Virus record (IMG/VR): IMGVR_UViG_3300042691_041259 | Location: 124,001 to 188,000 of that record | DNA: 64,000 nt | Source: a virus | Strand: one strand, 5' to 3' | Part shown: in pieces, positions 1 to 64,000 of the stretch | How positions within the stretch are numbered: the stretch's first letter is position 1 | Layout of the letters: each line of letters opens with the position of its first letter | The notes under the pieces: model-generated | Database searches by the model: none | Told to the model about the DNA's origin: nothing | What the model saw: only the letters and a program-made list of their open reading frames with translations | Position numbers and translations under genes: made by a program

Positions 1-3000
1 TTTGATCAGAAGCCAAAGCAATTGAACCGATAAAATTTGTATTTCGATCCGAATAGTATCTCTTGCCATCTTCAAAAGAAATTGCTGCTCGCGCTCTATT
101 TCTTCTAACTCCACCAACAAAATACTGGCTGAGATGATCAGTGCCCCACTCAAAATGAATTAAAGCTGAAAAATTACCAGTTCCTGCTAGATCTATGCTA
201 AATTCATCTATTTTAAGAACTGTAGAATCTGCAGGTGATATGTAAGTTGTGGAAGTTCCAGTCACATACGGATTATACGGATCAACGCCTTTTCTAATGT
301 TAACCGACCATTGATCTGGAGTTGTAGAAATCTGTGTAGATGAGATAAAATAGTCAGAAACCGTATAAACTGGGGTGTACTCTTTCATTTGGAAAGAGAG
401 TTCCGGAACGCTTGCGGTGGTTATTGCCAAATCAATATCGGCAGAAAGCGCAGCGCCTCCAATTAAATCTTTATCAATTGTTACTGTATCGGTATCTGAA
501 TAACCGAATCCTCCATACGCAATAGTTACCGAGCTAATTGATCCTGTTCCATCTACAACAATATCAAAATTGGCAGCAACGCCACCTATAGGCGAAACAC
601 TTGATGGTACATCATAATAAGAGCCCGTTGTATAACCGTTTGCTGTTGAAGTAATTCCAGTAATGCTATCAATTCTGCCTGTCAGTACATCTGCTGTAAA
701 GCTTCCACGATTAGCGTTTCCTTTCTCGTAAAAGCCAGTGTTTCTTGGAACACTGATATTTTCTTTAAGCCGTCTTTTAATAGTGATTTTGTTTCCGTTC
801 TCAAAATTCTCAAGAGATTTTATGTAAACGGAATCTCCTAGCGATTCTGCCTTTACAATGCAGTATTCAAAGGAATTGATACACTGTGCAATTGCTTGCG
901 CAACCTGTGCTGGTGTACCTCTATTTGAAAATGTATTCTTATAGTCTCGCGTTTGTGGGTCATATACAGGATAGTCCCAGCCTTCTCCTGGAGAAAGGCC
1001 TACGGGATTTGCTTCAAGAATCCATTTGTATTGAAGATACTCCGTTTCACCATAGCACTCCAAATCTGTATTTAATCCGACAACACGATTTTGTGAAACA
1101 ATGTTTCCATTTTGCACACGAACCTCAAAAGAGTCTCCTACAGTAGGAGACCCTAGAAATTTGACAACCAAATAACTATCCACCCATGATGGTGAATTTG
1201 TTCCAGTAAACCCGGTAGTAAGATAGTCTTCTGGTAGAGATCCAAATACGCCAGTATCATTTTTCTGAACATCGTATTCTATATCGCCTCCTGGCGTGTT
1301 GATGATAGTAATTCTATAGTAATAGTCTCTCTGCTCCGAGCTGAGTTTTTCCAAAGAAATTTCAAAAGTTTCGTAATCGGCTATTGGCGTTTCATTTTTT
1401 AATATGTCTTCAATAACCATTACTACCTGTGAGTTTCCTCCGGGTAGAAGATCCGCATTACTTTGCGAAGAGATCTGTGTTATGCCTCCATAGTCGCTGA
1501 TGTTTTCTTGATTGTCAAATAGCTGTAATTGCGTAACTCTTTTAAAACTTGGAGATCCTGGAGTTCCATAATTTAATTCTTGAAGTTTATTGACTCTCTT
1601 AAAATTTCCAAATCGATCTTTTACATAAAAAAACCGAAGAGGATCATCCACCATTGAAGGCAGAGGAAACTTCCCATTTACAAATCCCGTGTACTCGGGT
1701 GTTGCTGAAGTGTTAATTGTTCCATCCGCCGGATTATGAAAATAGTCTACTGGCAGTTGTATGCCATTTGCGTTTGTTTGTACAAAAGGTTGAAGATTAT
1801 ACGGCTCTCCGTCAAGACCTAATTTTGGCAAAGGTGTTTGACCACTTATAGCGCCTAGAATTTCAGGAACAATTTCAAACTCTGCAAGCTGATTTTCTGT
1901 TACATAAAATCCATAGTATCTATTGATAGAGTACGGGGTTGCTTCCGTGTCATTAAACAAAAATTCCAAGTTGATTAGATTAGTACTAATTAAAGTATTT
2001 CTTTCAAAGCCGCTGGTAATAGTTTCCTCAAAATCGAGTATTCGATTGTCGCTTGTCCAAAAATCATTTAAGAATTCTCCTTTTCCAGTTATATTCCCAG
2101 TTGTGTAATCTATACCATACCATGTGGTAGGTGTGTCGGAACTAAAAGACACTTCAAGAGGTCGCTCTTTAAATCGTGGATCATCTACAATTTTTCTAAG
2201 ATACGTACCAAGCGGTGAAGACTCTCGCAAATCAAAAGTTTTAACAACTCTAGCGTCCTTAAAGAACTCTTGAAACTTTTCCGGATTTGTAGAATCGTGA
2301 TATGTAAGAGGGTTCAGCGGATGATCCAATCTAAATATCACAAAGAATTCCGGCAATTGTTTTCTCATCCAAAGAGGCGCCAGGAAAGTATAGTCTTCGT
2401 CATAGAATTTACTGTTTAACTGTTCTATGCCGTAATTGTAAAAGTTATCATATTGTTCGCTTAGCGATCTTTTTGTATTAAGATATTGATCATCCTTTTG
2501 ATACAGCTGATACAGTAGCTGTGGAGACAGTTTTCCTTGATCTAAGAAATAAAAGAGATCTCTTTGAAAAGTTGAATTTGAACTTATAGCGTATTTCTTA
2601 AATCTCGAGTTTGAAAGCTCCTCTGACGCATTAATAGAATTAAGCCATAAGGCTCCGCCAGAATCCACAGTAAGTTTAACATTACCTGTAAGCTTTGGAT
2701 TTGTCTTAAGTACACCATATGAAGTAAGGTCATCATAAATTTCCGACCCTGTATTAGGAAACTCATTTTGATAAGTTGTGCGCGTAGTTTTTACATCCGT
2801 TTCCGGGTAACCAAAAAGATGTAATTCGTGATAGTCAACTAAATGCTCTGTTGCAAGATCCGCTTGGGCCAATTTTTGTCCATAATTAACAGTAGCTCTT
2901 GCAATTTCTGCAGACATAGTTGGATCTGCGTCCCAAACAAAAGGAGCGGTAGCTGATGAATCTGTTTTTGCTATTAAAAAGTTTATCTTTAAATGCGAAT

Positions 3001-3814
3001 TGGCAACACCATCATAATCTATTCTGTAAGTTATTCTAGGAGGATTTGGATCAATCGTATTTTTTCGATAACTTGACCAAGGATTAACGACCCCTGAAAC
3101 AATTCTAGTAAAATAATCCGTGCTTGCTGGCCAATCATCGGTAGGCGTTTGGCCATCAAATTGATTAGGCCCTATTGGCGATGGATTATAGTATACTGGA
3201 GGAGCGCTTATCAAACTTTGTTCTGCAACGACTGCTGCGCTAATTTGATTGATTTGCCAATTGTTGTCCTCTTTCCAGTTACCAATTTGCATTAAAAAGC
3301 CTTCTCCTTGAATTTGGTCAATGCCAGAGTATGCCGAATCTATTGCAATGTAATAATAATAGGTTCCACTGATAAGATATCTGCCTTTTTCAACAACTTT
3401 TGATTGGAACCTCATAACATTTATAGGTCCTGCATATGATGACGCGGTTGATAAACCCGGAGGGGTTCTAGCGTACATAGAGACCGTTTTTATATCGTCT
3501 CCAATTTGAATAGCTTCCCATGAAGCCTTTTCAAAGGCTTTTCCAGTTTTTGCAAATTCGGAAAAATAGAATCTAAATTGAGTAGGCTCTGGCTGAGGCA
3601 TTGGCGACTCTGGAATCACGGTCATGGCCTCAAATTTCGATTCAAAAGTCTGTGGCTGTATGTATGGAGAAGCCCAAAGAGTTTCACCGTCAGCCCACGC
3701 GGTGCCGGTTGCAGGGTCCGGATCATTTGCCTCTATGCTAAGAAAAAGAGTTGTTCTGCCTTGCACAACAACCTCTTTCTCAAAATTTACTCTGTAGAAA
3801 TTTGAATTACGCAT
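1..3814 (-). CDS. Large tail/baseplate structural protein, 3' end beyond window
   Basis: An open frame runs from an ATG at 3814 to the left edge with no stop, giving more than 1270 residues; the C-terminus lies outside the window. The start is fixed by a TAATG overlap with the stop of the upstream gene. The part read is rich in Tyr, Asn, Ser, Thr and Gly with beta-type patterning. Around residues 1070-1120 it has the GxGY repeat style (for example YGGFGYSDTD) also seen in the 2820-residue baseplate protein, a pattern common in T4-like virion proteins. It is last in a run of virion genes, so a baseplate-periphery or fibre-attachment role is inferred from position. I cannot assign a T4 counterpart. 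The virion role is fairly sure; the exact role is unknown. Confidence 0.75.
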   Translation of the reverse strand, partial: MRNSNFYRVNFEKEVVVQGRTTLFLSIEANDPDPATGTAWADGETLWASPYIQPQTFESKFEAMTVIPESPMPQPEPTQFRFYFSEFAKTGKAFEKASWEAIQIGDDIKTVSMYARTPPGLSTASSYAGPINVMRFQSKVVEKGRYLISGTYYYYIAIDSAYSGIDQIQGEGFLMQIGNWKEDNNWQINQISAAVVAEQSLISAPPVYYNPSPIGPNQFDGQTPTDDWPASTDYFTRIVSGVVNPWSSYRKNTIDPNPPRITYRIDYDGVANSHLKINFLIAKTDSSATAPFVWDADPTMSAEIARATVNYGQKLAQADLATEHLVDYHELHLFGYPETDVKTTRTTYQNEFPNTGSEIYDDLTSYGVLKTNPKLTGNVKLTVDSGGALWLNSINASEELSNSRFKKYAISSNSTFQRDLFYFLDQGKLSPQLLYQLYQKDDQYLNTKRSLSEQYDNFYNYGIEQLNSKFYDEDYTFLAPLWMRKQLPEFFVIFRLDHPLNPLTYHDSTNPEKFQEFFKDARVVKTFDLRESSPLGTYLRKIVDDPRFKERPLEVSFSSDTPTTWYGIDYTTGNITGKGEFLNDFWTSDNRILDFEETITSGFERNTLISTNLINLEFLFNDTEATPYSINRYYGFYVTENQLAEFEIVPEILGAISGQTPLPKLGLDGEPYNLQPFVQTNANGIQLPVDYFHNPADGTINTSATPEYTGFVNGKFPLPSMVDDPLRFFYVKDRFGNFKRVNKLQELNYGTPGSPSFKRVTQLQLFDNQENISDYGGITQISSQSNADLLPGGNSQVVMVIEDILKNETPIADYETFEISLEKLSSEQRDYYYRITIINTPGGDIEYDVQKNDTGVFGSLPEDYLTTGFTGTNSPSWVDSYLVVKFLGSPTVGDSFEVRVQNGNIVSQNRVVGLNTDLECYGETEYLQYKWILEANPVGLSPGEGWDYPVYDPQTRDYKNTFSNRGTPAQVAQAIAQCINSFEYCIVKAESLGDSVYIKSLENFENGNKITIKRRLKENISVPRNTGFYEKGNANRGSFTADVLTGRIDSITGITSTANGYTTGSYYDVPSSVSPIGGVAANFDIVVDGTGSISSVTIAYGGFGYSDTDTVTIDKDLIGGAALSADIDLAITTASVPELSFQMKEYTPVYTVSDYFISSTQISTTPDQWSVNIRKGVDPYNPYVTGTSTTYISPADSTVLKIDEFSIDLAGTGNFSALIHFEWGTDHLSQYFVGGVRRNRARAAISFEDGKRYYSDRNTNFIGSIALASDQ

Positions 3815-6800
3815 TATCTAGTCAGCGTTTTAATGCTATTTTTATCGTATGTGATATTTTCTTTGGTTTTAACCAGAGAAGTCTGTAACTCATCCACTCT
3901 TTGAGCTGTTGATTGTCTCTTGTAAGTAGCGGAAACTTGCACATCAAAAGAAAACACCGTTGTTTCTTTTACATAGATATCTATTCCAATCTTTTTTGAA
4001 TAGTTCAATTGCGTAGGTGGAGTCCAACCAGCAGAACTGTCATAGCCACCTACGTAGCCAGTACCGGTACCGGTGTTATCACCTGCATAGTCGGTCATTC
4101 TGAATTGATATATGATAGGAATCTGAATTGCATTTGCTTCACCAGTTCCAAGATCTTTTACAGCTCGATAGTCAGTTCCATCTACTAGAAGTTGATCAAA
4201 TGTAGCAGGCGCCAATAAGAGATAAGATCCACAAGTATTTTTTCCAATCAAATAACGGTCGCCATCAATGAATCCAAATTTATCTGGCAGCAAATCTACG
4301 CTAGGCGTAAATACTGGGTTTGGTGGAATCGGTGGAATTGTTCCGGCTGGAGTTGCACCTGAATTTTCATACCAATTATTCTTGTATTGTAACTGTCTTA
4401 CATCATCGGCAGACGTATTAAAATTGTAAGCATGTCTAAAGGTAGAAACGCTTTCAGCCGATGTAGGATAGCCATCCACCGTAGTTGAAAAAATCTGCGG
4501 TGATTGCAAATATATTGGTAGCGTTCCTGTTTGAATTGCTGGATGCTGAATATGCACGCAGAAATCGTTTATCTGTCCGCCGCCTTGCGGTGCACCACCT
4601 GAATATGCTCCATTCCATATATACGACTGAATTGGAGCGGCTCCATTGATATTAGGCAGCAATCTTCTAGCAGCGTCAGTTCTGGGTTCTACATAAAGTG
4701 GCGTCGCCAAGCCTATATCAGTATATCTACTATAGAGATATTGCGATCTCAGCTGACCGCTTTGATAAAAAGCGGAGCTGAATTTGTTTGCATTGTTAGT
4801 ATCCGCTCTTGCAATTGTTGTATTTACAATTGGAACAAGATCGTACTTTCTAGCATAAATGTAATCATAGTCATTGAACGTAGTAGTAAGACCGCTATCT
4901 GGCAAATCCTGCCCAATACCGCCAGGGAATCTTGAAACAAGTTCCAGCGTTGCAGCAATAGGATTTTCCAGAGAGAGTATATAGACTTTGTTAATTACTG
5001 CGCCTCTTTGAGAAGAAGACGGAAGCAACGCTACGTAATCCGTATAATAGCCTGCAAAAAGTTTGATAGTCGAACCGTTTTGTATTTCGGTTTTTGAACT
5101 TGCATCTTTGTCTATTACAAAAACGTGTAATTCTCCTTTTGCTTGAGAAATTTTGTTTTGTATCTCCTGGATTGCAATATCTAATGCTTTTAATTTTTCA
5201 TACAGGGAAATAACTACTCCTGAAGAATCGTAAAATGATGAAGATATTACATCAGCGCTGTGAGCATAGTATTGTTCGCCAGAATTAAATGAAGAACTAA
5301 GGTGAACATCAAGTCCTTTGGCAGCCAAATCAGATTCCAATTGAACTTTTACAGCCTCTTGTCTTGCTTGAGCCAGCGCTAGTAACGCCTCGTCTTCGCC
5401 AGTGAAATCCTGTGGAAACTCAATACTAACAATGTTTGACGGAACAGAAAGCAACGGTGATACTGGCCATCCTGCTTCAGAAACTGCCACAATGTAAAAC
5501 TCAACCTTTTCGCCTTTAGTGATAGGAATATCTACCTGGTTGACGTTGATAGTGTCCGGATTTTCAATGTCCTCGCTATCCCATACGTATTTTCCAACAG
5601 TGGTATTGTAGCTTTTTGTGCGAATATCCGACTTTACCTGTTGCCAGTTGCTGAAACTTGCTCTGACTGTTTTACCAGTCGTTGAAGCTATATCAAACTG
5701 TTTTGTATCCGATGCGTTTCCTGCTGGATTAACATAACGGTAATACACATAGAATTGTATTACATTTTGGAATCCAGTCTTATCGCTATACTTTGGTGTT
5801 GGAATATCGAAGAATCCACGAACCCTGTATTTTGGAGTATCTAACGCGGCAGGCGCATCTTGTGAAGTTGCTGCAAGTTCGTTTACAATACTCGCATATA
5901 GAGAAGATTGGCTGTTCTTTTCTCGAATCAACGAATCCAACTCGTTCTTTACGCCACGACGATCTGTCTCAGAAGCAAAGTTTGTTGTATTGAGTTCTTG
6001 AGTTTTCTTATCTATTGAACTCTGTAGCTGAGTAATTAAAGCCTCAATTCTTACTTTGTCGGCAGCCTTTTTACGTATAGAAACTATTTGTGCTTGATCC
6101 AGTTTATGTTCATTAACTTGCACAACTTTAAAGTTTGCTGCATTAAGCTCAGGCGCATCAGGAGTTATACCATCCATTACTGAAATGGTATTGTTTTTGG
6201 TTGCGGCTAAGAGCTGCGATCCAAAGTCCATTACACGAGTTTGATAGTAATCTACCAGGCTTGTTGTGCCTTCTGCCAAGTCAACTGACAGATCGTTGGA
6301 ATAAAATGCAACTCCAGGAGAATACTTTGTGGATATTAAGTTTTCTTCATCATTTACATTTTTGAAGAACACTACTTGTCTTTCATCAAATCCAACTCCC
6401 ACGTTAGCGAGTTTTGGAGAAAACCGAGGTGAATAAATTGAAACAGGTTCACCTGCTACAAGAGGCTCATAGCCACGAAGCCTTTTTATTCCCACGTATC
6501 GGGTTTCGCTATTAACCTCATTGACTTCGTATATAGTCTCGCCTTTGATCAATTGATCTCCGACTTTTAAAGTCATGGTATTCTGTTGTATCGAGAGGTT
6601 ATCTGTGTATCTTAGACTGTTGAAAAGATATCTCCTTTTGGTTACCACAGTACCGTCTTGTAGAGTGACCTGTTGGTCACGATATGAAACAACAGTAAAT
6701 TCACCACTGTATCGGACTACTGAAAGAGGTAAATCGATAACTTCCTCGTCTACATAAAAAGTGTAATTGAGCCTTTGCAGTTCAATCAGAAAGTTTACGT

Positions 6801-7335
6801 AGTCAATATCATTTCTGCCTTTGATGTTTCCATCAAAGTATGTGATTTTTTCTTGAGTATCCGTATTGATGATGAGCCTTTTTACACCAATTTTGGATTC
6901 TTGCTGTGCAACATATTTTGTAACATTAAAGCTAACTTTAAGAGCCGGAGTCATCATTGACTCAAAGAACCAATTAGTTTCTGGTACAAATTTAGATGGC
7001 ACTTTCAAAGAACCTATTGGTGCTGGATCCGTAGGCGTTTTTGTTTGATAAATCCGCTTAAAAGATCCGTCAGGCATTCTGACATACGCCTCTGAGTCAA
7101 ACCCCATTAAAGTAGTTAGCGTATTATCAATTCGCGAAAGCGAACCTCGGATTCCCGAAAAGGATGGAATTGTGTATGTGCTGGTAGTCCCGTCAGCATT
7201 TGTTGTAGTTACCTGAACTACATCCGCGTCTGTTGTGACTGCTTGAGATTGTTTTGCGATAATCTCCAGAGCATTATTCTGAAGCCTAACAAACTCCGCT
7301 AGAATTGTTGAAAAACTATTACTGGTCTCTGCCAT
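3814..7335 (-). CDS. Tail/baseplate structural protein with FN3-like domain (1173 aa)
   Basis: This 1173-residue protein belongs to the virion gene run. The N-terminal third is a beta-rich region. Residues about 415-480 are charged and helical, likely coiled coil. Next comes an FN3-like stretch (about 495-640) ending in a strand pattern that includes YIVAVSEAGWPVSP. A second helical segment lies near 650-740, then a long beta-rich C-terminal region and a short C-terminal coiled coil. FN3 and Ig-like folds are frequent in exposed phage tail proteins. A GATAAATA late-type box sits about 20 bases before the ATG. Its stop overlaps the next start as TAATG, so the two are probably translationally coupled. 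No T4 homologue is clear; it could be a baseplate-fibre connector. Confidence 0.7.
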   Translation of the reverse strand: MAETSNSFSTILAEFVRLQNNALEIIAKQSQAVTTDADVVQVTTTNADGTTSTYTIPSFSGIRGSLSRIDNTLTTLMGFDSEAYVRMPDGSFKRIYQTKTPTDPAPIGSLKVPSKFVPETNWFFESMMTPALKVSFNVTKYVAQQESKIGVKRLIINTDTQEKITYFDGNIKGRNDIDYVNFLIELQRLNYTFYVDEEVIDLPLSVVRYSGEFTVVSYRDQQVTLQDGTVVTKRRYLFNSLRYTDNLSIQQNTMTLKVGDQLIKGETIYEVNEVNSETRYVGIKRLRGYEPLVAGEPVSIYSPRFSPKLANVGVGFDERQVVFFKNVNDEENLISTKYSPGVAFYSNDLSVDLAEGTTSLVDYYQTRVMDFGSQLLAATKNNTISVMDGITPDAPELNAANFKVVQVNEHKLDQAQIVSIRKKAADKVRIEALITQLQSSIDKKTQELNTTNFASETDRRGVKNELDSLIREKNSQSSLYASIVNELAATSQDAPAALDTPKYRVRGFFDIPTPKYSDKTGFQNVIQFYVYYRYVNPAGNASDTKQFDIASTTGKTVRASFSNWQQVKSDIRTKSYNTTVGKYVWDSEDIENPDTINVNQVDIPITKGEKVEFYIVAVSEAGWPVSPLLSVPSNIVSIEFPQDFTGEDEALLALAQARQEAVKVQLESDLAAKGLDVHLSSSFNSGEQYYAHSADVISSSFYDSSGVVISLYEKLKALDIAIQEIQNKISQAKGELHVFVIDKDASSKTEIQNGSTIKLFAGYYTDYVALLPSSSQRGAVINKVYILSLENPIAATLELVSRFPGGIGQDLPDSGLTTTFNDYDYIYARKYDLVPIVNTTIARADTNNANKFSSAFYQSGQLRSQYLYSRYTDIGLATPLYVEPRTDAARRLLPNINGAAPIQSYIWNGAYSGGAPQGGGQINDFCVHIQHPAIQTGTLPIYLQSPQIFSTTVDGYPTSAESVSTFRHAYNFNTSADDVRQLQYKNNWYENSGATPAGTIPPIPPNPVFTPSVDLLPDKFGFIDGDRYLIGKNTCGSYLLLAPATFDQLLVDGTDYRAVKDLGTGEANAIQIPIIYQFRMTDYAGDNTGTGTGYVGGYDSSAGWTPPTQLNYSKKIGIDIYVKETTVFSFDVQVSATYKRQSTAQRVDELQTSLVKTKENITYDKNSIKTLTR

Positions 7336-7354
7336 TTTGACCCTATTTTTGTTT

Positions 7355-7362
7355 TATTTATC
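7355..7362 (-). promoter_or_regulatory. Late-type promoter box GATAAATA
   Basis: On the minus strand GATAAATA lies about 20 bases before the ATG at 7335. It resembles the T4 late promoter box TATAAATA and recurs before several structural genes here. Assignment is by motif similarity and recurrence only. Confidence 0.5.
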
Positions 7363-7384
7363 CCAGCGGTTTCTAAAGGTGAAT

Positions 7385-9625
7385 TTAGAAAATGTCCACT
7401 GAGAATGTGTATGTTGCTGGGTCTAAGCAGATAAGTTCAATAATTGGATTGTCGCCCTTGGCTATGAACTGTGCGTAAGTAATAAAGCCAATTTCTGCTG
7501 AATAAGGGAACCCCGTGTTCAATGTATCAAGAGCATCTGAGTATATGATAAAATTGAAATTGCCATTGGTATTGGACATATCAATTCCATTTTCAAAAGC
7601 TATTCTAAATACTTGTCCAGGCTGCCACTTATTGATAGTATCATCAAGGTATATGATGATATCTCTGTCAGTTACAGGAAGCGCGCTTGGTGTTCCTCCA
7701 AGTATTTTAAGGTAATTGTTATATTCTAATAGCTTACGAAGGTAACTATAAGAATTTCCATTTGTTGTAAAGTCCATTGTTCCAGAAGGAACATTGAAGT
7801 ATACCAAAGTCTTATCGGTCGGAGATGTTGCATCCCCAATAGTAAAGAGTTCTCGAGTATTGTTAATCTTCGCTCTTCCCGGATTTGACTTGTCAATAAA
7901 AATACCAGGACCTGCCTCTAAAAGATCTAAGTTATATGCGACTTCTACACTAGTCAGTCCTTTGTAGATATTATTGATTTCTTCATAGTTTCTCTCAATT
8001 AGGCCTACCAAATTTTGATTGTTGATGAAGACCTGTTGAGATTCTTGGATAAGTACAGTCAGCTCATCAAGACGTATTTGAATTTCAGCAGCAGTTTGCG
8101 AATTGATAAGTTGATTTTCAATATCATTTACCTGAGCTTGCAAAGCTATCAGTTGATCCTGGTTTGCATTAAGCAAGTCTGAAGAATTTAGAAGCTGATT
8201 GATTGCTTCCATAAACTGCGACAACGAGTACGGGTTGTAGTCATTGATGCTTGTTTCAATAGATGTATCTTGTGAGTTTACATCAAACTTAATGTTGACA
8301 CGGAAAGCAAAAGAATTACCATTGTCTCCAGTTAATGAATTAGGCTTATACTTTGTATATGTAGGAATGTATCCGCCACCACCTGTTTTTGGATCTACAT
8401 TGTCTAAGAAAAGAACGCCAAAAAGATTGGTGGTAGAATCTGTAGCATTATTCGGATCATACAGATCATAATAAAGCAAAACTGCATTAAACTCAAAAGA
8501 TTGCGCTACGGCTTGCTCGTTATATTTACCAAACTCTGTAATGTTTTGATTAGCCATGCCTGCATACGCATCAGTGCTGTAAATAAGGCTAATGCCATCA
8601 AGTCGGCTTCGAACATATTCTACTAGCTTGTTTACACTTTCAATTTTGTATCGGTCATTTCGACTATCGTTAAATGTGGTGGCAGGCTCTGTAAAGTATG
8701 TATTTGCATACGGGTTTAGTCCAAACCACCAGCTAAAAAGAGGATTTGCTGAATCTACATATGTTGCTGAAGTTGGATCGTAATAATAAAAGGTTGCAAG
8801 AGCGCCAAACGGATCGTTTACTGTAAACGTATTAAGTACTGAATCATAATATGCTTCAATACTTAGTCCTGCTGGTGAAACAGTATTAGTGTCTCTTCCA
8901 AAAAGATATGGAGCATTGAGAGGATTTGACGGGTTATTTTGAAACGCGCCAGTCTTAGGGTAGTTTGCGTCATCAACAGAATTAAACAAAACTACCGGAG
9001 TATTTCCATGGCTTGTTGGAAGATATAAATAAACCTCAGAAAAAGCATTAAAACTATTTCGAACAGAATTTATGATACTTACATCTCCAAGATACTTAAC
9101 AACCTTTTTGTAAAATATGCTATCGTCTTCTTCTACATAAACTGTAGGATTGCTAGTAACGGGACTAATTGCAGGATATTTAGTTGGATTAGATGTAATT
9201 ACGCTTTGAACGTATTCAGATGTGTTGGCTTCCCGAAAACGAATTGCACCAATTTCTTTTAGCCACTTAAAGAAAACTCTTTCTGAAACTGTTAAAGATG
9301 TGTTAGGATCATAATTTGTTTGGCCAGATAGAGTGGATTCTAAGTTCAAACAATAATTCTGGAACGATTCAGCAAAGAAATCGTTCCATGTCTTGGTTCC
9401 ATCAACCTGTTCAAATCCGCCAGGAACATTAGACAAACCTATTGTATTGATGAAAGACGGAGACGTATTTTCAATTGGTGGCAGATTCATCAAAGCATAT
9501 TTCGAAAAACGAAACTTCTTTTGTGAATCATTGAATGTTAAGCCCAAGTCTTCAGACGCAGAAGAGAACGTATAAAACGTTCCTCCTTGTAGTCTTATTG
9601 GTCTTATGAGTGGTGCAACAGCCAT
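7385..9625 (-). CDS. Tail/baseplate structural protein with central coiled coil (746 aa)
   Basis: A 746-residue protein in the virion cluster. Residues about 1-430 are Asn/Tyr/Thr-rich and probably beta-structured. Around 470-560 there is a clear heptad-like helical stretch rich in Gln, Leu, Ile and Asn, likely a trimeric or parallel coiled coil. The C-terminal 180 residues return to a compact beta-type composition. A mixed fibrous design is common in baseplate-to-fibre adaptors and short fibres. It lies between a small fibre-like protein and the FN3-containing protein, and all are read in the same direction with short gaps. I do not recognise a named family; tail location is inferred from context and composition. 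Confidence 0.65.
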   Translation of the reverse strand: MAVAPLIRPIRLQGGTFYTFSSASEDLGLTFNDSQKKFRFSKYALMNLPPIENTSPSFINTIGLSNVPGGFEQVDGTKTWNDFFAESFQNYCLNLESTLSGQTNYDPNTSLTVSERVFFKWLKEIGAIRFREANTSEYVQSVITSNPTKYPAISPVTSNPTVYVEEDDSIFYKKVVKYLGDVSIINSVRNSFNAFSEVYLYLPTSHGNTPVVLFNSVDDANYPKTGAFQNNPSNPLNAPYLFGRDTNTVSPAGLSIEAYYDSVLNTFTVNDPFGALATFYYYDPTSATYVDSANPLFSWWFGLNPYANTYFTEPATTFNDSRNDRYKIESVNKLVEYVRSRLDGISLIYSTDAYAGMANQNITEFGKYNEQAVAQSFEFNAVLLYYDLYDPNNATDSTTNLFGVLFLDNVDPKTGGGGYIPTYTKYKPNSLTGDNGNSFAFRVNIKFDVNSQDTSIETSINDYNPYSLSQFMEAINQLLNSSDLLNANQDQLIALQAQVNDIENQLINSQTAAEIQIRLDELTVLIQESQQVFINNQNLVGLIERNYEEINNIYKGLTSVEVAYNLDLLEAGPGIFIDKSNPGRAKINNTRELFTIGDATSPTDKTLVYFNVPSGTMDFTTNGNSYSYLRKLLEYNNYLKILGGTPSALPVTDRDIIIYLDDTINKWQPGQVFRIAFENGIDMSNTNGNFNFIIYSDALDTLNTGFPYSAEIGFITYAQFIAKGDNPIIELICLDPATYTFSVDIF

Positions 9626-9645
9626 TAAAGTGCTTTATCTATTTT

Positions 9646-10452
9646 TTAGAAGTAGGTTACGTCTCCGTGAGCTCCTACAACTTTCCAACCATTAGCTCCA
9701 GCGGCTAAGTCAATCCAAATACCGGTAAATTTAGCATCGGTTTGTGAATTAAGTGTTGTATTTAAGATGATATTTGATCCAACTGCAGTATTGTCAAAGG
9801 CCGGATCGAAATTGGTAGTGTTATCCAATTCAAACTGTAGGTTTGAAGGTGCATTAGTGTCAAATACAAGTGTGACAAGCTGACCAGCGTTCACAGTGCC
9901 TACAGCAGGTAGAGTTAAAACGTTAAACGATGAAGCGGTAGAAACATCTAGGTGCATAACCCTAACGGTGTCTAATATAGGTAGAACTCCTGTTGCAACC
10001 TCTGTGTTTACGGCTGGACTCTTACTATTAGCAGCAGACCATTGTTCATTTGTTTCAGAGTCATTTCCTATATACTGTAAGTCATTAACAAATGTATCAG
10101 TATTTGCGGTGTTATTAAATGTAACTGCTCCGTCAACAGTTAGTGTACTGCTAATTGTAGCCGCGCCCGTCAGACCCAGCGTTGAGCTGTTTGTTGGTGT
10201 TCCTAAATTAAGATTTCCGTCAATCTGTGCCGAACCCTGGCACAGGAAAAGATTGACTGACGCTGCTCTATTGTATCGCAGCACTTGAACATCGCCTACA
10301 TTCAAAGATCCGCCAGGTACATATGAAGTGTTAAGACGCGTTTCAAGAGTATTGATTGCGTTTTGAAGGAGTGTGAAATTGTTATTCAGAACAATTCTTG
10401 AGGCGGCAATGTTATCTCCGCCTAAGATTTCTGTGATAGTTACTGTTGCCAT
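9646..10452 (-). CDS. Small fibre-like virion protein (268 aa)
   Basis: The N-terminus (residues about 1-45, including NNNFTLLQNAINTLETRL) is a short helical segment of the type that starts trimeric phage fibre proteins. It is followed by short beta repeats rich in Gly, Thr, Ser and Asn (GSLNVGDV, GSAQIDGNLNLG, GAATISSTLTVDGAVTF), resembling a triple beta-spiral or beta-helix shaft. The C-terminal 110 residues look like a compact beta domain. It heads the tail-protein run that continues to the left edge. A role as short tail fibre or baseplate whisker is likely; receptor binding is only a possibility. A GATATATA box lies upstream at 10483-10490. Confidence 0.6.
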   Translation of the reverse strand: MATVTITEILGGDNIAASRIVLNNNFTLLQNAINTLETRLNTSYVPGGSLNVGDVQVLRYNRAASVNLFLCQGSAQIDGNLNLGTPTNSSTLGLTGAATISSTLTVDGAVTFNNTANTDTFVNDLQYIGNDSETNEQWSAANSKSPAVNTEVATGVLPILDTVRVMHLDVSTASSFNVLTLPAVGTVNAGQLVTLVFDTNAPSNLQFELDNTTNFDPAFDNTAVGSNIILNTTLNSQTDAKFTGIWIDLAAGANGWKVVGAHGDVTYF

Positions 10453-10481
10453 TTTTTCGTATTTTTTGTGCTTTTTCTAAA

Positions 10482-11348
10482 CTATATATCTCCTTCAATT
10501 CCTTTTGTGTTTGACCGCTTATATGCCGCCGGAACGTTTTCTTCCCAGCGTGGGTCATACCAGAATCTTCTGCCAGTTTTGTCAATCACCGAATTGCCTT
10601 TACCATAAACCTGCATCCATGCACCAAATCCATCAGCAGGGACACCATTAGGGTTTACCCAGTCTTTTAGCTGTCCACCACCAAGAGTGTATGCATCTCT
10701 TACGCATAGGTGTGTGACTTTTAGAATTTCTTCTAACTGATCACGAGTAAGATCTTTTGCAATGGTAAAAGGCATAACGTTGGTTCGATAAAGAATCTCA
10801 GCTCTGAGGTAATTTCCAACTCCGTTAAAATAGCCTTGATTCATTAAGAGCTCATTTACCGGAGAGTTAAATGCTTTAGATGTTTGCCAATTTGCTCGAA
10901 CTGAGTTTGCAAACTCATTAAATTCTGTAAGAGGGCACGGACCTCTGTCAGAATTCCAGGTACCCCATCTCCACTTTGCAAAACGTCGAACATCATGTAA
11001 AACCAATAGATCTCCACGATTAGTGATTAGCCTCAAGTGAGCGTGCTTTAAGACTTCGTCTTTCTTTGGACTGTCATGCCGTACCATCGCCCAGGATCCG
11101 CTCATTCCAAGAGATACCATCAGATAACGTTTATCTTCACCGGTAGGCCCTCCTCCAACAAGCTCAAGCTCAAGCATCAATTCCTTTCCTCGGCTAGCGG
11201 CTTTAACGGTAAAAAGACCACCATCAAAGGCAGTAAGTTCAGTTTTTACTTTTGAGACGGGTGATTTTTCAATCTTCTCAAAGAATTGATTAGTAGCGAC
11301 CATGTTAATAAAGTCGCCCATGATTTTAACTTCGGCTAATTCAGGCAT
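10482..11348 (-). CDS. Fpg/Nei-family DNA glycosylase with zincless finger
   Basis: This 288-residue protein is a base-excision-repair glycosylase/AP lyase of the Fpg/Nei family. After Met removal it starts PELAEV, giving the family's catalytic N-terminal Pro and the following Glu. A helix-two-turn-helix segment with the typical NQGYFNGVGNYLRAEILY pattern is at about residues 168-188. The C-terminal finger (about 243-270, VYGKGNSVIDKTGRRFWYD) has strands in the right place but no zinc-binding cysteines, like the zincless finger of NEIL1-type enzymes. The start overlaps the stop of the exonuclease gene as TAATG, so the two are probably co-translated. Substrate could be oxidised pyrimidines or purines. 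Family call is secure. Confidence 0.9.
   Translation of the reverse strand: MPELAEVKIMGDFINMVATNQFFEKIEKSPVSKVKTELTAFDGGLFTVKAASRGKELMLELELVGGGPTGEDKRYLMVSLGMSGSWAMVRHDSPKKDEVLKHAHLRLITNRGDLLVLHDVRRFAKWRWGTWNSDRGPCPLTEFNEFANSVRANWQTSKAFNSPVNELLMNQGYFNGVGNYLRAEILYRTNVMPFTIAKDLTRDQLEEILKVTHLCVRDAYTLGGGQLKDWVNPNGVPADGFGAWMQVYGKGNSVIDKTGRRFWYDPRWEENVPAAYKRSNTKGIEGDI
10483..10490 (-). promoter_or_regulatory. Late-type box GATATATA
   Basis: The minus-strand GATATATAG lies about 30 bases upstream of the ATG at 10452 and overlaps the end of the Fpg/Nei gene. It would start a transcript for the fibre and tail genes that follow. It is the GATATATA variant of the late-type box found elsewhere in the window. 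Confidence 0.4.
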
Positions 11349-12067
11349 TATAGAGTATTGCTTTGTAAAGTTTGTGGCTGATATATGTTGTAGATCTTTT
11401 CGGCTAAGAGAATCATTGATTTTACATCCTTTTCACAGTATGTAGTTACACGATCAATTTCACCAGCATAAAATGTGGAATGAACCTGACTGCCATCAAT
11501 ATCATCTTTTGGAGTTGGGATTCCCATGCCAAAACAAGCCTCTTCAAATGTAACATCCAATGAAGATCCGCTTTTCCACATTTCTTTCATATCAAAGATA
11601 TTCATTTCCCAAGGCTTCTTTTCATAAGAACTTAAACAATCAGGAACTTGGATTCCATTTATTAGCAGCCGGCGGACAATCCATGGAACGTCAAAGTTTT
11701 TAATGTTCCATCCGGTAGGTATTAAACCTGCGGAGTCTGCTTTATGAAATAGATTTGCAATCTTCTTTAGCATTGTGACTTCATCACTATCAGAAATTGT
11801 TTGGATTTGCATTTCGCCATCCTTCCAGATTCCATAAGAAAGACATGCAATTCTTCCAAATTCAGGAAAGAGCGCCACATTGTTTGGGTAGTCTTTATGA
11901 AGATCGCCTGTCCAGCTCTTTCCATTGTGGAGTCGGCTGCTTTTCTTTTCAAATATACCAACCGCTTCGGGACCTTTGTCATCAATCATGGATTGAAAGT
12001 CTGGATATTGACCGCAAGTCTCAATGTCAAAAAATAAGAATTTCTTAAACTTTTCTCGTGAATACAT
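11348..12067 (-). CDS. DEDDy 3'-5' exonuclease (DnaQ/PolB-exo-like)
   Basis: A 239-residue exonuclease with all three Exo motifs: FFDIET (residues 12-17, D14 and E16), GWNIKNFDVPWI near 118-129 with the Exo II Asp, and YCEKDV near 213-218 giving the Y-x3-D Exo III of the DEDDy class. Such enzymes remove nucleotides from 3' ends in proofreading, repair or host DNA breakdown. There is no polymerase domain. It stands at the head of a minus-strand unit and is coupled by TAATG to the glycosylase gene, which suggests a repair pair. The leader carries a promoter-like AAAAC and TAGAAT pair. Confidence 0.88.
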   Translation of the reverse strand: MYSREKFKKFLFFDIETCGQYPDFQSMIDDKGPEAVGIFEKKSSRLHNGKSWTGDLHKDYPNNVALFPEFGRIACLSYGIWKDGEMQIQTISDSDEVTMLKKIANLFHKADSAGLIPTGWNIKNFDVPWIVRRLLINGIQVPDCLSSYEKKPWEMNIFDMKEMWKSGSSLDVTFEEACFGMGIPTPKDDIDGSQVHSTFYAGEIDRVTTYCEKDVKSMILLAEKIYNIYQPQTLQSNTL

Positions 12068-12086
12068 AGTTTTACTTTATTTGATT

Positions 12087-12114
12087 ATTCTATACACAAA
12101 GAGATAAAGGTTTT
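12087..12114 (-). promoter_or_regulatory. Early/middle-type promoter before exonuclease
   Basis: On the minus strand AAAAC (12110-12114) is followed after 17 bases by TAGAAT (12087-12092), matching the AAAAC / TATAAT arrangement before four other genes. The 132-base divergent region 12068-12199 holds this and a possible plus-strand promoter that I could not define. An AAAGGAGG run near 12160 is too far from the plus-strand start to serve as its ribosome site. Confidence 0.4.
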
Positions 12115-12199
12115 CTGAAACTTTTGTCAAGAGCTGTATAAAATTAGTATCAGAAGAAAGGAGGATAAGACTATTCTCTATGACAAATAAACACTCAAT

Positions 12200-12466
12200 A
12201 TGGACCAGAACGATCTCAGAAACGCTATGCAGTCACCACAGATTGACTTAAGCACGGCTCCTTGGCACGGTTGTGAGCAAGGTAATTTTATGTTTGACAA
12301 TGCTACAATGTTCAAGCGCATTTCTCCACTAGTTTCTCCTACAGGAAACGAAGAGTTTGCAGCTGCTGAAGTTATAGTTTGTCGCAAGTGTGGAAAGATT
12401 CCGCCCTTCTTTGCTGAAAAAATGGGCGATTGTCCAGCTGAACACGTTTCAGAGTGCAAGAAGTAA
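12200..12466 (+). CDS. Small Cys-rich, probable zinc-binding protein (88 aa)
   Basis: An 88-residue plus-strand protein. The N-terminal two thirds are non-basic and of unknown fold. The C-terminal third has CRKCGK then CPAEHVSEC, four cysteines plus a His that could bind one zinc ion. It is the first of two plus-strand genes placed between minus-strand repair genes. Its end overlaps the GTG start of the SET-domain gene by 13 bases, so the two are likely one unit. There is no clear ribosome site; the leader before the ATG is A-rich. Function is unknown; a DNA- or protein-binding accessory is possible. Coding is supported by the overlap with a recognisable gene. Confidence 0.6.
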   Translation: MDQNDLRNAMQSPQIDLSTAPWHGCEQGNFMFDNATMFKRISPLVSPTGNEEFAAAEVIVCRKCGKIPPFFAEKMGDCPAEHVSECKK

Positions 12467-12870
12467 AACACTATCAAAAGATCTCAGTTAGACGCTCCTC
12501 CCTACATGGGTGGGGCGTTTTTGCTGATGAAGTTATTCTGCCAAATGAAATGGTGGAAGTTGCGCCTGGCGTTCTTTTACAACAAAGCTTTTTAAACGCT
12601 TGCCACTACGTTGCAACTGCCGAAGGAATGCCACCCGAAGAGATCATGTTAGATCAATATGGGATTGGCTGGACCGATGGCCGAGCTTTCTTTCCTTTAG
12701 GATGGGTAGGTTTATACAACCACTCCGACAATCCTTCAGCAGAATTTGTGTACGTAAGCGATGAACTTGTTGGAATCCGCTCTCTTAAAGAGATCTCTCC
12801 CGACCAAGAAATTACCGTTAACTATGGGGATCACTGGTGGAGGCAGAAGGGTTACCTCCAGAAGGCTTAG
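12454..12870 (+). CDS. SET-domain protein (putative protein lysine methyltransferase)
   Basis: A 138-residue minimal SET domain that would transfer a methyl group from S-adenosylmethionine to lysine side chains. Visible motifs: SSLHGWGVFADEVI (residues 15-28, the N-terminal SET strand with the G-x-G-V-F pattern), YNHSDNP (88-94, the NHS cofactor-site motif) and EITVNYGDHWW (119-129, the catalytic (E/D)(L/I)xxxY motif). There is no Cys-rich post-SET region. The start is GTG at 12454; the next in-frame Met would delete the first SET motif. The 3' end overlaps the convergent phoH gene by 53 bases. The target protein is unknown. Confidence 0.8.
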   Translation: MQEVKHYQKISVRRSSLHGWGVFADEVILPNEMVEVAPGVLLQQSFLNACHYVATAEGMPPEEIMLDQYGIGWTDGRAFFPLGWVGLYNHSDNPSAEFVYVSDELVGIRSLKEISPDQEITVNYGDHWWRQKGYLQKA

Positions 12871-13591
12871 ACTCATAACGCTCAAACTCGTCTTCAATCT
12901 CAATGATAATGGGATTTCTTACAATATCTTCGCGATTGAAGTGCATTATTCCAAATTGAGTCTTGCTTTCAAATAGTCTCATCACAATTTCAAGCGATGA
13001 CATCTTTTTGTCTTTAAGGTCAATTTGTTTGGTGTCTCCAATAATGATCATTTTGCTGTCTTCGCCAATACGAGTCATGGTAGTTCTCATATTCTTTAGA
13101 GAGATATTTTGAGCCTCGTCTACAATAATAATCGTGTTATCAATAGAACGACCTCTAATATACGCCAAAGGTAGTACCTCAATAATTTCATGCTCGATAA
13201 GTTTTTGTGTAAGAGGCTTGCCAATAATTTTGTAAAAATTGTCAAGAAAAGATTCCATAAATGGCTCCATCTTTTCTTTAAGGCTTCCTTTAAGATATCC
13301 AATGTCTTCTCCTTCTGTGACAGTTACGCTTTTGGCAAGAATAATTTTCTTGTAAAAGTTTTCCGAATTTGCTAACAGCTTGAGAGCCTCAGCACAAGCA
13401 ACATAAGTCTTGCCCGTTCCGGCGGGACCTCCGCAGATAACTATATCTTTATTTTTGATAAGCCTACTCAGAAGCTTTTGATTTTCTGTCTTTGGTAAAA
13501 AACTGACTTTTACTCTGGCAGTTGAAAATTCTTCTCTCACATATTGAGGTTTTTCTTCTGCGGATTGTTGGTTTGGTTTTCTTCTTGCCAT
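12818..13591 (-). CDS. phoH: PhoH-like ATPase
   Basis: This 257-residue protein is a PhoH-family P-loop ATPase, a family common in phages and thought to act on RNA or in stress and phosphate responses. Walker A is GGPAGTGKT at residues 54-62, Walker B is IIIVDEAQN near 154-162, and a sensor-like IIIGDTKQ follows near 182-189. The length matches the compact phage form without extra PIN or KH domains. The start overlaps the stop of the HAD gene as TAATG. The 3' end overlaps the convergent SET gene. Family call is certain; its role in infection is not known. Confidence 0.93.
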   Translation of the reverse strand: MARRKPNQQSAEEKPQYVREEFSTARVKVSFLPKTENQKLLSRLIKNKDIVICGGPAGTGKTYVACAEALKLLANSENFYKKIILAKSVTVTEGEDIGYLKGSLKEKMEPFMESFLDNFYKIIGKPLTQKLIEHEIIEVLPLAYIRGRSIDNTIIIVDEAQNISLKNMRTTMTRIGEDSKMIIIGDTKQIDLKDKKMSSLEIVMRLFESKTQFGIMHFNREDIVRNPIIIEIEDEFERYESKPSGGNPSASTSDPHS

Positions 13592-14145
13592 TATACTTTT
13601 ACGGTTTGAACTTTTACATCTTTTTCTTTCTCTAACTCTTTTGCGTGATCAAGATTTTCTTGATTGTCATCGAAAAAGATAAAGTCATAATATCCTTGTG
13701 ATATGAGGTCTTTTAGTGCCTCAGATTTCTTTTGTGCAATACTTCCTTGATATGAATACTTTGGATCATTAACAGCTATCACCAAGTCGGGGTGAATGTC
13801 TATACCATTCTCTAAAAAGAACGTTCTTATCATATTAGAAGATGAACGAGCAGTGAGTATACACACATGTACTCCTCTTCTATAAAAGTCATTGAGTTTA
13901 TCCAGTACATGAGTAATAAACTCAGCGTTCCTTAGCACGTCTAGGCTTTCAAAATCTTTAAAAGAAAGACTGTGTTTCTTGGGATCGTGTTTAAAAAAAT
14001 TAAACTCAGCAGGCGTAAGACTTTTAATTACTTTGCCTTTTCGGTCAAGAACCTGTATTTTTGCGGTAGATATAACTAACGTATCGTCCAGGTCAAAGAC
14101 CGCAAGTCTTCCTTTGGAAGTTCCTTTTATATTTGCTTCGTTCAT
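13591..14145 (-). CDS. HAD-superfamily phosphatase
   Basis: A 184-residue HAD-type phosphatase. Motif I is FDLDDTLV (residues 17-24, with the nucleophile D18 and acid D20), motif II is CILTAR near 91-96, and the C-terminal IFFDDNQEN near 150-158 is motif IV. The pattern resembles phage 3'-phosphatase domains of polynucleotide-kinase type, but no kinase P-loop is present. It may trim DNA or RNA 3' phosphates or act on nucleotides. It is linked by TAATG to phoH and preceded by a late-type GATAAATA box six bases before its ATG. Confidence 0.85.
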   Translation of the reverse strand: MNEANIKGTSKGRLAVFDLDDTLVISTAKIQVLDRKGKVIKSLTPAEFNFFKHDPKKHSLSFKDFESLDVLRNAEFITHVLDKLNDFYRRGVHVCILTARSSSNMIRTFFLENGIDIHPDLVIAVNDPKYSYQGSIAQKKSEALKDLISQGYYDFIFFDDNQENLDHAKELEKEKDVKVQTVKV

Positions 14146-14150
14146 ATACT

Positions 14151-14158
14151 TATTTATC
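14151..14158 (-). promoter_or_regulatory. Late-type box GATAAATA before HAD gene
   Basis: The minus-strand GATAAATA ends six bases from the ATG at 14145 and overlaps the stop of the giant baseplate gene. If it is a promoter, the transcript would start near or within the coding region, so it might also be part of the translation leader. Confidence 0.35.
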
Positions 14159-17100
14159 CTTCATTACGATCTGCCATATAGACTTCTATATAGTCCTTGT
14201 TGTATCGGCTTTGCGTATTACCATTGGTATCGGTAATTTCCAATTCCAAGTCGTATAGGCCAGTCTCCAGGAAAGTCCACATAAAGTCAGAATCTTCTAT
14301 TGAACAAACTTTAGTTCCATCATGATATAGGTTCCATAAGAAATGTGTTTTTCCTGCAATATCTGATGCGTCTGATGAAAATAATACCGAGCATCCAGCA
14401 GGGATTTTTCTTTCACGCAATGATATTGTAGTGTCTTCCCATGTAAATGCCGAGTTTATAGAACTCTCATATTGCAGTCTCATTGAATCCCATTGCTCTG
14501 TACTGCTCCAAAGTTGTCTTGTGACTGGCTGGATTTTTATATTTAGATCTAACGGGGTGTACGCATAAAAGACTGCTGTAGCTGCTGAATCAATAGGTAT
14601 GTCAATATTGATTAAACTATTTTTGTTATCAACGCTAATAATTTTTGTCTTAAACTGATTTGTAAGAACTGGTCCGCCTGAAACTTCGCCTATAACCATT
14701 CCAGACTTAAGAGATTCAATAGGACTTGGCATTAAAGCAGGTGTAAATGGAGCTGTCGGCTGCGTTATGCTGGTAATTTGATAAGTTTCCGGATCAAATA
14801 TGAGAGCCCCATCAATGTTTGTAGTTCCATTAAAATACACTGCGTTTCTTCCTATTAAACCAGTTTGAGGATTAACCACAACAGCTTCAATAGTTAAAGT
14901 TTCTGAGCTTACTGGCGAAGCTGCCGAGTTGTAAACATTTGAAGCAAATTTTATCACTATAGGAATAGGATACTGGTCCCAGTTAGAATAATTGGCTGCA
15001 AAAAAAGTGCTAGTTGAAAAATCAAAAGGAGAACCTGCGTTGTATATAGTGGCTTGTCCATCAAAAAATGAATTTAGAACTAAATATAAATCGTCAGGCG
15101 TTGGCGGAACTATTGCGTTGCCGTTTACATCAAATATAGAAACTACAGTTCCAGGTTTATACAAGTTAGGAAAAGTATTTGCAATTGGTGTTAAAAACGG
15201 AAAACCATCAACCTGGCCATTAGGAGAGCTCCATGACTTAGAAGGGTACCATCCTCCATTAACAGCATTGTAGTCGCTGTAACGATTCTCCCCTCCCTCA
15301 TAAATGTAGGTTTGTATGTTTCTATACGGCTGAGCAAATTGCAGAAGACTATTTTCTAAGCCTGCACCATAAAATATATCTCTATTTTGAACCCAATTAT
15401 AGTAATTTCCAAGAGGAAAAGTATGGTTCCACTCGGTAAGATCACTGACTCCAGGCTCGTATATGTAATGATTTGACACAAATAAATTATTAGTATTGGA
15501 TCTAACGTATCCTAAAGAATCTGCACCCGGAGACTTTGCATACGCATTAATTACTATATCAGGATCGGAAGCCGGCGTTGACAATATAAATTTCACAGAG
15601 CCGGCTCTTTTTGGATATACCTCCATACAAAAGCTTTCAACTGTTGTCGCGGCAGGTGCAAACATAGTTAGCGTAGTAACAAAACCACTGTTCTCGTTGA
15701 TAAGGCCAATGCCAGGTCCAAATTCACCAATTATAGTTAATGCATTTGGATCCCACAACCAGCCTGCAAGAGGAAGATCTGATTGATACCCTACTATATT
15801 GCTAACAACTTTGCTGCCAGCTACCATATCACCGTGTATTACACATGCAGGAATCCATGGAATAGCTCCTCCAACAGTAAACGCTCCAGAAGAACCGAGA
15901 GTTACCTGTCCAGCTCCAGCGCCTGAAACTTCCCATCCTGGCTGTATATTTGTTCCAAGAACAAAATCCCCAACAGCAGCAATGGTATCATCACCATAAA
16001 GATTAGAATCAGTAGGATCGCCCCAAGTGTAAAAACCTTGATCAACCGCTCCTATAGTATCAGAAGACACTTCATAATAAAACTTTGAAAGACCGGGATT
16101 GTCATTTTTGCCCCAGTAACCTGATACGTCGTATATGTTATTGTTTAAAAAGTTTGTGGCAAATACAGCAATTTCTGGATAACTAACAGCTGGCATATCA
16201 TAGTAAAGCGGATCATATTCATTAAATTGTAAAAATGTTTCTCCCGAATTCTCTGCTACAAATCGGAAATTTGCTGAAAGACTATACGGCCAGTCAATGG
16301 TGTTCCATGTCTGCGAACACATTGCATCCCAATCAAGATTCAAAACTTCACTCCAACCAAGTTTTACTCCTAAATGAGTATCTGCATAGTCTTCATCAAA
16401 GTCTCGTGCTTTAAGCTTAAATGTAGAATCACAGCGATAGAGTTCGTGATTAGGGTCTTTTACCGTCACAATAGACCATCCTGGAATTTGATAAAATTCT
16501 CCAACATTTATTATTTCTTGTGAATACTCGCCTTCAGAAATTCCCCAATCAAAGAACCACCCTCTTCCTGTGTATGGTTCTGCTGGAAATACTATGCTAT
16601 TTTCAAATTCACCAAGAATTGGACGAGTATTAAAGTCCATAGTTATATCAAGATTTCCTGTAATACCATTTTGGAGAGATGTGTAAGTTCTTGTTGGAAA
16701 CACATTATATTTGTACTCAATCCAACCAAATATGTCAATGTCGTCAATTTGCCCTAGCCAATTATTGAGCTCGTCAAATTTCTTTCCTTCTAGCGCTGTG
16801 GCTTCTATACAAATTATGGAAGACTCGCCAGCGCTCCATATATTCCAAGGACTACCTTGATTGCTAGAGTCCTCATACATATCAATAGTTCGGAAATGCT
16901 GCTCATATAGAGTCGTTCCCTCATTAAAGATTTTTCCTTTAATTTCATAAAGTGCAAATATTCCTCCAATTTGATATGTTACCCATACGGAATTAGTAAC
17001 GGGATTATACACCATTACTCTAAATACTCCTGGCACTGTAGGATTTATTGTGTACACTGGAGTTGAAAGATCAAAAAAGCTGTACACATCAATTCTTGGA

Positions 17101-20100
17101 GTTCCACCAACATTTCTAGAAACCCACCAGTGACCATCAGCTTCATGATATGCAAGAGCGGTAACAGTATTCCAGTTTGCTGAAATGTTTTTATTAGTAC
17201 GCGTATACGGATAACTGCATTCCAACTCATAATAAACAGTGGTAGCAACCGATAAATTAAAGGCTATGATTCTATCAATATGTTCTACATAACGAATGCC
17301 AAGAACTGCTGCTGGAAGAGATACCGTGTCAATGATAGTATTCCAATTTGGTGAATTTGGATCTGCATCAATTATTGAAAGCGGTGAATTGTCTCCTGCT
17401 AACACCCAAATCCTTTTTCTTACAGGATCATAAGTAATACCGGAACAACTAGTATTAGGGGTTGTATCTATTTGAGCAATTATTGAACCTGTATTAGCGT
17501 CTACGCAATACGCAAATTCGTCAGAAGTTGCACAATAAAGCATATCGTAACCTGATCCGCCATCTCTTACAAATACCATGTTAGCGTTTGTAGAATTAGC
17601 GCTGGTTAATGTAGTAAATAAAGATGCTGTATTTGTATTGGGATCCAAGGTATAAATGTCGTTACCGATAGTTTGCCCTTCTGGATAAAAAAAGCGGTCA
17701 AGTTCTCTTACATAAAATAGTTTTTTTACATTTGCGGCAATTGATATGTTATTCTGTGTAGCGGCTTCTAAATCAATATAATATGCGTTATTTGTAGACG
17801 GTGGAACATACACACCGTAAATAAATCCAGGGCCTCCATCAGGGCTAGGGCGATACGCGCCAGCACCGGTAAAAATACTTATTGGCTGAATAAGTGGCGG
17901 AGATATTTCAGGATCAAGTGGATCGAACGCCCACCAAAAAGTTTTATCAGGTTGCGTAATTACAAGATCAAACTCAGTAAAACCAGGACGGACTTCTTTT
18001 AATAAGTCAGCAGTAGTTGCATACGTATTTGTATTTGTATTGTTTACATAAAACATTGCTCGATTTCCCCAATTTGCCTCAGTAGGGCTATCAAGAGTCT
18101 CAACTACTACAGGTGCCGGATTGCCTAAAACTCCTAAATTCAAATTACCGTTCTCATAAGATTGGTTTCGGTAGTTATAGATTTGCCCACTTACCCATTG
18201 CTCGGTTATCGGCGAAGTGCCATCTGTGATGATTCCTGAATATAGTGTTGTAACAGGATCTACATTTTTTGCATATATAGGTATACCCCATGAAGCAAGT
18301 GGATGATCTAAATTCCACCGGCTATCATTTAGTGGAGTATTATTGTCTCCTTTAAGAGTAACATATTGTCCAGGAATCAAAGTTTTCCCGTTTTCTGGAG
18401 TATATAAATCATCTTGAATAACAATAGTATTTGCAACTTCTCTCAGGACTTCCCAAGCAGTAGGGTTTGCCTCAAAACTTGATGGCCATGCAGGCACAGA
18501 ACTAATTGTGTATTCAACATATGTCACAAAATCAGTAGCGCTAGTTGCTTCCACCGGAAACACAGATCCATCTCTACGAAGATACACAATTTCTGCACCA
18601 AAGCTTGTAGCAATTGGTCGATTCTGCACATCAGAAAGCTCCACTGTGACTACACCTGTAATAGGATTAAACTCAGTGACTTTACCTACAAGGCTATCAT
18701 AAGCAGATACTTTCCATACGTCATAATCAGGAGCTTTTGGATAGTTCCAATTGTTTTCCTGGCTAAGAGGTGTTACATTCAAGGTATCCCATAGGATATC
18801 ACAATCATCCCACACAGTCCATGTTTTAATATGATTGATCCAACGGCCCCAAAACTCGTCCCACATATAAAAAGCTTCATCCCACGTGTCTACACAATTT
18901 TGTTCCATCTGTAGAATGTTTGACTCTTGGCCAGATCCATCATAAACGCCTGGTGTGTCTGACGGGCCGATATATCGTGTAGCAAACGAAGACAATGCCT
19001 CAGGCATATATACTTCTACGTAGTCTCTTTTTATCTCGTTTACCCAATTGTTATCTGTGTCATATACAATCAGCTCTACTTTATAGAAACCTTTATACGG
19101 CAAAGGAACCGTGTGAGTAATAAGTTTGTCAATAGATTTTTGTCCAGAAGTATAAATGAAATTGCTGGTTCCTGGCTCAGATGTAACTTTCCATTCCATG
19201 TCATAAAAGTTTCCACGACCAATTTCATCCCAAGTATATAAGGTTGAAGTATGCCCGCCGGTAAGTTTTACTTCTGGCGTGGAAGTATAAGCTGACCCAC
19301 TGCTGTTAATTTCAATAGCGTGTATCTGTATGTTAAAATTTCCTGGAACCGAATTAAAGCTTGTGGAAATATCAACGTAGTTTCCGCCTACCGTATCATA
19401 AGCAAGTACAACACATGGCTTATCCAAAGAATTTCCACCAGTATCAGTACCAACTACAAACATTGTTGGAAGTATCTGGACCTGTAAAGGAAACACTGCT
19501 TGTGGAGTTGCAAAAAATGCTCGAGCAGAGGTTGGCGAAAGCGCATTAATTGAAGTTACTTCAAGATCTAAAATCTTCACTTCACCGTTTCTCATATATG
19601 CAGTAGCTGTGGCATTTATGCCATCGCCACCAATAAAGTCTACGGTTGGAGTACGTGTATAACCGCTACCTGGATCTATAATTTCAATTGCTTCAATTGC
19701 GCCGGTGCCCGCTGGAAGAGGGCTAACATAGGCTTTTAGAGTTGCCTCGGTAGCGCTCCATAAGTTATCCCATGAAAATATCATTTCATCCCAGGTAACA
19801 TCGAATCCAGTTGCCTCAAGCTCAAGAAAAGCAGCTACTGGAGCATATGGCTCATTGGTAAGAACTTCTAATTGTGTCCCTTGATCAAAGTATCCTACAT
19901 ACGGTCCTTGAACTGTTGTGAGATTAAAATTGTACGTACATACTATTGGAAGACCTGTATCTGGATCTGCTGGCGTAAATACTGGAGGATCTAAGATTGG
20001 GTAACCCTTTCCTTGTGTGGTTGTTTTAACGCCTTCCAACACATATTGAATATCTTGTTGATCAAGTTTAAATCCTCTGCCTACCCCTGAATAGTAAATG

Positions 20101-22616
20101 TTGTTTACTAAATCTTCACTTGCAACATATGTTTGTGAAAATGTTGGCGGCAGCACAAAATAACGACTTCCTTGTGTAAGCCCTGTAACCACTTCAATGT
20201 CAACTACGTCGCCTGATCCTCCAACCGTAATTACTTTTACTCTAATTGGAGTGGAGAAAACACCACCACCCAGAGTAATAATGTCGCCTACGCTATAATC
20301 CACGCCGCCATCGGAATTCCCCGATAGCGTATATAGAGACGGGGCGGCTTTTACAAATGCAACACCATTCCAAAGTTTTGATGGCGAAGCATTTCCCGAA
20401 GTCGAACCTACGGATAGCACTGGGATTTTGTTTACTGTGGCGAGTGGAGCCTCAATGTTTACACCTTTGATTGTATAAGTAGCAAAGTATGATTGCAAAG
20501 TATCTGTTCCTGGTGAATACGAATAAGCAATTTCGTTAGTATCGTATCGGCGAGCATCCTCAATAGGAATGCGAGTATCATTGGCATTAAAGTCAACTTT
20601 CCGCGTAAGTTCCACCACAAATTGTTCTACTCGGTCATTCCAAGTATTGGCAGCGTATCTTTCATAGTATACGCCTTCTCCAACAATATCAACAATCTTG
20701 GCATTCAGTGGTATGAAACCACCTTCCAAGTATTGTTTTAAAGCAAACAGCTTAATTAGAATTTCATGATTGCTAAATTGAAATGCATCAATAGTCTGTG
20801 GAACGCCATTTTCATCAAGAACTCCGCTTTCCTTATTTAAGTCGTAGAAGAGACCGAATTTATTGGTCTTTTTGTAAACTCTGCTTGGCATCATTTCCAA
20901 GCTTCCATAAGGAACTCCTCGTTCTTCTAATTGAAACGGAATCTGGACCTGCTTGTATTTTCTATAGTAAACATCCTGCTTATTAACATTAAGCCAATAC
21001 TCTTTAATTCGTATATCATAATAGCCAAACCAATTGACAATATTTACCAATCCTTTATATGCTCCAAGATAAGGCCAAATTTGGTCTCCTTGCAAAAGCA
21101 TTTCTTTTCTCTTTTGATTGAGAAGCAGAAAGTTTGGCATGTCTTCAAAAACATCGCTATCTCTAAAGATCAATTCTTGGTTTTCGGTAACGTCTCTTCC
21201 AAAATTCTGTAACAATCTGCCTAGTCTTTCATCTTCTCCTTGTGCCTCGGCTCTAAGAGAGATTTGCGATATTAACACAGGTGCATAAGGAAACGTAACA
21301 TCTTCAAGTACAAAAACGCGAATATAGCTACCTTCAGTTCCTGCAGAAAAACCAAGATGGAATTGCATAAGTCGCTCATCCCATTCTTCGGTCACTTGTC
21401 TAAATTGATAACCAGGAACGCTAGCACCGGAAAAGTTTCCAACTGCCGGAAGTCCAGTAATTCCTGCTGTGAATGCGTCAGGCGATGTAAGATTTGTAGT
21501 ATCTGTAGGGGTATGAACAAAAGAACTGACTTTGGTAATTACTGGAAAATCTTCTTCGTACTTCACAGTAAACATAAATATCTCATCTTCCAATCCAACC
21601 ATTCTGCCACGCCACTTGGGAACCGCTCTAAAAAACATAGTTACCGGAGCAGCGGTATTTGCAATTACAGGAATAGTATTTGGCGTAGAAAAGTATACAA
21701 TTCTATTTGATACCTGAACAACATCATAAGTTCCCGCGATCAAAAGAGGTGCCGCTGCATCATATACGCGGATTGACATGCCCGCTACAAATCCGTGAGG
21801 CACATATGCTTCTAAAGCAGTACCAGAACCATTTTGGGTAGGAGCGGAATCTATAGTAATTTGTGTAAGACTGTCTACAGAAACAATTTTAGTTCCTGCG
21901 GGTATTCCAGTTCCTTCAACAAACATACCAGCCGCCAAACTGGCAGTACTGGCTATGCTAAAGATTTTTTTCTGGCCAGCAATAAAACTTCCGTTAAATG
22001 AATTTATGAATACTGAAACCGAACCAACACCAGTGCTAGATTCAATAGCGTCCACAGCTATTTTGTTATTATAGAATCCTACAGGGTTGGCAGGTCCTTC
22101 ATTAGCTCTTGGAAAGCTGTAACCATAATTAAGACTTCCAGGAGTTTGTGGCGACGCTACAACTTGCTCCAAAACAAAAATGTCTTGGTTTTCAATTAGA
22201 CCTGTAGAAACAATATCAAAGTACATTTCTCCAAGCCATGTAACATTTGGATAAGCAAATTTGGTATTTCCAGGTTTCCAATCAGAATTACCAGTAAACG
22301 ATAGACCATTAAATCCAATAATAGTTCCAGTTAGTGGATCGACTACTAAATCAGCGGGATCGCTATTCCATACGTATTTTGTAATAAGATTTTCAAAACG
22401 CAAGTATGCGCTTCCTGTGATGTCATAATTGTATCCTCCACTTGTAATTTCTAGAGAAACAATTCTACCTTCTGGGCTGGTATACACATTAAATGTAGCG
22501 CCGTATCCTCCAGAATTGGTAGGATCCACAACAGTTACCAGCGTAACTGTTTGCGGAAGAAGGTTAATTTCATTACCCTTCTTATCAAAGAAATTGAGCC
22601 TGTTTGTTAAAAGCAT
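14154..22616 (-). CDS. Giant baseplate wedge protein, gp7-like position (2820 aa)
   Basis: A 2820-residue protein directly after the gp25- and gp6-like genes, where T4 has gene 7, so a wedge-initiator role is inferred. It has GxGY-type beta repeats (near 60-75, 980 and 1105), a Trp-rich WDE/WDN segment (near 1240-1265), a PKD-like domain near 1165-1205 and another at the C-terminus (2735-2820, GLYDLELEITDTNG then YIEVYM). Residues about 1640-1890 show repeated strand units with dated-record style patterns (VDANTGS, GITYDPVRKRIWV), typical of a beta-propeller. T4 gp7 is about 1030 residues, so this is far longer; the extra domains could reach the host surface. gp7 identity is moderate; baseplate location is well supported. 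Confidence 0.7.
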   Translation of the reverse strand: MLLTNRLNFFDKKGNEINLLPQTVTLVTVVDPTNSGGYGATFNVYTSPEGRIVSLEITSGGYNYDITGSAYLRFENLITKYVWNSDPADLVVDPLTGTIIGFNGLSFTGNSDWKPGNTKFAYPNVTWLGEMYFDIVSTGLIENQDIFVLEQVVASPQTPGSLNYGYSFPRANEGPANPVGFYNNKIAVDAIESSTGVGSVSVFINSFNGSFIAGQKKIFSIASTASLAAGMFVEGTGIPAGTKIVSVDSLTQITIDSAPTQNGSGTALEAYVPHGFVAGMSIRVYDAAAPLLIAGTYDVVQVSNRIVYFSTPNTIPVIANTAAPVTMFFRAVPKWRGRMVGLEDEIFMFTVKYEEDFPVITKVSSFVHTPTDTTNLTSPDAFTAGITGLPAVGNFSGASVPGYQFRQVTEEWDERLMQFHLGFSAGTEGSYIRVFVLEDVTFPYAPVLISQISLRAEAQGEDERLGRLLQNFGRDVTENQELIFRDSDVFEDMPNFLLLNQKRKEMLLQGDQIWPYLGAYKGLVNIVNWFGYYDIRIKEYWLNVNKQDVYYRKYKQVQIPFQLEERGVPYGSLEMMPSRVYKKTNKFGLFYDLNKESGVLDENGVPQTIDAFQFSNHEILIKLFALKQYLEGGFIPLNAKIVDIVGEGVYYERYAANTWNDRVEQFVVELTRKVDFNANDTRIPIEDARRYDTNEIAYSYSPGTDTLQSYFATYTIKGVNIEAPLATVNKIPVLSVGSTSGNASPSKLWNGVAFVKAAPSLYTLSGNSDGGVDYSVGDIITLGGGVFSTPIRVKVITVGGSGDVVDIEVVTGLTQGSRYFVLPPTFSQTYVASEDLVNNIYYSGVGRGFKLDQQDIQYVLEGVKTTTQGKGYPILDPPVFTPADPDTGLPIVCTYNFNLTTVQGPYVGYFDQGTQLEVLTNEPYAPVAAFLELEATGFDVTWDEMIFSWDNLWSATEATLKAYVSPLPAGTGAIEAIEIIDPGSGYTRTPTVDFIGGDGINATATAYMRNGEVKILDLEVTSINALSPTSARAFFATPQAVFPLQVQILPTMFVVGTDTGGNSLDKPCVVLAYDTVGGNYVDISTSFNSVPGNFNIQIHAIEINSSGSAYTSTPEVKLTGGHTSTLYTWDEIGRGNFYDMEWKVTSEPGTSNFIYTSGQKSIDKLITHTVPLPYKGFYKVELIVYDTDNNWVNEIKRDYVEVYMPEALSSFATRYIGPSDTPGVYDGSGQESNILQMEQNCVDTWDEAFYMWDEFWGRWINHIKTWTVWDDCDILWDTLNVTPLSQENNWNYPKAPDYDVWKVSAYDSLVGKVTEFNPITGVVTVELSDVQNRPIATSFGAEIVYLRRDGSVFPVEATSATDFVTYVEYTISSVPAWPSSFEANPTAWEVLREVANTIVIQDDLYTPENGKTLIPGQYVTLKGDNNTPLNDSRWNLDHPLASWGIPIYAKNVDPVTTLYSGIITDGTSPITEQWVSGQIYNYRNQSYENGNLNLGVLGNPAPVVVETLDSPTEANWGNRAMFYVNNTNTNTYATTADLLKEVRPGFTEFDLVITQPDKTFWWAFDPLDPEISPPLIQPISIFTGAGAYRPSPDGGPGFIYGVYVPPSTNNAYYIDLEAATQNNISIAANVKKLFYVRELDRFFYPEGQTIGNDIYTLDPNTNTASLFTTLTSANSTNANMVFVRDGGSGYDMLYCATSDEFAYCVDANTGSIIAQIDTTPNTSCSGITYDPVRKRIWVLAGDNSPLSIIDADPNSPNWNTIIDTVSLPAAVLGIRYVEHIDRIIAFNLSVATTVYYELECSYPYTRTNKNISANWNTVTALAYHEADGHWWVSRNVGGTPRIDVYSFFDLSTPVYTINPTVPGVFRVMVYNPVTNSVWVTYQIGGIFALYEIKGKIFNEGTTLYEQHFRTIDMYEDSSNQGSPWNIWSAGESSIICIEATALEGKKFDELNNWLGQIDDIDIFGWIEYKYNVFPTRTYTSLQNGITGNLDITMDFNTRPILGEFENSIVFPAEPYTGRGWFFDWGISEGEYSQEIINVGEFYQIPGWSIVTVKDPNHELYRCDSTFKLKARDFDEDYADTHLGVKLGWSEVLNLDWDAMCSQTWNTIDWPYSLSANFRFVAENSGETFLQFNEYDPLYYDMPAVSYPEIAVFATNFLNNNIYDVSGYWGKNDNPGLSKFYYEVSSDTIGAVDQGFYTWGDPTDSNLYGDDTIAAVGDFVLGTNIQPGWEVSGAGAGQVTLGSSGAFTVGGAIPWIPACVIHGDMVAGSKVVSNIVGYQSDLPLAGWLWDPNALTIIGEFGPGIGLINENSGFVTTLTMFAPAATTVESFCMEVYPKRAGSVKFILSTPASDPDIVINAYAKSPGADSLGYVRSNTNNLFVSNHYIYEPGVSDLTEWNHTFPLGNYYNWVQNRDIFYGAGLENSLLQFAQPYRNIQTYIYEGGENRYSDYNAVNGGWYPSKSWSSPNGQVDGFPFLTPIANTFPNLYKPGTVVSIFDVNGNAIVPPTPDDLYLVLNSFFDGQATIYNAGSPFDFSTSTFFAANYSNWDQYPIPIVIKFASNVYNSAASPVSSETLTIEAVVVNPQTGLIGRNAVYFNGTTNIDGALIFDPETYQITSITQPTAPFTPALMPSPIESLKSGMVIGEVSGGPVLTNQFKTKIISVDNKNSLINIDIPIDSAATAVFYAYTPLDLNIKIQPVTRQLWSSTEQWDSMRLQYESSINSAFTWEDTTISLRERKIPAGCSVLFSSDASDIAGKTHFLWNLYHDGTKVCSIEDSDFMWTFLETGLYDLELEITDTNGNTQSRYNKDYIEVYMADRNEG

Positions 22617-22891
22617 TAAGAGTGTACTTTATAGTTTTTATCTACTGTGTAATTGAAAGCCTTCTTAATACTTCCTATGTAATTGATGAGATAAACAAGC
22701 ATTGTTTGAAATTGCAAAAACGTATATTCTTTTCTTGAATCCACCAATAAGTATTTAGAAGTTGTTTTTTCCAACAAGCGCTCTTCATAATCAAACCCTT
22801 GATTTTTCAGGATGTCTTGTTGATGTATCATCCAATTGTAATAACTGGGTCTTCCTAAATGAGGCCCGGGTTTTGGTGTTTCGGTTATCAT
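22616..22891 (-). CDS. Small baseplate-module protein (91 aa)
   Basis: A 91-residue protein between the gp6-like and giant wedge genes. Its start overlaps the upstream stop as ATGA and its end meets the next start, so it is tightly coupled to the wedge genes. The sequence is mostly helical with conserved-looking aromatic residues (RPSYYNWMIHQQDIL). It might fill the place of a small wedge subunit, but I see no motif that proves this. Confidence 0.6.
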   Translation of the reverse strand: MITETPKPGPHLGRPSYYNWMIHQQDILKNQGFDYEERLLEKTTSKYLLVDSRKEYTFLQFQTMLVYLINYIGSIKKAFNYTVDKNYKVHS

Positions 22892-24588
22892 ACGCTCTTT
22901 TTGATATTATTTACTTCAATTCGGTGAAGCTCCATATTTAGAGATCTTGGTGTATCTTTTTTGGTGAATGTGATATTTAGAGTTGACGGCTTTCCAGTCT
23001 CAATTCCCGTATTGAAGTACTCTCCATATCGATTAGCCCAGCCTCCACGAATAACTACAAGTTCTCCTCGATCCATTATGATATCACCAAATTCATCCAA
23101 CCCAATATCTTTCTTTGCAGCATTATTTGGATCTTTTTTGAATTGCTCATTTTTTTCACATACAAAGTATACGTTAACTGAGTCAACTCCTTCAACAGAT
23201 TCAATTACTGCTATGAGATCGGATTTTGGAATTCGATCTCTTCTACGGTTATTAAGAAAATAGTCAGAGCATTTAGAAATTATTTGCTGTCGAATAATAT
23301 CTTTGTTGAACCCTTCAAATGCTGTAACGTTTACCATCATCACGTATCTACTAATAATAGGATCCACAACTTTGTTTACCACTGTCATTATTTTTTGGCC
23401 ACTCCGTTCTATCAATTCGTACACCTTTCTCTTTTCGTCACTAGTGAGTCTAAATAAGTTAATTGGAACAGAAAAATAGTCATCAGAACTTTTTTTCCTT
23501 TTATTTACATCGGGTATGAGAAAGAGATACACGGTATTGTCATCCTCAAGATTTTCATCACCGAGAGTATTAAATGCATCAATTACCGAGAAAAAATTAA
23601 ACTTCTGAAAAAAGTATACGTAGTTGTCGGTATTGGCCAATACGTAAGATCTGCTGGTTTTTGGTGCAAGCAATTTTGTAAGAGCTATCGGTTCTGCATC
23701 GGATCCAAAAGAAAACGGCTCGATCATGGCTATACTAAGTATCTTATTTAGATCTACTTCTTCACCAGCAATATCATAGCCTTGCTGTAAAAATTTGAAT
23801 GGCGGAGACGAGTCGGTAATGATATTTCCAGCATTTCCTGAAGTTGTCATATATTCAACCCGGATAACTGCACCTAATGGCGGCTGAGCTCCAAAGTACG
23901 TATTGCCAAAAAATACATCTATTCCGCTATCAATACCGGTTTTTACAATGCATGCATTTTCATTATAGCTTATGTCATAAAGAGAATCGTACTTCTTCCA
24001 CTCTTCATTGTTTACATAGACTTTAACAAAAAAGTTGTCAATGATAAAGTTTTTCTTTGGAGTTGTAGTAAACGATTGAAGAGCTGCACCGGTTCCCGTG
24101 AAAGACTGTGCCTCTATTGCGCCTTGCATTGTATAGACCTCAATAGTATTTTTCCCACTTAGGTCTATTGTCACAGCTTCTTGATCCATTACCAAGGTAT
24201 ACGTAAGACCATTAGTACCACATTGTAAAGTGGTAAAATTAGGAATCACAACGGTATTACCGTACATGTCAACCTTTGCACCATTGTAAGTAAACTTTAA
24301 AGTGCCAGTTGCGGCAATTGCCCGAGTGGGATTGTGGCCGGCAATTCTTGCCAAACCTCTAATAGAATTAGGACGCTGCGCTGTGTATATGTTCAGCTCA
24401 TTAATGCTGTCTTCTACATAATAGAACATCAGCCTACCCATGTCAAGAATCACTTGTAATAGCTGACCGTATGGGCTAGCGGGTGAGAAAACTTGATCGG
24501 ATTGCTGATACTTTGATTCCAGAAAAGACTTTACATCAGTATACATCTGACTGTAAGTTATTCTGGTAAGTTTGAATATCTCTAGCAT
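22888..24588 (-). CDS. Baseplate wedge protein, gp6/J-like (566 aa)
   Basis: A 566-residue protein of the gp6/baseplate-J type, which forms the iris-like ring of the baseplate wedge. The N-terminus matches the family design: a helical start, then LLQVILDMGRLMFYYVEDS and the phrase RPNSIRGLARIAGHNPTRA (residues about 75-95), where such proteins begin their beta domain (ATGTLKFTYNG). The C-terminal half has the IRQQI..CSDYFLNNRRRDRIPKS-like region found in baseplate J proteins. It is flanked by gp25-like and giant wedge genes in the T4 order 25-6-7. Confidence 0.8.
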   Translation of the reverse strand: MLEIFKLTRITYSQMYTDVKSFLESKYQQSDQVFSPASPYGQLLQVILDMGRLMFYYVEDSINELNIYTAQRPNSIRGLARIAGHNPTRAIAATGTLKFTYNGAKVDMYGNTVVIPNFTTLQCGTNGLTYTLVMDQEAVTIDLSGKNTIEVYTMQGAIEAQSFTGTGAALQSFTTTPKKNFIIDNFFVKVYVNNEEWKKYDSLYDISYNENACIVKTGIDSGIDVFFGNTYFGAQPPLGAVIRVEYMTTSGNAGNIITDSSPPFKFLQQGYDIAGEEVDLNKILSIAMIEPFSFGSDAEPIALTKLLAPKTSRSYVLANTDNYVYFFQKFNFFSVIDAFNTLGDENLEDDNTVYLFLIPDVNKRKKSSDDYFSVPINLFRLTSDEKRKVYELIERSGQKIMTVVNKVVDPIISRYVMMVNVTAFEGFNKDIIRQQIISKCSDYFLNNRRRDRIPKSDLIAVIESVEGVDSVNVYFVCEKNEQFKKDPNNAAKKDIGLDEFGDIIMDRGELVVIRGGWANRYGEYFNTGIETGKPSTLNITFTKKDTPRSLNMELHRIEVNNIKKSV

Positions 24589-24604
24589 TGATTGACTTTT
24601 AATG

Positions 24605-24967
24605 TTACACGGCTACCAGCCCAAAGGCCTTGGTACCATTAACATATATATCAATGTAAGCAACATCCCTGACAGTTCCAGGGACAAAATTGATTTCTAA
24701 TTTAAGATTGAATGCGCTGGCTTCGGGTATGTAACTAGCAATTTGTTGGTCAAAAGCCTGCTTTAATTCGTTTGCGCTAAACCCAAAGTCAAATAAGAGA
24801 TCCTCAAGACTAATACCAAATTGCGGATCCCCAAGAATTTCACCCTTTCGAGTAAACATAATCATTTTAAGCTTCTGTATGAGAATACGCAAAGAGTCTC
24901 TCTCTTCAATTTTAAACGCCTCATACCCAGGCTCATTTTGATTGATTATGTATATGTCCTTAATCAT
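24605..24967 (-). CDS. Baseplate wedge protein gp25-like (120 aa)
   Basis: A 120-residue gp25-like wedge protein, the small lysozyme-related subunit that joins the sheath to the baseplate. The core phrase FTRKGEILGDPQFGISLEDLLF (in part, near residues 39-60) is the family hallmark of a turn then PxFG and a helix ending in LF. The start is taken at 24967, where TAATG overlaps the stop of the upstream gene; a longer frame begins at 24988 but lies wholly inside that gene. It is followed by the gp6-like gene. Confidence 0.85.
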   Translation of the reverse strand: MIKDIYIINQNEPGYEAFKIEERDSLRILIQKLKMIMFTRKGEILGDPQFGISLEDLLFDFGFSANELKQAFDQQIASYIPEASAFNLKLEINFVPGTVRDVAYIDIYVNGTKAFGLVAV

Positions 24968-25698
24968 TAGTGGAAGATGTAGAACCAATCTGGGCTATTT
25001 TCATCGTCAATCCTTTGTTTGATTTGTTCAAGTTCTTCTTTTCCTTCCTCTTTAATAGTGTCCGCATTTACTTGAACACCTCCTGGAAGATTAAACGTAA
25101 AGAAACCAAGGATTCTACCTAATGAGATTTTAGCCTGCGCAGTAACCCATCTTTGGAAAAACCAATCGTCGTAAAGTTTGTTCTCCTCAATTTTAACATA
25201 GGTTTGTACCGCGCAATTTCTTTTTGGATTTCTACCAATAATTTTCAGTCTCTTTGTATTTCGATTAAAGTCGTACGAAACTCTTTCTAAGATAAACGCC
25301 TGGGTCAAGTCCCAGTAAGAATATTGTGCAGCCCTAAGAACCAAGTCATCCGACGCAAATGGCGAGAGAAAAAGTTCTGCTGCTAATAAACGGTTGTCAT
25401 AAAAGTCAGCATCAATAGTGCCCAATCGGCCGGCTCCTTGTATTTCTCTAATTTCGTAAACGGATATTACGCAGTCGGGCATAAGTATGGAACGAGTCTT
25501 CCTAAAGTCTTCTTGCTGAAACCAGTCTTTAGTTATCACATAGTATTGTGTTTCAACCGCGGGTCCATAATTGACATAAAACCAGTTAAGAGCTTGATCA
25601 ATAACCCGCTCCATTTCTCTTTCAGGAACTGAATACGGGAGTGAACAAGATCCGGTGATCTCATTATTTACCATTTCGATAAGTTCTGCTCTGGTCAT
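24967..25698 (-). CDS. Virion structural protein, possible neck/head-completion type (243 aa)
   Basis: A 243-residue protein just upstream of gp25, overlapping it by TAATG. The first 40 residues have the MVNNEI..ERVIDQALNWFYVNYGP pattern that opens many phage neck and head-completion proteins, and the rest alternates helices with aromatic beta strands. No enzyme motif is seen. I suggest a head-tail joining or neck protein, but a baseplate role is also possible given its neighbours. Confidence 0.55.
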   Translation of the reverse strand: MTRAELIEMVNNEITGSCSLPYSVPEREMERVIDQALNWFYVNYGPAVETQYYVITKDWFQQEDFRKTRSILMPDCVISVYEIREIQGAGRLGTIDADFYDNRLLAAELFLSPFASDDLVLRAAQYSYWDLTQAFILERVSYDFNRNTKRLKIIGRNPKRNCAVQTYVKIEENKLYDDWFFQRWVTAQAKISLGRILGFFTFNLPGGVQVNADTIKEEGKEELEQIKQRIDDENSPDWFYIFH

Positions 25699-25722
25699 TT
25701 GTGTTTTCTTATTTTTCTCCGA

Positions 25723-26070
25723 TTATTCAAAATCGGGCAAAAAGCCAAGACTATTCATACAGTCTTGATTAAAGTATGCCTGTTGTGATCTTGGATATTT
25801 GTTACTAAAAATAATTTTATCATCTTTAGCGACATCCAAAAAGTATACCCCTCCACCAATACCGGCTGTGATTGCCCATTCGGCGCCAGATCCACGTTCT
25901 TTTGCTACGTAAACATCCACTTGATCAAAGCGATTGTCATCGTCAAGCGTTTCTTCGCTTCTTTCCGCATCTCTGTCAAAGCTTATTCCACCAAGTCTTA
26001 ATTGTTTTTCAATATCAAAAGGTAAATGCGCTTCGCCAACAAACGCCTCAAACGTTTTTAAGTGCTTCAT
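25723..26070 (-). CDS. Small protein with T4-like capsid-targeting N-terminus (115 aa)
   Basis: A 115-residue protein that starts MKHLKTFEAFVGEA, close to the T4 capsid targeting sequence MKTYQEFIAEA; T4 protease cleaves such leaders after a (L/I)xE-type site, here possibly VGE. The remainder is acidic with a Gly-rich strand (AITAGIGGGVYFLDV). Its start overlaps the stop of the amidoligase gene as ATGA, so both may be made together. A head-internal protein, perhaps injected with DNA, is the best guess. The function of the mature part is unknown. Confidence 0.6.
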   Translation of the reverse strand: MKHLKTFEAFVGEAHLPFDIEKQLRLGGISFDRDAERSEETLDDDNRFDQVDVYVAKERGSGAEWAITAGIGGGVYFLDVAKDDKIIFSNKYPRSQQAYFNQDCMNSLGFLPDFE

Positions 26071-27470
26071 TTCTTTTCTTTCTTTTTATCTTTTTCCTTG
26101 GATTCATCCTTGTAACTACCTGGAGATTCTACGGGTTCTTTCTCTTCAACAATCATGGTTTCTTTAGAAACATTGGCAAGTTTTCCAATCTCCCCGTTAC
26201 GTATTACCCCTCTCACGACTTGGCAATTAATGATATTTGACTTGTTTTCAATAAAGCAATCATTACAAGCATTTTCAACATGTAATGGAGATTCCACTAT
26301 CTTTGAAAAGTCAACCGTGTTTCCTTTTGGAAATACGCTAAATCCAATACGGCTATTCTTAATTTTACAACCGTAAAAAGAACAACGATCCATAACACCT
26401 TCAAGTTCGCAATCAATTATTTCTAAATCGGTAAGCCTACAATTTTTTAATTTGGTGCTCTTTAATTGAAAACGACCAATTTCACTATCCAAATTAAACT
26501 CGCCTTTGGTCATACCGCCAGAAACAATAATTTCAAATAGTTTGTCTCTAAGATTGATCCAAACGCCTTCGAGTACATCATCATTGTCGTTCATATCTAA
26601 TGTTACCTTAATATCAGGGAACTCCTTTTTAAACGACGCATATTTTACAAAAGCTTGCGATATTTTATTTTGCTTTTCAATCATTTTCTTGAACTCTCGC
26701 ACTTCCGATGACGTGAAATCCATGAAATTAAGAACAGAATGCATATGCGTAATAAAGTAAGAAACCAGATCTAAAATCTTCTTGGTTTTCTTTTCATAAT
26801 CCGCGCCACCCATGTAACGATATTCCAAGTAGTTCTTTTCGAGTTTGAGGAAATTTACGCCATAATACTTTTCAAATGGAGTTTGGAAAGCATTTCTGCT
26901 GTAAACTGTGCTATCTTTATTGATAAAGAAGGCTGACTTATTTGGAAGAATTTCTTTAATGCTTCGAGCATAAACAGAATCTCTTCTCTTTGGAAAAACT
27001 GAGTACACGTTTTCTTCATCAAAAGAAAGAATGAACTTTAGAACATTCATATTTTTGATGTCAAATATGGTTGGAAGCTGAACATCGTCAATAGAAATGT
27101 TGACGTGAATGGAGCATCTTTCCGTGGTGTACCCATTATTGCTAATCCATTCCAGCACTTTAATAATGACATTCCGGGCTTCTGTATATTTCATTGGCCC
27201 AGTCACTAATTCGCACATAGTCTTTCCACCGGAATAGTCCGGTTCGAGCTTAAAAATCTCATCGGTTGGTGCTACTGGAGAGTGGTACAGCGGTTTAGGT
27301 TCTTTAATATCGGAAAGGGCCATTGGAACAACAACCCGTTTCCCGATATATTTTGATATTGACCGCGCTGTCTCTAAATGGCCTTTCAAATTAGAATAGA
27401 ATTCAAATTCTATCCCAATCTTTCCTGCCTCTAAAATTTCTGCAGGGCTATAGTTCTTCTTAATTTTCAT
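26067..27470 (-). CDS. Putative amidoligase with C-terminal pentapeptide-like repeats (467 aa)
   Basis: This 467-residue protein looks like a phage amidoligase, a glutamine-synthetase-fold enzyme that forms amide bonds with ATP. Visible motifs are GIEFEFYS (residues 19-26, metal-binding acids), PDYSGGKTMCELVTGP (78-92), HVNISI (122-127) and YLEYRYMGG (214-222), which fit the family's E-x-E, HxN/S and E-x-R signatures. Residues about 325-435 show a different pattern, with five-residue-spaced Cys/Leu/Ile and Asn (KLKNCRLTDLEIIDCELEG), like a right-handed beta-helix of pentapeptide type. The tail is very Lys/Glu-rich. It sits between an S1-like gene and a small capsid-targeted-like gene. The substrate is unknown. 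Confidence 0.72.
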   Translation of the reverse strand: MKIKKNYSPAEILEAGKIGIEFEFYSNLKGHLETARSISKYIGKRVVVPMALSDIKEPKPLYHSPVAPTDEIFKLEPDYSGGKTMCELVTGPMKYTEARNVIIKVLEWISNNGYTTERCSIHVNISIDDVQLPTIFDIKNMNVLKFILSFDEENVYSVFPKRRDSVYARSIKEILPNKSAFFINKDSTVYSRNAFQTPFEKYYGVNFLKLEKNYLEYRYMGGADYEKKTKKILDLVSYFITHMHSVLNFMDFTSSEVREFKKMIEKQNKISQAFVKYASFKKEFPDIKVTLDMNDNDDVLEGVWINLRDKLFEIIVSGGMTKGEFNLDSEIGRFQLKSTKLKNCRLTDLEIIDCELEGVMDRCSFYGCKIKNSRIGFSVFPKGNTVDFSKIVESPLHVENACNDCFIENKSNIINCQVVRGVIRNGEIGKLANVSKETMIVEEKEPVESPGSYKDESKEKDKKKEKK

Positions 27471-27489
27471 TTAAACAGCTTTCTTTTTA

Positions 27490-27497
27490 TATTTATC
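27490..27497 (-). promoter_or_regulatory. Late-type box GATAAATA before amidoligase
   Basis: Minus-strand GATAAATATAAAA lies about 20 bases before the ATG at 27470, in the short gap after the S1-like gene. It matches the late-type box found at other virion genes. Confidence 0.5.
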
Positions 27498-27511
27498 TCA
27501 GTATGAGTAAC

Positions 27512-28726
27512 TTATTCTTCGTTAGGGATTGTCAAAAAGATTTTATCATTGTGTACGCGTTCAACGGACACCATTACGTGGTCACCTACCGCGTAATTCT
27601 TCTTTTTGATTTTTATTTCTTTCTTGGAAATTAAGCCTACAATATCTTTCTGCAGCTTTACCAAAGTACCAAACGGCTGAATTGAAACAACTTCGCCACC
27701 TGTGATCACTCCTAAATGTTTTTCTTTGAACTCTTCAAGCTCTTTCATACGAATGCTTGGATCTTCATCGGTAAGAATAATTTTCTTATCTGGCGTAATT
27801 TCTTTAATCCAGAATTGAACGGTATTTCCTGCCGAAAATACGCCACTCTTAAAGTCTTCCCGCATTTCAGGAGTCATTTTACTTGTATGTATAAGACCTG
27901 TGAAGATCTCATTAAATTCTACAAATACACCAAACTTGGCAGTACCAGTGACTGTTCCTGTATATTTTTCTTCCAGGCTAAGGCTTTCAATTTTTGAAGG
28001 CAATACGTGTGAAAGATATTTTTTGTGGCTGAATACAAATGTTCCAGCGTCTCTGAGGTAATCTTCCACCATTACGTATATTTCTTTGCCCAGCATTGAA
28101 TCAAAGTCTCTTACAATATTAGCCGCTGCCAAAGAACCAGGTAAGAAACCTTCTATACCGGCAACGTTAACCAGGAATCCACCACCATTTCTGCTGATGA
28201 TTTTTGCGGTGTACGCGCTGGTAGGCTTTTCAATTTGTTGGAAGAACTCAGAACGAATGCTTTGAGAATGTCCTTTGCTTAGAGAAGCTATTGTATAAGG
28301 CTTTATGGTTTCAATTACCACTTTTTTGCCTTCAGCTCCAATAAATCCTGAAAAAGCGCCCTCGGTGTTTTTCATCCAGTCTACAAAAGACTCTTGATTC
28401 ATACCAACAGTCTTAAAGTATGGCTTTTCTTTTTCCAATTGAATCACAGCGTCAATCATACCTGAAAGGGTAACTACCATTTCAGTGTCATTGATACTAA
28501 CCACGGAAGTGATTGCGTGATATTCCCCAACTTTTGGTTCTTTTACGCCGCCAGCTGTGGATTTTTCATAGCGGAGATACATTTCTTCTGCACCGCTGTC
28601 ATGTCTCCAAATCTTTACTCCATATTTCTTTAGGAGAACGGGATTTGGGATTCTTCTTGCTTGACGGTCTTCTGCTTCAAAAGCCGCCCAGTCAAAGTCG
28701 AGTGTTGTGTTATTTTTGATTTGCAT
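27512..28726 (-). CDS. S1-domain RNA-binding protein (ribosomal protein S1-like)
   Basis: A 404-residue protein built of S1 OB-fold repeats: a degenerate one at about 68-150, then 170-235 (AKIISRNGGGFLVNVAGIEG), 252-320 (GTVTGTAKFGVFVEFNEIFTG with the typical GLIH ending) and 338-402 (GVITGGEVVSIQPFGTLVKL). The layout recalls a shortened bacterial ribosomal protein S1, which has up to six repeats and feeds mRNA to the 30S subunit. The N-terminal 65 residues resemble a ribosome-docking extension only loosely. It lies among tail genes under a late-type box. Because this genome seems to lack Shine-Dalgarno sites, a role in favouring phage mRNA translation is attractive but is only inference. Other RNA-binding roles are possible. 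Confidence 0.82.
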   Translation of the reverse strand: MQIKNNTTLDFDWAAFEAEDRQARRIPNPVLLKKYGVKIWRHDSGAEEMYLRYEKSTAGGVKEPKVGEYHAITSVVSINDTEMVVTLSGMIDAVIQLEKEKPYFKTVGMNQESFVDWMKNTEGAFSGFIGAEGKKVVIETIKPYTIASLSKGHSQSIRSEFFQQIEKPTSAYTAKIISRNGGGFLVNVAGIEGFLPGSLAAANIVRDFDSMLGKEIYVMVEDYLRDAGTFVFSHKKYLSHVLPSKIESLSLEEKYTGTVTGTAKFGVFVEFNEIFTGLIHTSKMTPEMREDFKSGVFSAGNTVQFWIKEITPDKKIILTDEDPSIRMKELEEFKEKHLGVITGGEVVSIQPFGTLVKLQKDIVGLISKKEIKIKKKNYAVGDHVMVSVERVHNDKIFLTIPNEE

Positions 28727-28754
28727 ATTTATAGGTTTTCTATGTCTATATATC
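28726..28754 (-). promoter_or_regulatory. Two late-type boxes before S1-like gene
   Basis: Minus-strand GATATATA (28747-28754) and TATAAATA (28726-28733) precede the S1-like ATG at 28726; the second runs into the start codon. The first, about 20 bases upstream, is the better promoter candidate. Confidence 0.45.
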
Positions 28755-28756
28755 TT

Positions 28757-31700
28757 TTACGGAATTGCTTGATAGCCTGTAGCCGCCAAGTATGTGGAAC
28801 CAAGTCCTGACTTTCTTTGAGCTGTTGCTACTAATTGGTCTAGCCAAATTACAAAAGGAACATTCTTATCGCTTAGGCCTTCCCAAGTTGGGAGTTTTTC
28901 GAGAGGCTTAGTCGGATGTAATTTTGTAAAGGCAAGCCTTGCCGGAGAAAAACTGCAGGCTAGTAGTTTTACAATCAATGGCGTATTGTTAAAAAGCAGA
29001 GGCAGCACTGAATTTAGCAAAGGCTCTAAAATAGGCTTAAACAGCTCCCAACTTACATCGTAAAAAGGCCCGTCCTTTCCAGGAAGACTGAGTTTTGGCG
29101 GAAATTGGAAAAGCTCAATAATACTTAAAAACGGAAAGCTTCCTAACGCATTTATTGTGTTAATTAACGTAGAAACGCCGTCAAGCGCAGGATACACCGT
29201 TGATTCAAGAACTCCTCCTATAAAGCTTTTTATATCGCTACCTTTAATATCAGACAGACCAACGCCAAAGAGCGCTTTAACAATTAAAGAAACGGCAATT
29301 AGCTTCTGTACATTTTCTGAGGAAACGGCTTCATAAATTTTTGCCATGATAGTTGCTTTAATTGAATCAAAGGCTACTTGTGCGGCTTCTTTCATAAGAG
29401 TTTTAATAAGAGACCCGGGTATCACAATTTGAGAAGGTAATCCAATCTTTCCTGGAAGTGGAACTTTAAACTTAAAAGGTATTTGCTTAACCATGTCAAT
29501 AGTCTGCTTAAGCATATTGTAGCTTTCTGGATCGGGTATCACAAGTTCTGGAACCGCATCAAGCAAACCATTGATGGTGTTGTAAAACAATCTCTCCGCC
29601 GAAGGAAGATTTCCGCTAAGATCTAGTTCAAAAGACACTAGGTTTGCTATTTGTTCAAGCGGCAATGCATCAATAATAGAAGGCGCCGCTTTGAAAGCGC
29701 CTATCAGTACATATATGTATGGCGGAACTACCGGTAGCTGAATGTTTGTGTAACATGGAAATGGAAGAACCAGCGCGTCCACTGTTTTTGAGACAAACCC
29801 AAGAATTTCAGGGTTTATCTTTTTAGCAGCTTCCTCTAAAGGTTTCTTTATCAGCTTTTTAATTATTTTTGCTCGCTCTCGCACTTTTTCATCTAGAGAA
29901 GTATCAAAAGACAGCCTAGATTCTAATTCGTCAATTTCTGCATCGATTTCTCTAAAAAATCTTTTCACATTAGGGGTATCAACTTGCTGCAGTACCTGCT
30001 CACGAAGCTTTTTCTTTATATTGATAGTAGGTATCCCAATTCCTAGAGCTTTAAGCAGCTCGCTTTGTAACTCCGCCGGTGCTGAAGTGACTGTATCAAT
30101 TGCCTTATTGAGATTGTCCATAATTTCTCCTGGCCCTAAAGTTTTTAGCAACAACTTTTTATCATCTTTAGGAAATTTAATAGAATTTACTTTAATGCCA
30201 TCTATAGCTTTTACCGCACCAGCAAACACTTCTGTTAAAGCCGCTTCAATTTCTGCAGGATTTGGCGGTAGGCCTTCAAAAGCTTCCCTGATTTGTTGTC
30301 TCTTAGCACGTGCTGCCGCAGAATTGCCACCTATTGAAGGCGGATCCGGTATTTCCAATTGCGAATAAGAAGACTTAATCTTCTCTTTAAGCTTATCAAT
30401 GATATTTTTTCCGCTGTCTGGATTTCCAACATCGTTATTAGCATTGCCTACTAATAGTTTTCCTAATGGCGAAGACAGATTGATCTTGACTCCGCCTGGA
30501 GGCAACAATATGTCTAATAAAGACTTTTCTTCAAGTGGATTGACTCCAGCCACCGTAGGGTGTGGTATTGAACATGGTCCTCGAGATGTCAACATAAATG
30601 TTGCATCCCCCTTTTCATCAATAAACATAATAAACGGAGCTGGAATAAATCCAGCAAGAGCAATCCAAATAACAATTGTTCCTAAAGGAGTACTGATAGT
30701 TATGATATGTTTCCAAAGAAGAGGCAGAGGTATGCTAATTAAAGGATCGGGTATCCCAAGAGCAAGCGTAGGTATGGCCGGTATTGGAGGTATTGGAAAT
30801 TGAATAGCCACTGGATAGTATCGAAAAAGCCTGACACTAAAATTGGTAGGATCCAATTCAGGTACCGGTAGCACACTTACCTTTTGCATTATTTTTGTGT
30901 ACTCTTTCCAGTAACAGTTCTTAATAAATGTAGGACATCGGCCATCAGATGGTCTTTGACCTACTGGATCTGAACCCAATTTATCCTTGCATTCTTTCTC
31001 TAAATTTGTAGAGTCACCTCCATCAACAGGGGCTCCAAGTTTTTTAGCTGTATTTTCAATGTTTGCTTGATTCTCTTCAACACAAATTTGACAGCTTTCC
31101 ATTAAAGCATCTAGTGAAGCCAGTTCTTCTTGCAATTTTTCGTAATATGTGCGGGCAACAAATGATTTTCTAGAAAAATCGTCTATATTACTAATTGAAT
31201 ACAGTTGGATCAGATCGTCTAAAAACCCGCGGTTTTCAATGTTATCAAAGAAAACAAGCGCTGCTTCCCTTTTTGCTGCTTGGTCAATCGGGCCATTGAT
31301 AAAATTTGCATACGCAGCAGAGTTTTCAATGTCTTGAGCTTTTTGGATAACCTTTTCACGAGTTTTTTTATCTAGGTTTTCTAAAAAATCTTGTGCTATC
31401 TCATCATTACTTTTCAAATCTTGAGAGGCTGCCGGAACCTGTATTATGACTTCCTCTTCCAGACCATTTTTTACCACTTTATTAACTGTTTCGCCTACAG
31501 GCTCTCCTCTATCATTAAACTGTGGCTTTGGCTGTGTGTAGCCTTGCTCTTGATATGTAAAGAAGTAGTCTATTCTTTTTGCTGAGAAGAACGGCTTCCA
31601 TATGCCAACTTCAAAAAGACCTTGCCTATCTTTTACTAGGTTTTCTCCAGAATACTCTGGAACGTCAATGGGTATGATGTAATTCACTAGCGGTTCAGAA

Positions 31701-33628
31701 ATGCCTGTGATTGTGTTAAGCTTTCCGCCTAATGATGTCCCCGTTCCTGATATGTATGACGGATTCCAGACTGTACTAGGTGTATTGATAGACTCTTGCC
31801 AAAGCTCTTGACAGCGCCCTCTAACATCATAATAAGAATCCGTTTCCGCGGTTATTTTAAGAATTCCCGGAGCTTTAATGCTCCATTGATTAAATTGCGT
31901 AGGTAAGTACCCTACCAAATTACTCAGTGGATTTGTGTCTATGTTTAGCCCCTGGCGAATTTGCTGGAGGTTTCCATTTGCAATATTGTTAAGTTCATCT
32001 TTAAATCCATTAAATTGGGTTTCAACCGCAATTAGATTTTCATTTTCATCATTGATTGTTAATGTATAAATTCCTTGTCCTTCATAATTAAGATAAGTCA
32101 AAGCTTCCACCCCGCTAAGAAAATCTTCTGAATTAGTGTACACTCCATTTGTTAGGGATGAGTAATCAGTAGACTCTGCTATAACAGCGTCGCGATCTCT
32201 AATAATCGCAATCAATTGATTATTGAAAAAATCTATGTAATCTTTTAGCCTATCAAAATACTGGATTGTTATCTTGTGTAAAATTGCATGCGAGTAGAAC
32301 GCATACCATTTATTACTTGCGTCTCCTTTCTGCGCTCCACATTTTTGCATCTGCTGAGAAAAAGCATCAATTTCAGAAAGAACTTCTTGAACTTTATTGA
32401 GCTCCCCTTCCTGTGAAGGAATTTCTACATTTGGATAATCCACTGCTACCGATCCATCTTCACCCACACTCGCAAACCCTGATATGTCGGCTGCTATTCC
32501 AGCAGCTCCAGCAGCCCCACTTTCATCACCATCTGTAGGAACTTTGCAAGTCTCGTCATGAATTTTTTGAATCTCTTCCTCCCTATACGCAGATGGCTTA
32601 GGTGTTACATCCGCACATTTATTGATAACCTTTCCTATTTGTGATGGATACGTATCCTCAGGGTCCGGCAAGCCTATTTGTGTTGTGACATTACTTACAG
32701 GGTCAGACAATCCTGCTTCTTGTGCTGCACCATTGTTTACAAGGTCAGGCAATCCTATTATGGATTGAACATTTAATTCTTTTATTTGCTTTTCATTTTC
32801 AAAAAAAGTTTGAGCCTCTTTTTCAATATCAACGTCCTTTACTAAGTTTACTCCAAGTATTTTAGTCTGCTCAAAAAATTCAACTTTGTCCTTTGCATTT
32901 TTCAGAGCATTTTTTACAGATGGCACTCCTAAAAATTGCTCTTTTGCGAGATTTTGCAGCTCTTCAAGTTCTTCTGGCCCAGATTCCGATAAGAGTTTTT
33001 TGTATGTTACACCTGCCAAATTTTGCAAAGCCTCTTCAGCAGAACCAAATTTTGCATCGGGTGCCCATGCAAATGTTCCAATTCCTATTTTGAATCTTAC
33101 GCCAAGCTCAATTGGACCAAACTTAAAACCTAGCACAGCATCAATAGTAGGTATTGTGATAGCTATTTTTAACTTTGAAAACGCGTTTAAATCAATTCCA
33201 CTCAAATCCATTACCTTTGTAATATCAATGTTTGGATTTTCTGTGATTTCAGTAATTTTGAATTTGCCAACCTTCTTTTCCGGATCCGTGATTTTTACAT
33301 CATCAAAATTGACATCGCCATCGGGAAGGCTAAAAAGCGTTTCCACTAATTTTGTAAGCTGCGACATTTTTCCAAGAGGGTCAACTTTCCCAATAAATCG
33401 CTCTTCAATAGGAATTTCGGGATACTCGTTGTAGTCGCTGGATGTTACTGTTTGACTGAACAGATTTTCTATTTCTTTGGCTTTTTTGATGACCGCTTGT
33501 TTTGGAGCAAGCACGCCATCAGGCACGGCTTCGTTTAGAATCTTGTTTATTTCGTCAAGAAGCTCTTTTGCTTCTTTTGATTTTGATTCACAACATGTAC
33601 AATTGATACCGTGAATTTCACTCTTCAT
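28757..33628 (-). CDS. Very large virion protein with hydrophobic Pro-rich segment (1623 aa)
   Basis: A 1623-residue protein in the central baseplate module. The N-terminus carries a CTCC Cys cluster, then long Glu/Lys helices. Residues about 340-380 hold loose GLxDP repeats. Around 940-1010 lies a striking hydrophobic, Pro/Ile-rich stretch (PIPPIPAIPTLALGIPDP and following) that could pack in the tail lumen or touch membrane. The C-terminal third has alternating hydrophobic helices and Pro-turns. It could be the tape-measure-like or hub-associated protein, but its composition is not a typical long-helix tape measure. The start overlaps the stop of the spike gene as TAATG. Confidence 0.65.
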   Translation of the reverse strand: MKSEIHGINCTCCESKSKEAKELLDEINKILNEAVPDGVLAPKQAVIKKAKEIENLFSQTVTSSDYNEYPEIPIEERFIGKVDPLGKMSQLTKLVETLFSLPDGDVNFDDVKITDPEKKVGKFKITEITENPNIDITKVMDLSGIDLNAFSKLKIAITIPTIDAVLGFKFGPIELGVRFKIGIGTFAWAPDAKFGSAEEALQNLAGVTYKKLLSESGPEELEELQNLAKEQFLGVPSVKNALKNAKDKVEFFEQTKILGVNLVKDVDIEKEAQTFFENEKQIKELNVQSIIGLPDLVNNGAAQEAGLSDPVSNVTTQIGLPDPEDTYPSQIGKVINKCADVTPKPSAYREEEIQKIHDETCKVPTDGDESGAAGAAGIAADISGFASVGEDGSVAVDYPNVEIPSQEGELNKVQEVLSEIDAFSQQMQKCGAQKGDASNKWYAFYSHAILHKITIQYFDRLKDYIDFFNNQLIAIIRDRDAVIAESTDYSSLTNGVYTNSEDFLSGVEALTYLNYEGQGIYTLTINDENENLIAVETQFNGFKDELNNIANGNLQQIRQGLNIDTNPLSNLVGYLPTQFNQWSIKAPGILKITAETDSYYDVRGRCQELWQESINTPSTVWNPSYISGTGTSLGGKLNTITGISEPLVNYIIPIDVPEYSGENLVKDRQGLFEVGIWKPFFSAKRIDYFFTYQEQGYTQPKPQFNDRGEPVGETVNKVVKNGLEEEVIIQVPAASQDLKSNDEIAQDFLENLDKKTREKVIQKAQDIENSAAYANFINGPIDQAAKREAALVFFDNIENRGFLDDLIQLYSISNIDDFSRKSFVARTYYEKLQEELASLDALMESCQICVEENQANIENTAKKLGAPVDGGDSTNLEKECKDKLGSDPVGQRPSDGRCPTFIKNCYWKEYTKIMQKVSVLPVPELDPTNFSVRLFRYYPVAIQFPIPPIPAIPTLALGIPDPLISIPLPLLWKHIITISTPLGTIVIWIALAGFIPAPFIMFIDEKGDATFMLTSRGPCSIPHPTVAGVNPLEEKSLLDILLPPGGVKINLSSPLGKLLVGNANNDVGNPDSGKNIIDKLKEKIKSSYSQLEIPDPPSIGGNSAAARAKRQQIREAFEGLPPNPAEIEAALTEVFAGAVKAIDGIKVNSIKFPKDDKKLLLKTLGPGEIMDNLNKAIDTVTSAPAELQSELLKALGIGIPTINIKKKLREQVLQQVDTPNVKRFFREIDAEIDELESRLSFDTSLDEKVRERAKIIKKLIKKPLEEAAKKINPEILGFVSKTVDALVLPFPCYTNIQLPVVPPYIYVLIGAFKAAPSIIDALPLEQIANLVSFELDLSGNLPSAERLFYNTINGLLDAVPELVIPDPESYNMLKQTIDMVKQIPFKFKVPLPGKIGLPSQIVIPGSLIKTLMKEAAQVAFDSIKATIMAKIYEAVSSENVQKLIAVSLIVKALFGVGLSDIKGSDIKSFIGGVLESTVYPALDGVSTLINTINALGSFPFLSIIELFQFPPKLSLPGKDGPFYDVSWELFKPILEPLLNSVLPLLFNNTPLIVKLLACSFSPARLAFTKLHPTKPLEKLPTWEGLSDKNVPFVIWLDQLVATAQRKSGLGSTYLAATGYQAIP

Positions 33629-34392
33629 TATTGAGATAGTTTAACATTCTTTGACGTAGAAAGCTGCTCAAAAGAAGACGCAGCGCCAGTCATTATACCA
33701 GGCGTTGAAGGCAATTTTGCATCAATAGCGCCTGCCATCATTTTTAAAAAGGTCCATAAAGGCTCTGCCAATACACCAGAATAAACTGGCGCAGGCCCGA
33801 GTTTGGTGGCGGCGGTTCCATTCATCGCAACTTCTGAAGATTCCCCTTTTATTAGAGAATTTGAAGTAATGTTAATTGTGCTATTTGCTGTGATATTGAT
33901 GGTTGTACCAACAAGCTCAATTATACTTTGGCTATCTTTATGTTCAATAGTTATACTGCTATCTGGATTGATTGTAATATGAGAATCTTTGTGAAAGATT
34001 TCCATACCATTACCAGGAGTGTAGTAGACTTTTAATTGCTCATCCTCATCGTATGCAAGCACATGACTATTAAGATAGGTGTCACTAATATCAGATTGCA
34101 TAGCCCGGTTAATTGTCTGAATACCATAGTATTCGGGAGAATACAGATTGCCTTCAGAAAATTGGACTCTTACAATTGCGCCGATTTTTGGAATGGAAAG
34201 ACTTCCAAATCCGCCAGGGCCACCTGCAAATACAGTGTTCGTTACTGGGAAAGCCCAAGGAACGTTTTCGTCTTCTACATCATCAAAAAGACTGAAGACT
34301 TTGATTTTGCATCTGCCTAATTTTTCGGGATCATTATTGTCAACGACTGGGCCTACCCAAATTCTGTCTCTTAGTTCTGCTTTTGTTGCCAT
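33628..34392 (-). CDS. Baseplate spike, gp5/VgrG-like OB-fold protein (254 aa)
   Basis: A 254-residue protein with the gp5/VgrG spike layout. The N-terminal OB fold (residues about 8-100) starts RIWVGPVVDNNDPEKLGRCK and includes PKIGAIVRVQFSEGN, the usual strand. Residues 125-185 form short repeats with x-I-x-I spacing (ITINPDSSITIEHKDSQSI then TTINITANSTINITSNS), as in the intertwined beta-helix needle. The lysozyme domain of T4 gp5 is absent, so any peptidoglycan enzyme must be elsewhere. It lies beside the hub genes. Confidence 0.85.
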   Translation of the reverse strand: MATKAELRDRIWVGPVVDNNDPEKLGRCKIKVFSLFDDVEDENVPWAFPVTNTVFAGGPGGFGSLSIPKIGAIVRVQFSEGNLYSPEYYGIQTINRAMQSDISDTYLNSHVLAYDEDEQLKVYYTPGNGMEIFHKDSHITINPDSSITIEHKDSQSIIELVGTTINITANSTINITSNSLIKGESSEVAMNGTAATKLGPAPVYSGVLAEPLWTFLKMMAGAIDAKLPSTPGIMTGAASSFEQLSTSKNVKLSQ

Positions 34393-34397
34393 TTACC

Positions 34398-37247
34398 TTA
34401 TTTATCGGTGTTTGTAGGTGGTGCTTCTTGTGAAGAATTACCCAGAGATCCGGGTGTTTCAATGTTTATATTTGGACCATTTAGACCAGTGCTTTTTTCG
34501 TTTATGACATCATTTTGTTGAGGCGCCTTTTGATCTACCTTGCCAATTTCTGTATAGTTTGTAATTTCAAGGTCTTTTGAAGGCGTGCTCATAATAACCT
34601 TTCCAAGAGGCTGTTTTAAGATTCTTTCACCTTCTAGTTCTGTCTTACCAAGTTCTGGATTATCACTATTTACAGGAGCCCCCAACAGTATTACCGGATT
34701 AAGATATTTATCTATAGTTTCTGGCCCAACGAGCGGTTCTGTTCCAAGTATTTTTTCTGGAATAGAAGGCCCTTCAAGCGGAACTGCTCCAAAATCTGGA
34801 GTTAAACCAAAATTGCCTTCTCTTGCAATTTCAGGTGATGGCGGTGCTTCTAAATTAACGCTTGTTGGTCTAGTATTACTTAGAGTTGGAGCTGTGAGAT
34901 TCACGGGATCTGGTATAACATTAGAAACCGCCGGCGCTTCTAATTCAGTCTTGGAAACTACGCTCTTTGGAACTGGAGCCCCCGTAAGCTCAGCATTAGC
35001 TGGCATATCCTTACTTGGCTCGGCACCTTCCAGATCAACTTCATTTGCTGCCAGATTTTTTTGAATTTTAGGACCGTCCAAAGAAACATTGCCACCCGTT
35101 CCATCCATGCTAGCCCCACCGTCCTCAAATGAAACATTTGTTGCAGAAGCCGAAGCAACTGGTGGAGCATTTAGATCTACTACTTTTACTGTGATTGGCG
35201 TAGTTGGAACAGAAGTCAAATCCACATTAGTGACTTGATTTGGAGCAACTGGTGGAGCATTTAGATCTACTACTTTTACTGTGATTGGCGTAGTTGGAAC
35301 AGAAGTCAAATCCACATTAGTGACTTGATTTGGAGCAACTGGTGGAGCTTGCAGATCTACCGAATCGACCCTTCCAGTTTCTGATGGCGGAGCTTGTAAA
35401 TCTGTTTGGCCAGGCGGCGAATCTATAATTGCTGGACCTTGAAGATCAACAGCCGTTCCAGTTAAGCCATTGATTTGCGGTTCTACCAGAATAACGCTAG
35501 TTGAGGATGGCGGTCCTAATATAGGGCCTTCCAACGCTACTACTTTATCTGGTGAAGGGCTTATTAAAGGTTCTTCCAATGAAACAGTTGTAGAAGACGC
35601 TGAACCTGCTGGAGGAGCCGCCAACTCTACAGATCCTGCTGGACTATCACTTACGGCTGCCCCTTCAAAAGGAACATTAGTGGCAGTCGGCGCACCTACT
35701 GGAGCGGATTCAAATGGAACCGTTTCCGGAGCTGCTGGACTTGTAGAAGGCGCTATAAAAACTACAGTACCGCCACCTTCTGATATTGGAGGAGCCACTA
35801 AATCTTGTACCGCTGGCGACACCGGTCCTTCTGTTGTTGCTCCATTACTTTCCAGAGCAATATTTGTCAATAGGCTTTCAATAAATGGTGGAGCTTCTAA
35901 TTGAACTTGTTGCGCAATTGCTTGCGCAACTTCTGGAGGAAACGAATCCGCAAACGCGTTTCCAAGAAGAACTCCAGCAACTGCGCCTTGAACGGCATCG
36001 CTAAGCTGCGCGGTTGCAATAGTTGAAACGGTTCCAAGAAGTCCTCCAAGAATTCCGTTTAGCCGGGTATTTTCTTCTCTTAACTGGTTTTGATGTACAG
36101 TTTGTTGCGAGTTGTTAAACACCTCATTTTTTATACCCGATATGTAGCCAATTTCTCTTGAAGGTACACCTCTATCAGCAGGATCCCAAAAATATGATTC
36201 TACCCGATCTTGATTTCGATCAAGCAGCCCTTGTGTATCTTTCAATATCGCTCCCAGAAGACCATAAGTGTTTCTCTCACGAATAATAGGCGTCTTTATC
36301 ACAAATTTGTTTGTAGCTTCTTTATCGGGAAACTTTCCAAGAGCTCCAAAATATGTAGGTGCCTCTTCAAACATATCAAATTCACAGTGTGCAAATTCAA
36401 AAACTAAAAATGTAGCAAGCTCATCAAAATCCTTCATAAGAATAGGATAGTTGGAGTAGTTTCCGGGATCCCTTTGAAGAGTGCTAATAAGCGCATTACT
36501 TAAGCCTGACGCCCACTGTGTATTTGGGACTTGTGCGCTCACCGCACTTTGTATGCCTCTTTCCCCCAAGCCGGGTATGTCTATATTCCCAATTGGTGGA
36601 GCCTGTATTGGATTTTGAAAATTTGCAGCATCTTGAGTTATGTTAGGATCGTTAGTCGCAGGCAATGCATCCGCTGGTCTTTGCATGGAACGTATCTCAG
36701 TAATCACCAGTTCCATCTCAAACTTTCTTAAATTTTCAGGAAGCATCCACCGCATATACACCGAGTCATAACATGCTTTTCTGTATAAATCTATCAAATA
36801 AGTCATTTTTAAATCAATAGATTCAAGAGTTTCAAATGTCAATTTCTTGTCCTTTCCACGAAAACTTTCTGCTGGATTGATTTTCCAAATGTCTTCTAGA
36901 CCAGAAACTTTAGTAATAAACCAAGGCATTCTTTGAATGTTTTGAATACCTTCTATAAATTCTCTGAGCATTTGAGCTCGGGTATATTCTCCTATGTTTT
37001 TAAGGTACTTTATTGCTGAATCTGGATGATCCTCATTGTAAAATAAGCCGCCTGGCCAAGTATCAAAATCGCCCGTCACATCTTTATATGGAAGCTGATT
37101 AAGATCTTTGAATCTTACATAAAACCCAATGTAAGTAGGATCTTCATAATCCTTGAACTTATTTGGACGCGTAGTTGCGTACTCATTTCTCCAAGAAGGA
37201 GAACTGTATTGTAAGAACTTTCTGGTGACCGAGTCGGTAAATTGCAT
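34398..37247 (-). CDS. Baseplate/tail protein with long APP-type repeat region (949 aa)
   Basis: A 949-residue protein of two parts. Residues 1-about 390 look globular and carry a phrase (YDSVYMRWMLPENLRKFEME, near 158-177) of the kind seen in tail-tube-related baseplate proteins. Residues about 470-900 are an extended, low-complexity region with a 14-15-residue period of the form VDLxAPPxxxxxxxN and variants. Two adjacent 30-residue units are identical at the DNA level. Such Pro-rich repeats form flexible or rod-like linkers. The gene is flanked by the hub and spike genes, so a place in the baseplate centre is likely. The repeat function is unknown. Confidence 0.65.
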   Translation of the reverse strand: MQFTDSVTRKFLQYSSPSWRNEYATTRPNKFKDYEDPTYIGFYVRFKDLNQLPYKDVTGDFDTWPGGLFYNEDHPDSAIKYLKNIGEYTRAQMLREFIEGIQNIQRMPWFITKVSGLEDIWKINPAESFRGKDKKLTFETLESIDLKMTYLIDLYRKACYDSVYMRWMLPENLRKFEMELVITEIRSMQRPADALPATNDPNITQDAANFQNPIQAPPIGNIDIPGLGERGIQSAVSAQVPNTQWASGLSNALISTLQRDPGNYSNYPILMKDFDELATFLVFEFAHCEFDMFEEAPTYFGALGKFPDKEATNKFVIKTPIIRERNTYGLLGAILKDTQGLLDRNQDRVESYFWDPADRGVPSREIGYISGIKNEVFNNSQQTVHQNQLREENTRLNGILGGLLGTVSTIATAQLSDAVQGAVAGVLLGNAFADSFPPEVAQAIAQQVQLEAPPFIESLLTNIALESNGATTEGPVSPAVQDLVAPPISEGGGTVVFIAPSTSPAAPETVPFESAPVGAPTATNVPFEGAAVSDSPAGSVELAAPPAGSASSTTVSLEEPLISPSPDKVVALEGPILGPPSSTSVILVEPQINGLTGTAVDLQGPAIIDSPPGQTDLQAPPSETGRVDSVDLQAPPVAPNQVTNVDLTSVPTTPITVKVVDLNAPPVAPNQVTNVDLTSVPTTPITVKVVDLNAPPVASASATNVSFEDGGASMDGTGGNVSLDGPKIQKNLAANEVDLEGAEPSKDMPANAELTGAPVPKSVVSKTELEAPAVSNVIPDPVNLTAPTLSNTRPTSVNLEAPPSPEIAREGNFGLTPDFGAVPLEGPSIPEKILGTEPLVGPETIDKYLNPVILLGAPVNSDNPELGKTELEGERILKQPLGKVIMSTPSKDLEITNYTEIGKVDQKAPQQNDVINEKSTGLNGPNINIETPGSLGNSSQEAPPTNTDK
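34399..34406 (-). promoter_or_regulatory. Late-type box GATAAATA before spike gene
   Basis: Minus-strand GATAAATA ends six bases before the ATG at 34392 and overlaps the end of the upstream gene. It matches the recurring late-type box; at this distance a leader function cannot be excluded. Confidence 0.35.
35154..35348 (-). repeat. Perfect 90-bp tandem repeat (two copies plus 15 bp)
   Basis: The 90-base unit at 35154-35243 is repeated without any mismatch at 35244-35333, followed by 15 bases of a third copy. It lies in frame within the 949-residue protein and encodes two identical 30-residue blocks, each holding two of the protein's 14-15-residue motifs. The lack of any silent change points to a recent duplication. 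Confidence 0.95.
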
Positions 37248-37262
37248 TCAGGCTATATATTT

Positions 37263-38780
37263 TTATATTGGGGTTGGCCATTCTCTACGAGTAAGAACCA
37301 TAGTTTGTGTAAAACCAGGAGATTCGCCAGCATTTATGTCTGACGAAACTGTTTTGCTTTGTGGACTATAATTTATTCTCATGCCGGAAACCATGTAGTA
37401 GCCGCTATAAAATTTATCAGGAAGCATTGGCGGATACGCAGCAGAAACGTTCCCAGCCTCGGGCGGCGTTGCTACTGTTTGGTATCGCAAATCTCCACCT
37501 ACAAAAATAATCAATGGCAGTCTTTCTCCTCTATAGATATTAAAGTTTCCATTCTCGAGTTGCGCTTCCACATACATTTTTTGAAGTTCCGCATTGTTTC
37601 TTAAGTTCCAATTTTTTGCAAAATTGTATTTTTGATGACAGTTTCCTTCAGGAGCAGAGTATTGTATGCCTTCCCAGCGATATCGATTTTGTGTTTTCCA
37701 ATACTCTTCTTTAGGTGCACCAGGTTTTGTAGCCCGCCCTTTAAGTATTATTTTGTCAGCTTCCGCTCCATCGGTAGTAAGCGGATCCGTAAATAGTGAC
37801 CAATATTGTTCCGAGTTTTGTTCAAAAAACATTGTGTATGTTTTGTATCCATGCTCTTGGTTTACTACATTACTGGCATTTTTCATGTTAAAATAATGAA
37901 TATACGCCGAGGTGCCTTTAAGATCTTCCCAATTTGACAGCATCTTAGGAACTTCGCCCGTCGCCTTTTCCAGCGTTTTTCCCATAAGCTCTGCATTTAT
38001 AGAGTCGTTAAATTTCAAATTTGTCAGCAATTGCATATCAAGATCCGTGCTTTCATTAAATTGGTTATTGACGTTTACAAAATTTAAGTTGTAGTAAAGA
38101 TCAATAAACACGTTAAAGAAACTTTTTTCATCTTTCCATGCGTGATCCGCAATATCGTTAATTAAATTGTAGTAGTCGCCTCCTGGGTTAATCCACACTT
38201 GGCTGTCATCAGTTTCTGTATCATTGGAAGCAAACCCTAGCTGCAATTCTTTTGCAATTTCTTTTAGTACTTCATAGCTTGTTCCCTTGTAAGATTTGAT
38301 GATCTCATCATATAAATGTGGAACAAAAAGTTCTCCGCTAATTGTAAAAACTGCATTGCGGCCTTCCTGGTTACCATCGGTAGAACGTACACTAGTTATA
38401 CGGTAATCATTTCTAATAGGCTTAAATGCATTATTTCTAGCCCTGATAAAGACTGACATAATGTCGCCATCTTTAGGTATTGCTTGAGAGGTAAACGTTT
38501 TTGATTTTACGCCAGCCTTCATTCTTACTGTTGGAATAAAAGAATTGCAATTTATCTCAAACGTTTCAATTTCAGTGTTAGCAAATATGTAATTGTTAAT
38601 ACTTACAAATGGATAATTTGTACCAAGATCTTTACTTTGTTGAATACTTTTGTCATAGCCTGCTAGACCAGCTTCTGTGGATTGCTCACTCGTACCTGTG
38701 TCTAGATCTCCGATTGACATTGTGTCCAGCGGAATTGCTGGATCTACTAAAGATCTTATGATGGATTTTTCCTGCTGCAT
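37263..38780 (-). CDS. Baseplate hub protein, gp27-like (505 aa)
   Basis: A 505-residue protein next to the spike module. The N-terminal half shows the hub fold pattern, with beta strands around IETFEINCNSFIPTVRMKAG (residues about 70-90), followed by a domain with KSYKGTSYEVLKEIAKELQLGF (about 163-184), typical of gp27/late-control-D proteins. The C-terminus ends in strands around YSGYYMVSGMRINYSPQ. These proteins form the trimeric cylinder beneath the tail tube that holds the spike. Order relative to the LysM and spike genes supports it. The T4-type identity is inferred from fold pattern and position. Confidence 0.72.
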   Translation of the reverse strand: MQQEKSIIRSLVDPAIPLDTMSIGDLDTGTSEQSTEAGLAGYDKSIQQSKDLGTNYPFVSINNYIFANTEIETFEINCNSFIPTVRMKAGVKSKTFTSQAIPKDGDIMSVFIRARNNAFKPIRNDYRITSVRSTDGNQEGRNAVFTISGELFVPHLYDEIIKSYKGTSYEVLKEIAKELQLGFASNDTETDDSQVWINPGGDYYNLINDIADHAWKDEKSFFNVFIDLYYNLNFVNVNNQFNESTDLDMQLLTNLKFNDSINAELMGKTLEKATGEVPKMLSNWEDLKGTSAYIHYFNMKNASNVVNQEHGYKTYTMFFEQNSEQYWSLFTDPLTTDGAEADKIILKGRATKPGAPKEEYWKTQNRYRWEGIQYSAPEGNCHQKYNFAKNWNLRNNAELQKMYVEAQLENGNFNIYRGERLPLIIFVGGDLRYQTVATPPEAGNVSAAYPPMLPDKFYSGYYMVSGMRINYSPQSKTVSSDINAGESPGFTQTMVLTRREWPTPI

Positions 38781-38785
38781 ATACT

Positions 38786-39397
38786 TTATCTGTTAATACG
38801 GTTCTTAATAAGTTTTGCCAAAAATTCGCTTTTAGTTAGCGGCTCCTCACATTCGTTTCCATTTTTGCTTACGTTAGGACCAAAGAAGATTTTGCCCCCT
38901 TTGATTTCAATTTCCTTGTCTCCAATATTTGCAAAATTTGGAGGTAGCGCTGGAGCGGTTTTAGAAGGATCTGCTGCTTTTGGCTTATCTCTCTTGTCAT
39001 ATTTTCCAAGATTTGGATCAAGACTGGAAGCCTTTCCAGGATCAATATATTGACTACGAATGTCTTGCTTTTGTTTTTGGTTTCCTGCTGTAGAAGACAT
39101 ATTCATATTTGCATTCATCAAATCAGGAACATATAACAAGTCTCCGGTATCAATTGTAAACGGATTGCTAATGCCGTTCATTTTAAGCATTTTCTCAGAA
39201 TGATTTAATGAGCCTAAAGTAATTTGCGAAATTAAATCAATTCTCATCTCAGTTTCGTCGTTCACTAATATGTAATTTGTGAACAATATGGGAGTAGTTA
39301 TATTGACAGACGCTTGCGTCAAATCAACAATATCGTCACCATTTTCCAATCGAATGATTGGTTTTTTGTCAATTGTTGCGGGAAGTTCTATTGGCAT
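38786..39397 (-). CDS. LysM-like baseplate protein (gp53-type position)
   Basis: A 203-residue protein. Residues about 48-100 resemble a LysM-type motif, ending in GISNPFTIDTGDLLYVPD where LysM domains have the NPxxIxxGxxLxIP phrase. T4 gp53, a wedge protein, also has a LysM-like fold, so an equivalent role is plausible. The remaining sequence is Lys/Asp/Pro-rich linker, then KGGKIFFGPNVSK-like strands. It is placed between hub and tube-associated genes. Confidence 0.65.
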   Translation of the reverse strand: MPIELPATIDKKPIIRLENGDDIVDLTQASVNITTPILFTNYILVNDETEMRIDLISQITLGSLNHSEKMLKMNGISNPFTIDTGDLLYVPDLMNANMNMSSTAGNQKQKQDIRSQYIDPGKASSLDPNLGKYDKRDKPKAADPSKTAPALPPNFANIGDKEIEIKGGKIFFGPNVSKNGNECEEPLTKSEFLAKLIKNRINR

Positions 39398-39399
39398 TG

Positions 39400-41610
39400 T
39401 TATGCTATACTCTTTTTATTATATCCTAATCCGGTTTTGGCAGCAAATTCAGAGTAAACTTTCTTTGCACCAGTAATTGCGGCATTTGCTCCACGATCCG
39501 CATCAGTAGGGTCTCCAAAGAGAATACCTCTGCGTGTTCTATTTCCGTTTGGCGTAGGGCTACCAGTTCCGGTAGAGCCTTCTCCGTTTCTACCAAGAGT
39601 ATTATTGTACCCGCCACCAGGACCGTATCCTCCGCCTGCCCCTACATTACCATTACTATTGCTACTGCCGCCTGTAAACGGATCCACGTTTGATTGCGAT
39701 GATGAAGACCATGTTTTTTCATATCCGGGAGGCAGAGAATAAAGTCGGCCACCACCGCCATTAAACATAGATTCAATAGCGTCACGATCCCGAGGCCTTC
39801 CGTGTTCTAGGGATATTGTGGCTTTAAGTTCTGTAGGAAAGTCGTCAGGGCCTAGCTCATCACTAAATTCAAATTTGCATCCAGTGCAGATTAAATTTCC
39901 TATCATCATCATCGGATTGAAAGGGTTTCCCACGGTTAAGTGCCATTCACCGGTTGGCTCTCCTGTAAGAATTGCTTTAATACCCGACGCAAATCCACCT
40001 TTTTGAGTTGTATTTTTCATATGGAGTTGCATACCTCCAGCCGCTAATCCTTTAAGCGCCTCAATAGGATCTTCCATCGCTGCGTTAAGAAAGTCGGAAA
40101 TTGCGCCGGCTGCTTTTTCAAATTGGCTCGCAACCGTTTCTAAGAATCCTCCCACATCCCCTCTCATCCAAGCAGCACGGCCAGCAGGCCCGCCAAGAAA
40201 AGGAGCCGTATTTCCAGGAGCTCCTGGGCGAAAGCGGTTAGAACCTCCCCAAAATGTTGCGGTGGCGGTTGTAAGCATCATTAAGTTAGACATTATATCT
40301 AGCATTGCTGCTTTGGTGTTTATGCCACCAATACTTCGAGCACTGTATTCAAAAACCAAATCAATTTTGTGAGTAAATTTCAATCCGCGCTCTCGGGCTT
40401 TAACACTATCTATCACATTAACGTGACCTATGATTTTGTTATTCCAAGGGCCATCTTCATACGGATCTGGCGGCGCTTGCCCATTAGTTGCATTTTTTGT
40501 CTGACCGTAGTCTCCGGATACTAATCCTAAAAAAGATGCGATACCGGGAAACGGACCCCCACCTTCTACGTCTCCAGGACTGCCTGGCGTAACCACATTA
40601 ACTTGTGCTGTAAGGTCCTTCCATTTTAGACCGGTTTCAATCGGTCCAAGAATTGTGGATATCTTGTTTCCAGTAGTTTCTCCTAACCAGGTAACGGCTT
40701 GCGCAATTGGTCTTAGAGTTTCTGGAGTATAACCCGAAGTATTTCGTGGGTTGTTTTCGCCTTCCGCTTCTAGGTTATCTGATGTTGGAAACGGAAATCT
40801 TCTCAATGTAATTAGGTAATTGTTTGGAACCAGGTTCCAGTATTTGCAATATGCAAAATCTTGAAAGCGATACGGCTTTTTATTTACATTGTCAGGCTCC
40901 TGGCTCCATGCTACAATTTCAGTGACAGATGGAGATTTGTAACGATGCAGTCTTTGTTGATTTGCCTGGTCCACCTCATACCATCGAGGCTGATTTTCCT
41001 GGTCCATCAATTTTGCTAAATAATCTTGATCTTTTGAACCTTTGAATTGCTGGAAACCAATGTAAGCGTTTGGATTCATCAGTGCGGGAACGCCTCTAAA
41101 TTGCTCGACCCCTGGTCGCTTTTCAATATCCTCTTCAGGTAGATTCTGAGCAGATACAAGTGCCCCGGTTTGCTGAGTGTCTGCAGCATCTTGCGGAAAA
41201 ACAAAACCTTCAACTAGCGGCTTAGCCTCTTCCGCGCTAAAGCTATATACCAATTTCTCTGAGGCATTACTGTAAATCAATCGAGGATCAGTTGGAATAA
41301 GAGTTAACGCCCCAGGTGTTTGACCAGATCCATCATTGGTTATTCCTCCCAATGCTTGTGGCGTTTCAGACACTGGTTGATACCCAGAAACGTTTTCAGT
41401 TAAAAAGTCAATTGCCAAAAACTCGTTTTCAATCAGACGATAGCCATCTGGCGGAAAAAGCAGTTTGTCTGCCTCAAAAATTGCTGGATCCGTTGATCTG
41501 TAATAAACGGATTCACCTTCGCGTCTCACAAATGTAAACGGCTTTGAAGAAAGGTTTACAGCCGTATTTGCTGCGTTGATAGCATCTGTTAACGTACTAA
41601 AATTAGGCAT
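39400..41610 (-). CDS. Tail-tube/baseplate-associated protein with Gly-rich tail (736 aa)
   Basis: A 736-residue protein at the start of the baseplate run. The region near residues 565-620 (GEWHLTVGNPFNPMMMIGN, then GPDDFPTELKATISLEHGRP) is a pattern I associate with baseplate/tube proteins of large myoviruses, where a tail-tube-like fold caps the hub. The C-terminal 120 residues are Gly/Asn/Ser-rich and probably flexible, ending in a short basic helix. The leader carries a divergent pair of GATATATA boxes shared with the plus-strand gene. A gp48/gp54-like role is possible but not proved. Confidence 0.6.
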   Translation of the reverse strand: MPNFSTLTDAINAANTAVNLSSKPFTFVRREGESVYYRSTDPAIFEADKLLFPPDGYRLIENEFLAIDFLTENVSGYQPVSETPQALGGITNDGSGQTPGALTLIPTDPRLIYSNASEKLVYSFSAEEAKPLVEGFVFPQDAADTQQTGALVSAQNLPEEDIEKRPGVEQFRGVPALMNPNAYIGFQQFKGSKDQDYLAKLMDQENQPRWYEVDQANQQRLHRYKSPSVTEIVAWSQEPDNVNKKPYRFQDFAYCKYWNLVPNNYLITLRRFPFPTSDNLEAEGENNPRNTSGYTPETLRPIAQAVTWLGETTGNKISTILGPIETGLKWKDLTAQVNVVTPGSPGDVEGGGPFPGIASFLGLVSGDYGQTKNATNGQAPPDPYEDGPWNNKIIGHVNVIDSVKARERGLKFTHKIDLVFEYSARSIGGINTKAAMLDIMSNLMMLTTATATFWGGSNRFRPGAPGNTAPFLGGPAGRAAWMRGDVGGFLETVASQFEKAAGAISDFLNAAMEDPIEALKGLAAGGMQLHMKNTTQKGGFASGIKAILTGEPTGEWHLTVGNPFNPMMMIGNLICTGCKFEFSDELGPDDFPTELKATISLEHGRPRDRDAIESMFNGGGGRLYSLPPGYEKTWSSSSQSNVDPFTGGSSNSNGNVGAGGGYGPGGGYNNTLGRNGEGSTGTGSPTPNGNRTRRGILFGDPTDADRGANAAITGAKKVYSEFAAKTGLGYNKKSIA

Positions 41611-41631
41611 ATATGAGCAATTACTTTTTTC

Positions 41632-41639
41632 TATATATC
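41632..41639 (-). promoter_or_regulatory. Late-type box GATATATA, minus side of divergent pair
   Basis: Minus-strand GATATATAGAAAAAA lies about 20 bases before the ATG at 41610. The same 14-base string occurs on the plus strand at 41664, so the two promoters are mirror images in the 77-base divergent gap. Confidence 0.6.
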
Positions 41640-41663
41640 ATCTAATTGATAGAATGTATCTCT

Positions 41664-41671
41664 GATATATA
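41664..41671 (+). promoter_or_regulatory. Late-type box GATATATA, plus side of divergent pair
   Basis: Plus-strand GATATATAGAAAAAA lies 16 bases before the ATG at 41688. It is identical over 14 bases to the minus-strand box at 41632-41639, which is the best evidence that the string is a functional signal. Confidence 0.6.
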
Positions 41672-41687
41672 GAAAAAATTCAATAGC

Positions 41688-41960
41688 ATGAGCACAAAAA
41701 CCTATAACGAGTTCTTCAAAAGAGTCAACGAGGAGGAGGAAGGCAGAATGTATCTTAATGATCTTCAGGAGATTTCTACCTTTGCCGCGCAAATTCGCGA
41801 AATGATCGCGCCAGAAGACGAATTGGAAGCTTGGGTCCAGGACAAAATCACGATTGCTCATCATAACATGGACGCCATTTTAGGTTACCTTAAGTCTCTT
41901 GAAAAGGGAGGGACTAATTCAACTTCTGTTGGCGGTTCTACCAATATGAATCTAGGCTAA
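41688..41960 (+). CDS. Small plus-strand protein, capsid-targeting-like start (90 aa)
   Basis: A 90-residue, mainly helical protein. The N-terminus MSTKTYNEFFKRVNEEE resembles the T4 capsid targeting sequence pattern (KTYxEF). The middle phrase DELEAWVQDKITIAHHNM looks like a conserved helix from small proteins of T4-like marine phages, as far as I recall. It is the first of two small genes in a plus-strand islet with its own late-type box, ending just before a basic 53-residue frame. Head-internal or assembly function is inferred. Confidence 0.65.
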   Translation: MSTKTYNEFFKRVNEEEEGRMYLNDLQEISTFAAQIREMIAPEDELEAWVQDKITIAHHNMDAILGYLKSLEKGGTNSTSVGGSTNMNLG

Positions 41961-41962
41961 CC

Positions 41963-42124
41963 ATGAAAAGATCCTTGCGATTTGGTAAAGATATGATGCC
42001 TAGGAAAGAGAAGCCAAAAACGGTGCTTTCTAAAAAGCCCAGGCCTTTTCGCAAAATGAAAAGAGTCTCCATTAAAATGGAGACTCTGAATTTGCAAAAG
42101 GATCTTGAGGATGACGCAGCTTAG
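41963..42124 (+). CDS. Small basic protein (53 aa)
   Basis: A 53-residue frame starts two bases after the stop of the 90-residue gene. It is very basic: 17 of 53 residues are Lys or Arg, with KKPRPFRKMKR in the middle, and it ends in an acidic EDDAA. Basic peptides of this size occur inside T4-like heads. The frame contains a perfect 11-bp inverted repeat that also works as a terminator for the convergent gene, so coding is less sure. Its last four bases overlap the end of the convergent 149-residue gene. Confidence 0.45.
   Translation: MKRSLRFGKDMMPRKEKPKTVLSKKPRPFRKMKRVSIKMETLNLQKDLEDDAA
42052..42087 (-). terminator. Probable terminator after 149-aa gene
   Basis: A perfect 11-bp stem (42062-42072 with 42077-42087) with a four-base loop lies about 35 bases beyond the stop of the minus-strand gene at 42121. 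On the minus strand it is followed by TTTTCATTTTG, an imperfect T tract. On the plus strand no T tract follows. Confidence 0.6.
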
Positions 42125-42570
42125 TATTCATCGGGAAGCTCATCTATCCATTTCAGTAGGCTGTTATCAGCAGTTCTGCAGTCTACAATATGAATCTTTT
42201 TCATGGATGGAAAGAACGTGACTCCATCAAAGAGCTCAAAGTAGTTTTCATCTTTATTCTCTTCAGTCAAAAAATACACGCTTTCGATATCCGTGCTTTC
42301 ATTTACGTAAAAGATTATGAATCTTATGATATCCTCATTTAGATTGGGATTGCAGTAAATGATTGAGTGGGCTCTTCTTGCTCTGGAAACCGCGCGGATT
42401 TGATTTTTGATCTCTTCGTTTACCAAAAAGCTGGTATAACTGTCGAGTTCCTGTTCACCATACCCCATCTGCTCAATGATTTCTGAAACAGAAATCACAT
42501 GCTGCTTTCTCATATTTAAGAAAGCTTTTTTTAGCTTTTCACGTGGTGCCCGAGTAATATAGAGTTTCAT
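42121..42570 (-). CDS. Hypothetical protein (149 aa)
   Basis: A 149-residue soluble protein of mixed helix and strand. The N-terminal half is helical and basic (PREKLKKAFLNMRKQH), then SVSEIIEQMGYGEQELDSY looks like a helix-turn-helix-sized segment. The C-terminal half has strands near SIIYCNPNLNEDIIRFIIFYVNES. I do not recognise the family. It is the last gene of a minus-strand run of small genes beginning near 44548, and is followed by a hairpin terminator. Confidence 0.6.
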   Translation of the reverse strand: MKLYITRAPREKLKKAFLNMRKQHVISVSEIIEQMGYGEQELDSYTSFLVNEEIKNQIRAVSRARRAHSIIYCNPNLNEDIIRFIIFYVNESTDIESVYFLTEENKDENYFELFDGVTFFPSMKKIHIVDCRTADNSLLKWIDELPDEY

Positions 42571-42591
42571 AAGAGGATTTTCTTAATATAT

Positions 42592-42924
42592 TCACCCTCT
42601 CATTTGAACCTTTCGTGCTTCTTCTTTTGCACGTTTTTTCTCGGCTTTTTTCTGCTCTACTTGACGATTGTTTTCCAATATGGCTTCAGCAGCTTCGCGT
42701 GTATATCCGCTGCTAACCAGGCTTTCAATTTGCTTTGAATGCAGTTCAGCCTCTTCGTTAATTCGAAGATTTTCCTGTTCCTGCTTTTTCATTAAGACAG
42801 CCTGCTTAACGTACTCAAGCTTTCTTCTTTTGATTTCTTCTTGCTGTTCGCGTGGAAGGACCTTTTCCATTTTGTGAAGGCCCATTTGCTTTTCGGTGAG
42901 TCTGCGCTCTTTTCTATTTTGCAT
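42592..42924 (-). CDS. Charged coiled-coil protein with UBA-like segment (110 aa)
   Basis: A 110-residue protein made of Lys, Glu, Arg and Gln-rich helices, almost certainly coiled coil. Residues about 63-86 (KQIESLVSSGYTREAAEAIL) resemble a three-helix UBA/TS-N-type fold core with the xxGY turn. It overlaps the start region of its upstream Nudix neighbour by 11 bases. Function is unknown; it could be a small scaffold or binding protein. Confidence 0.55.
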   Translation of the reverse strand: MQNRKERRLTEKQMGLHKMEKVLPREQQEEIKRRKLEYVKQAVLMKKQEQENLRINEEAELHSKQIESLVSSGYTREAAEAILENNRQVEQKKAEKKRAKEEARKVQMRG

Positions 42925-43450
42925 TTTTGAAAGATTTACGATACATAATGTTAAACAGTCTCAAAAAGGATCCTAGAACTAGGAGCTCATTAGTGAGCAC
43001 TGCCTCATTGACATCTGTCATTTTTAGTGTAGATTTGCTCTCTTGTGAAGAACCATCGGTTGACGGCGATCCTTGCTCCATACCGGTTACGTCCACTGCA
43101 AAAGTTGGAATTTCTCGATTGGAATCTTTGGAATCATGAAAGGTTCCTAGAAATAGCCATTTGTCAGGAGATTCACCGCGCATATCAAATCCGCCTTCTT
43201 CAAAAAGTTCTCTAACAGCGGTAGCGTACGCATCCTCATCAGAATCATCAATACTACCAGTGATCAGGGTATTTGCATAATTGCCTTCGCGCAATGTATT
43301 CCACTCATGAAGAATACCAATCTGCTCCACAATTCCATTTGCGTCTACGGTATATGGCAATACCGCTACAGAATTTCTCTTAATAAGCAATCCGTGCTTA
43401 TCTCCGGTATTGACAAAATCAAAAAACGGAGTTTCAAACAATACTTTCAT
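42914..43450 (-). CDS. Nudix hydrolase (178 aa)
   Basis: A 178-residue Nudix-family hydrolase, which cleaves nucleoside diphosphates linked to another moiety. The Nudix box lies at about residues 65-87, starting G65 and continuing EDAYATAVRELFEEGGF with the R-E-x-x-E-E core. One extra residue separates the leading Gly from the first Glu compared with the usual G-x5-E. Strands before it (HGLLIKRNSVAVLPYTV) fit the fold. Substrate may be a nucleotide sugar, modified nucleotide or RNA cap. It overlaps its neighbours by 11 and 17 bases. Confidence 0.85.
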   Translation of the reverse strand: MKVLFETPFFDFVNTGDKHGLLIKRNSVAVLPYTVDANGIVEQIGILHEWNTLREGNYANTLITGSIDDSDEDAYATAVRELFEEGGFDMRGESPDKWLFLGTFHDSKDSNREIPTFAVDVTGMEQGSPSTDGSSQESKSTLKMTDVNEAVLTNELLVLGSFLRLFNIMYRKSFKNAK

Positions 43451-43973
43451 TTGCTTTCTTTCTTTTCTTTGTTACCTCTTCTACTTTTTTGAAGAGAATT
43501 GCTTCCACTTGTTTCATTAGTACATTTTGATCCACGGAATCTACCAGGTATTCGCCAATTAAACGAGTGCCGTTTTCGTACGAATCATCAATTACTTTAA
43601 TAAGCTCATCGGAAGGCATACTTACTGTGATGGATATTTCCATCTTTACGTTTTTCTTTTTGCTTCTATTCAGCAGGTCAAAAACTGGATTTGATCCAGC
43701 CTGCTGTTGTGTTGCTACCGGTGATTCGGTTCTTTGAGTATGTCTCATTATTTGATTTGGTTGAGGATCCACAACAAATGCAGCGTTTGCTGCGCTTTCA
43801 ATTGGAACAATCCACTCTCCAACAAGTTGCATATTGCATTGAGAACCATCTTCAAATATGAGATACTCAATGTTATCGTCAATGATGGTTTCTCCTGTTG
43901 ACTTTATGATTTGTCCCATTCGTTCTCCTCGAACCCATTGGAACATTCCTGGTTTAGTTACGTCTTTAATCAT
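43434..43973 (-). CDS. Hypothetical protein (179 aa)
   Basis: A 179-residue protein with two parts. The first 60 residues form a small beta domain (FEDGSQCNMQLVGEWIVPIE); after a Gln/Pro linker, PVFDLLNRSKKKNVKMEI opens a second domain with helices ending in a basic KKVEEVTKKRKK tail. The pattern is like proteins of unknown role in T4-like phages. The frame is open to 44228, but that part overlaps the neighbouring gene and reads as out-of-frame composition; the ATG at 43973 lies just after the neighbour's stop and is preferred. Confidence 0.65.
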   Translation of the reverse strand: MIKDVTKPGMFQWVRGERMGQIIKSTGETIIDDNIEYLIFEDGSQCNMQLVGEWIVPIESAANAAFVVDPQPNQIMRHTQRTESPVATQQQAGSNPVFDLLNRSKKKNVKMEISITVSMPSDELIKVIDDSYENGTRLIGEYLVDSVDQNVLMKQVEAILFKKVEEVTKKRKKANESIV

Positions 43974-43992
43974 TTCAAGGTTATTTGAGGTC

Positions 43993-44322
43993 TTAGAGTT
44001 TGACCCATTTATTGTACTCGTTGAAGTATTCTCGTGTCCACTCGGCTTCGATTTTTTGGAAAATCCATCCCAGCATTTCTTCACGAAATCCTTCCAAGAA
44101 TTTTTCGATTTGTTCTTCATAGCTGCCTCCACTGGTTTGGTGGTTAAGTTCGGAAACAGAGACCCTAAAGGTATGTCGGGTTTCTTTAATTCTCCAGAAG
44201 AAAAATTGGGCCCCTCCGATGTCATCATATCCGTATTCTATTGTAAGGGGTTCCCAGCCATCAGGTTGCAGCGGGAATTCTCCTCGGTAATAAAGCTCAT
44301 CAAAATCTTTATGATAAGGCAT
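43993..44322 (-). CDS. Hypothetical aromatic-rich protein (109 aa)
   Basis: A 109-residue protein with many Trp, Tyr and Phe residues. Strands around WEPLTIEYGYDDIGGAQFFF are followed by a long helix with EEQIEKFLEGFREEMLGWIF. The ATG at 44322 is chosen because an upstream start at 44358 overlaps the previous gene further. I do not recognise the family; it is in a unit of small proteins. Confidence 0.55.
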   Translation of the reverse strand: MPYHKDFDELYYRGEFPLQPDGWEPLTIEYGYDDIGGAQFFFWRIKETRHTFRVSVSELNHQTSGGSYEEQIEKFLEGFREEMLGWIFQKIEAEWTREYFNEYNKWVKL

Positions 44323-44548
44323 TCTCTTGATCTTTAGCGTCTTTGGATTGGTATTCATCCTCGAGAGCCTGGACCAGCATTTCCATAACTTCGCCTCGGT
44401 TAGCGCTGTGGTTTTTGGCCATTGCTTCGAGATCTTGTCTCATCATTTTGATGTTGGCGAGACCTGTGTCTCCATTGTTCAACTGGACAATGATACAATC
44501 CCAATCTTCATAGGATTTGTTGATGTAGTTTTTCTTTTCGGTACTCAT
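44309..44548 (-). CDS. Small helical protein (79 aa)
   Basis: A 79-residue acidic, mostly helical protein (residues about 30-60 ANIKMMRQDLEAMAKNHS onward). It is the first gene of the small-gene unit and has both promoter types upstream, an AAAAC/GAATATAA pair and an overlapping TATAAATA box. It overlaps the next gene by 14 bases. Function is unknown. Confidence 0.55.
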   Translation of the reverse strand: MSTEKKNYINKSYEDWDCIIVQLNNGDTGLANIKMMRQDLEAMAKNHSANRGEVMEMLVQALEDEYQSKDAKDQENALS

Positions 44549-44566
44549 TGTAATATATGTTTGCTA

Positions 44567-44596
44567 TATTTATATTCGCTCATAGAAAAAAGTTTT
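44567..44596 (-). promoter_or_regulatory. Overlapping early- and late-type promoter boxes
   Basis: On the minus strand AAAAC (44592-44596) is followed by 14 bases and GAATATAA (44570-44577); the TATAAATA late-type box (44567-44574) overlaps it. This arrangement would let the 79-residue gene unit be read in both phases. Confidence 0.55.
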
Positions 44597-44600
44597 TTGC

Positions 44601-44641
44601 AAAAAAAGAAAGCCCCCGATGATAGCGAGTCCCGGGGGCTT
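44601..44641 (-). terminator. Strong Rho-independent terminator
   Basis: Minus-strand stem of at least 8 bp, AAGCCCCC with GGGGGCTT (44634-44641 and 44610-44617), followed by TTCTTTTTTT. It lies about 40 bases after the stop of the 381-residue gene. Confidence 0.85.
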
Positions 44642-44642
44642 A

Positions 44643-44675
44643 GTAGTTTTGCAACTACAACGGTCCTAAGTCCGT
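44643..44675 (-). other. Two small hairpins upstream of the terminator
   Basis: Between the 381-residue gene and its terminator, the minus-strand RNA can form ACGG/CCGT (4 bp) and GTAGTT-GCAA-AACTAC, a 6-bp stem with a GNRA tetraloop (44643-44658). They could be a 3' stability element. Confidence 0.4.
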
Positions 44676-44681
44676 ATATTT

Positions 44682-45827
44682 TTATTTATTGACTTTCTTC
44701 CACTTCTCAAGTCCACGAATAACACCGTTATTGTCTTGAGCCCAGATTCCGAATCTCGCATTTTCGAAACCAAAAGTTCCTCCTTGTCCGGATCTCATTG
44801 AAACGTATAAAGCTGGCCAATACGGATCCGATTGCTTAAGTTCTAGACTACCACCTGTGATAGCAGGGTTATACATTGCGTGCCCGGTAGGCTTTATGGA
44901 ATACCCGTTTTCAAAAGGCTCCCCAGCAGGAATAAATTCAATTGCACCTTGCATGACAACCTGAACGTTATCAGCGGACCACTCTTTATTGCTAGTGGTT
45001 GCTAGGTTTCCAAAGATTGCACGAATTCCAAGATCTATGTGTTCTGGCGGTATTACCACAGCAAATTCGTTCTCTGGCCAATTCTTAGCGTTGCTCCCAA
45101 ATTTTTCCATGATTGCGTTTAAGAAATCTCTCACAAATGGATGATCTGCGCATTGGCTAATCCCGCCATACTGCTGAAAGTCTTTTGCACTCTTTCCATC
45201 TTTATGAGATATGTAGATTGAAGGATCGCCTTTGATTTCCAATATAAAGTCCGCCTTTGGAACGCCTGACACTTTATCAGCCCCTTCCATTTCAACTTCA
45301 CGCAGACCAGATGAATTATACATTTCGCCTTTTACAACAAGCCTAACAGATTCATTAGGTCCCTTGAGCTTGTCAAATTGACTTTGAATGTTTTGAAGAG
45401 CAATCGTCTCTTTTTTAAGTGAGTCTTTAGGTGACCAAAAAATTGCTTCAGGCTTGTAACCCATAAGGAATGCCACAAAGCAGATTGCTTTTTCGAATTT
45501 GTTTGTTGCGTCCTCTCCGTTTTTCAAGGCTTCCATTTCAGCGTTTAAATCTTTTCCGCTTTTTGGAAATTCTTCTAGACGGCTACCATCTTTACTGCTT
45601 CTAATTTTGATAGTTGTCGGGTAAACGGTTACGTAGGCTTCACCACTCAAAACGGCTTTTGCTCCTGGGGAAGAGAAATTCTCCCCAGTTACAATAACCT
45701 TTTCGATGTTCTTGGTATCGCCGCTATACTTGAAGTCTTCGAAAGATCTTCTCAAGGTCTCGCCGTCAACACCTTCGTTTAGAATTGATTCATTAAGAAT
45801 AAAACTTTTGTAGTCTAGCAAGCCCAT
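44682..45827 (-). CDS. Protein with capsid-targeting-like start, possible nuclease fold (381 aa)
   Basis: A 381-residue protein. The start, MGLLDYKSFILNES, fits the capsid-targeting pattern with an LNE cleavage-type site at residues 11-13, and a second LNE at 16-18. Residues about 189-224 hold PKADFILEIKG, then ISHKDG and QQYGGIS; the D-x3-E-x-K spacing and the later SHK make me think of a restriction-endonuclease-like fold, but I am not sure. It ends at a strong terminator. Together these suggest a head-internal, injected protein, perhaps acting on host DNA. That function is inference. Confidence 0.6.
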   Translation of the reverse strand: MGLLDYKSFILNESILNEGVDGETLRRSFEDFKYSGDTKNIEKVIVTGENFSSPGAKAVLSGEAYVTVYPTTIKIRSSKDGSRLEEFPKSGKDLNAEMEALKNGEDATNKFEKAICFVAFLMGYKPEAIFWSPKDSLKKETIALQNIQSQFDKLKGPNESVRLVVKGEMYNSSGLREVEMEGADKVSGVPKADFILEIKGDPSIYISHKDGKSAKDFQQYGGISQCADHPFVRDFLNAIMEKFGSNAKNWPENEFAVVIPPEHIDLGIRAIFGNLATTSNKEWSADNVQVVMQGAIEFIPAGEPFENGYSIKPTGHAMYNPAITGGSLELKQSDPYWPALYVSMRSGQGGTFGFENARFGIWAQDNNGVIRGLEKWKKVNK

Positions 45828-45890
45828 TCTGTGTACTTTTCTTTTTCTTTTTATGGTTATTTTATCACAATATTGTTAATGACTCTATGA

Positions 45891-46109
45891 TCACTCTATG
45901 ATTAACTCCGGTCCGCCGATGTACTCGGTAATACCGGATTTTGCAACGGAACGAATTTCATAGTCAAAAGTGGTTCCGCGGAAGCGGTCACGCACCTTTG
46001 CTTGGGATTCCTCAATTGTTTCTGCATTTACGAGGTATGTCTCAGTAACGCTACGGAGTTTTCCGTCGTCCTCATAACTTGTCTTTACTCTTACTGTCCA
46101 ATGTGCCAT
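45891..46109 (-). CDS. Small beta-rich protein (72 aa)
   Basis: A 72-residue protein with paired strands at the start (HWTVRVKTSYEDDGKLRSVT) and a helix in ETIEESQAKVRDRF. It resembles a small ferredoxin-like or ssDNA-binding-size fold but has no motif to name. A late-type box lies about 24 bases upstream of its ATG, and it precedes the 381-residue gene. Confidence 0.5.
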   Translation of the reverse strand: MAHWTVRVKTSYEDDGKLRSVTETYLVNAETIEESQAKVRDRFRGTTFDYEIRSVAKSGITEYIGGPELIIE

Positions 46110-46132
46110 ATATGATTGTTTTAGTGTTGCTA

Positions 46133-46140
46133 TATTTATC
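46133..46140 (-). promoter_or_regulatory. Late-type box GATAAATA before 72-aa gene
   Basis: Minus-strand GATAAATATAGCA lies 23 bases before the ATG at 46109 and overlaps the stop of the PAP2-family gene. The TATAGCA extension is shared with the box before the 79-residue gene. Confidence 0.5.
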
Positions 46141-47941
46141 CTTCCAATAAGTTGTTTTCAAAAATGATTTTGCAAATTTCTCGTGAAATCTCTGTATCTG
46201 ACGGATAGTGAATTCCAGTTAATTCGCGGGTGTTGGCAATTCTTTCTCCTAGCGCTTTCAGTTCTACTGTGGCATCCGGATACTTTCTCGAGTAGTATTC
46301 GCTCATCATAAATCCAGCAAGCGCATGACCACTAGGATACGAAGCATGATTTGCATCAGTACTCAAAAGTGGGCGGATCGGCATATTGTAATACCAGCTC
46401 AACTGAAATGGTCTGGGACGATTGATTGAGTCTTTGAGAAAATAAAGAGTTGGGTCGGTTTGGCCATCTGCTTTAAAAAAGTTTTCCATGGTTTCTACAT
46501 ATCCGTACTCCGCTAGGAGATCAATAAATGATTGAGCCAAATTTGAAAAGTCTTCTACATATTTTGCAAATGAGAGTTCTTCTTGAGTTGCATTTTTCAT
46601 TTTCTCAATAAGAATTTCCATATCTTTGCGTGTAATCTCGCTGTCATTAGCAGGCGCCTCTGCACATATCTTTTCTGCAATGCCTTTTTCAATGAACCAA
46701 TTCTTAATGCGGTCATCAGGCCGTTGCGCTAACAAAAATTGTTCAGCCGCGCAATTTCCGTATCGCACCTCATTAATGTTAATAGGCGCGTCAACTACAC
46801 CATATTGCGCTTCGTAGACTTCTGTTTTCTTTTTCTTACCTTTATCAGGGCCGCCTTCATGCGGTATCATACCCTGTGCAATAAGAGAAGTTTTTACGCC
46901 AAAAGGGATTTCTTTTCCGGCTTCATATTCCGCCTTATACTTTTGTAGAGTCTCCTCTTTGTACGGTGATTCTTTCTCGTTAACAAATTCTTCAAAAGTC
47001 TGAAAGGATTCCCATGATCTCATAATTTGTTTTCCAGACCTCTCAAAGTTTCCGGAAAAAGAGAGAACATAACCTTCCGGCGTTTCAATAAGCCGGTATT
47101 TTTCTCGAGTGTTTAGTTTTTTGAACGCCTTTTCAATGTATGCCAAGTAGAGCTTTCCTCTGCGCGAGTCTCTGCCAGCCTGACCTTCTTTATCGGTCTT
47201 AGGGTTCATCTGAAATTCAGCAATTCGTACCAGACCGGGAATGCTTATTATCGTGTTAATAAAGTCCAGTGCGCATTCAGTAACAGTAGCCAACACGCGG
47301 TATTGTTCTCCCAGATTAGTCTCGGGTTCTACTTTGGCGCTTCTCGCCGATTCCACGTTAAAAGACGATCCTAGCCACATTGAAAAACTTTTGAAATCGG
47401 GCTGCTTTCGTCCAAACTGAAAGTTCCTGCCAATCAGCCCTTCAATCTTCATGTAGTAGGTCTCTCCGGTTTTGTCCGATTTGAAAGAGTACTCTACTGG
47501 CGATACTCGGGTATACATTTCATCAGTAGATCCTTGAAGCGGATTGTCTTTGGCTTTATCGCATTCCTCCTGTACCCAGCTCTTCACATTTTTATTTACT
47601 GTCCACTTGAAAGGATTTGTAGAGTCGCCGATCTCATTGAGAACACCTTCGCTCTCTAGGAGGTCTTCTCGACCCAATTGTCGATACACTTCTTTACGAG
47701 TCTTCTCCATTTTTTCAGCATAATCAGGATCATCATTCCGATTAAACACAATCTGCTGAGTAAGACTGCCACTAATCTTCTTTAAATCCTTGTCTCGAGT
47801 TTTGATAAGCCATGCTGCAAGGTCCTTGATACTCAGGTCACGAAAGCGCCCTTCTGCATCCGGCGCATCGCTGTCTTTCCACTTGGGAGCGCCTGCTGGC
47901 TTTTTTTCATTCAAAAAGTCGTTAAAAGATACGTGTTTCAT
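46136..47941 (-). CDS. PAP2/vanadium-haloperoxidase family protein, capsid-targeting-like start (601 aa)
   Basis: A 601-residue protein. The N-terminus MKHVSFNDFLNEKKP matches the T4 capsid targeting pattern with LNE as a cleavage-type site. The C-terminal 110 residues contain the full PAP2/haloperoxidase signature: K503-x6-R510-P511 (KDSINRPRP), PSGH (536-539) and R572-x5-H578-x3-D582. Family members are acid phosphatases, lipid phosphatases or vanadium haloperoxidases. The central part (about 120-330) is another domain with a GKLYLAYIEKAFKKL helix that I cannot name. No membrane segments are apparent, which favours a soluble enzyme. It is the largest of a run of genes with capsid-targeting-like starts. 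Confidence 0.78.
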   Translation of the reverse strand: MKHVSFNDFLNEKKPAGAPKWKDSDAPDAEGRFRDLSIKDLAAWLIKTRDKDLKKISGSLTQQIVFNRNDDPDYAEKMEKTRKEVYRQLGREDLLESEGVLNEIGDSTNPFKWTVNKNVKSWVQEECDKAKDNPLQGSTDEMYTRVSPVEYSFKSDKTGETYYMKIEGLIGRNFQFGRKQPDFKSFSMWLGSSFNVESARSAKVEPETNLGEQYRVLATVTECALDFINTIISIPGLVRIAEFQMNPKTDKEGQAGRDSRRGKLYLAYIEKAFKKLNTREKYRLIETPEGYVLSFSGNFERSGKQIMRSWESFQTFEEFVNEKESPYKEETLQKYKAEYEAGKEIPFGVKTSLIAQGMIPHEGGPDKGKKKKTEVYEAQYGVVDAPININEVRYGNCAAEQFLLAQRPDDRIKNWFIEKGIAEKICAEAPANDSEITRKDMEILIEKMKNATQEELSFAKYVEDFSNLAQSFIDLLAEYGYVETMENFFKADGQTDPTLYFLKDSINRPRPFQLSWYYNMPIRPLLSTDANHASYPSGHALAGFMMSEYYSRKYPDATVELKALGERIANTRELTGIHYPSDTEISREICKIIFENNLLEG

Positions 47942-47947
47942 GAAATT

Positions 47948-48325
47948 TTATTGAGGATCTTTGTTTTTACATTGGCAGCCTTCTGTGCAACCACATTCTT
48001 CTGAAATAGCAACCTCCTCAGAGGGAACCTGCGGAGTTTCCACCACAGGTTCCTCGTTCTTTGGAGAAGAAAGAGCCTCTTTGATTCCTTTTTTCATATC
48101 GGAGAATCGATCAATGGATGACAATCCTAGGCAACCGAAAGCCAGGAGAGCCACCGCATCAATGATGTGTTCGTCCGGAGCTTTTTCCAGGAAGAGACAT
48201 ACACAGAGGCTTGCACCGCAAGCTACTCCTACAATTCTCTTGGATGATGGAAGTTTATTGGAATCTTCAAAGATACCAAAGATCCAATTTTTGATAGAAT
48301 CAAAAAACTTAATCAAGGCTTTCAT
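47948..48325 (-). CDS. Two-TM membrane protein, holin candidate (125 aa)
   Basis: A 125-residue protein. A short amphipathic start (MKALIKFFDSIKNWIFGIF) is followed by two likely membrane segments (about 31-47 and 57-69), then a charged, Pro-rich tail ending in a Cys cluster (CGCTEGCQCK). Size and topology suit a holin, and a lytic transglycosylase lies about 4 kb upstream in the same orientation. The Cys tail is unusual and may bind metal. It overlaps the next gene by ATGA. Alternative: membrane protein of other use. Confidence 0.55.
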   Translation of the reverse strand: MKALIKFFDSIKNWIFGIFEDSNKLPSSKRIVGVACGASLCVCLFLEKAPDEHIIDAVALLAFGCLGLSSIDRFSDMKKGIKEALSSPKNEEPVVETPQVPSEEVAISEECGCTEGCQCKNKDPQ

Positions 48326-48672
48326 TTCTTTGCAGTCTTTTTATCAACTAATCTGTAAATGGTGTATTCTTCTTGACGAGCTTGATTCCGTGCAACTAAA
48401 TCTCCGGTAGGCATTATTGTGTATTCCACAGCCTCTCCAAAGTCGTTAATGCAATAGTAACGATGGTTTCGTTTTTCTACCACATTTTTTGGAATATCAA
48501 ACCCGTCCTCCCATTTTACTAGAGTAGAGTCTCCGCAAACCCACATTCCTTTATCGGGAAGAGTTCTGCGTTTAATGCCATCCCAATCAATCACTTGATT
48601 GTAGTACAGCGTGTCTTGTCCCAGCGAAAAAAGTGTCATCGCCATGAACGTCATTGAAAGAATAATTTTCAT
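48322..48672 (-). CDS. Secreted small protein with signal peptide (116 aa)
   Basis: A 116-residue protein that starts with a clear signal peptide (MKIILSMTFMAMTLFSLGQD, cleavage probably after LG-like residues near 18). The mature part is a compact beta-type domain with two Cys pairs (WVCGDS, YYCIND). It has no lipobox. The first 86 bases lie inside the 3' end of the nucleotidyltransferase gene in a different frame. A lysis or periplasmic role is possible; no family is recognised. Confidence 0.55.
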   Translation of the reverse strand: MKIILSMTFMAMTLFSLGQDTLYYNQVIDWDGIKRRTLPDKGMWVCGDSTLVKWEDGFDIPKNVVEKRNHRYYCINDFGEAVEYTIMPTGDLVARNQARQEEYTIYRLVDKKTAKK

Positions 48673-49744
48673 TGAGTAATTGTTTAATTTTTGATGTGTA
48701 ATCCGCTACCAGTGCTTTGACCTTATCGGCCGCTGCCTGCGCTGCGGGTGTCGTAATCTTATCAAATTTACTGCTACTTGCAGCAGTTTCCATCTTTTCA
48801 ATATAGCGGTCTTTTACCGCGTTTAGTAAAGCCGTTGCGCTATTATATTTCAAAACTGTGCCAAATTCGCCAAGCTGTTCCAGAGTCTGTGCTACACCTA
48901 CAATGCCATCGCAAAGATCCTCAAATCTAGGATTTGCTGGATCAATACCTTTCCAGGAAGAGAGTTTACTGCTTTCCTTGTATGGTTTATCAGTTCCGCT
49001 TTGTTCCCAAAAGAACTTGGCAATATCATGCATAAAGGTAGAGATATTGGCTGATAGAAGTTTATCTTCTACGCCAGCCCGCTTGCTATAGGCCACCATT
49101 GAGGTTCCTGCAAACTTGGCCCGTACTCCACGAGGCTGTATGCTTAATTCCAAGACTTCTCCAAATGAGGAGTATAGGTTTCCCAGAACAAATCCTTTTA
49201 CGTTTCGGATTGGAGTCATTCTAAAAATTGCCCACTCTTTATAGCCGCTATGCGTAACTACCAAATCAACTTGTACCCAACCTTCACCTTCAGGTGTTTC
49301 CACCTGCATAATAAGCTTTAGCGAACTTGGGTCAGAGACTGATACAGTTTCTTCATAATCAATGAACGCGTAGGACTTATTTTTTAAAAATTGCAACAGC
49401 TCTTTGTTATAGAGTTTTACTGATGCAATCTCATTAGAACGCTCGTCCTTTCCATCAAGTTCCAGCGTAGGATATGCTACCATGAAGTCAATATCTCCAT
49501 AAACCTTGTCAGGCTGCGAGACGATATCATCTTCATACCAGGTTCCACTGCCGATAGGTTTGCTAAATTCCAGCGGAGGCAATTCAATGCCTTTACAGTG
49601 AATTGCAAACTCTTTCCCTATGACGTTAAGTTTCTTTACGCCATCCGCGATGATCTTGGGTTTGATGAGGGTGGACTGAGTTTTTGTGCTCGCCCATCCA
49701 CCCTCAACTAGCCATTGCTCAAAAAGTTTGACGTAATTGGCCAT
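48587..49744 (-). CDS. Nucleotidyltransferase-like protein, capsid-targeting-like start (385 aa)
   Basis: A 385-residue protein. It starts MANYVKLFEQWLVEGG, the F-x3-L-x-E pattern of head-targeted proteins with LVE as a cleavage-type site. Residues about 65-90 have the nucleotidyltransferase pattern GSGTWYEDD then VYGDIDFMVA, with D84 and D86; a third Asp is likely in WVQVDLVV near 155. Such proteins transfer NMP groups to proteins, RNA or antibiotics. The remaining residues are helical. Its 3' end overlaps the secreted-protein gene by 86 bases. Confidence 0.7.
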   Translation of the reverse strand: MANYVKLFEQWLVEGGWASTKTQSTLIKPKIIADGVKKLNVIGKEFAIHCKGIELPPLEFSKPIGSGTWYEDDIVSQPDKVYGDIDFMVAYPTLELDGKDERSNEIASVKLYNKELLQFLKNKSYAFIDYEETVSVSDPSSLKLIMQVETPEGEGWVQVDLVVTHSGYKEWAIFRMTPIRNVKGFVLGNLYSSFGEVLELSIQPRGVRAKFAGTSMVAYSKRAGVEDKLLSANISTFMHDIAKFFWEQSGTDKPYKESSKLSSWKGIDPANPRFEDLCDGIVGVAQTLEQLGEFGTVLKYNSATALLNAVKDRYIEKMETAASSSKFDKITTPAAQAAADKVKALVADYTSKIKQLLNENYSFNDVHGDDTFFAGTRHAVLQSSD

Positions 49745-49751
49745 CTCAATT

Positions 49752-50303
49752 TTATTTTTCTTCAGCTACTACTACAGCAACCACCGGTTCTTCTGCGGGA
49801 GCAGATTGATCAACTACATTCTCTTGACCGTAAACATCCTGATTCACTTGGTGAGTGATTGGAACATTACGGAGAACTTCTGAACCCAACATATTATTAT
49901 AGCTTGGGTACAGAGCAAAATTTTCTGAAAGGAAGCTTTCAAAGTCCATCACAGACTCATTGGTCTTCTTTTTCTCAGCAATCTTATAGGTTTTGCCTTT
50001 AAATTCAAATTCCTCTTTTCCTTCCAGTTTAGCCTTGTGAAGAGCACTGTGGAATGCGCTTTCAGAAACCTCGTCCTCTTCAAGTTCATCCTCAACATCG
50101 TCGTTGGTATCATCTGCTTGGTCAGACGCTGGAGTATCGCTATCTTCAGCCTTTTCGGGTTCTGCTTCCGGTTCATCAGCAGTATCTTCAGCAGGTGTAT
50201 CTGTATCTGCTGCTGGAGCATTCTTGGTTTCTGGCTCTCTTTCAGAATCCGCCGCGGGATTCTCATCAGCCATGAATTCGTCGAACTTTTTTACGTGTTT
50301 CAT
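49752..50303 (-). CDS. Acidic protein with capsid-targeting-like start (183 aa)
   Basis: A 183-residue protein. It begins MKHVKKFDEFMADENP and then runs for 65 residues of Asp, Glu, Ala, Pro and Thr, strongly acidic, as in phage scaffold or core proteins. At about 84-107 (FHSALHKAKLEGKEEFEFKG) lies a conserved-looking helix-strand motif that recurs in core-type proteins I recall. A second motif of targeting type, MDFESFLSEN, occurs at about 119-128. Its place before other capsid-targeting-like genes suggests a prohead core or internal protein. Confidence 0.6.
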   Translation of the reverse strand: MKHVKKFDEFMADENPAADSEREPETKNAPAADTDTPAEDTADEPEAEPEKAEDSDTPASDQADDTNDDVEDELEEDEVSESAFHSALHKAKLEGKEEFEFKGKTYKIAEKKKTNESVMDFESFLSENFALYPSYNNMLGSEVLRNVPITHQVNQDVYGQENVVDQSAPAEEPVVAVVVAEEK

Positions 50304-50335
50304 TTATGTGTCTTTTTTTAGAAAATTACCTAGAC

Positions 50336-50343
50336 TATATATC
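50336..50343 (-). promoter_or_regulatory. Late-type box GATATATA before acidic core-like gene
   Basis: Minus-strand GATATATA lies about 32 bases before the ATG at 50303 and directly after a terminator, so it can head the transcript through the head-targeted genes down to the terminator at 44601. Confidence 0.55.
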
Positions 50344-50357
50344 TAGGAGCACCACAT

Positions 50358-50385
50358 AAAAAAAGGCTGGGCATAAACCCAGCCT
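50358..50385 (-). terminator. Strong Rho-independent terminator
   Basis: Minus-strand AGGCTGGG and CCCAGCCT form a perfect 8-bp stem followed by TTTTTTT. It lies about 20 bases after the stop of the 377-residue gene at 50407. Confidence 0.9.
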
Positions 50386-50406
50386 ACAAGTGTGTTAATC
50401 GAGCGG

Positions 50407-51540
50407 TTAGAACATAGTTTCCATGCGCTTATACTCAACCTTTACGGGAGTTGCAACGTCTTCCAAATCAAGCTCTTGTTTAAACAAAAGGTTGGAAGCC
50501 TGAATTTGCAGTTTCAAACGATCTTCATGATCCATTTTTACCATGTCTGGGTGTGAAGCCAACCATGTGAGATGGTTAAAGAAGTCGTATGCATTGATTC
50601 CGCTATTTGCGGTAGTTTTCCACTTGTGACTCTTGGCTTTGATATCCAAACCGTACGCTTGATAGAATGGCTTTTCATCAAAGTATTTTCCAATCAGCGA
50701 ATCATAACGGCCATTCTCATTACGGCTTTCAAAGAAATTCTTGTAAGCATAGAATTCAGCAAGAGACGCATTGTTAGATTTGAGGTGGGTTACCGCCTGG
50801 TTAAGCATAACTGGGATATCGCCATTACGATCAACAATTGCTTTACGAATGGCTTGTTCAATCTTTTGGTTGTTATACTTCTGCTTGCTGATGTCAGTGC
50901 CAAAACCATACTGTCGAGCAGTATTACCGTTTGAGCAAACAAGTCGTTCAAAGAACGGAGCGTAATTGAAATAGAGACCAGAGAATGTGAAACGCTGGCC
51001 GCCTTTCCACATATCCAATCCAGTATTGAATACATCAAGTTCAGTGTCCTGCTCCAGAAGAGTCAAAGTAAACTTGTCTTCTTTATCGTTGAAGTGGAAG
51101 TCTTTCAAGGAGTATTCCTTTTCGCTTTCACCCAATGAATTAGTCAACCAGTTGAAATAGTTCTCATAGTTTACCTGATCGTCAGAACGCTTTTTGTTCT
51201 CATTGGCATCATATGCCCAAGAGATTTCGCGGGTTTCGCCTTCGCCTGTGATAGCACCGTGAAGTTTTACCTCGCCTTCAGCCTGCTTTAACTTATATGA
51301 AACAGCTGACCAATCCTCGGGAGACATTTTGTGGCCAATTTCCGCAAAATTCTTTTTTACGCGGAGTGTGCCAAGAATTTTGGCAGCTGCCTGGCCACGT
51401 ACCGGAATACCGCGAAGGGAAATTCCCTGTTCAAAATCAAGGTCTCGAAGAGAGAACTCAGTGAAACTACGATCCTTTTTTCCAGAAAGAATAGTCTCAG
51501 ACTTCTCTCGGATTTGTTCGATGACTTTAGTATTGTTCAT
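50407..51540 (-). CDS. DUF932-like protein (377 aa)
   Basis: A 377-residue soluble protein. The middle (around residues 180-215) includes the phrase FFERLVCSNGN, the type of motif found in the DUF932 phage/plasmid family, whose members are of unknown function. The N-terminal part has beta strands with Lys and Glu, and the C-terminal part is helical with HEDRLKLQIQASN. It is a single-gene unit with its own early-type promoter and a strong terminator, which suggests steady expression. Family call is tentative. Confidence 0.6.
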   Translation of the reverse strand: MNNTKVIEQIREKSETILSGKKDRSFTEFSLRDLDFEQGISLRGIPVRGQAAAKILGTLRVKKNFAEIGHKMSPEDWSAVSYKLKQAEGEVKLHGAITGEGETREISWAYDANENKKRSDDQVNYENYFNWLTNSLGESEKEYSLKDFHFNDKEDKFTLTLLEQDTELDVFNTGLDMWKGGQRFTFSGLYFNYAPFFERLVCSNGNTARQYGFGTDISKQKYNNQKIEQAIRKAIVDRNGDIPVMLNQAVTHLKSNNASLAEFYAYKNFFESRNENGRYDSLIGKYFDEKPFYQAYGLDIKAKSHKWKTTANSGINAYDFFNHLTWLASHPDMVKMDHEDRLKLQIQASNLLFKQELDLEDVATPVKVEYKRMETMF

Positions 51541-51558
51541 TTTTGAATTATTTGATGA

Positions 51559-51585
51559 TTATATTCGTTAAGTGATTAAGGTTTT
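51559..51585 (-). promoter_or_regulatory. Early/middle-type promoter before 377-aa gene
   Basis: Minus-strand AAAAC (51581-51585), 17 bases, then TATAAT preceded by GAA (GAATATAA at 51559-51566). The following ATCATCAAATAA is nearly repeated at the kinase gene promoter (ATCAACAAATAA). Confidence 0.65.
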
Positions 51586-51992
51586 CTCAACTTAATAACA
51601 TTTAATTCCTGCGTGTAGTATTCCGTTTGATAGCTTCCCATTTCAACCTGTAAGTTTTGAGCTCGTGAAGAATCATATGAAGCAATATGCTTTTCAATTC
51701 GAGGCTCTTCCTCAGTGTCAAAACGAGCGTCCATTTCTCGAAGTACGTATATCGGAAGTTTGATCTTTTCAGAAAGTTTGAGGATCTTTTCGCCATCAAA
51801 AGTTAGGTCCAAATCTCCATGCCAAATTTTAGAGAACCCATCGCCTTCGGGAACTATTAAATTTGCATTGAAAAGCGCAACATTTTCTGGATATGTTTTG
51901 CAATAACCCGACTTAGAGCCAGTCATCATTCTGCCTGGAAGACCTACCGTGATCTCCAGGATTTTGTTACTTACTGTTGTTTGCGTATTCAT
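51576..51992 (-). CDS. Hypothetical protein (138 aa)
   Basis: A 138-residue protein with beta strands (NKILEITVGLPGRMMTG, DGFSKIWHGDLDLTF) and a charged C-terminus. No motif is recognised. It overlaps the transglycosylase gene upstream by 26 bases, implying co-translation. Confidence 0.55.
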   Translation of the reverse strand: MNTQTTVSNKILEITVGLPGRMMTGSKSGYCKTYPENVALFNANLIVPEGDGFSKIWHGDLDLTFDGEKILKLSEKIKLPIYVLREMDARFDTEEEPRIEKHIASYDSSRAQNLQVEMGSYQTEYYTQELNVIKLRKP

Positions 51993-52521
51993 TTTCTACA
52001 GGTTCAAATTTAAAATTGTAAACTCTTAAAGCGTATTTGTTGACCAACTTCTTTCCGGTATTGTAACAGCCGAAAACAGTTTTCCAGTCGCCGTATTTAT
52101 CGTGCAGGTATCGAAGGAGTTTCATGCTCGTTCTTACATTAAATTCAATGTCGTTTTTCAAACGCTTATTGGTAAAAGTAGAATCAGGCCACATCCATCG
52201 TGCAGTGGCCGGCATAATCTGCATTGGACCAAGAGCACCTGCACTAGAACCTTGAGCGTGATTGTACTTCCAGTGAAAAGGGCCTTGATATCCAGTCTCC
52301 TCGTGTGCTATTCCATAGGCATAACTTCTTGGAACATTATATTCCACGGAGTACTTTTCAAGGTAATAATAAAGTTGCAAACATGGTGGAGAATCTTTTG
52401 TGACAGATGTGACTTGCGGAAGGTTTTCTACAGTAGGCGCCTCAGTTGTTGCTTTTGCTGCAAGTATTGCAACAAAGGACAACGTAATACCTAAAGAAAT
52501 GATAAGATGTTCTAGTTTCAT
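51967..52521 (-). CDS. Lytic transglycosylase (SLT type) with signal/anchor
   Basis: A 184-residue SLT-family lytic transglycosylase that would cut peptidoglycan. The N-terminal hydrophobic segment (about 6-22, IISLGITLSFVAILAA) is a signal peptide or signal anchor. The catalytic region starts at about 65 with the Glu of AHEETGYQ (E74 or E75), followed by GALGPMQIMPATARW at 95-109, a canonical SLT motif, and the C-terminal FGCYNTGKKLVNKY. The enzyme could act in lysis or in DNA entry; a tail role is less likely as it is not near the tail genes. Confidence 0.88.
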   Translation of the reverse strand: MKLEHLIISLGITLSFVAILAAKATTEAPTVENLPQVTSVTKDSPPCLQLYYYLEKYSVEYNVPRSYAYGIAHEETGYQGPFHWKYNHAQGSSAGALGPMQIMPATARWMWPDSTFTNKRLKNDIEFNVRTSMKLLRYLHDKYGDWKTVFGCYNTGKKLVNKYALRVYNFKFEPVENEYANNSK

Positions 52522-52544
52522 AGTTTAAGTTTTAAGTGGAACAA

Positions 52545-52919
52545 TTAAGACAACGACTTGCTGCGAACCAGTTTCCCTAGTTCGTTTTCATTAGAAATAT
52601 GATGAATCTCTTCGGAAGTAATAATTACGTCCTTGAATTTGGCTTTGCTAATCTCACGAAATTCAGGAAACATTTCGCAAACATACTCAAAGTTTCCAAA
52701 CTTATAGTCGGTCTGCATAAAGTCACCGTACTCCACCAGGATATGGTATAGTGGACCATTGTCGCTCCAACCAGATTTCATAATGTGTACTGACATTGGT
52801 TCTTCAGACTCGGGTACTAGAGTGTGAGAAATTTGGCTAATGCCTTTGCGAAACGGAATGTTAAACTCGTGAGTTGTAGTTGTTCCGTCTGGATTTTGTG
52901 AGGTTTCTGTGACTTTCAT
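52545..52919 (-). CDS. Hypothetical acidic protein (124 aa)
   Basis: A 124-residue protein of mixed strands and helices (for example VHIMKSGWSDNGPLYHIL), without transmembrane segments or recognised motifs. It lies between the transglycosylase and a lipoprotein gene, in one minus-strand unit. Confidence 0.5.
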   Translation of the reverse strand: MKVTETSQNPDGTTTTHEFNIPFRKGISQISHTLVPESEEPMSVHIMKSGWSDNGPLYHILVEYGDFMQTDYKFGNFEYVCEMFPEFREISKAKFKDVIITSEEIHHISNENELGKLVRSKSLS

Positions 52920-52923
52920 AAGA

Positions 52924-53199
52924 TTAGTTTTCTGAGATGATTACTGTACCGCTAACTTCAATCAATTTTCCAGTTTTGGAATCCGTGAAATAGTATCCAT
53001 CAGAATGCTCTTCGCTGATGACTTTGCCGCTTGAAACATAAGTGATGATAGTGTCTGGACCAAGAACCTGAACGGTAAAAGAATTCCCGTAGCCTCCGAT
53101 CTTTCCCATTGTTGCGTCAGTGCAAGAAGAGAGTCCAAGCGTTATCATAAGTATTCCTACTGCTGAAACGGCTGAAGTTGTAAAGATGATTTTTTTCAT
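52924..53199 (-). CDS. Small lipoprotein (91 aa)
   Basis: A 91-residue protein with a lipoprotein signal: a KK start, a hydrophobic stretch, and lipobox LSSC at residues 23-26. The mature part is about 65 residues with beta strands (FTVQVLGPDTIITYVSSG, then SDGYYFTDSKTGKLIEVSG). Small phage lipoproteins can be outer-membrane spanin subunits or superinfection blockers; there is no long coiled coil, so a spanin role is not favoured. It sits near the transglycosylase. Confidence 0.65.
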   Translation of the reverse strand: MKKIIFTTSAVSAVGILMITLGLSSCTDATMGKIGGYGNSFTVQVLGPDTIITYVSSGKVISEEHSDGYYFTDSKTGKLIEVSGTVIISEN

Positions 53200-53230
53200 T
53201 TTGTTTTAATTTGATAGGATAAAAATAATA

Positions 53231-53259
53231 CAAAAAAACCCGAGATGAAAATCTCTGGG
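53231..53259 (-). terminator. Rho-independent terminator after GT4 gene
   Basis: Minus-strand CCC-A-GAGAT and ATCTC-GGG pair with one bulged A around a four-base loop, followed by TTTTTTTG. It lies about 11 bases after the stop of the glycosyltransferase gene. Confidence 0.8.
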
Positions 53260-53269
53260 TCAATAGTTA

Positions 53270-54403
53270 TTAACAATTTGGGTAGCGTCGAACTAACCAA
53301 TCAAGGTTTTCTCTTTCATCATAGTCAGAGTACCACCCACCGTTCTTTTTCATTCGAATGAGGTTATCAAAGTACTCCTCGTACATTCTTGCAACTACCT
53401 CGAGAGAGAAGTTATTCATGGCCCATTCACGGCAAGCTTTCGGACTGATTTTATCAATGTTTCGAGTGGCCCAAACAAACTGCTCCATAGTCCTGCATCG
53501 ATAGCCAGTGATTCCGTGCAAATTGTTTTCTGCAAAGCACGCCCAATCTGATGTAATTACTGGAGTTCCCGAGAAGAGAGCCTCGATCATTACACCGCCA
53601 AAAGGTTCAGCATAATATGATGGAACATATAAGCCTTTTGCGCCGGCCAACAGTGCTTTTCTCTTTTCAACATCGGCGTAACCTACAAATTCAACATTGT
53701 CAGGTGGCGTTCCAAAAGTTTTTTCATAATCGCCCTGCCCCGCCACTTTCAGTTTTACGCCAGCTTTCTTTGCAGCAGTCACGGCTACTTGTATTCCTTT
53801 GGTTTCCACAATTCTGCCTAAATAGAGGAAGTAGTCTTCCTTTTCTTCGCGGTACTCAAAATCTGTAGGATCGAAATAGTTCGGAATCACCGCGTCAGTC
53901 CAAGAAGGATTCCCCCATTTCATTTTTTCGTAAGCGATATGAAGGACGCTGTATGATTCAAAGATACGATAAGGAGCAAAAAGCCCTGTGTGATAACCAA
54001 TTCCAGGTTCTACTGGAATGAGGTCAGAATGCGCCTTTGAGATTTCTTCATGCCCAAATCCCCAAAAGCATAGGAGAAGATCGCCAGGCTGTTTATGCTT
54101 GGCGATCTCCGCTATGGCATTTTTGTTGAACGTCTGTTGAGCTTTGTCATTAATGTTATGAACAAACTGGTTTCGTTTCCAGTCATATTCACCATAGGTT
54201 TCAATTAAGATTTGATCATTAGTCACCGGTATGAGAACGTCGCATTCAGCGTCGGAGCGGTCATGGGCATACAGGTAGATCGTGTGCCCACGCTCTTTCA
54301 TCATCTTACAGAATTTTACAACCTTTTGCGTATACGCGCAAGAGAGATATTCTTTAGATGTTACCGTGTGTGGTAGAGCAAGTACGTGAAACCTATGTTT
54401 CAT
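53270..54403 (-). CDS. GT4-type glycosyltransferase (377 aa)
   Basis: A 377-residue GT-B glycosyltransferase of the GT4 type. The hallmark EPFGGVMIEALFSGTPVI (residues about 267-284) with the E-x7-E sugar-nucleotide motif is present, as is the preceding YLGRIVETKGIQVAV and the VAGQGDYE turn. It transfers a sugar from a nucleotide donor to an unknown acceptor. Together with the other glycosyltransferases in the window it may decorate DNA or virion proteins, or modify host surface glycans. The start overlaps the upstream stop as TAATG. It ends at a terminator. Confidence 0.88.
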   Translation of the reverse strand: MKHRFHVLALPHTVTSKEYLSCAYTQKVVKFCKMMKERGHTIYLYAHDRSDAECDVLIPVTNDQILIETYGEYDWKRNQFVHNINDKAQQTFNKNAIAEIAKHKQPGDLLLCFWGFGHEEISKAHSDLIPVEPGIGYHTGLFAPYRIFESYSVLHIAYEKMKWGNPSWTDAVIPNYFDPTDFEYREEKEDYFLYLGRIVETKGIQVAVTAAKKAGVKLKVAGQGDYEKTFGTPPDNVEFVGYADVEKRKALLAGAKGLYVPSYYAEPFGGVMIEALFSGTPVITSDWACFAENNLHGITGYRCRTMEQFVWATRNIDKISPKACREWAMNNFSLEVVARMYEEYFDNLIRMKKNGGWYSDYDERENLDWLVRRYPNC

Positions 54404-54846
54404 TAGGCAGCTGGACTTTCAACGTTTTTTGGACGGCGTGGACCACGACGAGTCTTAGAAGCCGTAGCCTTTTCAGTTTTTGTTGTTTCAGAAGAATTTG
54501 CTTTCGGAGCCTTTGGTCCGCGCTTCTTCTTCTCGGTAGAAACTGGTGTGCTAGCTTGTACTTCTACTGTTTTCTCAACTACATTCTCTTTTGGTCTGTA
54601 GATGTAACTCATGTGATAGAAGTCACTGTTTCTCAAATGCAATGGAAATACTTGGTCTCCGATGGTCTTCTTTCCGGTCAGGATTGCCCATGCTGCGCCC
54701 AAGCGCTGTCCGAAGCCCATTTTTGGTGTTTCCATGTCAACTGCCGATACTTCGGTAGTTCCACGTACAGCGTCACGCTTAAACTCAAGCGTGTACGATC
54801 TGTTGGTTGCTTTCATCCCGAAAGCTTTGTTAGGATCAATACTCAT
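54403..54846 (-). CDS. Protein with Lys/Arg-rich AT-hook-like tail (147 aa)
   Basis: A 147-residue protein. The first 85 residues form a soluble domain (SYTLEFKRDAVRGTTE onward). The last 60 are low-complexity and basic with KKKRGPKAPK and RRGPRRPK, which resemble AT-hook cores (GRP or RGP between basic residues). This would suit DNA binding. It is coupled to the GT4 gene by TAATG. Function is unknown. Confidence 0.55.
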   Translation of the reverse strand: MSIDPNKAFGMKATNRSYTLEFKRDAVRGTTEVSAVDMETPKMGFGQRLGAAWAILTGKKTIGDQVFPLHLRNSDFYHMSYIYRPKENVVEKTVEVQASTPVSTEKKKRGPKAPKANSSETTKTEKATASKTRRGPRRPKNVESPAA

Positions 54847-54866
54847 GTTGATTGTTTATTGGTTGT

Positions 54867-55133
54867 TTAGAAAAAAATTGTCTTTTTATAGTGCTCGAGA
54901 GTATACCACATTGCATTTGAAAGATGCGGGTCATTCTCAAATTTTGAGGTTGGTATTGCTACATAAATTTCTCCAAGAGAAGATTTGCCAATTGCTTGCA
55001 TTCCACAGCCTTCACAGAGAACTATTTCATATGTGTCCTCTTTAAGCTCTTTTGATATTGCTGTAACATCAATATCAGGGGTTGCAGCATCGCCAAACAT
55101 TTTAATGGCACAATATGTACAAAAATCAGCCAT
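54867..55133 (-). CDS. Zinc-ribbon-like small protein (88 aa)
   Basis: An 88-residue protein with CTYC near residues 5-8 and CEGC near 45-48, spaced for one zinc ribbon. The ATG at 55133 is chosen because it overlaps the upstream stop by eight bases and removes a leader that lies inside the neighbouring gene. Such small ribbons bind nucleic acid or protein. No family is recognised. Confidence 0.6.
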   Translation of the reverse strand: MADFCTYCAIKMFGDAATPDIDVTAISKELKEDTYEIVLCEGCGMQAIGKSSLGEIYVAIPTSKFENDPHLSNAMWYTLEHYKKTIFF

Positions 55134-55419
55134 TGTAGTTTGTATAGTTAGGATCTCCTCCAGCGGTTGATGTAGAAACCCAGTATTTACTCGGGCCTTC
55201 ATCTTTCTCATCTTCAAAGTGTTCTACCGACAGGAACTCTCCTGAATCCAGAACTCTCTTGTAAGTAACCCACGTACCTACGACTTCCATATAAATGGTG
55301 TCATCGTTTTCATGATAGTGAATCACCTGTCCTGGATCTGGAGAATCAAAGATCGTATCCATTGATGTTTTTAGATTGTCTTTCTTTGTAGAAATAAAGA
55401 TTTCTATTGGTTTTTCCAT
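55126..55419 (-). CDS. Hypothetical acidic protein (97 aa)
   Basis: A 97-residue protein with beta strands (IEIFISTKKDNLKTSM, TIYMEVVGTWVTYK) and an acidic, Gly/Asn-rich end. The ATG at 55419 is used instead of an upstream TTG at 55434, which lies inside the promoter box. No motif is recognised. It heads a unit that continues to the GT4 gene. Confidence 0.55.
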   Translation of the reverse strand: MEKPIEIFISTKKDNLKTSMDTIFDSPDPGQVIHYHENDDTIYMEVVGTWVTYKRVLDSGEFLSVEHFEDEKDEGPSKYWVSTSTAGGDPNYTNYNG

Positions 55420-55424
55420 ATTTG

Positions 55425-55451
55425 TTATATTCAAGGATTTGAAAAAGTTTT
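55425..55451 (-). promoter_or_regulatory. Early/middle-type promoter before 97-aa gene
   Basis: Minus-strand AAAAC (55447-55451), 14 bases, GAATATAA (55425-55432), matching the arrangement at 51559, 58711 and 44570. The TTTTTCA after AAAAC is also shared with the kinase promoter. Confidence 0.6.
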
Positions 55452-55686
55452 AAGACTCTTTTTCTACAGGCTGCTCTAGTATCTCTTCCCTCACTTTTTG
55501 TATTCCAGTGTAGAGCATACAACGAGCCTCAATTTCCTCACACATCATCTTTAACGCATAGAATTTTTCCAGCGGCTGCAGAGTTTTAAGATCATCTCCA
55601 AGCATAATTGCTAGCTCGGTCATTGCTGTGTTGAGTTCATCCGTGTACTCAACTTCAAAGTTTTCATTTATGATTATTTTCTTCAT
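55450..55686 (-). CDS. Small helical protein (78 aa)
   Basis: A 78-residue, mainly helical acidic protein with a Cys-rich-poor core (LKTLQPLEKFYALKMMCEEI). It follows the phosphoesterase with four bases between. Its 3' end overlaps the next promoter. Function is unknown. Confidence 0.5.
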   Translation of the reverse strand: MKKIIINENFEVEYTDELNTAMTELAIMLGDDLKTLQPLEKFYALKMMCEEIEARCMLYTGIQKVREEILEQPVEKES

Positions 55687-55690
55687 ATTC

Positions 55691-56368
55691 TTACCATTCA
55701 GGTCCTTTGTGATCGTCTACATAAGCAATGTTTCGTTTGCTCATGATTTCGTGTATTTCTTCAAAAGAGTATGGACGAAATTCTGGGTGTGTATCAACAC
55801 CTACGTCCATAGTCTTTCCATTTGCATGCATTTTTTCGTGGGTTCCACTTGCCAATTGACGAAGTTCATCATACCGCTTTTTATCCAGCAATTCATTAAC
55901 TATATGGCCCGAGATTGATGGCTCTAGAGAACCGTGACTGTGTCCGTGCAACATCCAGGCTCCTTCGTGTGAGCGATTCCAAACCCGAAAGCCATAGTGA
56001 CTCATAACAATCTTCTGACCATTAAAGGTAGCCTCTCGATAAAAAGAACATTCAGTAAAGAGACTTTGAAGTTCTTCACGATTCTTTATGATCCACTCAT
56101 CATGATTTCCGTAAATGAGGTAGATGTTTTGACAATTGATTCTTGAGCGGAACTCGCGGTAGTACATAATGTCTCCAAAGGAGAAGTCTCCCATGTGAAA
56201 GAGCACATCATTTACTCCTACCGTCTTATTGATGCCATCTACAATGGCAGTGTCCATGTCCTGCAAGAGTTCGTAATCTCTGCAGTTTTCTTTATTTTGC
56301 CAGGTTGAGCAGCCTCGGCAGATGTTTTTATGGTGATAATGTGTGTCACTTGTAAAATAAATGTTCAT
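55691..56368 (-). CDS. Calcineurin-like metallophosphoesterase (225 aa)
   Basis: A 225-residue metallophosphoesterase with all metal-site motifs: SDTHYHHKN (residues 7-15, D-x-H), GDFSFGD (about 61-67), GNHDEW (about 86-91), VMSHYGFRVW and LHGHSHG (about 139-145). Its length matches phage phosphodiesterases acting on nucleotides, RNA or 2',3'-cyclic ends. It overlaps the 97-residue gene by ATGA. Substrate is unknown. Confidence 0.9.
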   Translation of the reverse strand: MNIYFTSDTHYHHKNICRGCSTWQNKENCRDYELLQDMDTAIVDGINKTVGVNDVLFHMGDFSFGDIMYYREFRSRINCQNIYLIYGNHDEWIIKNREELQSLFTECSFYREATFNGQKIVMSHYGFRVWNRSHEGAWMLHGHSHGSLEPSISGHIVNELLDKKRYDELRQLASGTHEKMHANGKTMDVGVDTHPEFRPYSFEEIHEIMSKRNIAYVDDHKGPEW

Positions 56369-56658
56369 ACTTTTGCTTTTTCGTCAAGCGGGTCTTCAAC
56401 TCGTTCCAGTACCCAGCCTTTTCTTTGATGGTGATCAATTACGGCTGGTATGTCTTTTGCAATAAAAATGCTGCGGTCCGATACTTTTTGAGACTTACGA
56501 TCGACAGTGTACTCAAAAATAAACCACGGGTCAAGTGGATCTTCTGTGTAGACGAGTTCCGTCTTGGCCCGTGGCTTTTTCATTCTAAAAATTACTCTTC
56601 CAGTGACAATAGTCCGTGCTGGATTGTCAGGAAGCGTCCATTGTTTCTTACCCTTCAT
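56365..56658 (-). CDS. Hypothetical protein (97 aa)
   Basis: A 97-residue basic protein of mainly beta type (ARTIVTGRVIFRMKK, PWFIFEYTVDRK). The ATG at 56658 is preferred over an upstream in-frame ATG at 56769 because the longer form overlaps the 61-residue gene, whose start is itself ATGA-coupled. No motif is recognised. Confidence 0.55.
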   Translation of the reverse strand: MKGKKQWTLPDNPARTIVTGRVIFRMKKPRAKTELVYTEDPLDPWFIFEYTVDRKSQKVSDRSIFIAKDIPAVIDHHQRKGWVLERVEDPLDEKAKV

Positions 56659-56833
56659 TGTCCTTGAGCAATACGTAGGTTTGATAAGGAATTGATACTT
56701 TGGCCTGGTCAGCTCTCTCTTGGTGATAAGTCCAACGGCCTCGAACTGCTTGATTACAGTTTTGGCCATTGCTCTGGAAAAATTTCCACATCACTTCCAA
56801 GGCATCAATGTCAATGTAGAGTTCGATTCTCAT
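56648..56833 (-). CDS. Small protein (61 aa)
   Basis: A 61-residue protein starting with ATGA overlap to the stop of the 152-residue gene and ending 11 bases into the next gene. Sequence starts MRIELYIDIDALEVMWKFF. The chain of overlaps supports coding. Function is unknown. Confidence 0.5.
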   Translation of the reverse strand: MRIELYIDIDALEVMWKFFQSNGQNCNQAVRGRWTYHQERADQAKVSIPYQTYVLLKDNEG

Positions 56834-57288
56834 TCTGCGTCTTCGATAAATTGAGCGTATACTTGACTAGTGTCAGTCTGCAATTTATTGATTGTTTCAT
56901 TTACCATTGTCTCAAACTGGGTGCCTTCCCAAGTGTTTCCAGTCTCTAGAGATGAGCGACGAAATACCGGGAAGATCACGGCTTCATTTTTCATTGGAGA
57001 GATTTCCGTTACCTCAAAAACCGACAAAGCATAACCATGTTTATCTTGGAATGCTTTAGAAATGTAGTCGCCTACTGAAATTGGAACAAGCGCCTGCTTC
57101 TCAGAATTCTTCTTCATAAAGAGGGCTTTCTTGTGGCTGCTATCACTGTTGTAAACAACAGTAGCTCTGCGTAGGTCAGAAAAGTCTGTTGAACTTTCCC
57201 ATAAGCACGGAACACCTGTGCGGGTACGTGCAATCTTAATTGTTTTGGTGGAGACGCCTTCCGCAGAAGGCTTTTGGATGTTTTCCAT
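56830..57288 (-). CDS. Hypothetical protein (152 aa)
   Basis: A 152-residue protein of beta type with acidic C-terminus (VPISVGDYISKAFQDKHG then SVFEVTEISPMKNEAVIF). The N-terminal 30 residues are flexible. It lies 12 bases after the thymidylate-synthase-family gene. No motif is recognised. Confidence 0.55.
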   Translation of the reverse strand: MENIQKPSAEGVSTKTIKIARTRTGVPCLWESSTDFSDLRRATVVYNSDSSHKKALFMKKNSEKQALVPISVGDYISKAFQDKHGYALSVFEVTEISPMKNEAVIFPVFRRSSLETGNTWEGTQFETMVNETINKLQTDTSQVYAQFIEDAE

Positions 57289-57300
57289 AAATTTGGATTG

Positions 57301-58203
57301 TTATTGAATTAAAAAAATTGTTTGTAATGCATTTTTGCATGCCTGCTGGGTTATTTCCCCGCTCTTAACTATTATATCCATGGTTTCTTTAAACTTCTGT
57401 GCATCCGGAGTATATTCCAAACCATCAGGGTGTATAATGAAAAGCGGTTCTTTCATATAGAAGAAGTGCGGCGGATTTTCTTCGTGATTTTCGGAAAGGA
57501 TTTTCTCGGCAAGATCAAAATGACGTTCATAGTAGTGAATGTTATCTGCGCAATGATAGTACTTTCCAAGTTGTAGATCTGGATACGTTTTACGCAAATT
57601 ATGCCACATTGTTTGCATTACCACTGCAAAGAACGGAACATCATAAGTAAAGCCATAAAACAAATCGTTAGAGCGCATTTGAACTTTCATATTCAGCTCG
57701 CCATTTCGGATCCAGAAGTTGAGGTACACGGTACAGACAAAATCTTTATTGCCTTCATACTGAAAGTCGGGATGACTAATAAAGGAAATTGCCTGGCGAC
57801 TGTTAATGTCTTTTACCAAGGATTCATATGCCCAAATCATTTGGTTTCCAAAGAGGCGGCTGCCATAGTTGGAATTGACGGTACCATCAGAATTCTGTAA
57901 GCCTTTCCAAAAGTTGGAAAAGTTATCAATGTAGTCCGTGTGACGCTCGCATGTCATATACCAGGCAAGTTCGCCTGCAAAGTATTTCCAATTAAACTCG
58001 CGATTTTGAAAATCCACAAGAGGAAACGTTGGACTGATTGTAAGCGTTTCCAGAAAAAGCTCACGGACTTTTTGTCCTCGAGGAGCTGATTCCATTCCTT
58101 CGGTTTTACATTTATGGAGAGTTTCTGCGAAAACGTCAGAAGCCGATGAAACCCCGGATTTCTTGAAGTATTTCGTCAAAATCTCTGTATTGGTCTTGAT
58201 CAT
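57301..58203 (-). CDS. Thymidylate-synthase-family enzyme, predicted dCMP hydroxymethylase (300 aa)
   Basis: A 300-residue enzyme of the thymidylate synthase fold. Visible family elements: FPLVDFQNREFNWKYFAGEL (59-78), catalytic Cys in DFVCTVYLNF (C157), the phosphate-site RSND (177-180), and ADNIHYYERH (219-228). At the position where thymidylate synthases have Asn (the G-x-P-F-N-I phrase), this protein has GFTYDVPF with D188. In T4 dCMP hydroxymethylase the same Asn is replaced by Asp, which changes pyrimidine recognition from dUMP to dCMP. So it likely makes 5-hydroxymethyl-dCMP or methyl-dCMP. It overlaps the dNMP kinase gene by 68 bases, which fits a linked pathway. Substrate is predicted, not shown. 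Confidence 0.85.
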   Translation of the reverse strand: MIKTNTEILTKYFKKSGVSSASDVFAETLHKCKTEGMESAPRGQKVRELFLETLTISPTFPLVDFQNREFNWKYFAGELAWYMTCERHTDYIDNFSNFWKGLQNSDGTVNSNYGSRLFGNQMIWAYESLVKDINSRQAISFISHPDFQYEGNKDFVCTVYLNFWIRNGELNMKVQMRSNDLFYGFTYDVPFFAVVMQTMWHNLRKTYPDLQLGKYYHCADNIHYYERHFDLAEKILSENHEENPPHFFYMKEPLFIIHPDGLEYTPDAQKFKETMDIIVKSGEITQQACKNALQTIFLIQ

Positions 58204-58693
58204 TTACTTTAATTGTGATTTTGTTGATGATTTTACTATTGTCTACAGCACTTTGAAAGGCTTCAATTTCTTCAACTTTCTTTTCAACCTTGTCAGAATA
58301 TGACAGCCCATCGTCTTTCTTTACAATAAACTCTGCATCCGCAGTTAAGTGTATGAGGTAGACTTCTCTATCTTTATCCAGCGAATAACTCCGTTCCAAT
58401 TGAGGAACCCAAGAGTCGGGATTGCTGTCACGATAGATTTTACCGTACACCAGCTCACCTAAGTGAGCGCGGTTCCAAAACAATACGTGATCTGAAAAAT
58501 TGGCTCGAAGAAATATGAAATGAGCAAATTCATTATGAAATGTACTGATTTGCCACTTGGTCTTTTCGTCATTGGTAGTTCCATGTGGAAAAGACCAGTG
58601 CCTAATGCTGTAATTTCTTAAGCCTTCTGAAAGTTTTTGAATGTAGCTGTCTTTTCCACAGCGATCCATTCCTTCAAAAATGATTAACTTCAT
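58136..58693 (-). CDS. Deoxynucleoside monophosphate kinase (thymidylate-kinase-like)
   Basis: A 185-residue P-loop kinase with the start FEGMDRCGKDSYI (residues 6-18), the Walker A form used by thymidylate and dNMP kinases. A basic and acidic lid region follows around EVYLIHLTADAEFI. T4 gp1 is a dNMP kinase that phosphorylates hydroxymethyl-dCMP, and the overlap with the TS-family gene suggests the same step. The start is ATG at 58693 behind a good early-type promoter. Confidence 0.85.
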   Translation of the reverse strand: MKLIIFEGMDRCGKDSYIQKLSEGLRNYSIRHWSFPHGTTNDEKTKWQISTFHNEFAHFIFLRANFSDHVLFWNRAHLGELVYGKIYRDSNPDSWVPQLERSYSLDKDREVYLIHLTADAEFIVKKDDGLSYSDKVEKKVEEIEAFQSAVDNSKIINKITIKVNDQDQYRDFDEILQEIRGFIGF

Positions 58694-58710
58694 TAGTTGT
58701 TATTTGTTGA

Positions 58711-58738
58711 TTATATTCAATCAGCTGAAAAAGGTTTT
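58711..58738 (-). promoter_or_regulatory. Early/middle-type promoter before dNMP kinase
   Basis: Minus-strand AAAAC (58734-58738), 15 bases, GAATATAA (58711-58718), then TCAACAAATAA as at the 51559 promoter. It would start the kinase and dCMP hydroxymethylase unit. Confidence 0.65.
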
Positions 58739-59415
58739 AACAAAAAGGTTGTCACAAAGGGAAAATGATCTGATAGATCTGAGTGAAAGACCTCTTGTCT
58801 TACTGGTTCAAGACGGCCTCTTCCCATGCAGTAATCAATCCTTCCCATGGGATGAGTCTTTCGTGTTCCAATATCCATGAATTCGCGCATAAGTATTTCC
58901 GCCTCAGAAGAGGTGTCAAACACATTGAGATCACCACCAATGATTGCGTTATCTGGAAGTTCCATTTCATTCAAAGAGTTCCAGGCAGTATCTACGTGTT
59001 TTGATCCCGCGTGACCTTCATAAGGCATATGTATATTGAACACTGATATTAAATTGGTATCCACATCTACTAATGACTCTTGTACATAGCATTTTTCAGA
59101 AAAAACATCAGACAGCATGTGGTGTCGAGTTTTGAAAATGGGATACCTTGCATAGGTGGCAAGTCCGTAGGAACCTGTCCATCCAAGAGAACACCTTTTA
59201 GTCCAGCTGCCAAACCATTCATGTCCTAGATGCTGCTTAAATTCTGTGTATTGATCGGCATAACCGCTTCTTTTAGCAAGACGATCAACCTCCTGCAGCA
59301 GTATTACATCAGCATTAAATCTTGGAAGCTCCTTGATGAATGCTTGAATATCCACTCCGGCTTTGTCTGTTAGTCCATGGCGAATATTCCAGGACAGTAC
59401 TCGTATTTCAGTCAT
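58717..59415 (-). CDS. Endonuclease/exonuclease/phosphatase (EEP) family protein (232 aa)
   Basis: A 232-residue EEP-superfamily enzyme. Motifs in order: WNIRHG (9-14), LLQEVD (39-44), TYARY-like YGLATYARYP, NIHMPYEG (about 122-129), GGDLNVFD (160-167), RIDYCMG and SDLSDHFPF (about 212-220). The superfamily includes DNase I-like nucleases, AP endonucleases and phosphatases. It lies in the modification island; it may degrade host DNA or act on nucleotides. Its end precedes the kinase promoter. Confidence 0.87.
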   Translation of the reverse strand: MTEIRVLSWNIRHGLTDKAGVDIQAFIKELPRFNADVILLQEVDRLAKRSGYADQYTEFKQHLGHEWFGSWTKRCSLGWTGSYGLATYARYPIFKTRHHMLSDVFSEKCYVQESLVDVDTNLISVFNIHMPYEGHAGSKHVDTAWNSLNEMELPDNAIIGGDLNVFDTSSEAEILMREFMDIGTRKTHPMGRIDYCMGRGRLEPVRQEVFHSDLSDHFPFVTTFLLKPFSAD

Positions 59416-60223
59416 TCAGATATTGTGAGGCCACCCATGAAAAAGAACACCCTTCTGGGTTCTCTTTAATACGCTCTTCCGTCCAGTCCTCAATTTTTTT
59501 ATGGTTGACAGATGTATCATAGAGATGTACACTGTAGGTGATTGGCTTGATTAGTTCCGGCAAAAACTTATTGTAGATCTTCTCGGACTCAGTATAGCGA
59601 TACGGATAGAATGCTTCCCATGGAACTATTTTATAGTGCCCTTGTAGGCTTTCCCGAGCTACAAGAGTGCTGTGCATTTTAACACTATGCTCATCCCAGA
59701 AAGTATCCTTTCCTTTGCTGCGGAACCATGTATATTCTTGGTACCACTCCTGAAGGTACTTGGAATTTGGTGGGCTAATAAGAACTCCGTTTCCGTATTT
59801 CCAGTCTCGGGATCCTAGTTTTCCAACTACAAACTTTTCCTCAGCAAGGAGATCATCAAAAGACTTGATAGTAATAGTATCAAAATCCGAGTAGACTCCG
59901 CCTTGTTCATTAAGTATCTGGATCCGAAATACATCAGAGGCATGTGCTGGATGCACCAATGGGTTTCCAAAAACTTCTGTTGGCGGATCTACTAAGTGAA
60001 CTTTTACGTAGTCTGAGACTCGTTCCCAATACTTACCAGTAGGCTGTTCATTGGTGTAGAAGTTGATTTCGTAATCAGGATTGTGTTTATGAAATGACTT
60101 GGCAGCCAAGAATCTCATCAAATCCCATTCTGCGTTTCGTTTGCTTTTGTCATTGTAAAAGTAGATAAAATGCATCTTCTTATACAATGGGTTAGGTTCT
60201 TTTGTTTCAAAAAGCTTCATCAA
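59408..60223 (-). CDS. GT32-like glycosyltransferase (271 aa)
   Basis: A 271-residue glycosyltransferase of GT-A type. The conserved block ASDVFRIQILNEQGGVYSDF (about 95-114) with D113-F-D115 as the metal-binding DxD is that of the GT32/capsular-sugar family. Its start overlaps the upstream methyltransferase stop by ATGA and its end overlaps the EEP gene by eight bases, so these are one unit. The acceptor is unknown; modified cytosine is an attractive idea given neighbours, but polysaccharide or protein acceptors cannot be excluded. Confidence 0.82.
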   Translation of the reverse strand: MMKLFETKEPNPLYKKMHFIYFYNDKSKRNAEWDLMRFLAAKSFHKHNPDYEINFYTNEQPTGKYWERVSDYVKVHLVDPPTEVFGNPLVHPAHASDVFRIQILNEQGGVYSDFDTITIKSFDDLLAEEKFVVGKLGSRDWKYGNGVLISPPNSKYLQEWYQEYTWFRSKGKDTFWDEHSVKMHSTLVARESLQGHYKIVPWEAFYPYRYTESEKIYNKFLPELIKPITYSVHLYDTSVNHKKIEDWTEERIKENPEGCSFSWVASQYLND

Positions 60224-61425
60224 AAGAGTATTTTAGACGTTTGTTTGATCGGAGTATCTATCCGCTGTGCAATGTTGTCCTGTTTGAAGTAATCAACACC
60301 GCTGTCCTGCAAATGTCCAAAAAGCCATTTTATCACTTGCCCAGTCCAATCAGTTGCGGTATTTACCGGAACGTTTTGCGAGATTTGCTGATACCCTTCA
60401 TGCGCCAAATTAAAGTTGCCGTCTATTCCCATGAGCCACATAAGTTCTTGTACGTTCATCCATCGGTGTTCGGTTGGATGCGTTGACAATTGTAAAGTTC
60501 TGCCTACAACCGCGGTAATATCATTTGCATTAATGTGCGGAGTGCTATCCCATACTCTTTTGCGAGTTGCACGTTCTAATAATGCCAAGTATTTCTTGGA
60601 CTTTGCATCCTCCCTATTTGCAAGGTAATCCATCGCCTTAGTAATTCTTTCCTGTTCACGGAAAATGTAAATAAGAATAGAACGGTTTCCTTCCAAGGCA
60701 GCTTCATGTGGAGTTTTCTTTTCTTCCTGCGTAAGCCACTGGTACAGCGGATCTTCGGTCAGTGGATCCTTCATAAAGTACTTGTCGGTATACGGTCCAG
60801 CTGGTGTTCTTTCAATGTATGTTTCCAGCGGTAGCGTAATTCGGTTGCACCACTCCAGGATCGGAGCAGATTCAGCCTTCCAAAAGAAATAAAAAGATCG
60901 TACCCTGTTTTGCGGAATCCCATGCAGCGCTGTGGAAGTCTTGATCATACTGAAAGAATACCCGTGCTTCTTTCCAATTTCATAAAGTTTGTCCGCAACT
61001 TTCTTTCCTAATGCCGTATAGAGTCCAGGCGCGTTTTCACCCCAGAGAACTTTTGGCTTTACATTCTCGAGAACATACTCGGAAGACTTATACATCCATT
61101 CGTTTTGGATTGCATCCGCTCCACGAGCCTTTTCGCTACCTTCCTTTGTTGATGAATTCAATGCAGATAACCCTGCGCATGGACACAGACTTACTACCAT
61201 GTCTACGCCTTCAATTTCCTCATTAAAGGGACGGTCCCAAGCAATTCCGCTGTCTTCTATCAGGCCGTAAGGAATTTCTGGAAAGTTTGCCCGACAGTGA
61301 CTGTCATTGCTTTGGAAAGCATCGTAAGAGAGTATATACTCTGGATCTTTACCGGTCGCCCGTTTGGCTCCCAGGACCATCCCTCCAATGAGAGGTACTA
61401 TAGCTGCATATTTAAAAGTTTCCAT
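60220..61425 (-). CDS. DNA cytosine-5 methyltransferase-like protein A (401 aa)
   Basis: A 401-residue C5-type methyltransferase. Motif I is PLIGGMVLG (11-19), motif IV is CPCAGLS (81-87) with the catalytic C83, motif VI is GENAPGL (129-135), motif VIII is HGIPQNRVRSFYF (168-180) and motif X is NVPVNTATDW near 353-362. The variable recognition region lies between VIII and X. It is one base from its paralogue and coupled to the GT32-like gene. It would act on cytosine in DNA; recognition sequence is unknown. The catalytic residues look intact, so it is not an obviously dead enzyme. Confidence 0.9.
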   Translation of the reverse strand: METFKYAAIVPLIGGMVLGAKRATGKDPEYILSYDAFQSNDSHCRANFPEIPYGLIEDSGIAWDRPFNEEIEGVDMVVSLCPCAGLSALNSSTKEGSEKARGADAIQNEWMYKSSEYVLENVKPKVLWGENAPGLYTALGKKVADKLYEIGKKHGYSFSMIKTSTALHGIPQNRVRSFYFFWKAESAPILEWCNRITLPLETYIERTPAGPYTDKYFMKDPLTEDPLYQWLTQEEKKTPHEAALEGNRSILIYIFREQERITKAMDYLANREDAKSKKYLALLERATRKRVWDSTPHINANDITAVVGRTLQLSTHPTEHRWMNVQELMWLMGIDGNFNLAHEGYQQISQNVPVNTATDWTGQVIKWLFGHLQDSGVDYFKQDNIAQRIDTPIKQTSKILF

Positions 61426-61426
61426 A

Positions 61427-62668
61427 TCAGAATAGACAAGTTGATTTTTCTTTCACATCAGCTTTTGTAGCTGAGAGATTGCTTTGTCGAAAAAACTTCT
61501 GACCTGAGGACGGAAGTTCTCCTTTAATGTATTTTACTACTTCCAAAGTCCAGTCTCGAGCAGTAGCGGTGGGTACATTTTGTGCAATGTGGTTCCACTG
61601 GTTTTTATCCAGGAGTTCAAAGTCATGAGGTAATCCCATAAGGTGCATATACTCGCGAATTGTAATGAACCGCTTTTCTTCGGGATGCGATCCACAGATC
61701 ATGTTTTTAGAGATCACTGCATTAAAATGGTCGTTTCCTAATCTTGGAGAAACATCCCAAAAGCCTTTTCCTTCGGCAAGTTTCTTTTTAATGTGGTGTA
61801 ATGATCGAGCATCCACAGATCCAGGCAAAACTTTATCTGTGTACTCAATACATTCGTCCAGCCAGCCGTTCTTTACAATATACCAGTTCATGGTACGGCT
61901 GTCCTCGTCGGCCATCATTTCTTTCCAGGAAACTCCTTTAACCTCTTCCACAAACTTAATGATTGGGAGACCTTCAAGTTTCCAGTTGTTAAAAGTTTCC
62001 ATTAGGGAAGCATCCTTTGGAACTTCTGACAGGTATTCACCAAGTTTCTTATGTTCACGATTGTAAGTGTTAAGAACTGGTGCGTACTCACTGTCCCAGA
62101 AGAAGTAGAATGTCCGTGAGCGTTCTTGTGGAATGCCATGGCGGATTGTAGAAGTTTTCATCAAACTCATACTGTAACCATTTTCTTGTGCAATCTCAAA
62201 AAGCTTGTCCACCACACCTTTACCAACTTCTCCATAGAGCCCTGGAGCGTTTTCTCCAAAAAATACTCTGGGTTTAAGAGTTCCCAAAACAAATCGAGCA
62301 GAACGATACATCCACTCATTCTGTGCAGCGTCGGCTCCTCGCGATTTGCTGGTACCACCCTTTGAGTAATTAAGCATTGAAAGACCTGCACACGGACAAG
62401 TGGTACTTACAAAGTCCAATCGATCCTCGGTCACCACCGGCAGGCCGCCGTCCTCATCAAGATTGATGTACGGAACATCTGGCCAATATGCCCTTAGGTG
62501 TTTTTCATTTTCCTGGAACCCATTGTAAGTGTACAAGGCAATTGGCTTATTACCAGTTGCCATTGAGTTTCCAATAGTAAACCCGCCAATGAGTGGCACT
62601 ATTGAAGCATAACGGACTTCTCGTCCATCAATTAGAGCTCCAGCGCTTTCGTTATCGTTTCCTTCCAT
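61427..62668 (-). CDS. DNA cytosine-5 methyltransferase-like protein B (413 aa)
   Basis: A 413-residue paralogue of the adjacent gene. Motif I PLIGGFTIG (25-33), motif IV CPCAGLS (91-97, C93), motif VI GENAPGL (138-144), motif VIII HGIPQERSRTFYF (177-189) and motif X NVPTATARDW. The middle differs strongly between the two copies, which suggests different targets or one being a partner. Its start overlaps the upstream glycosyltransferase-like gene by 37 bases. Confidence 0.9.
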   Translation of the reverse strand: MEGNDNESAGALIDGREVRYASIVPLIGGFTIGNSMATGNKPIALYTYNGFQENEKHLRAYWPDVPYINLDEDGGLPVVTEDRLDFVSTTCPCAGLSMLNYSKGGTSKSRGADAAQNEWMYRSARFVLGTLKPRVFFGENAPGLYGEVGKGVVDKLFEIAQENGYSMSLMKTSTIRHGIPQERSRTFYFFWDSEYAPVLNTYNREHKKLGEYLSEVPKDASLMETFNNWKLEGLPIIKFVEEVKGVSWKEMMADEDSRTMNWYIVKNGWLDECIEYTDKVLPGSVDARSLHHIKKKLAEGKGFWDVSPRLGNDHFNAVISKNMICGSHPEEKRFITIREYMHLMGLPHDFELLDKNQWNHIAQNVPTATARDWTLEVVKYIKGELPSSGQKFFRQSNLSATKADVKEKSTCLF

Positions 62669-64000
62669 TCTTCTAAAAAGTTGTAGTAATTAAAGTGTTC
62701 TTTGAGCTCGTGCATCACTTGAGCTTTTTCTTCAGGATGCGAGTCGTAGTAAGCAATTCTTTCAAGGATTTCTTCGTGGTTATGTACCACAATTTTTTCC
62801 TGAAGCGATGCAGGAATACCCGTGCAGTCTGGATCGTACCGATAGTCAAGTAGAGGGAACACATCCAGAGCAAGGTAAAGAGCTGGCCGCCAGTTAATGA
62901 TATTGTAGCGAGCAATGTTCTTGGCCACGAGCGAGTACTCGTACTGCGCAAGTGTTCGGTTGAGTTCTTGTGTGTCGATATATCCACGGTAGTTTGGGTG
63001 ATTTGAAACCGAATCCCAGAGTTCTGCAATAGTTGAGTCCTCAGTAATTCTTTTTTGCAACCTACCAATGCTTTTGCCTTCTTTTTTTCTTTCTGAAATG
63101 TGTCCATCAACTTTTGGTGGAACATAGAGATCAATGCCTTCGCCTTGAAGATTACGTAGATATGTATTCCAGACATCTTTGCGGGTATTTTTGCTCAAAA
63201 ACACCGTTCCATAGAAGATGAACTTATTCCGCTTTGTCTTGTCAATTTCCCATGGCTTTTCGTATAAAAAGTGTTGCATTTCTGCTACCGGGAAGGCATC
63301 AAAATCTCGGGTTCCGCGGAAGTCCTTTGCTAGCGCAAAGTTTTTGTGAGATGGAGACAATGTATCAAATACTCGGTAAAACGATCCAGGATCCACCACA
63401 AAATAGTATGACTTCTTGAAGTTGCCACTAGTTTTTCCTTCTTCAATATACCAGGCTCCCAAGTTATACAGGAGGTTCTTCATCCAATAGGTAAAGGTGA
63501 GAATCCCTACATGATAGTCGTATCGTTTGCTAATTTTCTTACAATTTTCCAGAATTACTTCACGGATTCGTGGATCATTGCCAATGTAATCGTGGAATTC
63601 ATTGTCGCCATGGATGTTCTCGTGTTGTAGAATTTCTTTTGGCGTTTCGCGTTTTACCCAGTAATCTTTCAGTGGCAGAAAAGCCCAGCGTTCATCAAGC
63701 CACATTACATACTGTGGAAAAACTTTAGGCAATTCTCTTGAAAAGAATTCCTGCACCACATCCCGGTTATGTTCCCAAGAAAGGTTATCTTCCTCGGTCA
63801 TTTCCGCCGCGCGCTTGAACCGCTTTTCTTTAATCTCTTCAAAGTCGTTTTGATTGATTGAATAGATGTTGGAATAACCCATGTCCACCAGTCGAGATGG
63901 ATCATTGTCAACGCCAACCCATACCAGGTTAAATCGTGGAGCAAGTACTTCCTGAATCATGTTGCGGTACCATCCAAGTATATGGTCCTGTTCTTTACAC
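62632..64000 (-). CDS. Glycosyltransferase-like protein, 5' end beyond window
   Basis: An ATG at 63958-63960 opens a 442-residue frame, but the frame stays open for 13 more codons to the window edge, reading KEQDHILGWYRNM, so the true start is outside. The start, LGWYRNM..LAPRFNLVWVGVDND, resembles the first strand and D-x-D region of glycosyltransferases. The C-terminal third, with YIDTQELNRTLAQYEYSL, WRPALYLALDVFPLLDY and EKIVVHNHEEIL, looks like the nucleotide-sugar domain of a GT-B enzyme. The family is not certain. It starts the unit that carries both cytosine methyltransferases. Confidence 0.55.
   Translation of the reverse strand, partial: CKEQDHILGWYRNMIQEVLAPRFNLVWVGVDNDPSRLVDMGYSNIYSINQNDFEEIKEKRFKRAAEMTEEDNLSWEHNRDVVQEFFSRELPKVFPQYVMWLDERWAFLPLKDYWVKRETPKEILQHENIHGDNEFHDYIGNDPRIREVILENCKKISKRYDYHVGILTFTYWMKNLLYNLGAWYIEEGKTSGNFKKSYYFVVDPGSFYRVFDTLSPSHKNFALAKDFRGTRDFDAFPVAEMQHFLYEKPWEIDKTKRNKFIFYGTVFLSKNTRKDVWNTYLRNLQGEGIDLYVPPKVDGHISERKKEGKSIGRLQKRITEDSTIAELWDSVSNHPNYRGYIDTQELNRTLAQYEYSLVAKNIARYNIINWRPALYLALDVFPLLDYRYDPDCTGIPASLQEKIVVHNHEEILERIAYYDSHPEEKAQVMHELKEHFNYYNFLEEWKETITKALEL

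Follow-up and report, generated by a model that had tools for sequence, protein, structure and literature searches.

One short N-terminal tag shared by about twenty unrelated predicted proteins of a large T4-like phage

About twenty otherwise unrelated predicted proteins of a large T4-like phage, whose host is probably a member of the Bacteroidota, have a short N-terminal tag in common. The tag very likely loads these proteins into the phage head and is then cut off, and we predict with considerable confidence that the leaders are propeptides of the T4 kind, targeting an expanded set of internal proteins to the prohead core. The sequences further suggest that a whole kit of proteins may be injected along with the phage DNA. 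The tag, its modularity, the conservation of its peptide, its resemblance to scaffold repeats and the presence of a protease in relatives can all be read from the sequences themselves.

The window, by which we mean the whole 64,000-nucleotide stretch analysed (positions 124,001 to 188,000 of IMG/VR record IMGVR_UViG_3300042691_041259), contains six of these genes, starting at 50303, 49744, 47941, 45827, 41688 and 26070. A preliminary description had proposed exactly these as a tagged set, and each of the six is indeed an open frame that begins with ATG and has the reported leader; its estimate of the size of the set was too small, however, since the contig as a whole has about 20 of these genes and the majority lie beyond the window. 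The features are as follows, in window coordinates.

50335..50343, minus strand: late-promoter-like box GATATATAG, 32-40 bp upstream of 50303
49752..50303, minus strand: ATG open frame, 183-aa acidic protein, leader MKHVKKFDEFMADE
49923..49943, minus strand: second, internal leader-like motif FESFLSE, residues 121-127 of the 50303 protein
48587..49744, minus strand: ATG open frame, 385-aa protein, leader MANYVKLFEQWLVE
46136..47941, minus strand: ATG open frame, 601-aa multi-domain protein, leader MKHVSFNDFLNE, C-terminal PAP2-like phosphatase
47633..47644, minus strand: VLNE, residues 100-103 of the 47941 protein, between its first and second domains
46976..46996, minus strand: internal leader FEEFVNE, residues 316-322 of the 47941 protein
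44682..45827, minus strand: ATG open frame, 381-aa protein, leader MGLLDYKSFILNE, body phrog_13937
41688..41960, plus strand (opposite to its neighbours): ATG open frame, 90-aa protein, variant leader MSTKTYNEFFKRVNE
41664..41672, plus strand: GATATATAG box upstream of 41688
41631-41639, minus strand: divergent GATATATAG copy upstream of 41610
25723..26070, minus strand: ATG open frame, 115-aa protein, leader MKHLKTFEAFVGE

The strict motif, [FYW]xx[FW][LIVMFA]x(1-2)E with its start among the first nine residues, occurs in 5 of the 56 window genes against 0.33 expected, and a looser form, the only one matched by the 41688 protein, in 9 against 1.4; the expectations are the motif rates inside the same proteins, and the 56 genes were listed by hand. 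These expressions were composed after the leaders had been seen, and hence independent tests carry more weight. In the part of the contig read as sequence (124,005 bases), 14 of 129 ORFs have the strict leader at their first methionine, as against 7 of 612 internal methionines (Fisher p = 4.9e-7). Within the first 45 residues it is found in 20 ORFs, from which 166468 and 202020 (record coordinates) were removed by hand as not leader-like; no two bodies of the remaining 18 strict leader genes are similar at E<=0.01. The search beyond the window that the preliminary description had advised was made on the whole 202.5-kb contig, where a DNA pattern for leaders of the MK type yielded 11 matches versus one for the reversed pattern. 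All 11 are in frame (on the coding strand, with lengths divisible by three), and 8 of them lie outside the window at 77.8-97.4 kb of the record. Among identical residues of 20 of the phage's own leaders, the codons differ in 421 of 989 comparisons, with 481 expected from codon usage, indicating that it is the peptide rather than the DNA that is conserved. The leader of a ferritin-like protein at 97959 (record coordinate) is weak, and this protein is not counted among the 18.

The earlier designation of a T4-like capsid targeting sequence is upheld at the level of individual residues, as the four residues mapped in T4 are conserved in the phage's own leaders with the same spacing. Mutagenesis of Y4, F7, I8 and E10 of the T4 IPIII sequence assigned positions 4 and 7 to targeting and 8 and 10 to processing (PMC9026906; this and the other PMC sources are cited from excerpts), and here, as in T4, both targeting positions are aromatic and both processing positions are taken by a hydrophobic residue and Glu. 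Like T4 IPI, IPII, IPIII and Alt, the proteins combine an N-terminal tag of about 10-15 (up to 19) residues with unrelated mature parts, and the setting includes a gp23-family capsid protein in this phage and a gp21-family protease in its relatives. A script of like kind run on 20 kb of T4 recovered ipII, ipIII and two other frames and missed ipI, which has a looser leader. A leader pattern run on T4 gave one match outside the internal-protein genes, 61.1. T4, however, has four internal proteins, which copurify with the scaffold gp22 (PMC9026906), whereas about 20 tagged genes are present here, including ones with enzyme-like bodies, and tags are also found inside fused proteins. T4 internal proteins are also described as basic (PMC9026906), unlike the six tagged window proteins, all of which are net acidic with the leader included, from -7 to the -33 (K+R-D-E) of the 50303 protein; T4 Alt stands outside this comparison.

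Several of the window proteins document the retention or exchange of leaders. The 50303 protein has orthologues with the leader in G005 (L059 15622-16212) and at L008 6166-6786, and its internal FESFLSE persists in relatives as FESFLAE and FGDFISE. The 49744 protein has three orthologues, 75-77% identical, that keep the leader. Its GSGTWYEDD...GDIDF stretch hints weakly at a possible nucleotidyltransferase fold; the top Foldseek matches are cGAS-like, Pol mu and OAS at TM-scores of about 0.2, but the model has a pLDDT of 48.7 and this low confidence leaves the assignment a hint, and PDB sequences gave no match at E<=1. The phosphatase region of the 47941 protein matches PF01569 with E=5e-6, yet 0.5 bit below the curated cut-off. 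In each of two relatives the two ends of this protein align to separate genes, each with its own leader, and FEEFVNE marks the point at which the separate PAP2 gene of G005 starts with its leader; VLNE may possibly be a further protease site. Leaders like that of 45827 precede bodies that do not cluster with its own (MSLLDYKNF in L059, MGLLDYKSW in L018, MGLLDYESF in L024, MSLLNYQKF in L007). Distant relatives of the 45827 body in phages S-T4 and phiM12 are without a leader, and the pattern scans of viral contigs contained no relatives of this protein. The 41688 protein, which has no match in annotated phages, has tblastn relatives at 36 viral-contig loci; among the matches listed, an [FY]xx[FY] leader is present in 13 of 13 close ones (L018-L029, L059) and in none of 24 more distant loci. 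An orthologue of the 26070 protein, MKHVKTFESFLNEASLPFD, is present in the sequence read from G005 (L107), and by eye the protein MKHIKTFENFLNEGHLDFK at L120 resembles it; the pattern scans of viral contigs gave no relatives of this protein either.

The leader thus behaves as a module that, as judged from gene comparisons, relatives split, fuse and swap. In G002, the PAP2 homologue bears that phage's own, different style of leader, the pattern for which has 6 matches in G002 and none in 8 other phages, while FxxFLxE has no match in G002. Across 41 records the DNA pattern gave 59 matches against 9 for its reverse, with 4 of the 59 out of frame; some records are near copies of each other, so that the 59 are not independent. 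LR756500 gave 22 against 2, and by pattern alone some relatives have from 8 to about 20 leaders. Several tagged bodies match cytidylyltransferase-like, LicD, PNK 3'-phosphatase and, weakly, R2K ATP-grasp families, and many vary from phage to phage. In a distant relative, some tagged proteins resemble lysozyme and CHAP hydrolases and might simply be enzymes of lysis. A TPP enzyme with a leader match (L063 6277) was taken as a chance match, and Lak-A1, with 7 matches against 1 reversed, was not counted as a leader phage because 5 of the 7 lengths are not divisible by three. A pattern with wider spacing gave, against its reverse, 1 vs 0 in PAU, 1 vs 0 in PTm1, 1 vs 2 in phiM12 and 4 vs 0 in cyanophage S-T4 (two of 30 bases, and two of 38 bases and hence out of frame). 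PA5oct, which has the same protease family and MS notes, gave 0 vs 0; its S77 protease without leaders indicates that S77 does not imply leaders.

The major capsid gene at the contig end is of the gp23 family (PF07068, E=4e-12, above the cut-off), and its end is 88% identical to G005 gp23 over 101 residues. The 202.5-kb contig has no scaffold gene, nor the gp21-type protease for which the preliminary description had recommended a search; as the contig stops inside gp23, the missing protease is uninformative. That search did succeed in relatives: an S77 protease is encoded by 2 of 7 related records, G002 and G005, both of which also have gp23, the other five being contigs of 43-92 kb. It lies directly upstream of gp23 in one and about 4 kb from it in the other, and we infer that the phage itself encodes one. 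In contrast to T4, G005 and its relatives have the protease and a scaffold-like tail as one ORF, in G005 directly upstream of gp23; the G005 ORF aligns, at about 25%, with gp21 and gp22 together from other T4-like phages. The tails of G005 and seven relatives contain near-tag [YF]xx[YH][LIV]xE units, for the most part at a spacing of exactly 14 residues, with fewer in LR756500. Where leaders have Phe or Trp, the 77 units have Tyr 53 times, His 16 times and Phe once, and the likeness of leader and scaffold is therefore partial. With a PWM from 16 of the phage's own leaders, scaffold ORFs, which account for 4.4% of all windows scored, supplied 28% of the best 150, a share reached by 3 of 200 column-permuted PWMs and thus of only moderate significance; L039 and L048 were removed by hand from the first PWM. 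A structure model renders the repeats as long helices, with pLDDT <50 over residues 272-455. Near residues 45-55, gp23 has SLNE, NLNE or AINE in 14 of 16 clade contigs with the N-terminus printed, and otherwise ELYE (L103) or PVFE (L081); 15 of the clade contigs represent 12 distinct sequences.

Targeting, cleavage and ejection of the tagged proteins, which we infer from these features, may be pictured as follows. The two aromatics of the leader would bring an unrelated protein into the prohead core during scaffold assembly, and the S77 (gp21-type) protease would cut after the leader Glu, leaving the mature protein free within the head, where it would accompany the DNA and probably be ejected along with it; fused proteins with internal tags would be cut into separate mature domains. 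A more speculative extension, which we offer tentatively and regard as distinctly less than an even prospect, is that the tag is a detached scaffold repeat. The core would then be a chain of 14-residue aromatic-x-x-aromatic/His-hydrophobic-x-Glu units, and a protein starting with one unit would become part of it until the same protease excised it. With a unit type peculiar to each phage lineage, the tag would serve as a lineage-specific address code, and an exchangeable injected proteome would be made up by tens of genes, some of them for fused polyproteins. The Tyr or His in place of Phe at one position of the repeats slightly lowered our estimate for this extension.

Among the alternatives, a chance resemblance of short N-termini is scarcely credible: the expression does postdate the finding and chance matches exist internally, as at the 7 internal methionines, but the excess of pattern over reversed-pattern matches on the whole record, over the 41 records and in LR756500 already refutes it. 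It is very improbable, too, that what is conserved is the DNA or RNA, with the starts of genes bearing a signal for translation or recombination. T4-like phages are said to exchange internal-protein genes, and two leaders at L095 share about 30 identical bases, as such a signal would have it; the codons, however, vary almost as codon usage predicts, and copies of the motif lie within proteins as well.

That the tag directs proteins elsewhere, for example to a phage replication compartment, a host partner or a route of degradation, and resembles the T4 sequence and the scaffold by convergence, seems to us improbable. The leaderless PA5oct and the deviation of the scaffold repeats at one aromatic position would fit it; the targeting and processing residues at exact T4 spacing, the Glu at the cut position and the scaffold repeats of nearly the same motif argue the other way. 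We give a small but appreciable chance to the tags being core-targeting signals on proteins that serve chiefly in the structure or assembly of the core and that leave or are degraded rather than being injected as cargo. Such core parts are favoured by the position of one tagged gene (record 198747) about 3.5 kb from gp23, by the wide occurrence of the 41688 domain among phages, by the resemblance of the scaffold repeats to the leader, by the acidity of all six tagged window proteins and by the slower T4 head assembly on loss of IPIII (PMC9026906); the enzyme families matched by several tagged bodies and the variation of many bodies between phages speak against this reading.

Analogies to the predicted kit extend beyond T4. 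The giant phage SPN3US likewise has a large internal protein set and a protease cutting after a Glu motif, the cleavage being predicted in our case, and its gp53 and gp54 have identical N-termini in common (PMC5694885, PMC9026906); several of its propeptides, unlike the leaders here, exceed 100 residues, with T4 length in gp45 only (PMC5694885). DarB of phage P1 also relies on an N-terminal stretch, sufficient there to send a reporter to the capsid, but this concerns one protein and 30 residues, apparently without a separate scaffold (PMC9024508). By description, the aquatic 'moraphages' and freshwater bS21 phages are similar in being large, in encoding a prohead protease and in having hosts predicted to be Bacteroidota (PMC12619734, PMC9723584); 'capsid targeting' has 0 occurrences in these two papers, and a passing suggestion in one is that bS21 might be packaged (PMC9723584). 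Our literature search found neither virion proteomics for the clade nor a cultured phage combining many leaders with virion proteomics. Judged by title and the start of the abstract, mostly without subscription journals, none of the papers listed describes a set of leaders of this kind in huge phages or in phages of Bacteroidota.

One motif would thus mark an internal-protein set several times the size of T4's four in uncultured large phages probably infecting Bacteroidota, providing a sequence rule by which candidate injected proteins can be listed straight from genomes. Many of these candidates are of unknown function, and for some a role in blocking first-line host defences is conceivable. 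A possible binding partner of the tag is suggested by the scaffold repeats, and swapping of the lineage-specific tags offers a way to test such binding. Finally, the late-promoter-like GATATATAG boxes number 5 in the window against 0.31 expected, a count reached in 0 of 100 shuffles.

The leaders, short N-terminal tags with a T4-like capsid targeting motif, are on sequence evidence very probably T4-type prohead-core targeting propeptides carried by an expanded set of proteins. All six leaders named in the preliminary description proved to be genuine N termini (gene 41688 lies on the + strand), and the core motif occurs in 5 of 56 window genes against an expectation of 0.33. That description also suggested looking for the same motif in the rest of the genome, and it is present there. 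Scanned with a DNA pattern for MK-type leaders, the whole 202,505-base record, in which the window spans bases 124001-188000, yields 11 matches, all on the coding strand and in frame, versus 1 for the reversed pattern, and 8 of the 11 lie at 77.8-97.4 kb. The 124 kb read as sequence hold 18 strict leader genes, after two were removed by hand; looser candidates are 41688 (window) and 77623, 94859, 97959, and 198454 (record coordinates). Over all fetched loci of viral contigs, a core leader follows the first Met in 50 of 967 distinct ORFs, as opposed to 44 of 4,624 internal Mets. Among 41 related or control records, some of them near copies, the leader pattern matches 59 times (4 out of frame) versus 9 when reversed. 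The related 462-kb phage LR756500, with a slightly different consensus (MKYIxxYxxFxxE), gives 22 versus 2, with an in-frame stop in one or more of the 22, and the T4 control gives ipII, ipIII, and gene 61.1 versus 0.

By T4 mutagenesis (PMC9026906), targeting of IPIII acts chiefly via residues 4 and 7 and processing via residues 8 and 10, and changing residue 10 to Asp blocks processing while targeting is kept. MKTYQEFIAE, as read from T4 DNA, has Y, F, I, and E at residues 4, 7, 8, and 10. The likeness to T4 drawn earlier is borne out at these mapped positions, which are kept in MKHVKTFENFLNE, MKHVKLYEQFIFE, and MANYVKLFEQWLVE; in the leaders of 50303, 45827, and 41688, the aromatic pair is intact and the Glu is displaced by at least one residue. 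The conserved entity is the peptide, not the DNA.

By alignment, the 601-aa protein 46136-47941 corresponds to two separate genes in the related record G005, and likewise in locus L018, each with its own leader; the second leader persists inside the window protein as FEEFVNE. MSLLDY/MGLLDY-type leaders occur on several bodies that fall in separate clusters. For the 41688 domain, the N terminus is leader-like in 13 of 13 close relatives listed versus 0 of the remaining 24 listed loci, a group that includes truncated loci and near copies. Phages S-T4 and phiM12 encode distant relatives of the 45827 body that lack a leader at their N terminus. The FxxFLxE pattern has no match in the related record G002, whose PAP2 homologue begins MKIRLSELRKLIREEV, in the style of its other leaders. 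This second style, M-x(5-7)-L-x-x-[IVL]-[IV]-x-E-[EC], occurs on several G002 genes (L056 10089-10508, 10545-10865, and 16267-16584; L057 4290-4754; L003 7755-8693). A pattern for this style, too strict to match the PAP2 leader itself, has 6 matches in G002 and 0 in eight other phages. Some of these G002 genes adjoin its protease and gp23 genes.

By analogy with T4, the purpose of the tagging would probably be ejection into the host. Of 20 tagged proteins submitted to Pfam, 14 had no match at E<=0.01.

Tagged proteins with recognizable domains (candidate cargo)
46136 (window), PAP2-like (Pfam, 0.5 bit below cut-off)
98544 (record), this phage, cytidylyltransferase-like (Pfam)
97378 (record), this phage, R2K ATP-grasp (Pfam, below cut-off)
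97959 (record), this phage, ferritin-like (Pfam), weak leader
G005, LicD (Pfam)
G039 (related record), L110 611-1435 / L112 854-1480, leaders present, lysozyme and CHAP hydrolase (Pfam)
LR756500, PNK 3'-phosphatase; leucine-rich repeats; DUF2201 metallopeptidase-VWA (Pfam)

The G039 lysozyme and CHAP proteins may be enzymes carried in the virion for entry; otherwise, they count against the interpretation as cargo. An amidoligase-like gene (window 26067-27470; phrog_7469, E=3e-5; Pfam match below cut-off) overlaps tagged gene 26070.

No S77 (gp21-type) prohead protease was found on the contig, which carries no weight because the contig ends inside gp23, the major capsid protein gene. In G005, whose gp23 is 88% identical to that of this phage over the shared end, S77 is encoded by the ORF immediately upstream of gp23. 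The same ORF runs on into a tail, and its full length matches gp21 plus gp22, the scaffold, from other T4-like phages with an identity of about 25%. The tails of eight such protease-scaffold ORFs carry [YF]xx[YH][LIV]xE units spaced mostly by exactly 14 residues; that of L063 has one 43-residue gap, and that of LR756500 has fewer units. When a matrix from 16 of the phage's own leaders was scanned over 1,188 proteins, only beyond residue 60, scaffold ORFs supplied 28% of the top 150 windows versus 4.4% of all windows, a share reached by 3 of 200 column-permuted matrices. On the boldest reading that the data permit, the tag would derive from the scaffold as a detached repeat, its type differing between lineages. 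At the place equivalent to the leader Phe/Trp, the 77 units have mostly Tyr (53) or His (16), with Phe in 1; leader and repeat are therefore alike, not identical, and these counts led us to lower slightly our estimate for a detached repeat, which we consider doubtful.

In gp23, SLNE, NLNE, or AINE stands near residue 45-55, about where the T4 gp23 propeptide ends, in 14 of the 16 clade contigs whose gp23 N terminus was read (exceptions, L081 PVFE and L103 ELYE). Downstream of gp23, ORFs of ~200-230 aa (L066, L068, L072, L073, L074, L076, L077) encode a conserved protein in which a leader-like motif such as FRFEEFVNEN lies internally, near residue 105. Two further small proteins contain a stretch similar to their own lineage's gp23 N-terminal arm and, after it, a lysine run: the DUF3008 protein L094 15220-15906 of this contig (NTPGMGNVTPA...GSGD), with an internal leader MKHVKLYEAYIEE after the run, and L074 4-210 (PGSIGSMG...GSGD).

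A GATATATAG box occurs 5 times in the window versus 0.31 expected, ahead of structural and leader genes.

GATATATAG boxes (window)
50335, upstream of 50303
41664, upstream of 41688
41631, upstream of 41610
28746, upstream of 28726
10482, upstream of 10452

It is possibly a late promoter element of this phage, and its distribution would fit late expression alongside tail genes.

The host is likely a member of the Bacteroidota, because the baseplate-like protein (window 22888-24588) is closest, among annotated phage records, to that of an uncultured phage of 462 kb, at 39% identity, and those of Prevotella Lak phages, at 37-39%, and a relative of the clade's protease-scaffold is encoded on a contig of 254 kb that was binned into a MAG of an uncultured Bacteroidetes member. 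Elsewhere in the window, the adjoining proteins 60220-61425 and 61427-62668 are similar by eye and, with a PCAG motif, resemble cytosine-C5 DNA methyltransferases; the 949-aa protein 34398-37247 repeats VDLxAPP-type units in its C-terminal half.

Follow-up and report, generated by a model that had tools for sequence, protein, structure and literature searches.

A candidate phage cytosine-hypermodification island pairs a predicted dCMP hydroxymethylase with C5-methyltransferase-like twins of altered cofactor pocket

What do two genes resembling cytosine C5-methyltransferases (C5-MTases) contribute to a phage locus that appears to make and decorate 5-hydroxymethylcytosine (hm5C)? Modified cytosines in phage DNA stop restriction enzymes and have an effect on CRISPR, and the enzymes that make them serve as tools for DNA sequencing and labelling. 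The locus lies at the end of the window, by which we mean the whole 64,000-nucleotide stretch analysed, covering bases 124001-188000 of a 202,505-base virus record. We consider it likely that the island makes and decorates hm5C in phage DNA, and that the two methyltransferase-like twins, MT1 and MT2, act in the same pathway without using AdoMet in the normal manner. The twins represent a large phage family whose sole annotation is DNA methyltransferase; its members keep methyltransferase catalysis but have the AdoMet-binding residues replaced.

Gene layout and extent of the island

The initial annotation had described seven genes at 57301-64000 as lying together in one orientation, and all seven are indeed encoded on the minus strand, head to tail, with overlaps or short gaps. 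Pfam backs the family names that they had been given, namely TS, EEP, GT32-type, DNA_methylase (twice) and Glyco_trans_1_2. The island does not stop at the window edge; three more genes extend it to 67545 in window-equivalent coordinates. The genes are as follows.

57301..58203, minus strand: TS-family enzyme, predicted dCMP 5-hydroxymethylase (Pfam TS, 3e-17)
58136..58693, minus strand: P-loop nucleotide kinase, probable hm5dCMP kinase in the role of T4 gp1 (PHROG thymidylate kinase, 2e-10)
58717..59415, minus strand: EEP-family (DNase I-like) phosphoesterase (Pfam Exo_endo_phos, 1.5e-16)
59408..60223, minus strand: GT32-like glycosyltransferase with an SDFDT (DXD) motif (Pfam Gly_transf_sug, 1e-12)
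60220..61425, minus strand: MT2, C5-MTase-like, altered cofactor pocket (Pfam DNA_methylase, 3e-17)
61427..62668, minus strand: MT1, C5-MTase-like, altered cofactor pocket (Pfam DNA_methylase, 1e-15)
62632 to window-equivalent 64113, minus strand: glycosyltransferase-like edge protein, 493 aa (Pfam Glyco_trans_1_2, 2e-6)
64113-65537 (window-equivalent, beyond the window), minus strand: AGT-family DNA glucosyltransferase, 474 aa (Pfam AGT, 4.5e-5)
65543-67144 (window-equivalent), minus strand: fusion of a nucleotidyltransferase (NTP-transferase) and an APH-type kinase, 533 aa
67141-67545 (window-equivalent), minus strand: HAD phosphatase, 134 aa (TIGR01689, 5e-34, below the TIGR01689 cutoff)

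Because this gene order is preserved in two related contigs (L012 and L013), and because the linkage between a TS gene and an MT-family gene recurs in distant contigs, the arrangement is not explained by chance. Among the loci compared, the EEP gene is present only in these two close relatives, and the GT32-like gene is conserved in both of them as well as in L019 and L047.

The virus looks like a large phage of the Bacteroidota type, from which its host is presumed; a 736-aa protein of the window is closest to proteins of Prevotella Lak, Tenacibaculum, Chryseobacterium and Flavobacterium phages, with matches to Sphingomonas phages also present. No near relative at the DNA level was found among 50,697 phage records, and Rfam gave no match within the 64-kb window. 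Promoter-like sites in 54000-64000 show no excess over shuffled sequences. Terminator-like sites in the same interval number 16, compared with a shuffle mean of 7.7 (sd 2.9), and lie mostly on the strand opposite to the genes.

A probable T4-like route to hydroxymethylcytosine and its sugars

The TS-family protein finds its best PDB match in T4 dCMP hydroxymethylase (1b49, phmmer 1e-15), and its nearest solved relatives in the PDB search are hydroxymethylases. Its Asp188 (57640-57642) aligns with T4 Asp179, and the catalytic Cys157 (57733-57735) is present. The dCMP-hydroxymethylase signature first noticed in this gene is thus borne out, and the enzyme is predicted to hydroxymethylate dCMP. 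In a TS alignment of 69 rows, the T4 D179 column holds Asp in 64 (including the window and T4 rows) and Asn in 5 canonical ones; all non-canonical TS proteins checked carry Asp there, and Asn is confined to canonical ThyA copies. Replacement of Asn177 by Asp is known to switch the substrate from dUMP to dCMP, and is a mark of TS genes on cytosine-modified viral contigs (PMC8670742). The island gene is a second TS copy, with a separate canonical Asn-type ThyA encoded ~171 kb away in the same record. T4 likewise carries td alongside gene 42.

The kinase gene overlaps the TS gene by 68 bases, and a kinase gene also adjoins the TS gene in L012, L013, L019, L030, L031, L047 and L067. The earlier call of a dNMP kinase stands as far as the P-loop is concerned, since this motif (GMDRCGKD) is intact, but the family assignment is weak (Pfam PPK2 1e-5 and thymidylate kinase 0.004, besides the PHROG match listed above), and a PDB profile search gave weak matches from which T4 gp1 was absent. 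The protein is probably an hm5dCMP kinase in the role of T4 gp1.

Genes that could attach or supply a sugar follow in the same orientation. The 474-aa neighbour matches T4 DNA alpha-glucosyltransferase (AGT) over residues 8-384 (phmmer 3e-12) and a profile of its own phage relatives, the AGT family, over nearly its full length (4e-104), so that by sequence it belongs to the T4 AGT family. For the edge protein, the top Foldseek match of an AF2 model is T4 beta-glucosyltransferase (BGT; 1bgt, E 2.5e-6); the model is of moderate pLDDT (75) and its overlap with BGT is partial (TM 0.38/0.53), making a BGT-like fold suggestive only. The best solved relative of the nucleotidyltransferase is CTP:phosphocholine cytidylyltransferase, with glucose-1-phosphate uridylyl- and thymidylyltransferases close behind, and because these relatives match almost equally the sugar donor cannot be named.

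A T4-like route is the best reading of an Asp-type TS copy in a genome with a separate ThyA, an AGT-family gene and an edge protein whose predicted fold is nearest BGT. Together with the recurring linkage, these features strongly support at sequence level the cytosine-hypermodification island that had been proposed. In this route, whose reactions and sugar we infer, the Asp-type TS would convert dCMP to hm5dCMP, the overlapping kinase would begin its phosphorylation towards hm5dCTP, and the phage polymerase would incorporate the product into DNA. The AGT-like and BGT-like DNA glycosyltransferases, and perhaps the GT32 protein too, would then attach a sugar to hm5C, with the activated donor possibly supplied by the phage nucleotidyltransferase-kinase and the HAD phosphatase.

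The virus has in common with T4 hm5C glucosylation (gp42, gp1, AGT and BGT) a dCMP-type TS with Asp and Cys, an adjacent kinase, an AGT-family gene and a separate thymidylate synthase, and perhaps also a BGT-like fold. It differs from T4 in adding the nucleotidyltransferase-kinase, the HAD phosphatase, the GT32-like protein, the EEP enzyme and the twins, none of which is part of the T4 scheme, as had been recognized for the twins at the outset. Unlike T4, it also comes without a dCTPase candidate in its own genome by the two families searched, PF08761 and MazG, in a record that may be incomplete, and full replacement of cytosine is therefore not implied. A PF00692 match is a trimeric-type dUTPase-family gene and was not judged to be a dCTPase. 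Pfam gave no TET/JBP dioxygenase match in the genome, yet control genomes gave none either.

The sugar genes might instead build a surface or virion polysaccharide, with the TS and methyltransferase-like genes as mere neighbours of unrelated function. Nucleotidyltransferase-APH fusions and GT32 proteins are found in polysaccharide operons, and the HAD protein resembles a capsule-biosynthesis phosphatase family; this shared content of nucleotidyltransferase, capsule-type HAD phosphatase and GT32 protein counts against the pathway reading. We nevertheless regard a polysaccharide function as very improbable, since the neighbouring glycosyltransferase is by sequence a member of the T4 AGT family, the edge protein has a predicted fold nearest that of T4 BGT, and the TS-MT linkage recurs in divergent contigs.

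Cofactor pocket and possible chemistry of the twins

MT1 and MT2 are 38% identical and had been called C5-methyltransferases. The fold and catalytic residues agree with that call. An AF2 model of MT1 (pLDDT 90) has the C5-MTase fold, with DIM2, M.HaeIII, DNMT1, M.HhaI and CmoX among its Foldseek matches. With positions numbered by M.HhaI, the twins share with M.HhaI-type enzymes the catalytic residues of motifs IV, VI and VIII, and C81, E119, N120, Q161, R163 and R165 are retained in essentially all 106 family members. The corresponding key residues are Cys93 (62390-62392), Ala94, Glu139 and Gln363 in MT1, and Cys83 (61177-61179), Ala84, Glu130 and Gln350 in MT2.

The cofactor site departs from the M.HhaI type, with the Phe and first Gly of motif I, the acid of motif II, the Gln of motif IV and the Gly-Asn of motif X all replaced. 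In essentially all 106 members F18 has become V/I, G20 L and E40 S/T, while Q82 is A in 104/106 and N304 is Q in 106/106. The AdoMet site FxGxGG, the motif II acid and the motif X GN thus read V/I-x-L-x-GG, S/T and C/A-Q. The 62 Diva-type C5-MTases, which alone serve as the canonical reference, have F/C, G, E, Q and N at the same positions in nearly all cases; the Melnitz-type control set is itself atypical, having Leu at N304 and motifs of the SPPC type. A profile alignment made independently gives the same picture for motifs I, IV, VI, VIII and X, the register of motif II being less certain, and the conserved motif II acid is absent from the family in either alignment. As the AdoMet-binding residues are consistently replaced, C5-methyltransferase is not an appropriate name for the twins.

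One might still see in them ordinary AdoMet-dependent C5-methyltransferases with odd pockets that protect cytosines having escaped hydroxymethylation, their place in the island being a matter of operon convenience. The fold and the complete set of catalytic residues are compatible with this, as is the motif III Asp60, which is kept in 94/106 members and leaves room for some adenosyl-type cofactor. Ordinary AdoMet methylation nonetheless appears unlikely, given that F18, G20, E40 and N304, nearly invariant in the Diva-type enzymes, have given way to other residues in essentially every member of the family, that C5 is already occupied in hm5C, and that the strong dCMP-hydroxymethylase linkage is absent around control C5-MTases.

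Use of an AdoMet derivative to place a larger group on cytosine has also to be weighed. In M.HhaI, Q82A and N304A have been engineered to make the cofactor channel wide enough for bulky groups (PMC10666283), so that the natural Ala at Q82 and the changed N304 of the MT1/MT2 family would fit such a group. CmoX of phage S-B43, which forms 5-carboxymethylcytosine as a handle for hypermodification, is likewise a phage homologue of C5-MTases in which the residue at HhaI-N304 differs (Arg350), and transfers carboxymethyl from carboxy-AdoMet (PMC12783734). We find this route improbable for the twins, however. CmoX keeps its AdoMet contacts, and those to adenosine and ribose (Phe25 and Glu47; PMC12783734) are without counterpart in the MT1/MT2 family, which has Gln in place of Arg and CPCAGLS in place of SPPC, and is partnered by a dCMP hydroxymethylase. 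CmoX also works with CmoA, for which the genome studied here gave no match. The missing CmoA and the residue table together argue against a CmoX-type route.

C5-MTase active sites are capable of reactions without normal AdoMet chemistry: thiols can be joined to hm5C, and M.HhaI forms hm5C from cytosine and formaldehyde (PMC7176277), while C5-MTases can dehydroxymethylate hm5C (PMC11347137). With the covalent catalyst kept, the cofactor site changed and an hm5C synthase as partner, an AdoMet-free side reaction would fit the twins better than ordinary methylation MECHANISTICALLY. For MT1 and MT2 we accordingly infer that C or hm5C is modified through the covalent mechanism of C5-MTases, with a donor other than AdoMet. 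They would flip C or hm5C in DNA, the conserved Cys would attack C6, and a pocket no longer making the usual use of AdoMet would have been rebuilt for a different donor or a bulkier C5 group.

A more specific form of this proposal, which we advance tentatively, is that the family consists of AdoMet-independent conjugating enzymes. Attack of the Cys on C6 of hm5C, or of phosphorylated or glycosylated hm5C, would expel the hydroxymethyl oxygen, leaving an exocyclic methylene at which another nucleophile enters. If so, the twins would be a natural version of the in vitro coupling of thiols to hm5C by C5-MTases, and a cytosine counterpart of phage thymine hypermodification.

Linkage and distribution across phages

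The MT1/MT2 family is represented by at least 554 matching stretches in IMG/VR, but a search of 84,980 bacterial and archaeal genomes gave only 11 matches, several of them on MAG contigs with the same TS neighbours. We found no description of it in the open-access literature. In the MT tree, MT1 and MT2 fall in separate well-supported clades, and the duplication is judged to be old because each clade also holds copies from L012, L013 and L030.

Within flanks of up to 10 kb on each side, a TS homologue accompanies 54/102 family loci, which are not a random sample but the 80 best matches to the window protein plus others, and 0/160 control loci, which are local loci of other phage C5-MTases in two sets, one of them atypical (Fisher 7e-28). 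After dereplication at 85% identity, with loci of at least 10 kb, the counts are 39/56 and 0/65 (1e-18). The flanking TS lies on the same strand as the MT gene in 53 of the 54 loci. Other partners are also enriched in family relative to control loci, including AGT (26 versus 1), the nucleotidyltransferase/APH family (25 versus 0), an HMUDK-like kinase (12 versus 0) and inositol-phosphate synthase (12 versus 0). An Asp-type TS is present in 13/13 large family records tested (at least 114 kb, including XG4, S-TIM54 and phage G); in two fragments of 76-90 kb that carry the MT family (G001 and G004), only an Asn-type ThyA was seen.

The decorating genes, whether AGT, the HMUDK-like kinase with inositol-phosphate synthase, or sugar-nucleotide genes, occur in dispersed parts of the MT tree, which indicates that what stays constant is the TS-MT pair and that the decorators swap. 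Such a pattern would be expected if MT1 and MT2 performed a step common to all these systems, for example by writing hydroxymethyl at the DNA level on leftover cytosine from a formaldehyde or folate donor, or by removing it from hm5C at chosen sites, with the glycosyltransferases using the hm5C that remains. Both activities have the C5-MTase precedents given above, and residual cytosine is plausible in a genome where PF08761 and MazG revealed no dCTPase candidate. We hold this writer or eraser role to be doubtful all the same; an Asp-type TS in every large record tested would make a DNA-level writer redundant.

Among known systems, the 5hmC carbamoyltransferase system found by MetaGPA resembles the island in that an Asp-type TS lies close to a second, decorating enzyme, although here glycosyltransferases and C5-MTase-like twins take the place of the carbamoyltransferase. 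Bacillus phage G has a comparable set within ~15 kb (gp301-gp319), comprising the divergent C5-MTase-like gp301, two AGT-type genes, a G1P-thymidylyltransferase, a HAD protein and an Asp-type TS, but differs in that its MT-like gene is single and divergent (CPCSGLS, IAQGVP). No analysis of phage G DNA bases was found in the open-access literature.

The dCMP-hydroxymethylase linkage yields a clear, testable prediction on the substrate of the MT1/MT2 family. If its members conjugate groups to hm5C, they would open a novel enzymatic path to modified DNA and could be used directly for labelling. Their natural Ala at Q82 stands at the very position engineers mutate to Ala to admit bulky groups. The family is present in cultured phages, namely XG4 of Pseudoalteromonas and the S-TIM5 group of cyanophages, with the divergent copy in phage G of Bacillus.

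Variant gene sets around the C5-methyltransferase-like family

Phage relatives of the twin C5-methyltransferase-like proteins of the island lie among two further gene sets. NAD-dependent epimerases, nucleotidyltransferases and APH-type kinases adjoin family members at loci L033, L036, L038-L041, L044, L045, L049, L051, L052 and L059, some of which also carry DegT-type aminotransferases assigned by eye. No thymidylate synthase (TS) was found within the flanks of these loci (up to 10 kb either side), which represent a nucleotide-sugar version of the island.

Elsewhere, the family is accompanied by a GDSL-like protein and proteins matching PF18723 (5-hmdU DNA kinase helical domain) and PF01658 (myo-inositol-1-phosphate synthase), in phage islands L055, L058, L061, L062, L106 and L111 and likewise in L050, L056, L065, L095, L110 and L112. 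A dCMP-hydroxymethylase is present in most, not all, of these PF18723/PF01658 islands, and their product is possibly a modified cytosine bearing inositol or phosphate.

Phages G and XG4

In Bacillus phage G (L114, L293), the divergent C5-methyltransferase-like protein gp301, the AGT-type genes gp306 and gp313, a G1P-thymidylyltransferase, a HAD protein, a dCMP deaminase and an Asp-type TS lie within approximately 15 kb. The Asp-type TS match of Pseudoalteromonas phage XG4 (W01:271-816, L296) contains an in-frame TAA, reflecting either a sequencing error or a genuine break.

Surroundings of the island

Three genes lie near the island, the first two upstream and tentatively assigned by eye in the record past the window edge (L003):

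L003:12829-14442, minus strand, TROVE/Ro60-type-looking protein, 537 aa
L003:14439-15134, minus strand, GH16-type-glycosidase-looking protein, 231 aa
53270-54403, glycosyltransferase, PHROG 3408 (match E 3e-125)

The glycosyltransferase, which could either belong to the island or stand apart from it, lies a few kb downstream of the island TS gene and is retained in both close relatives (L012 and L013). Positions 54000-64000 hold 16 terminator-like hairpins, approximately twice the mean of 7.7 in shuffled sequences, and the majority of the 16 are on the other strand from the genes.
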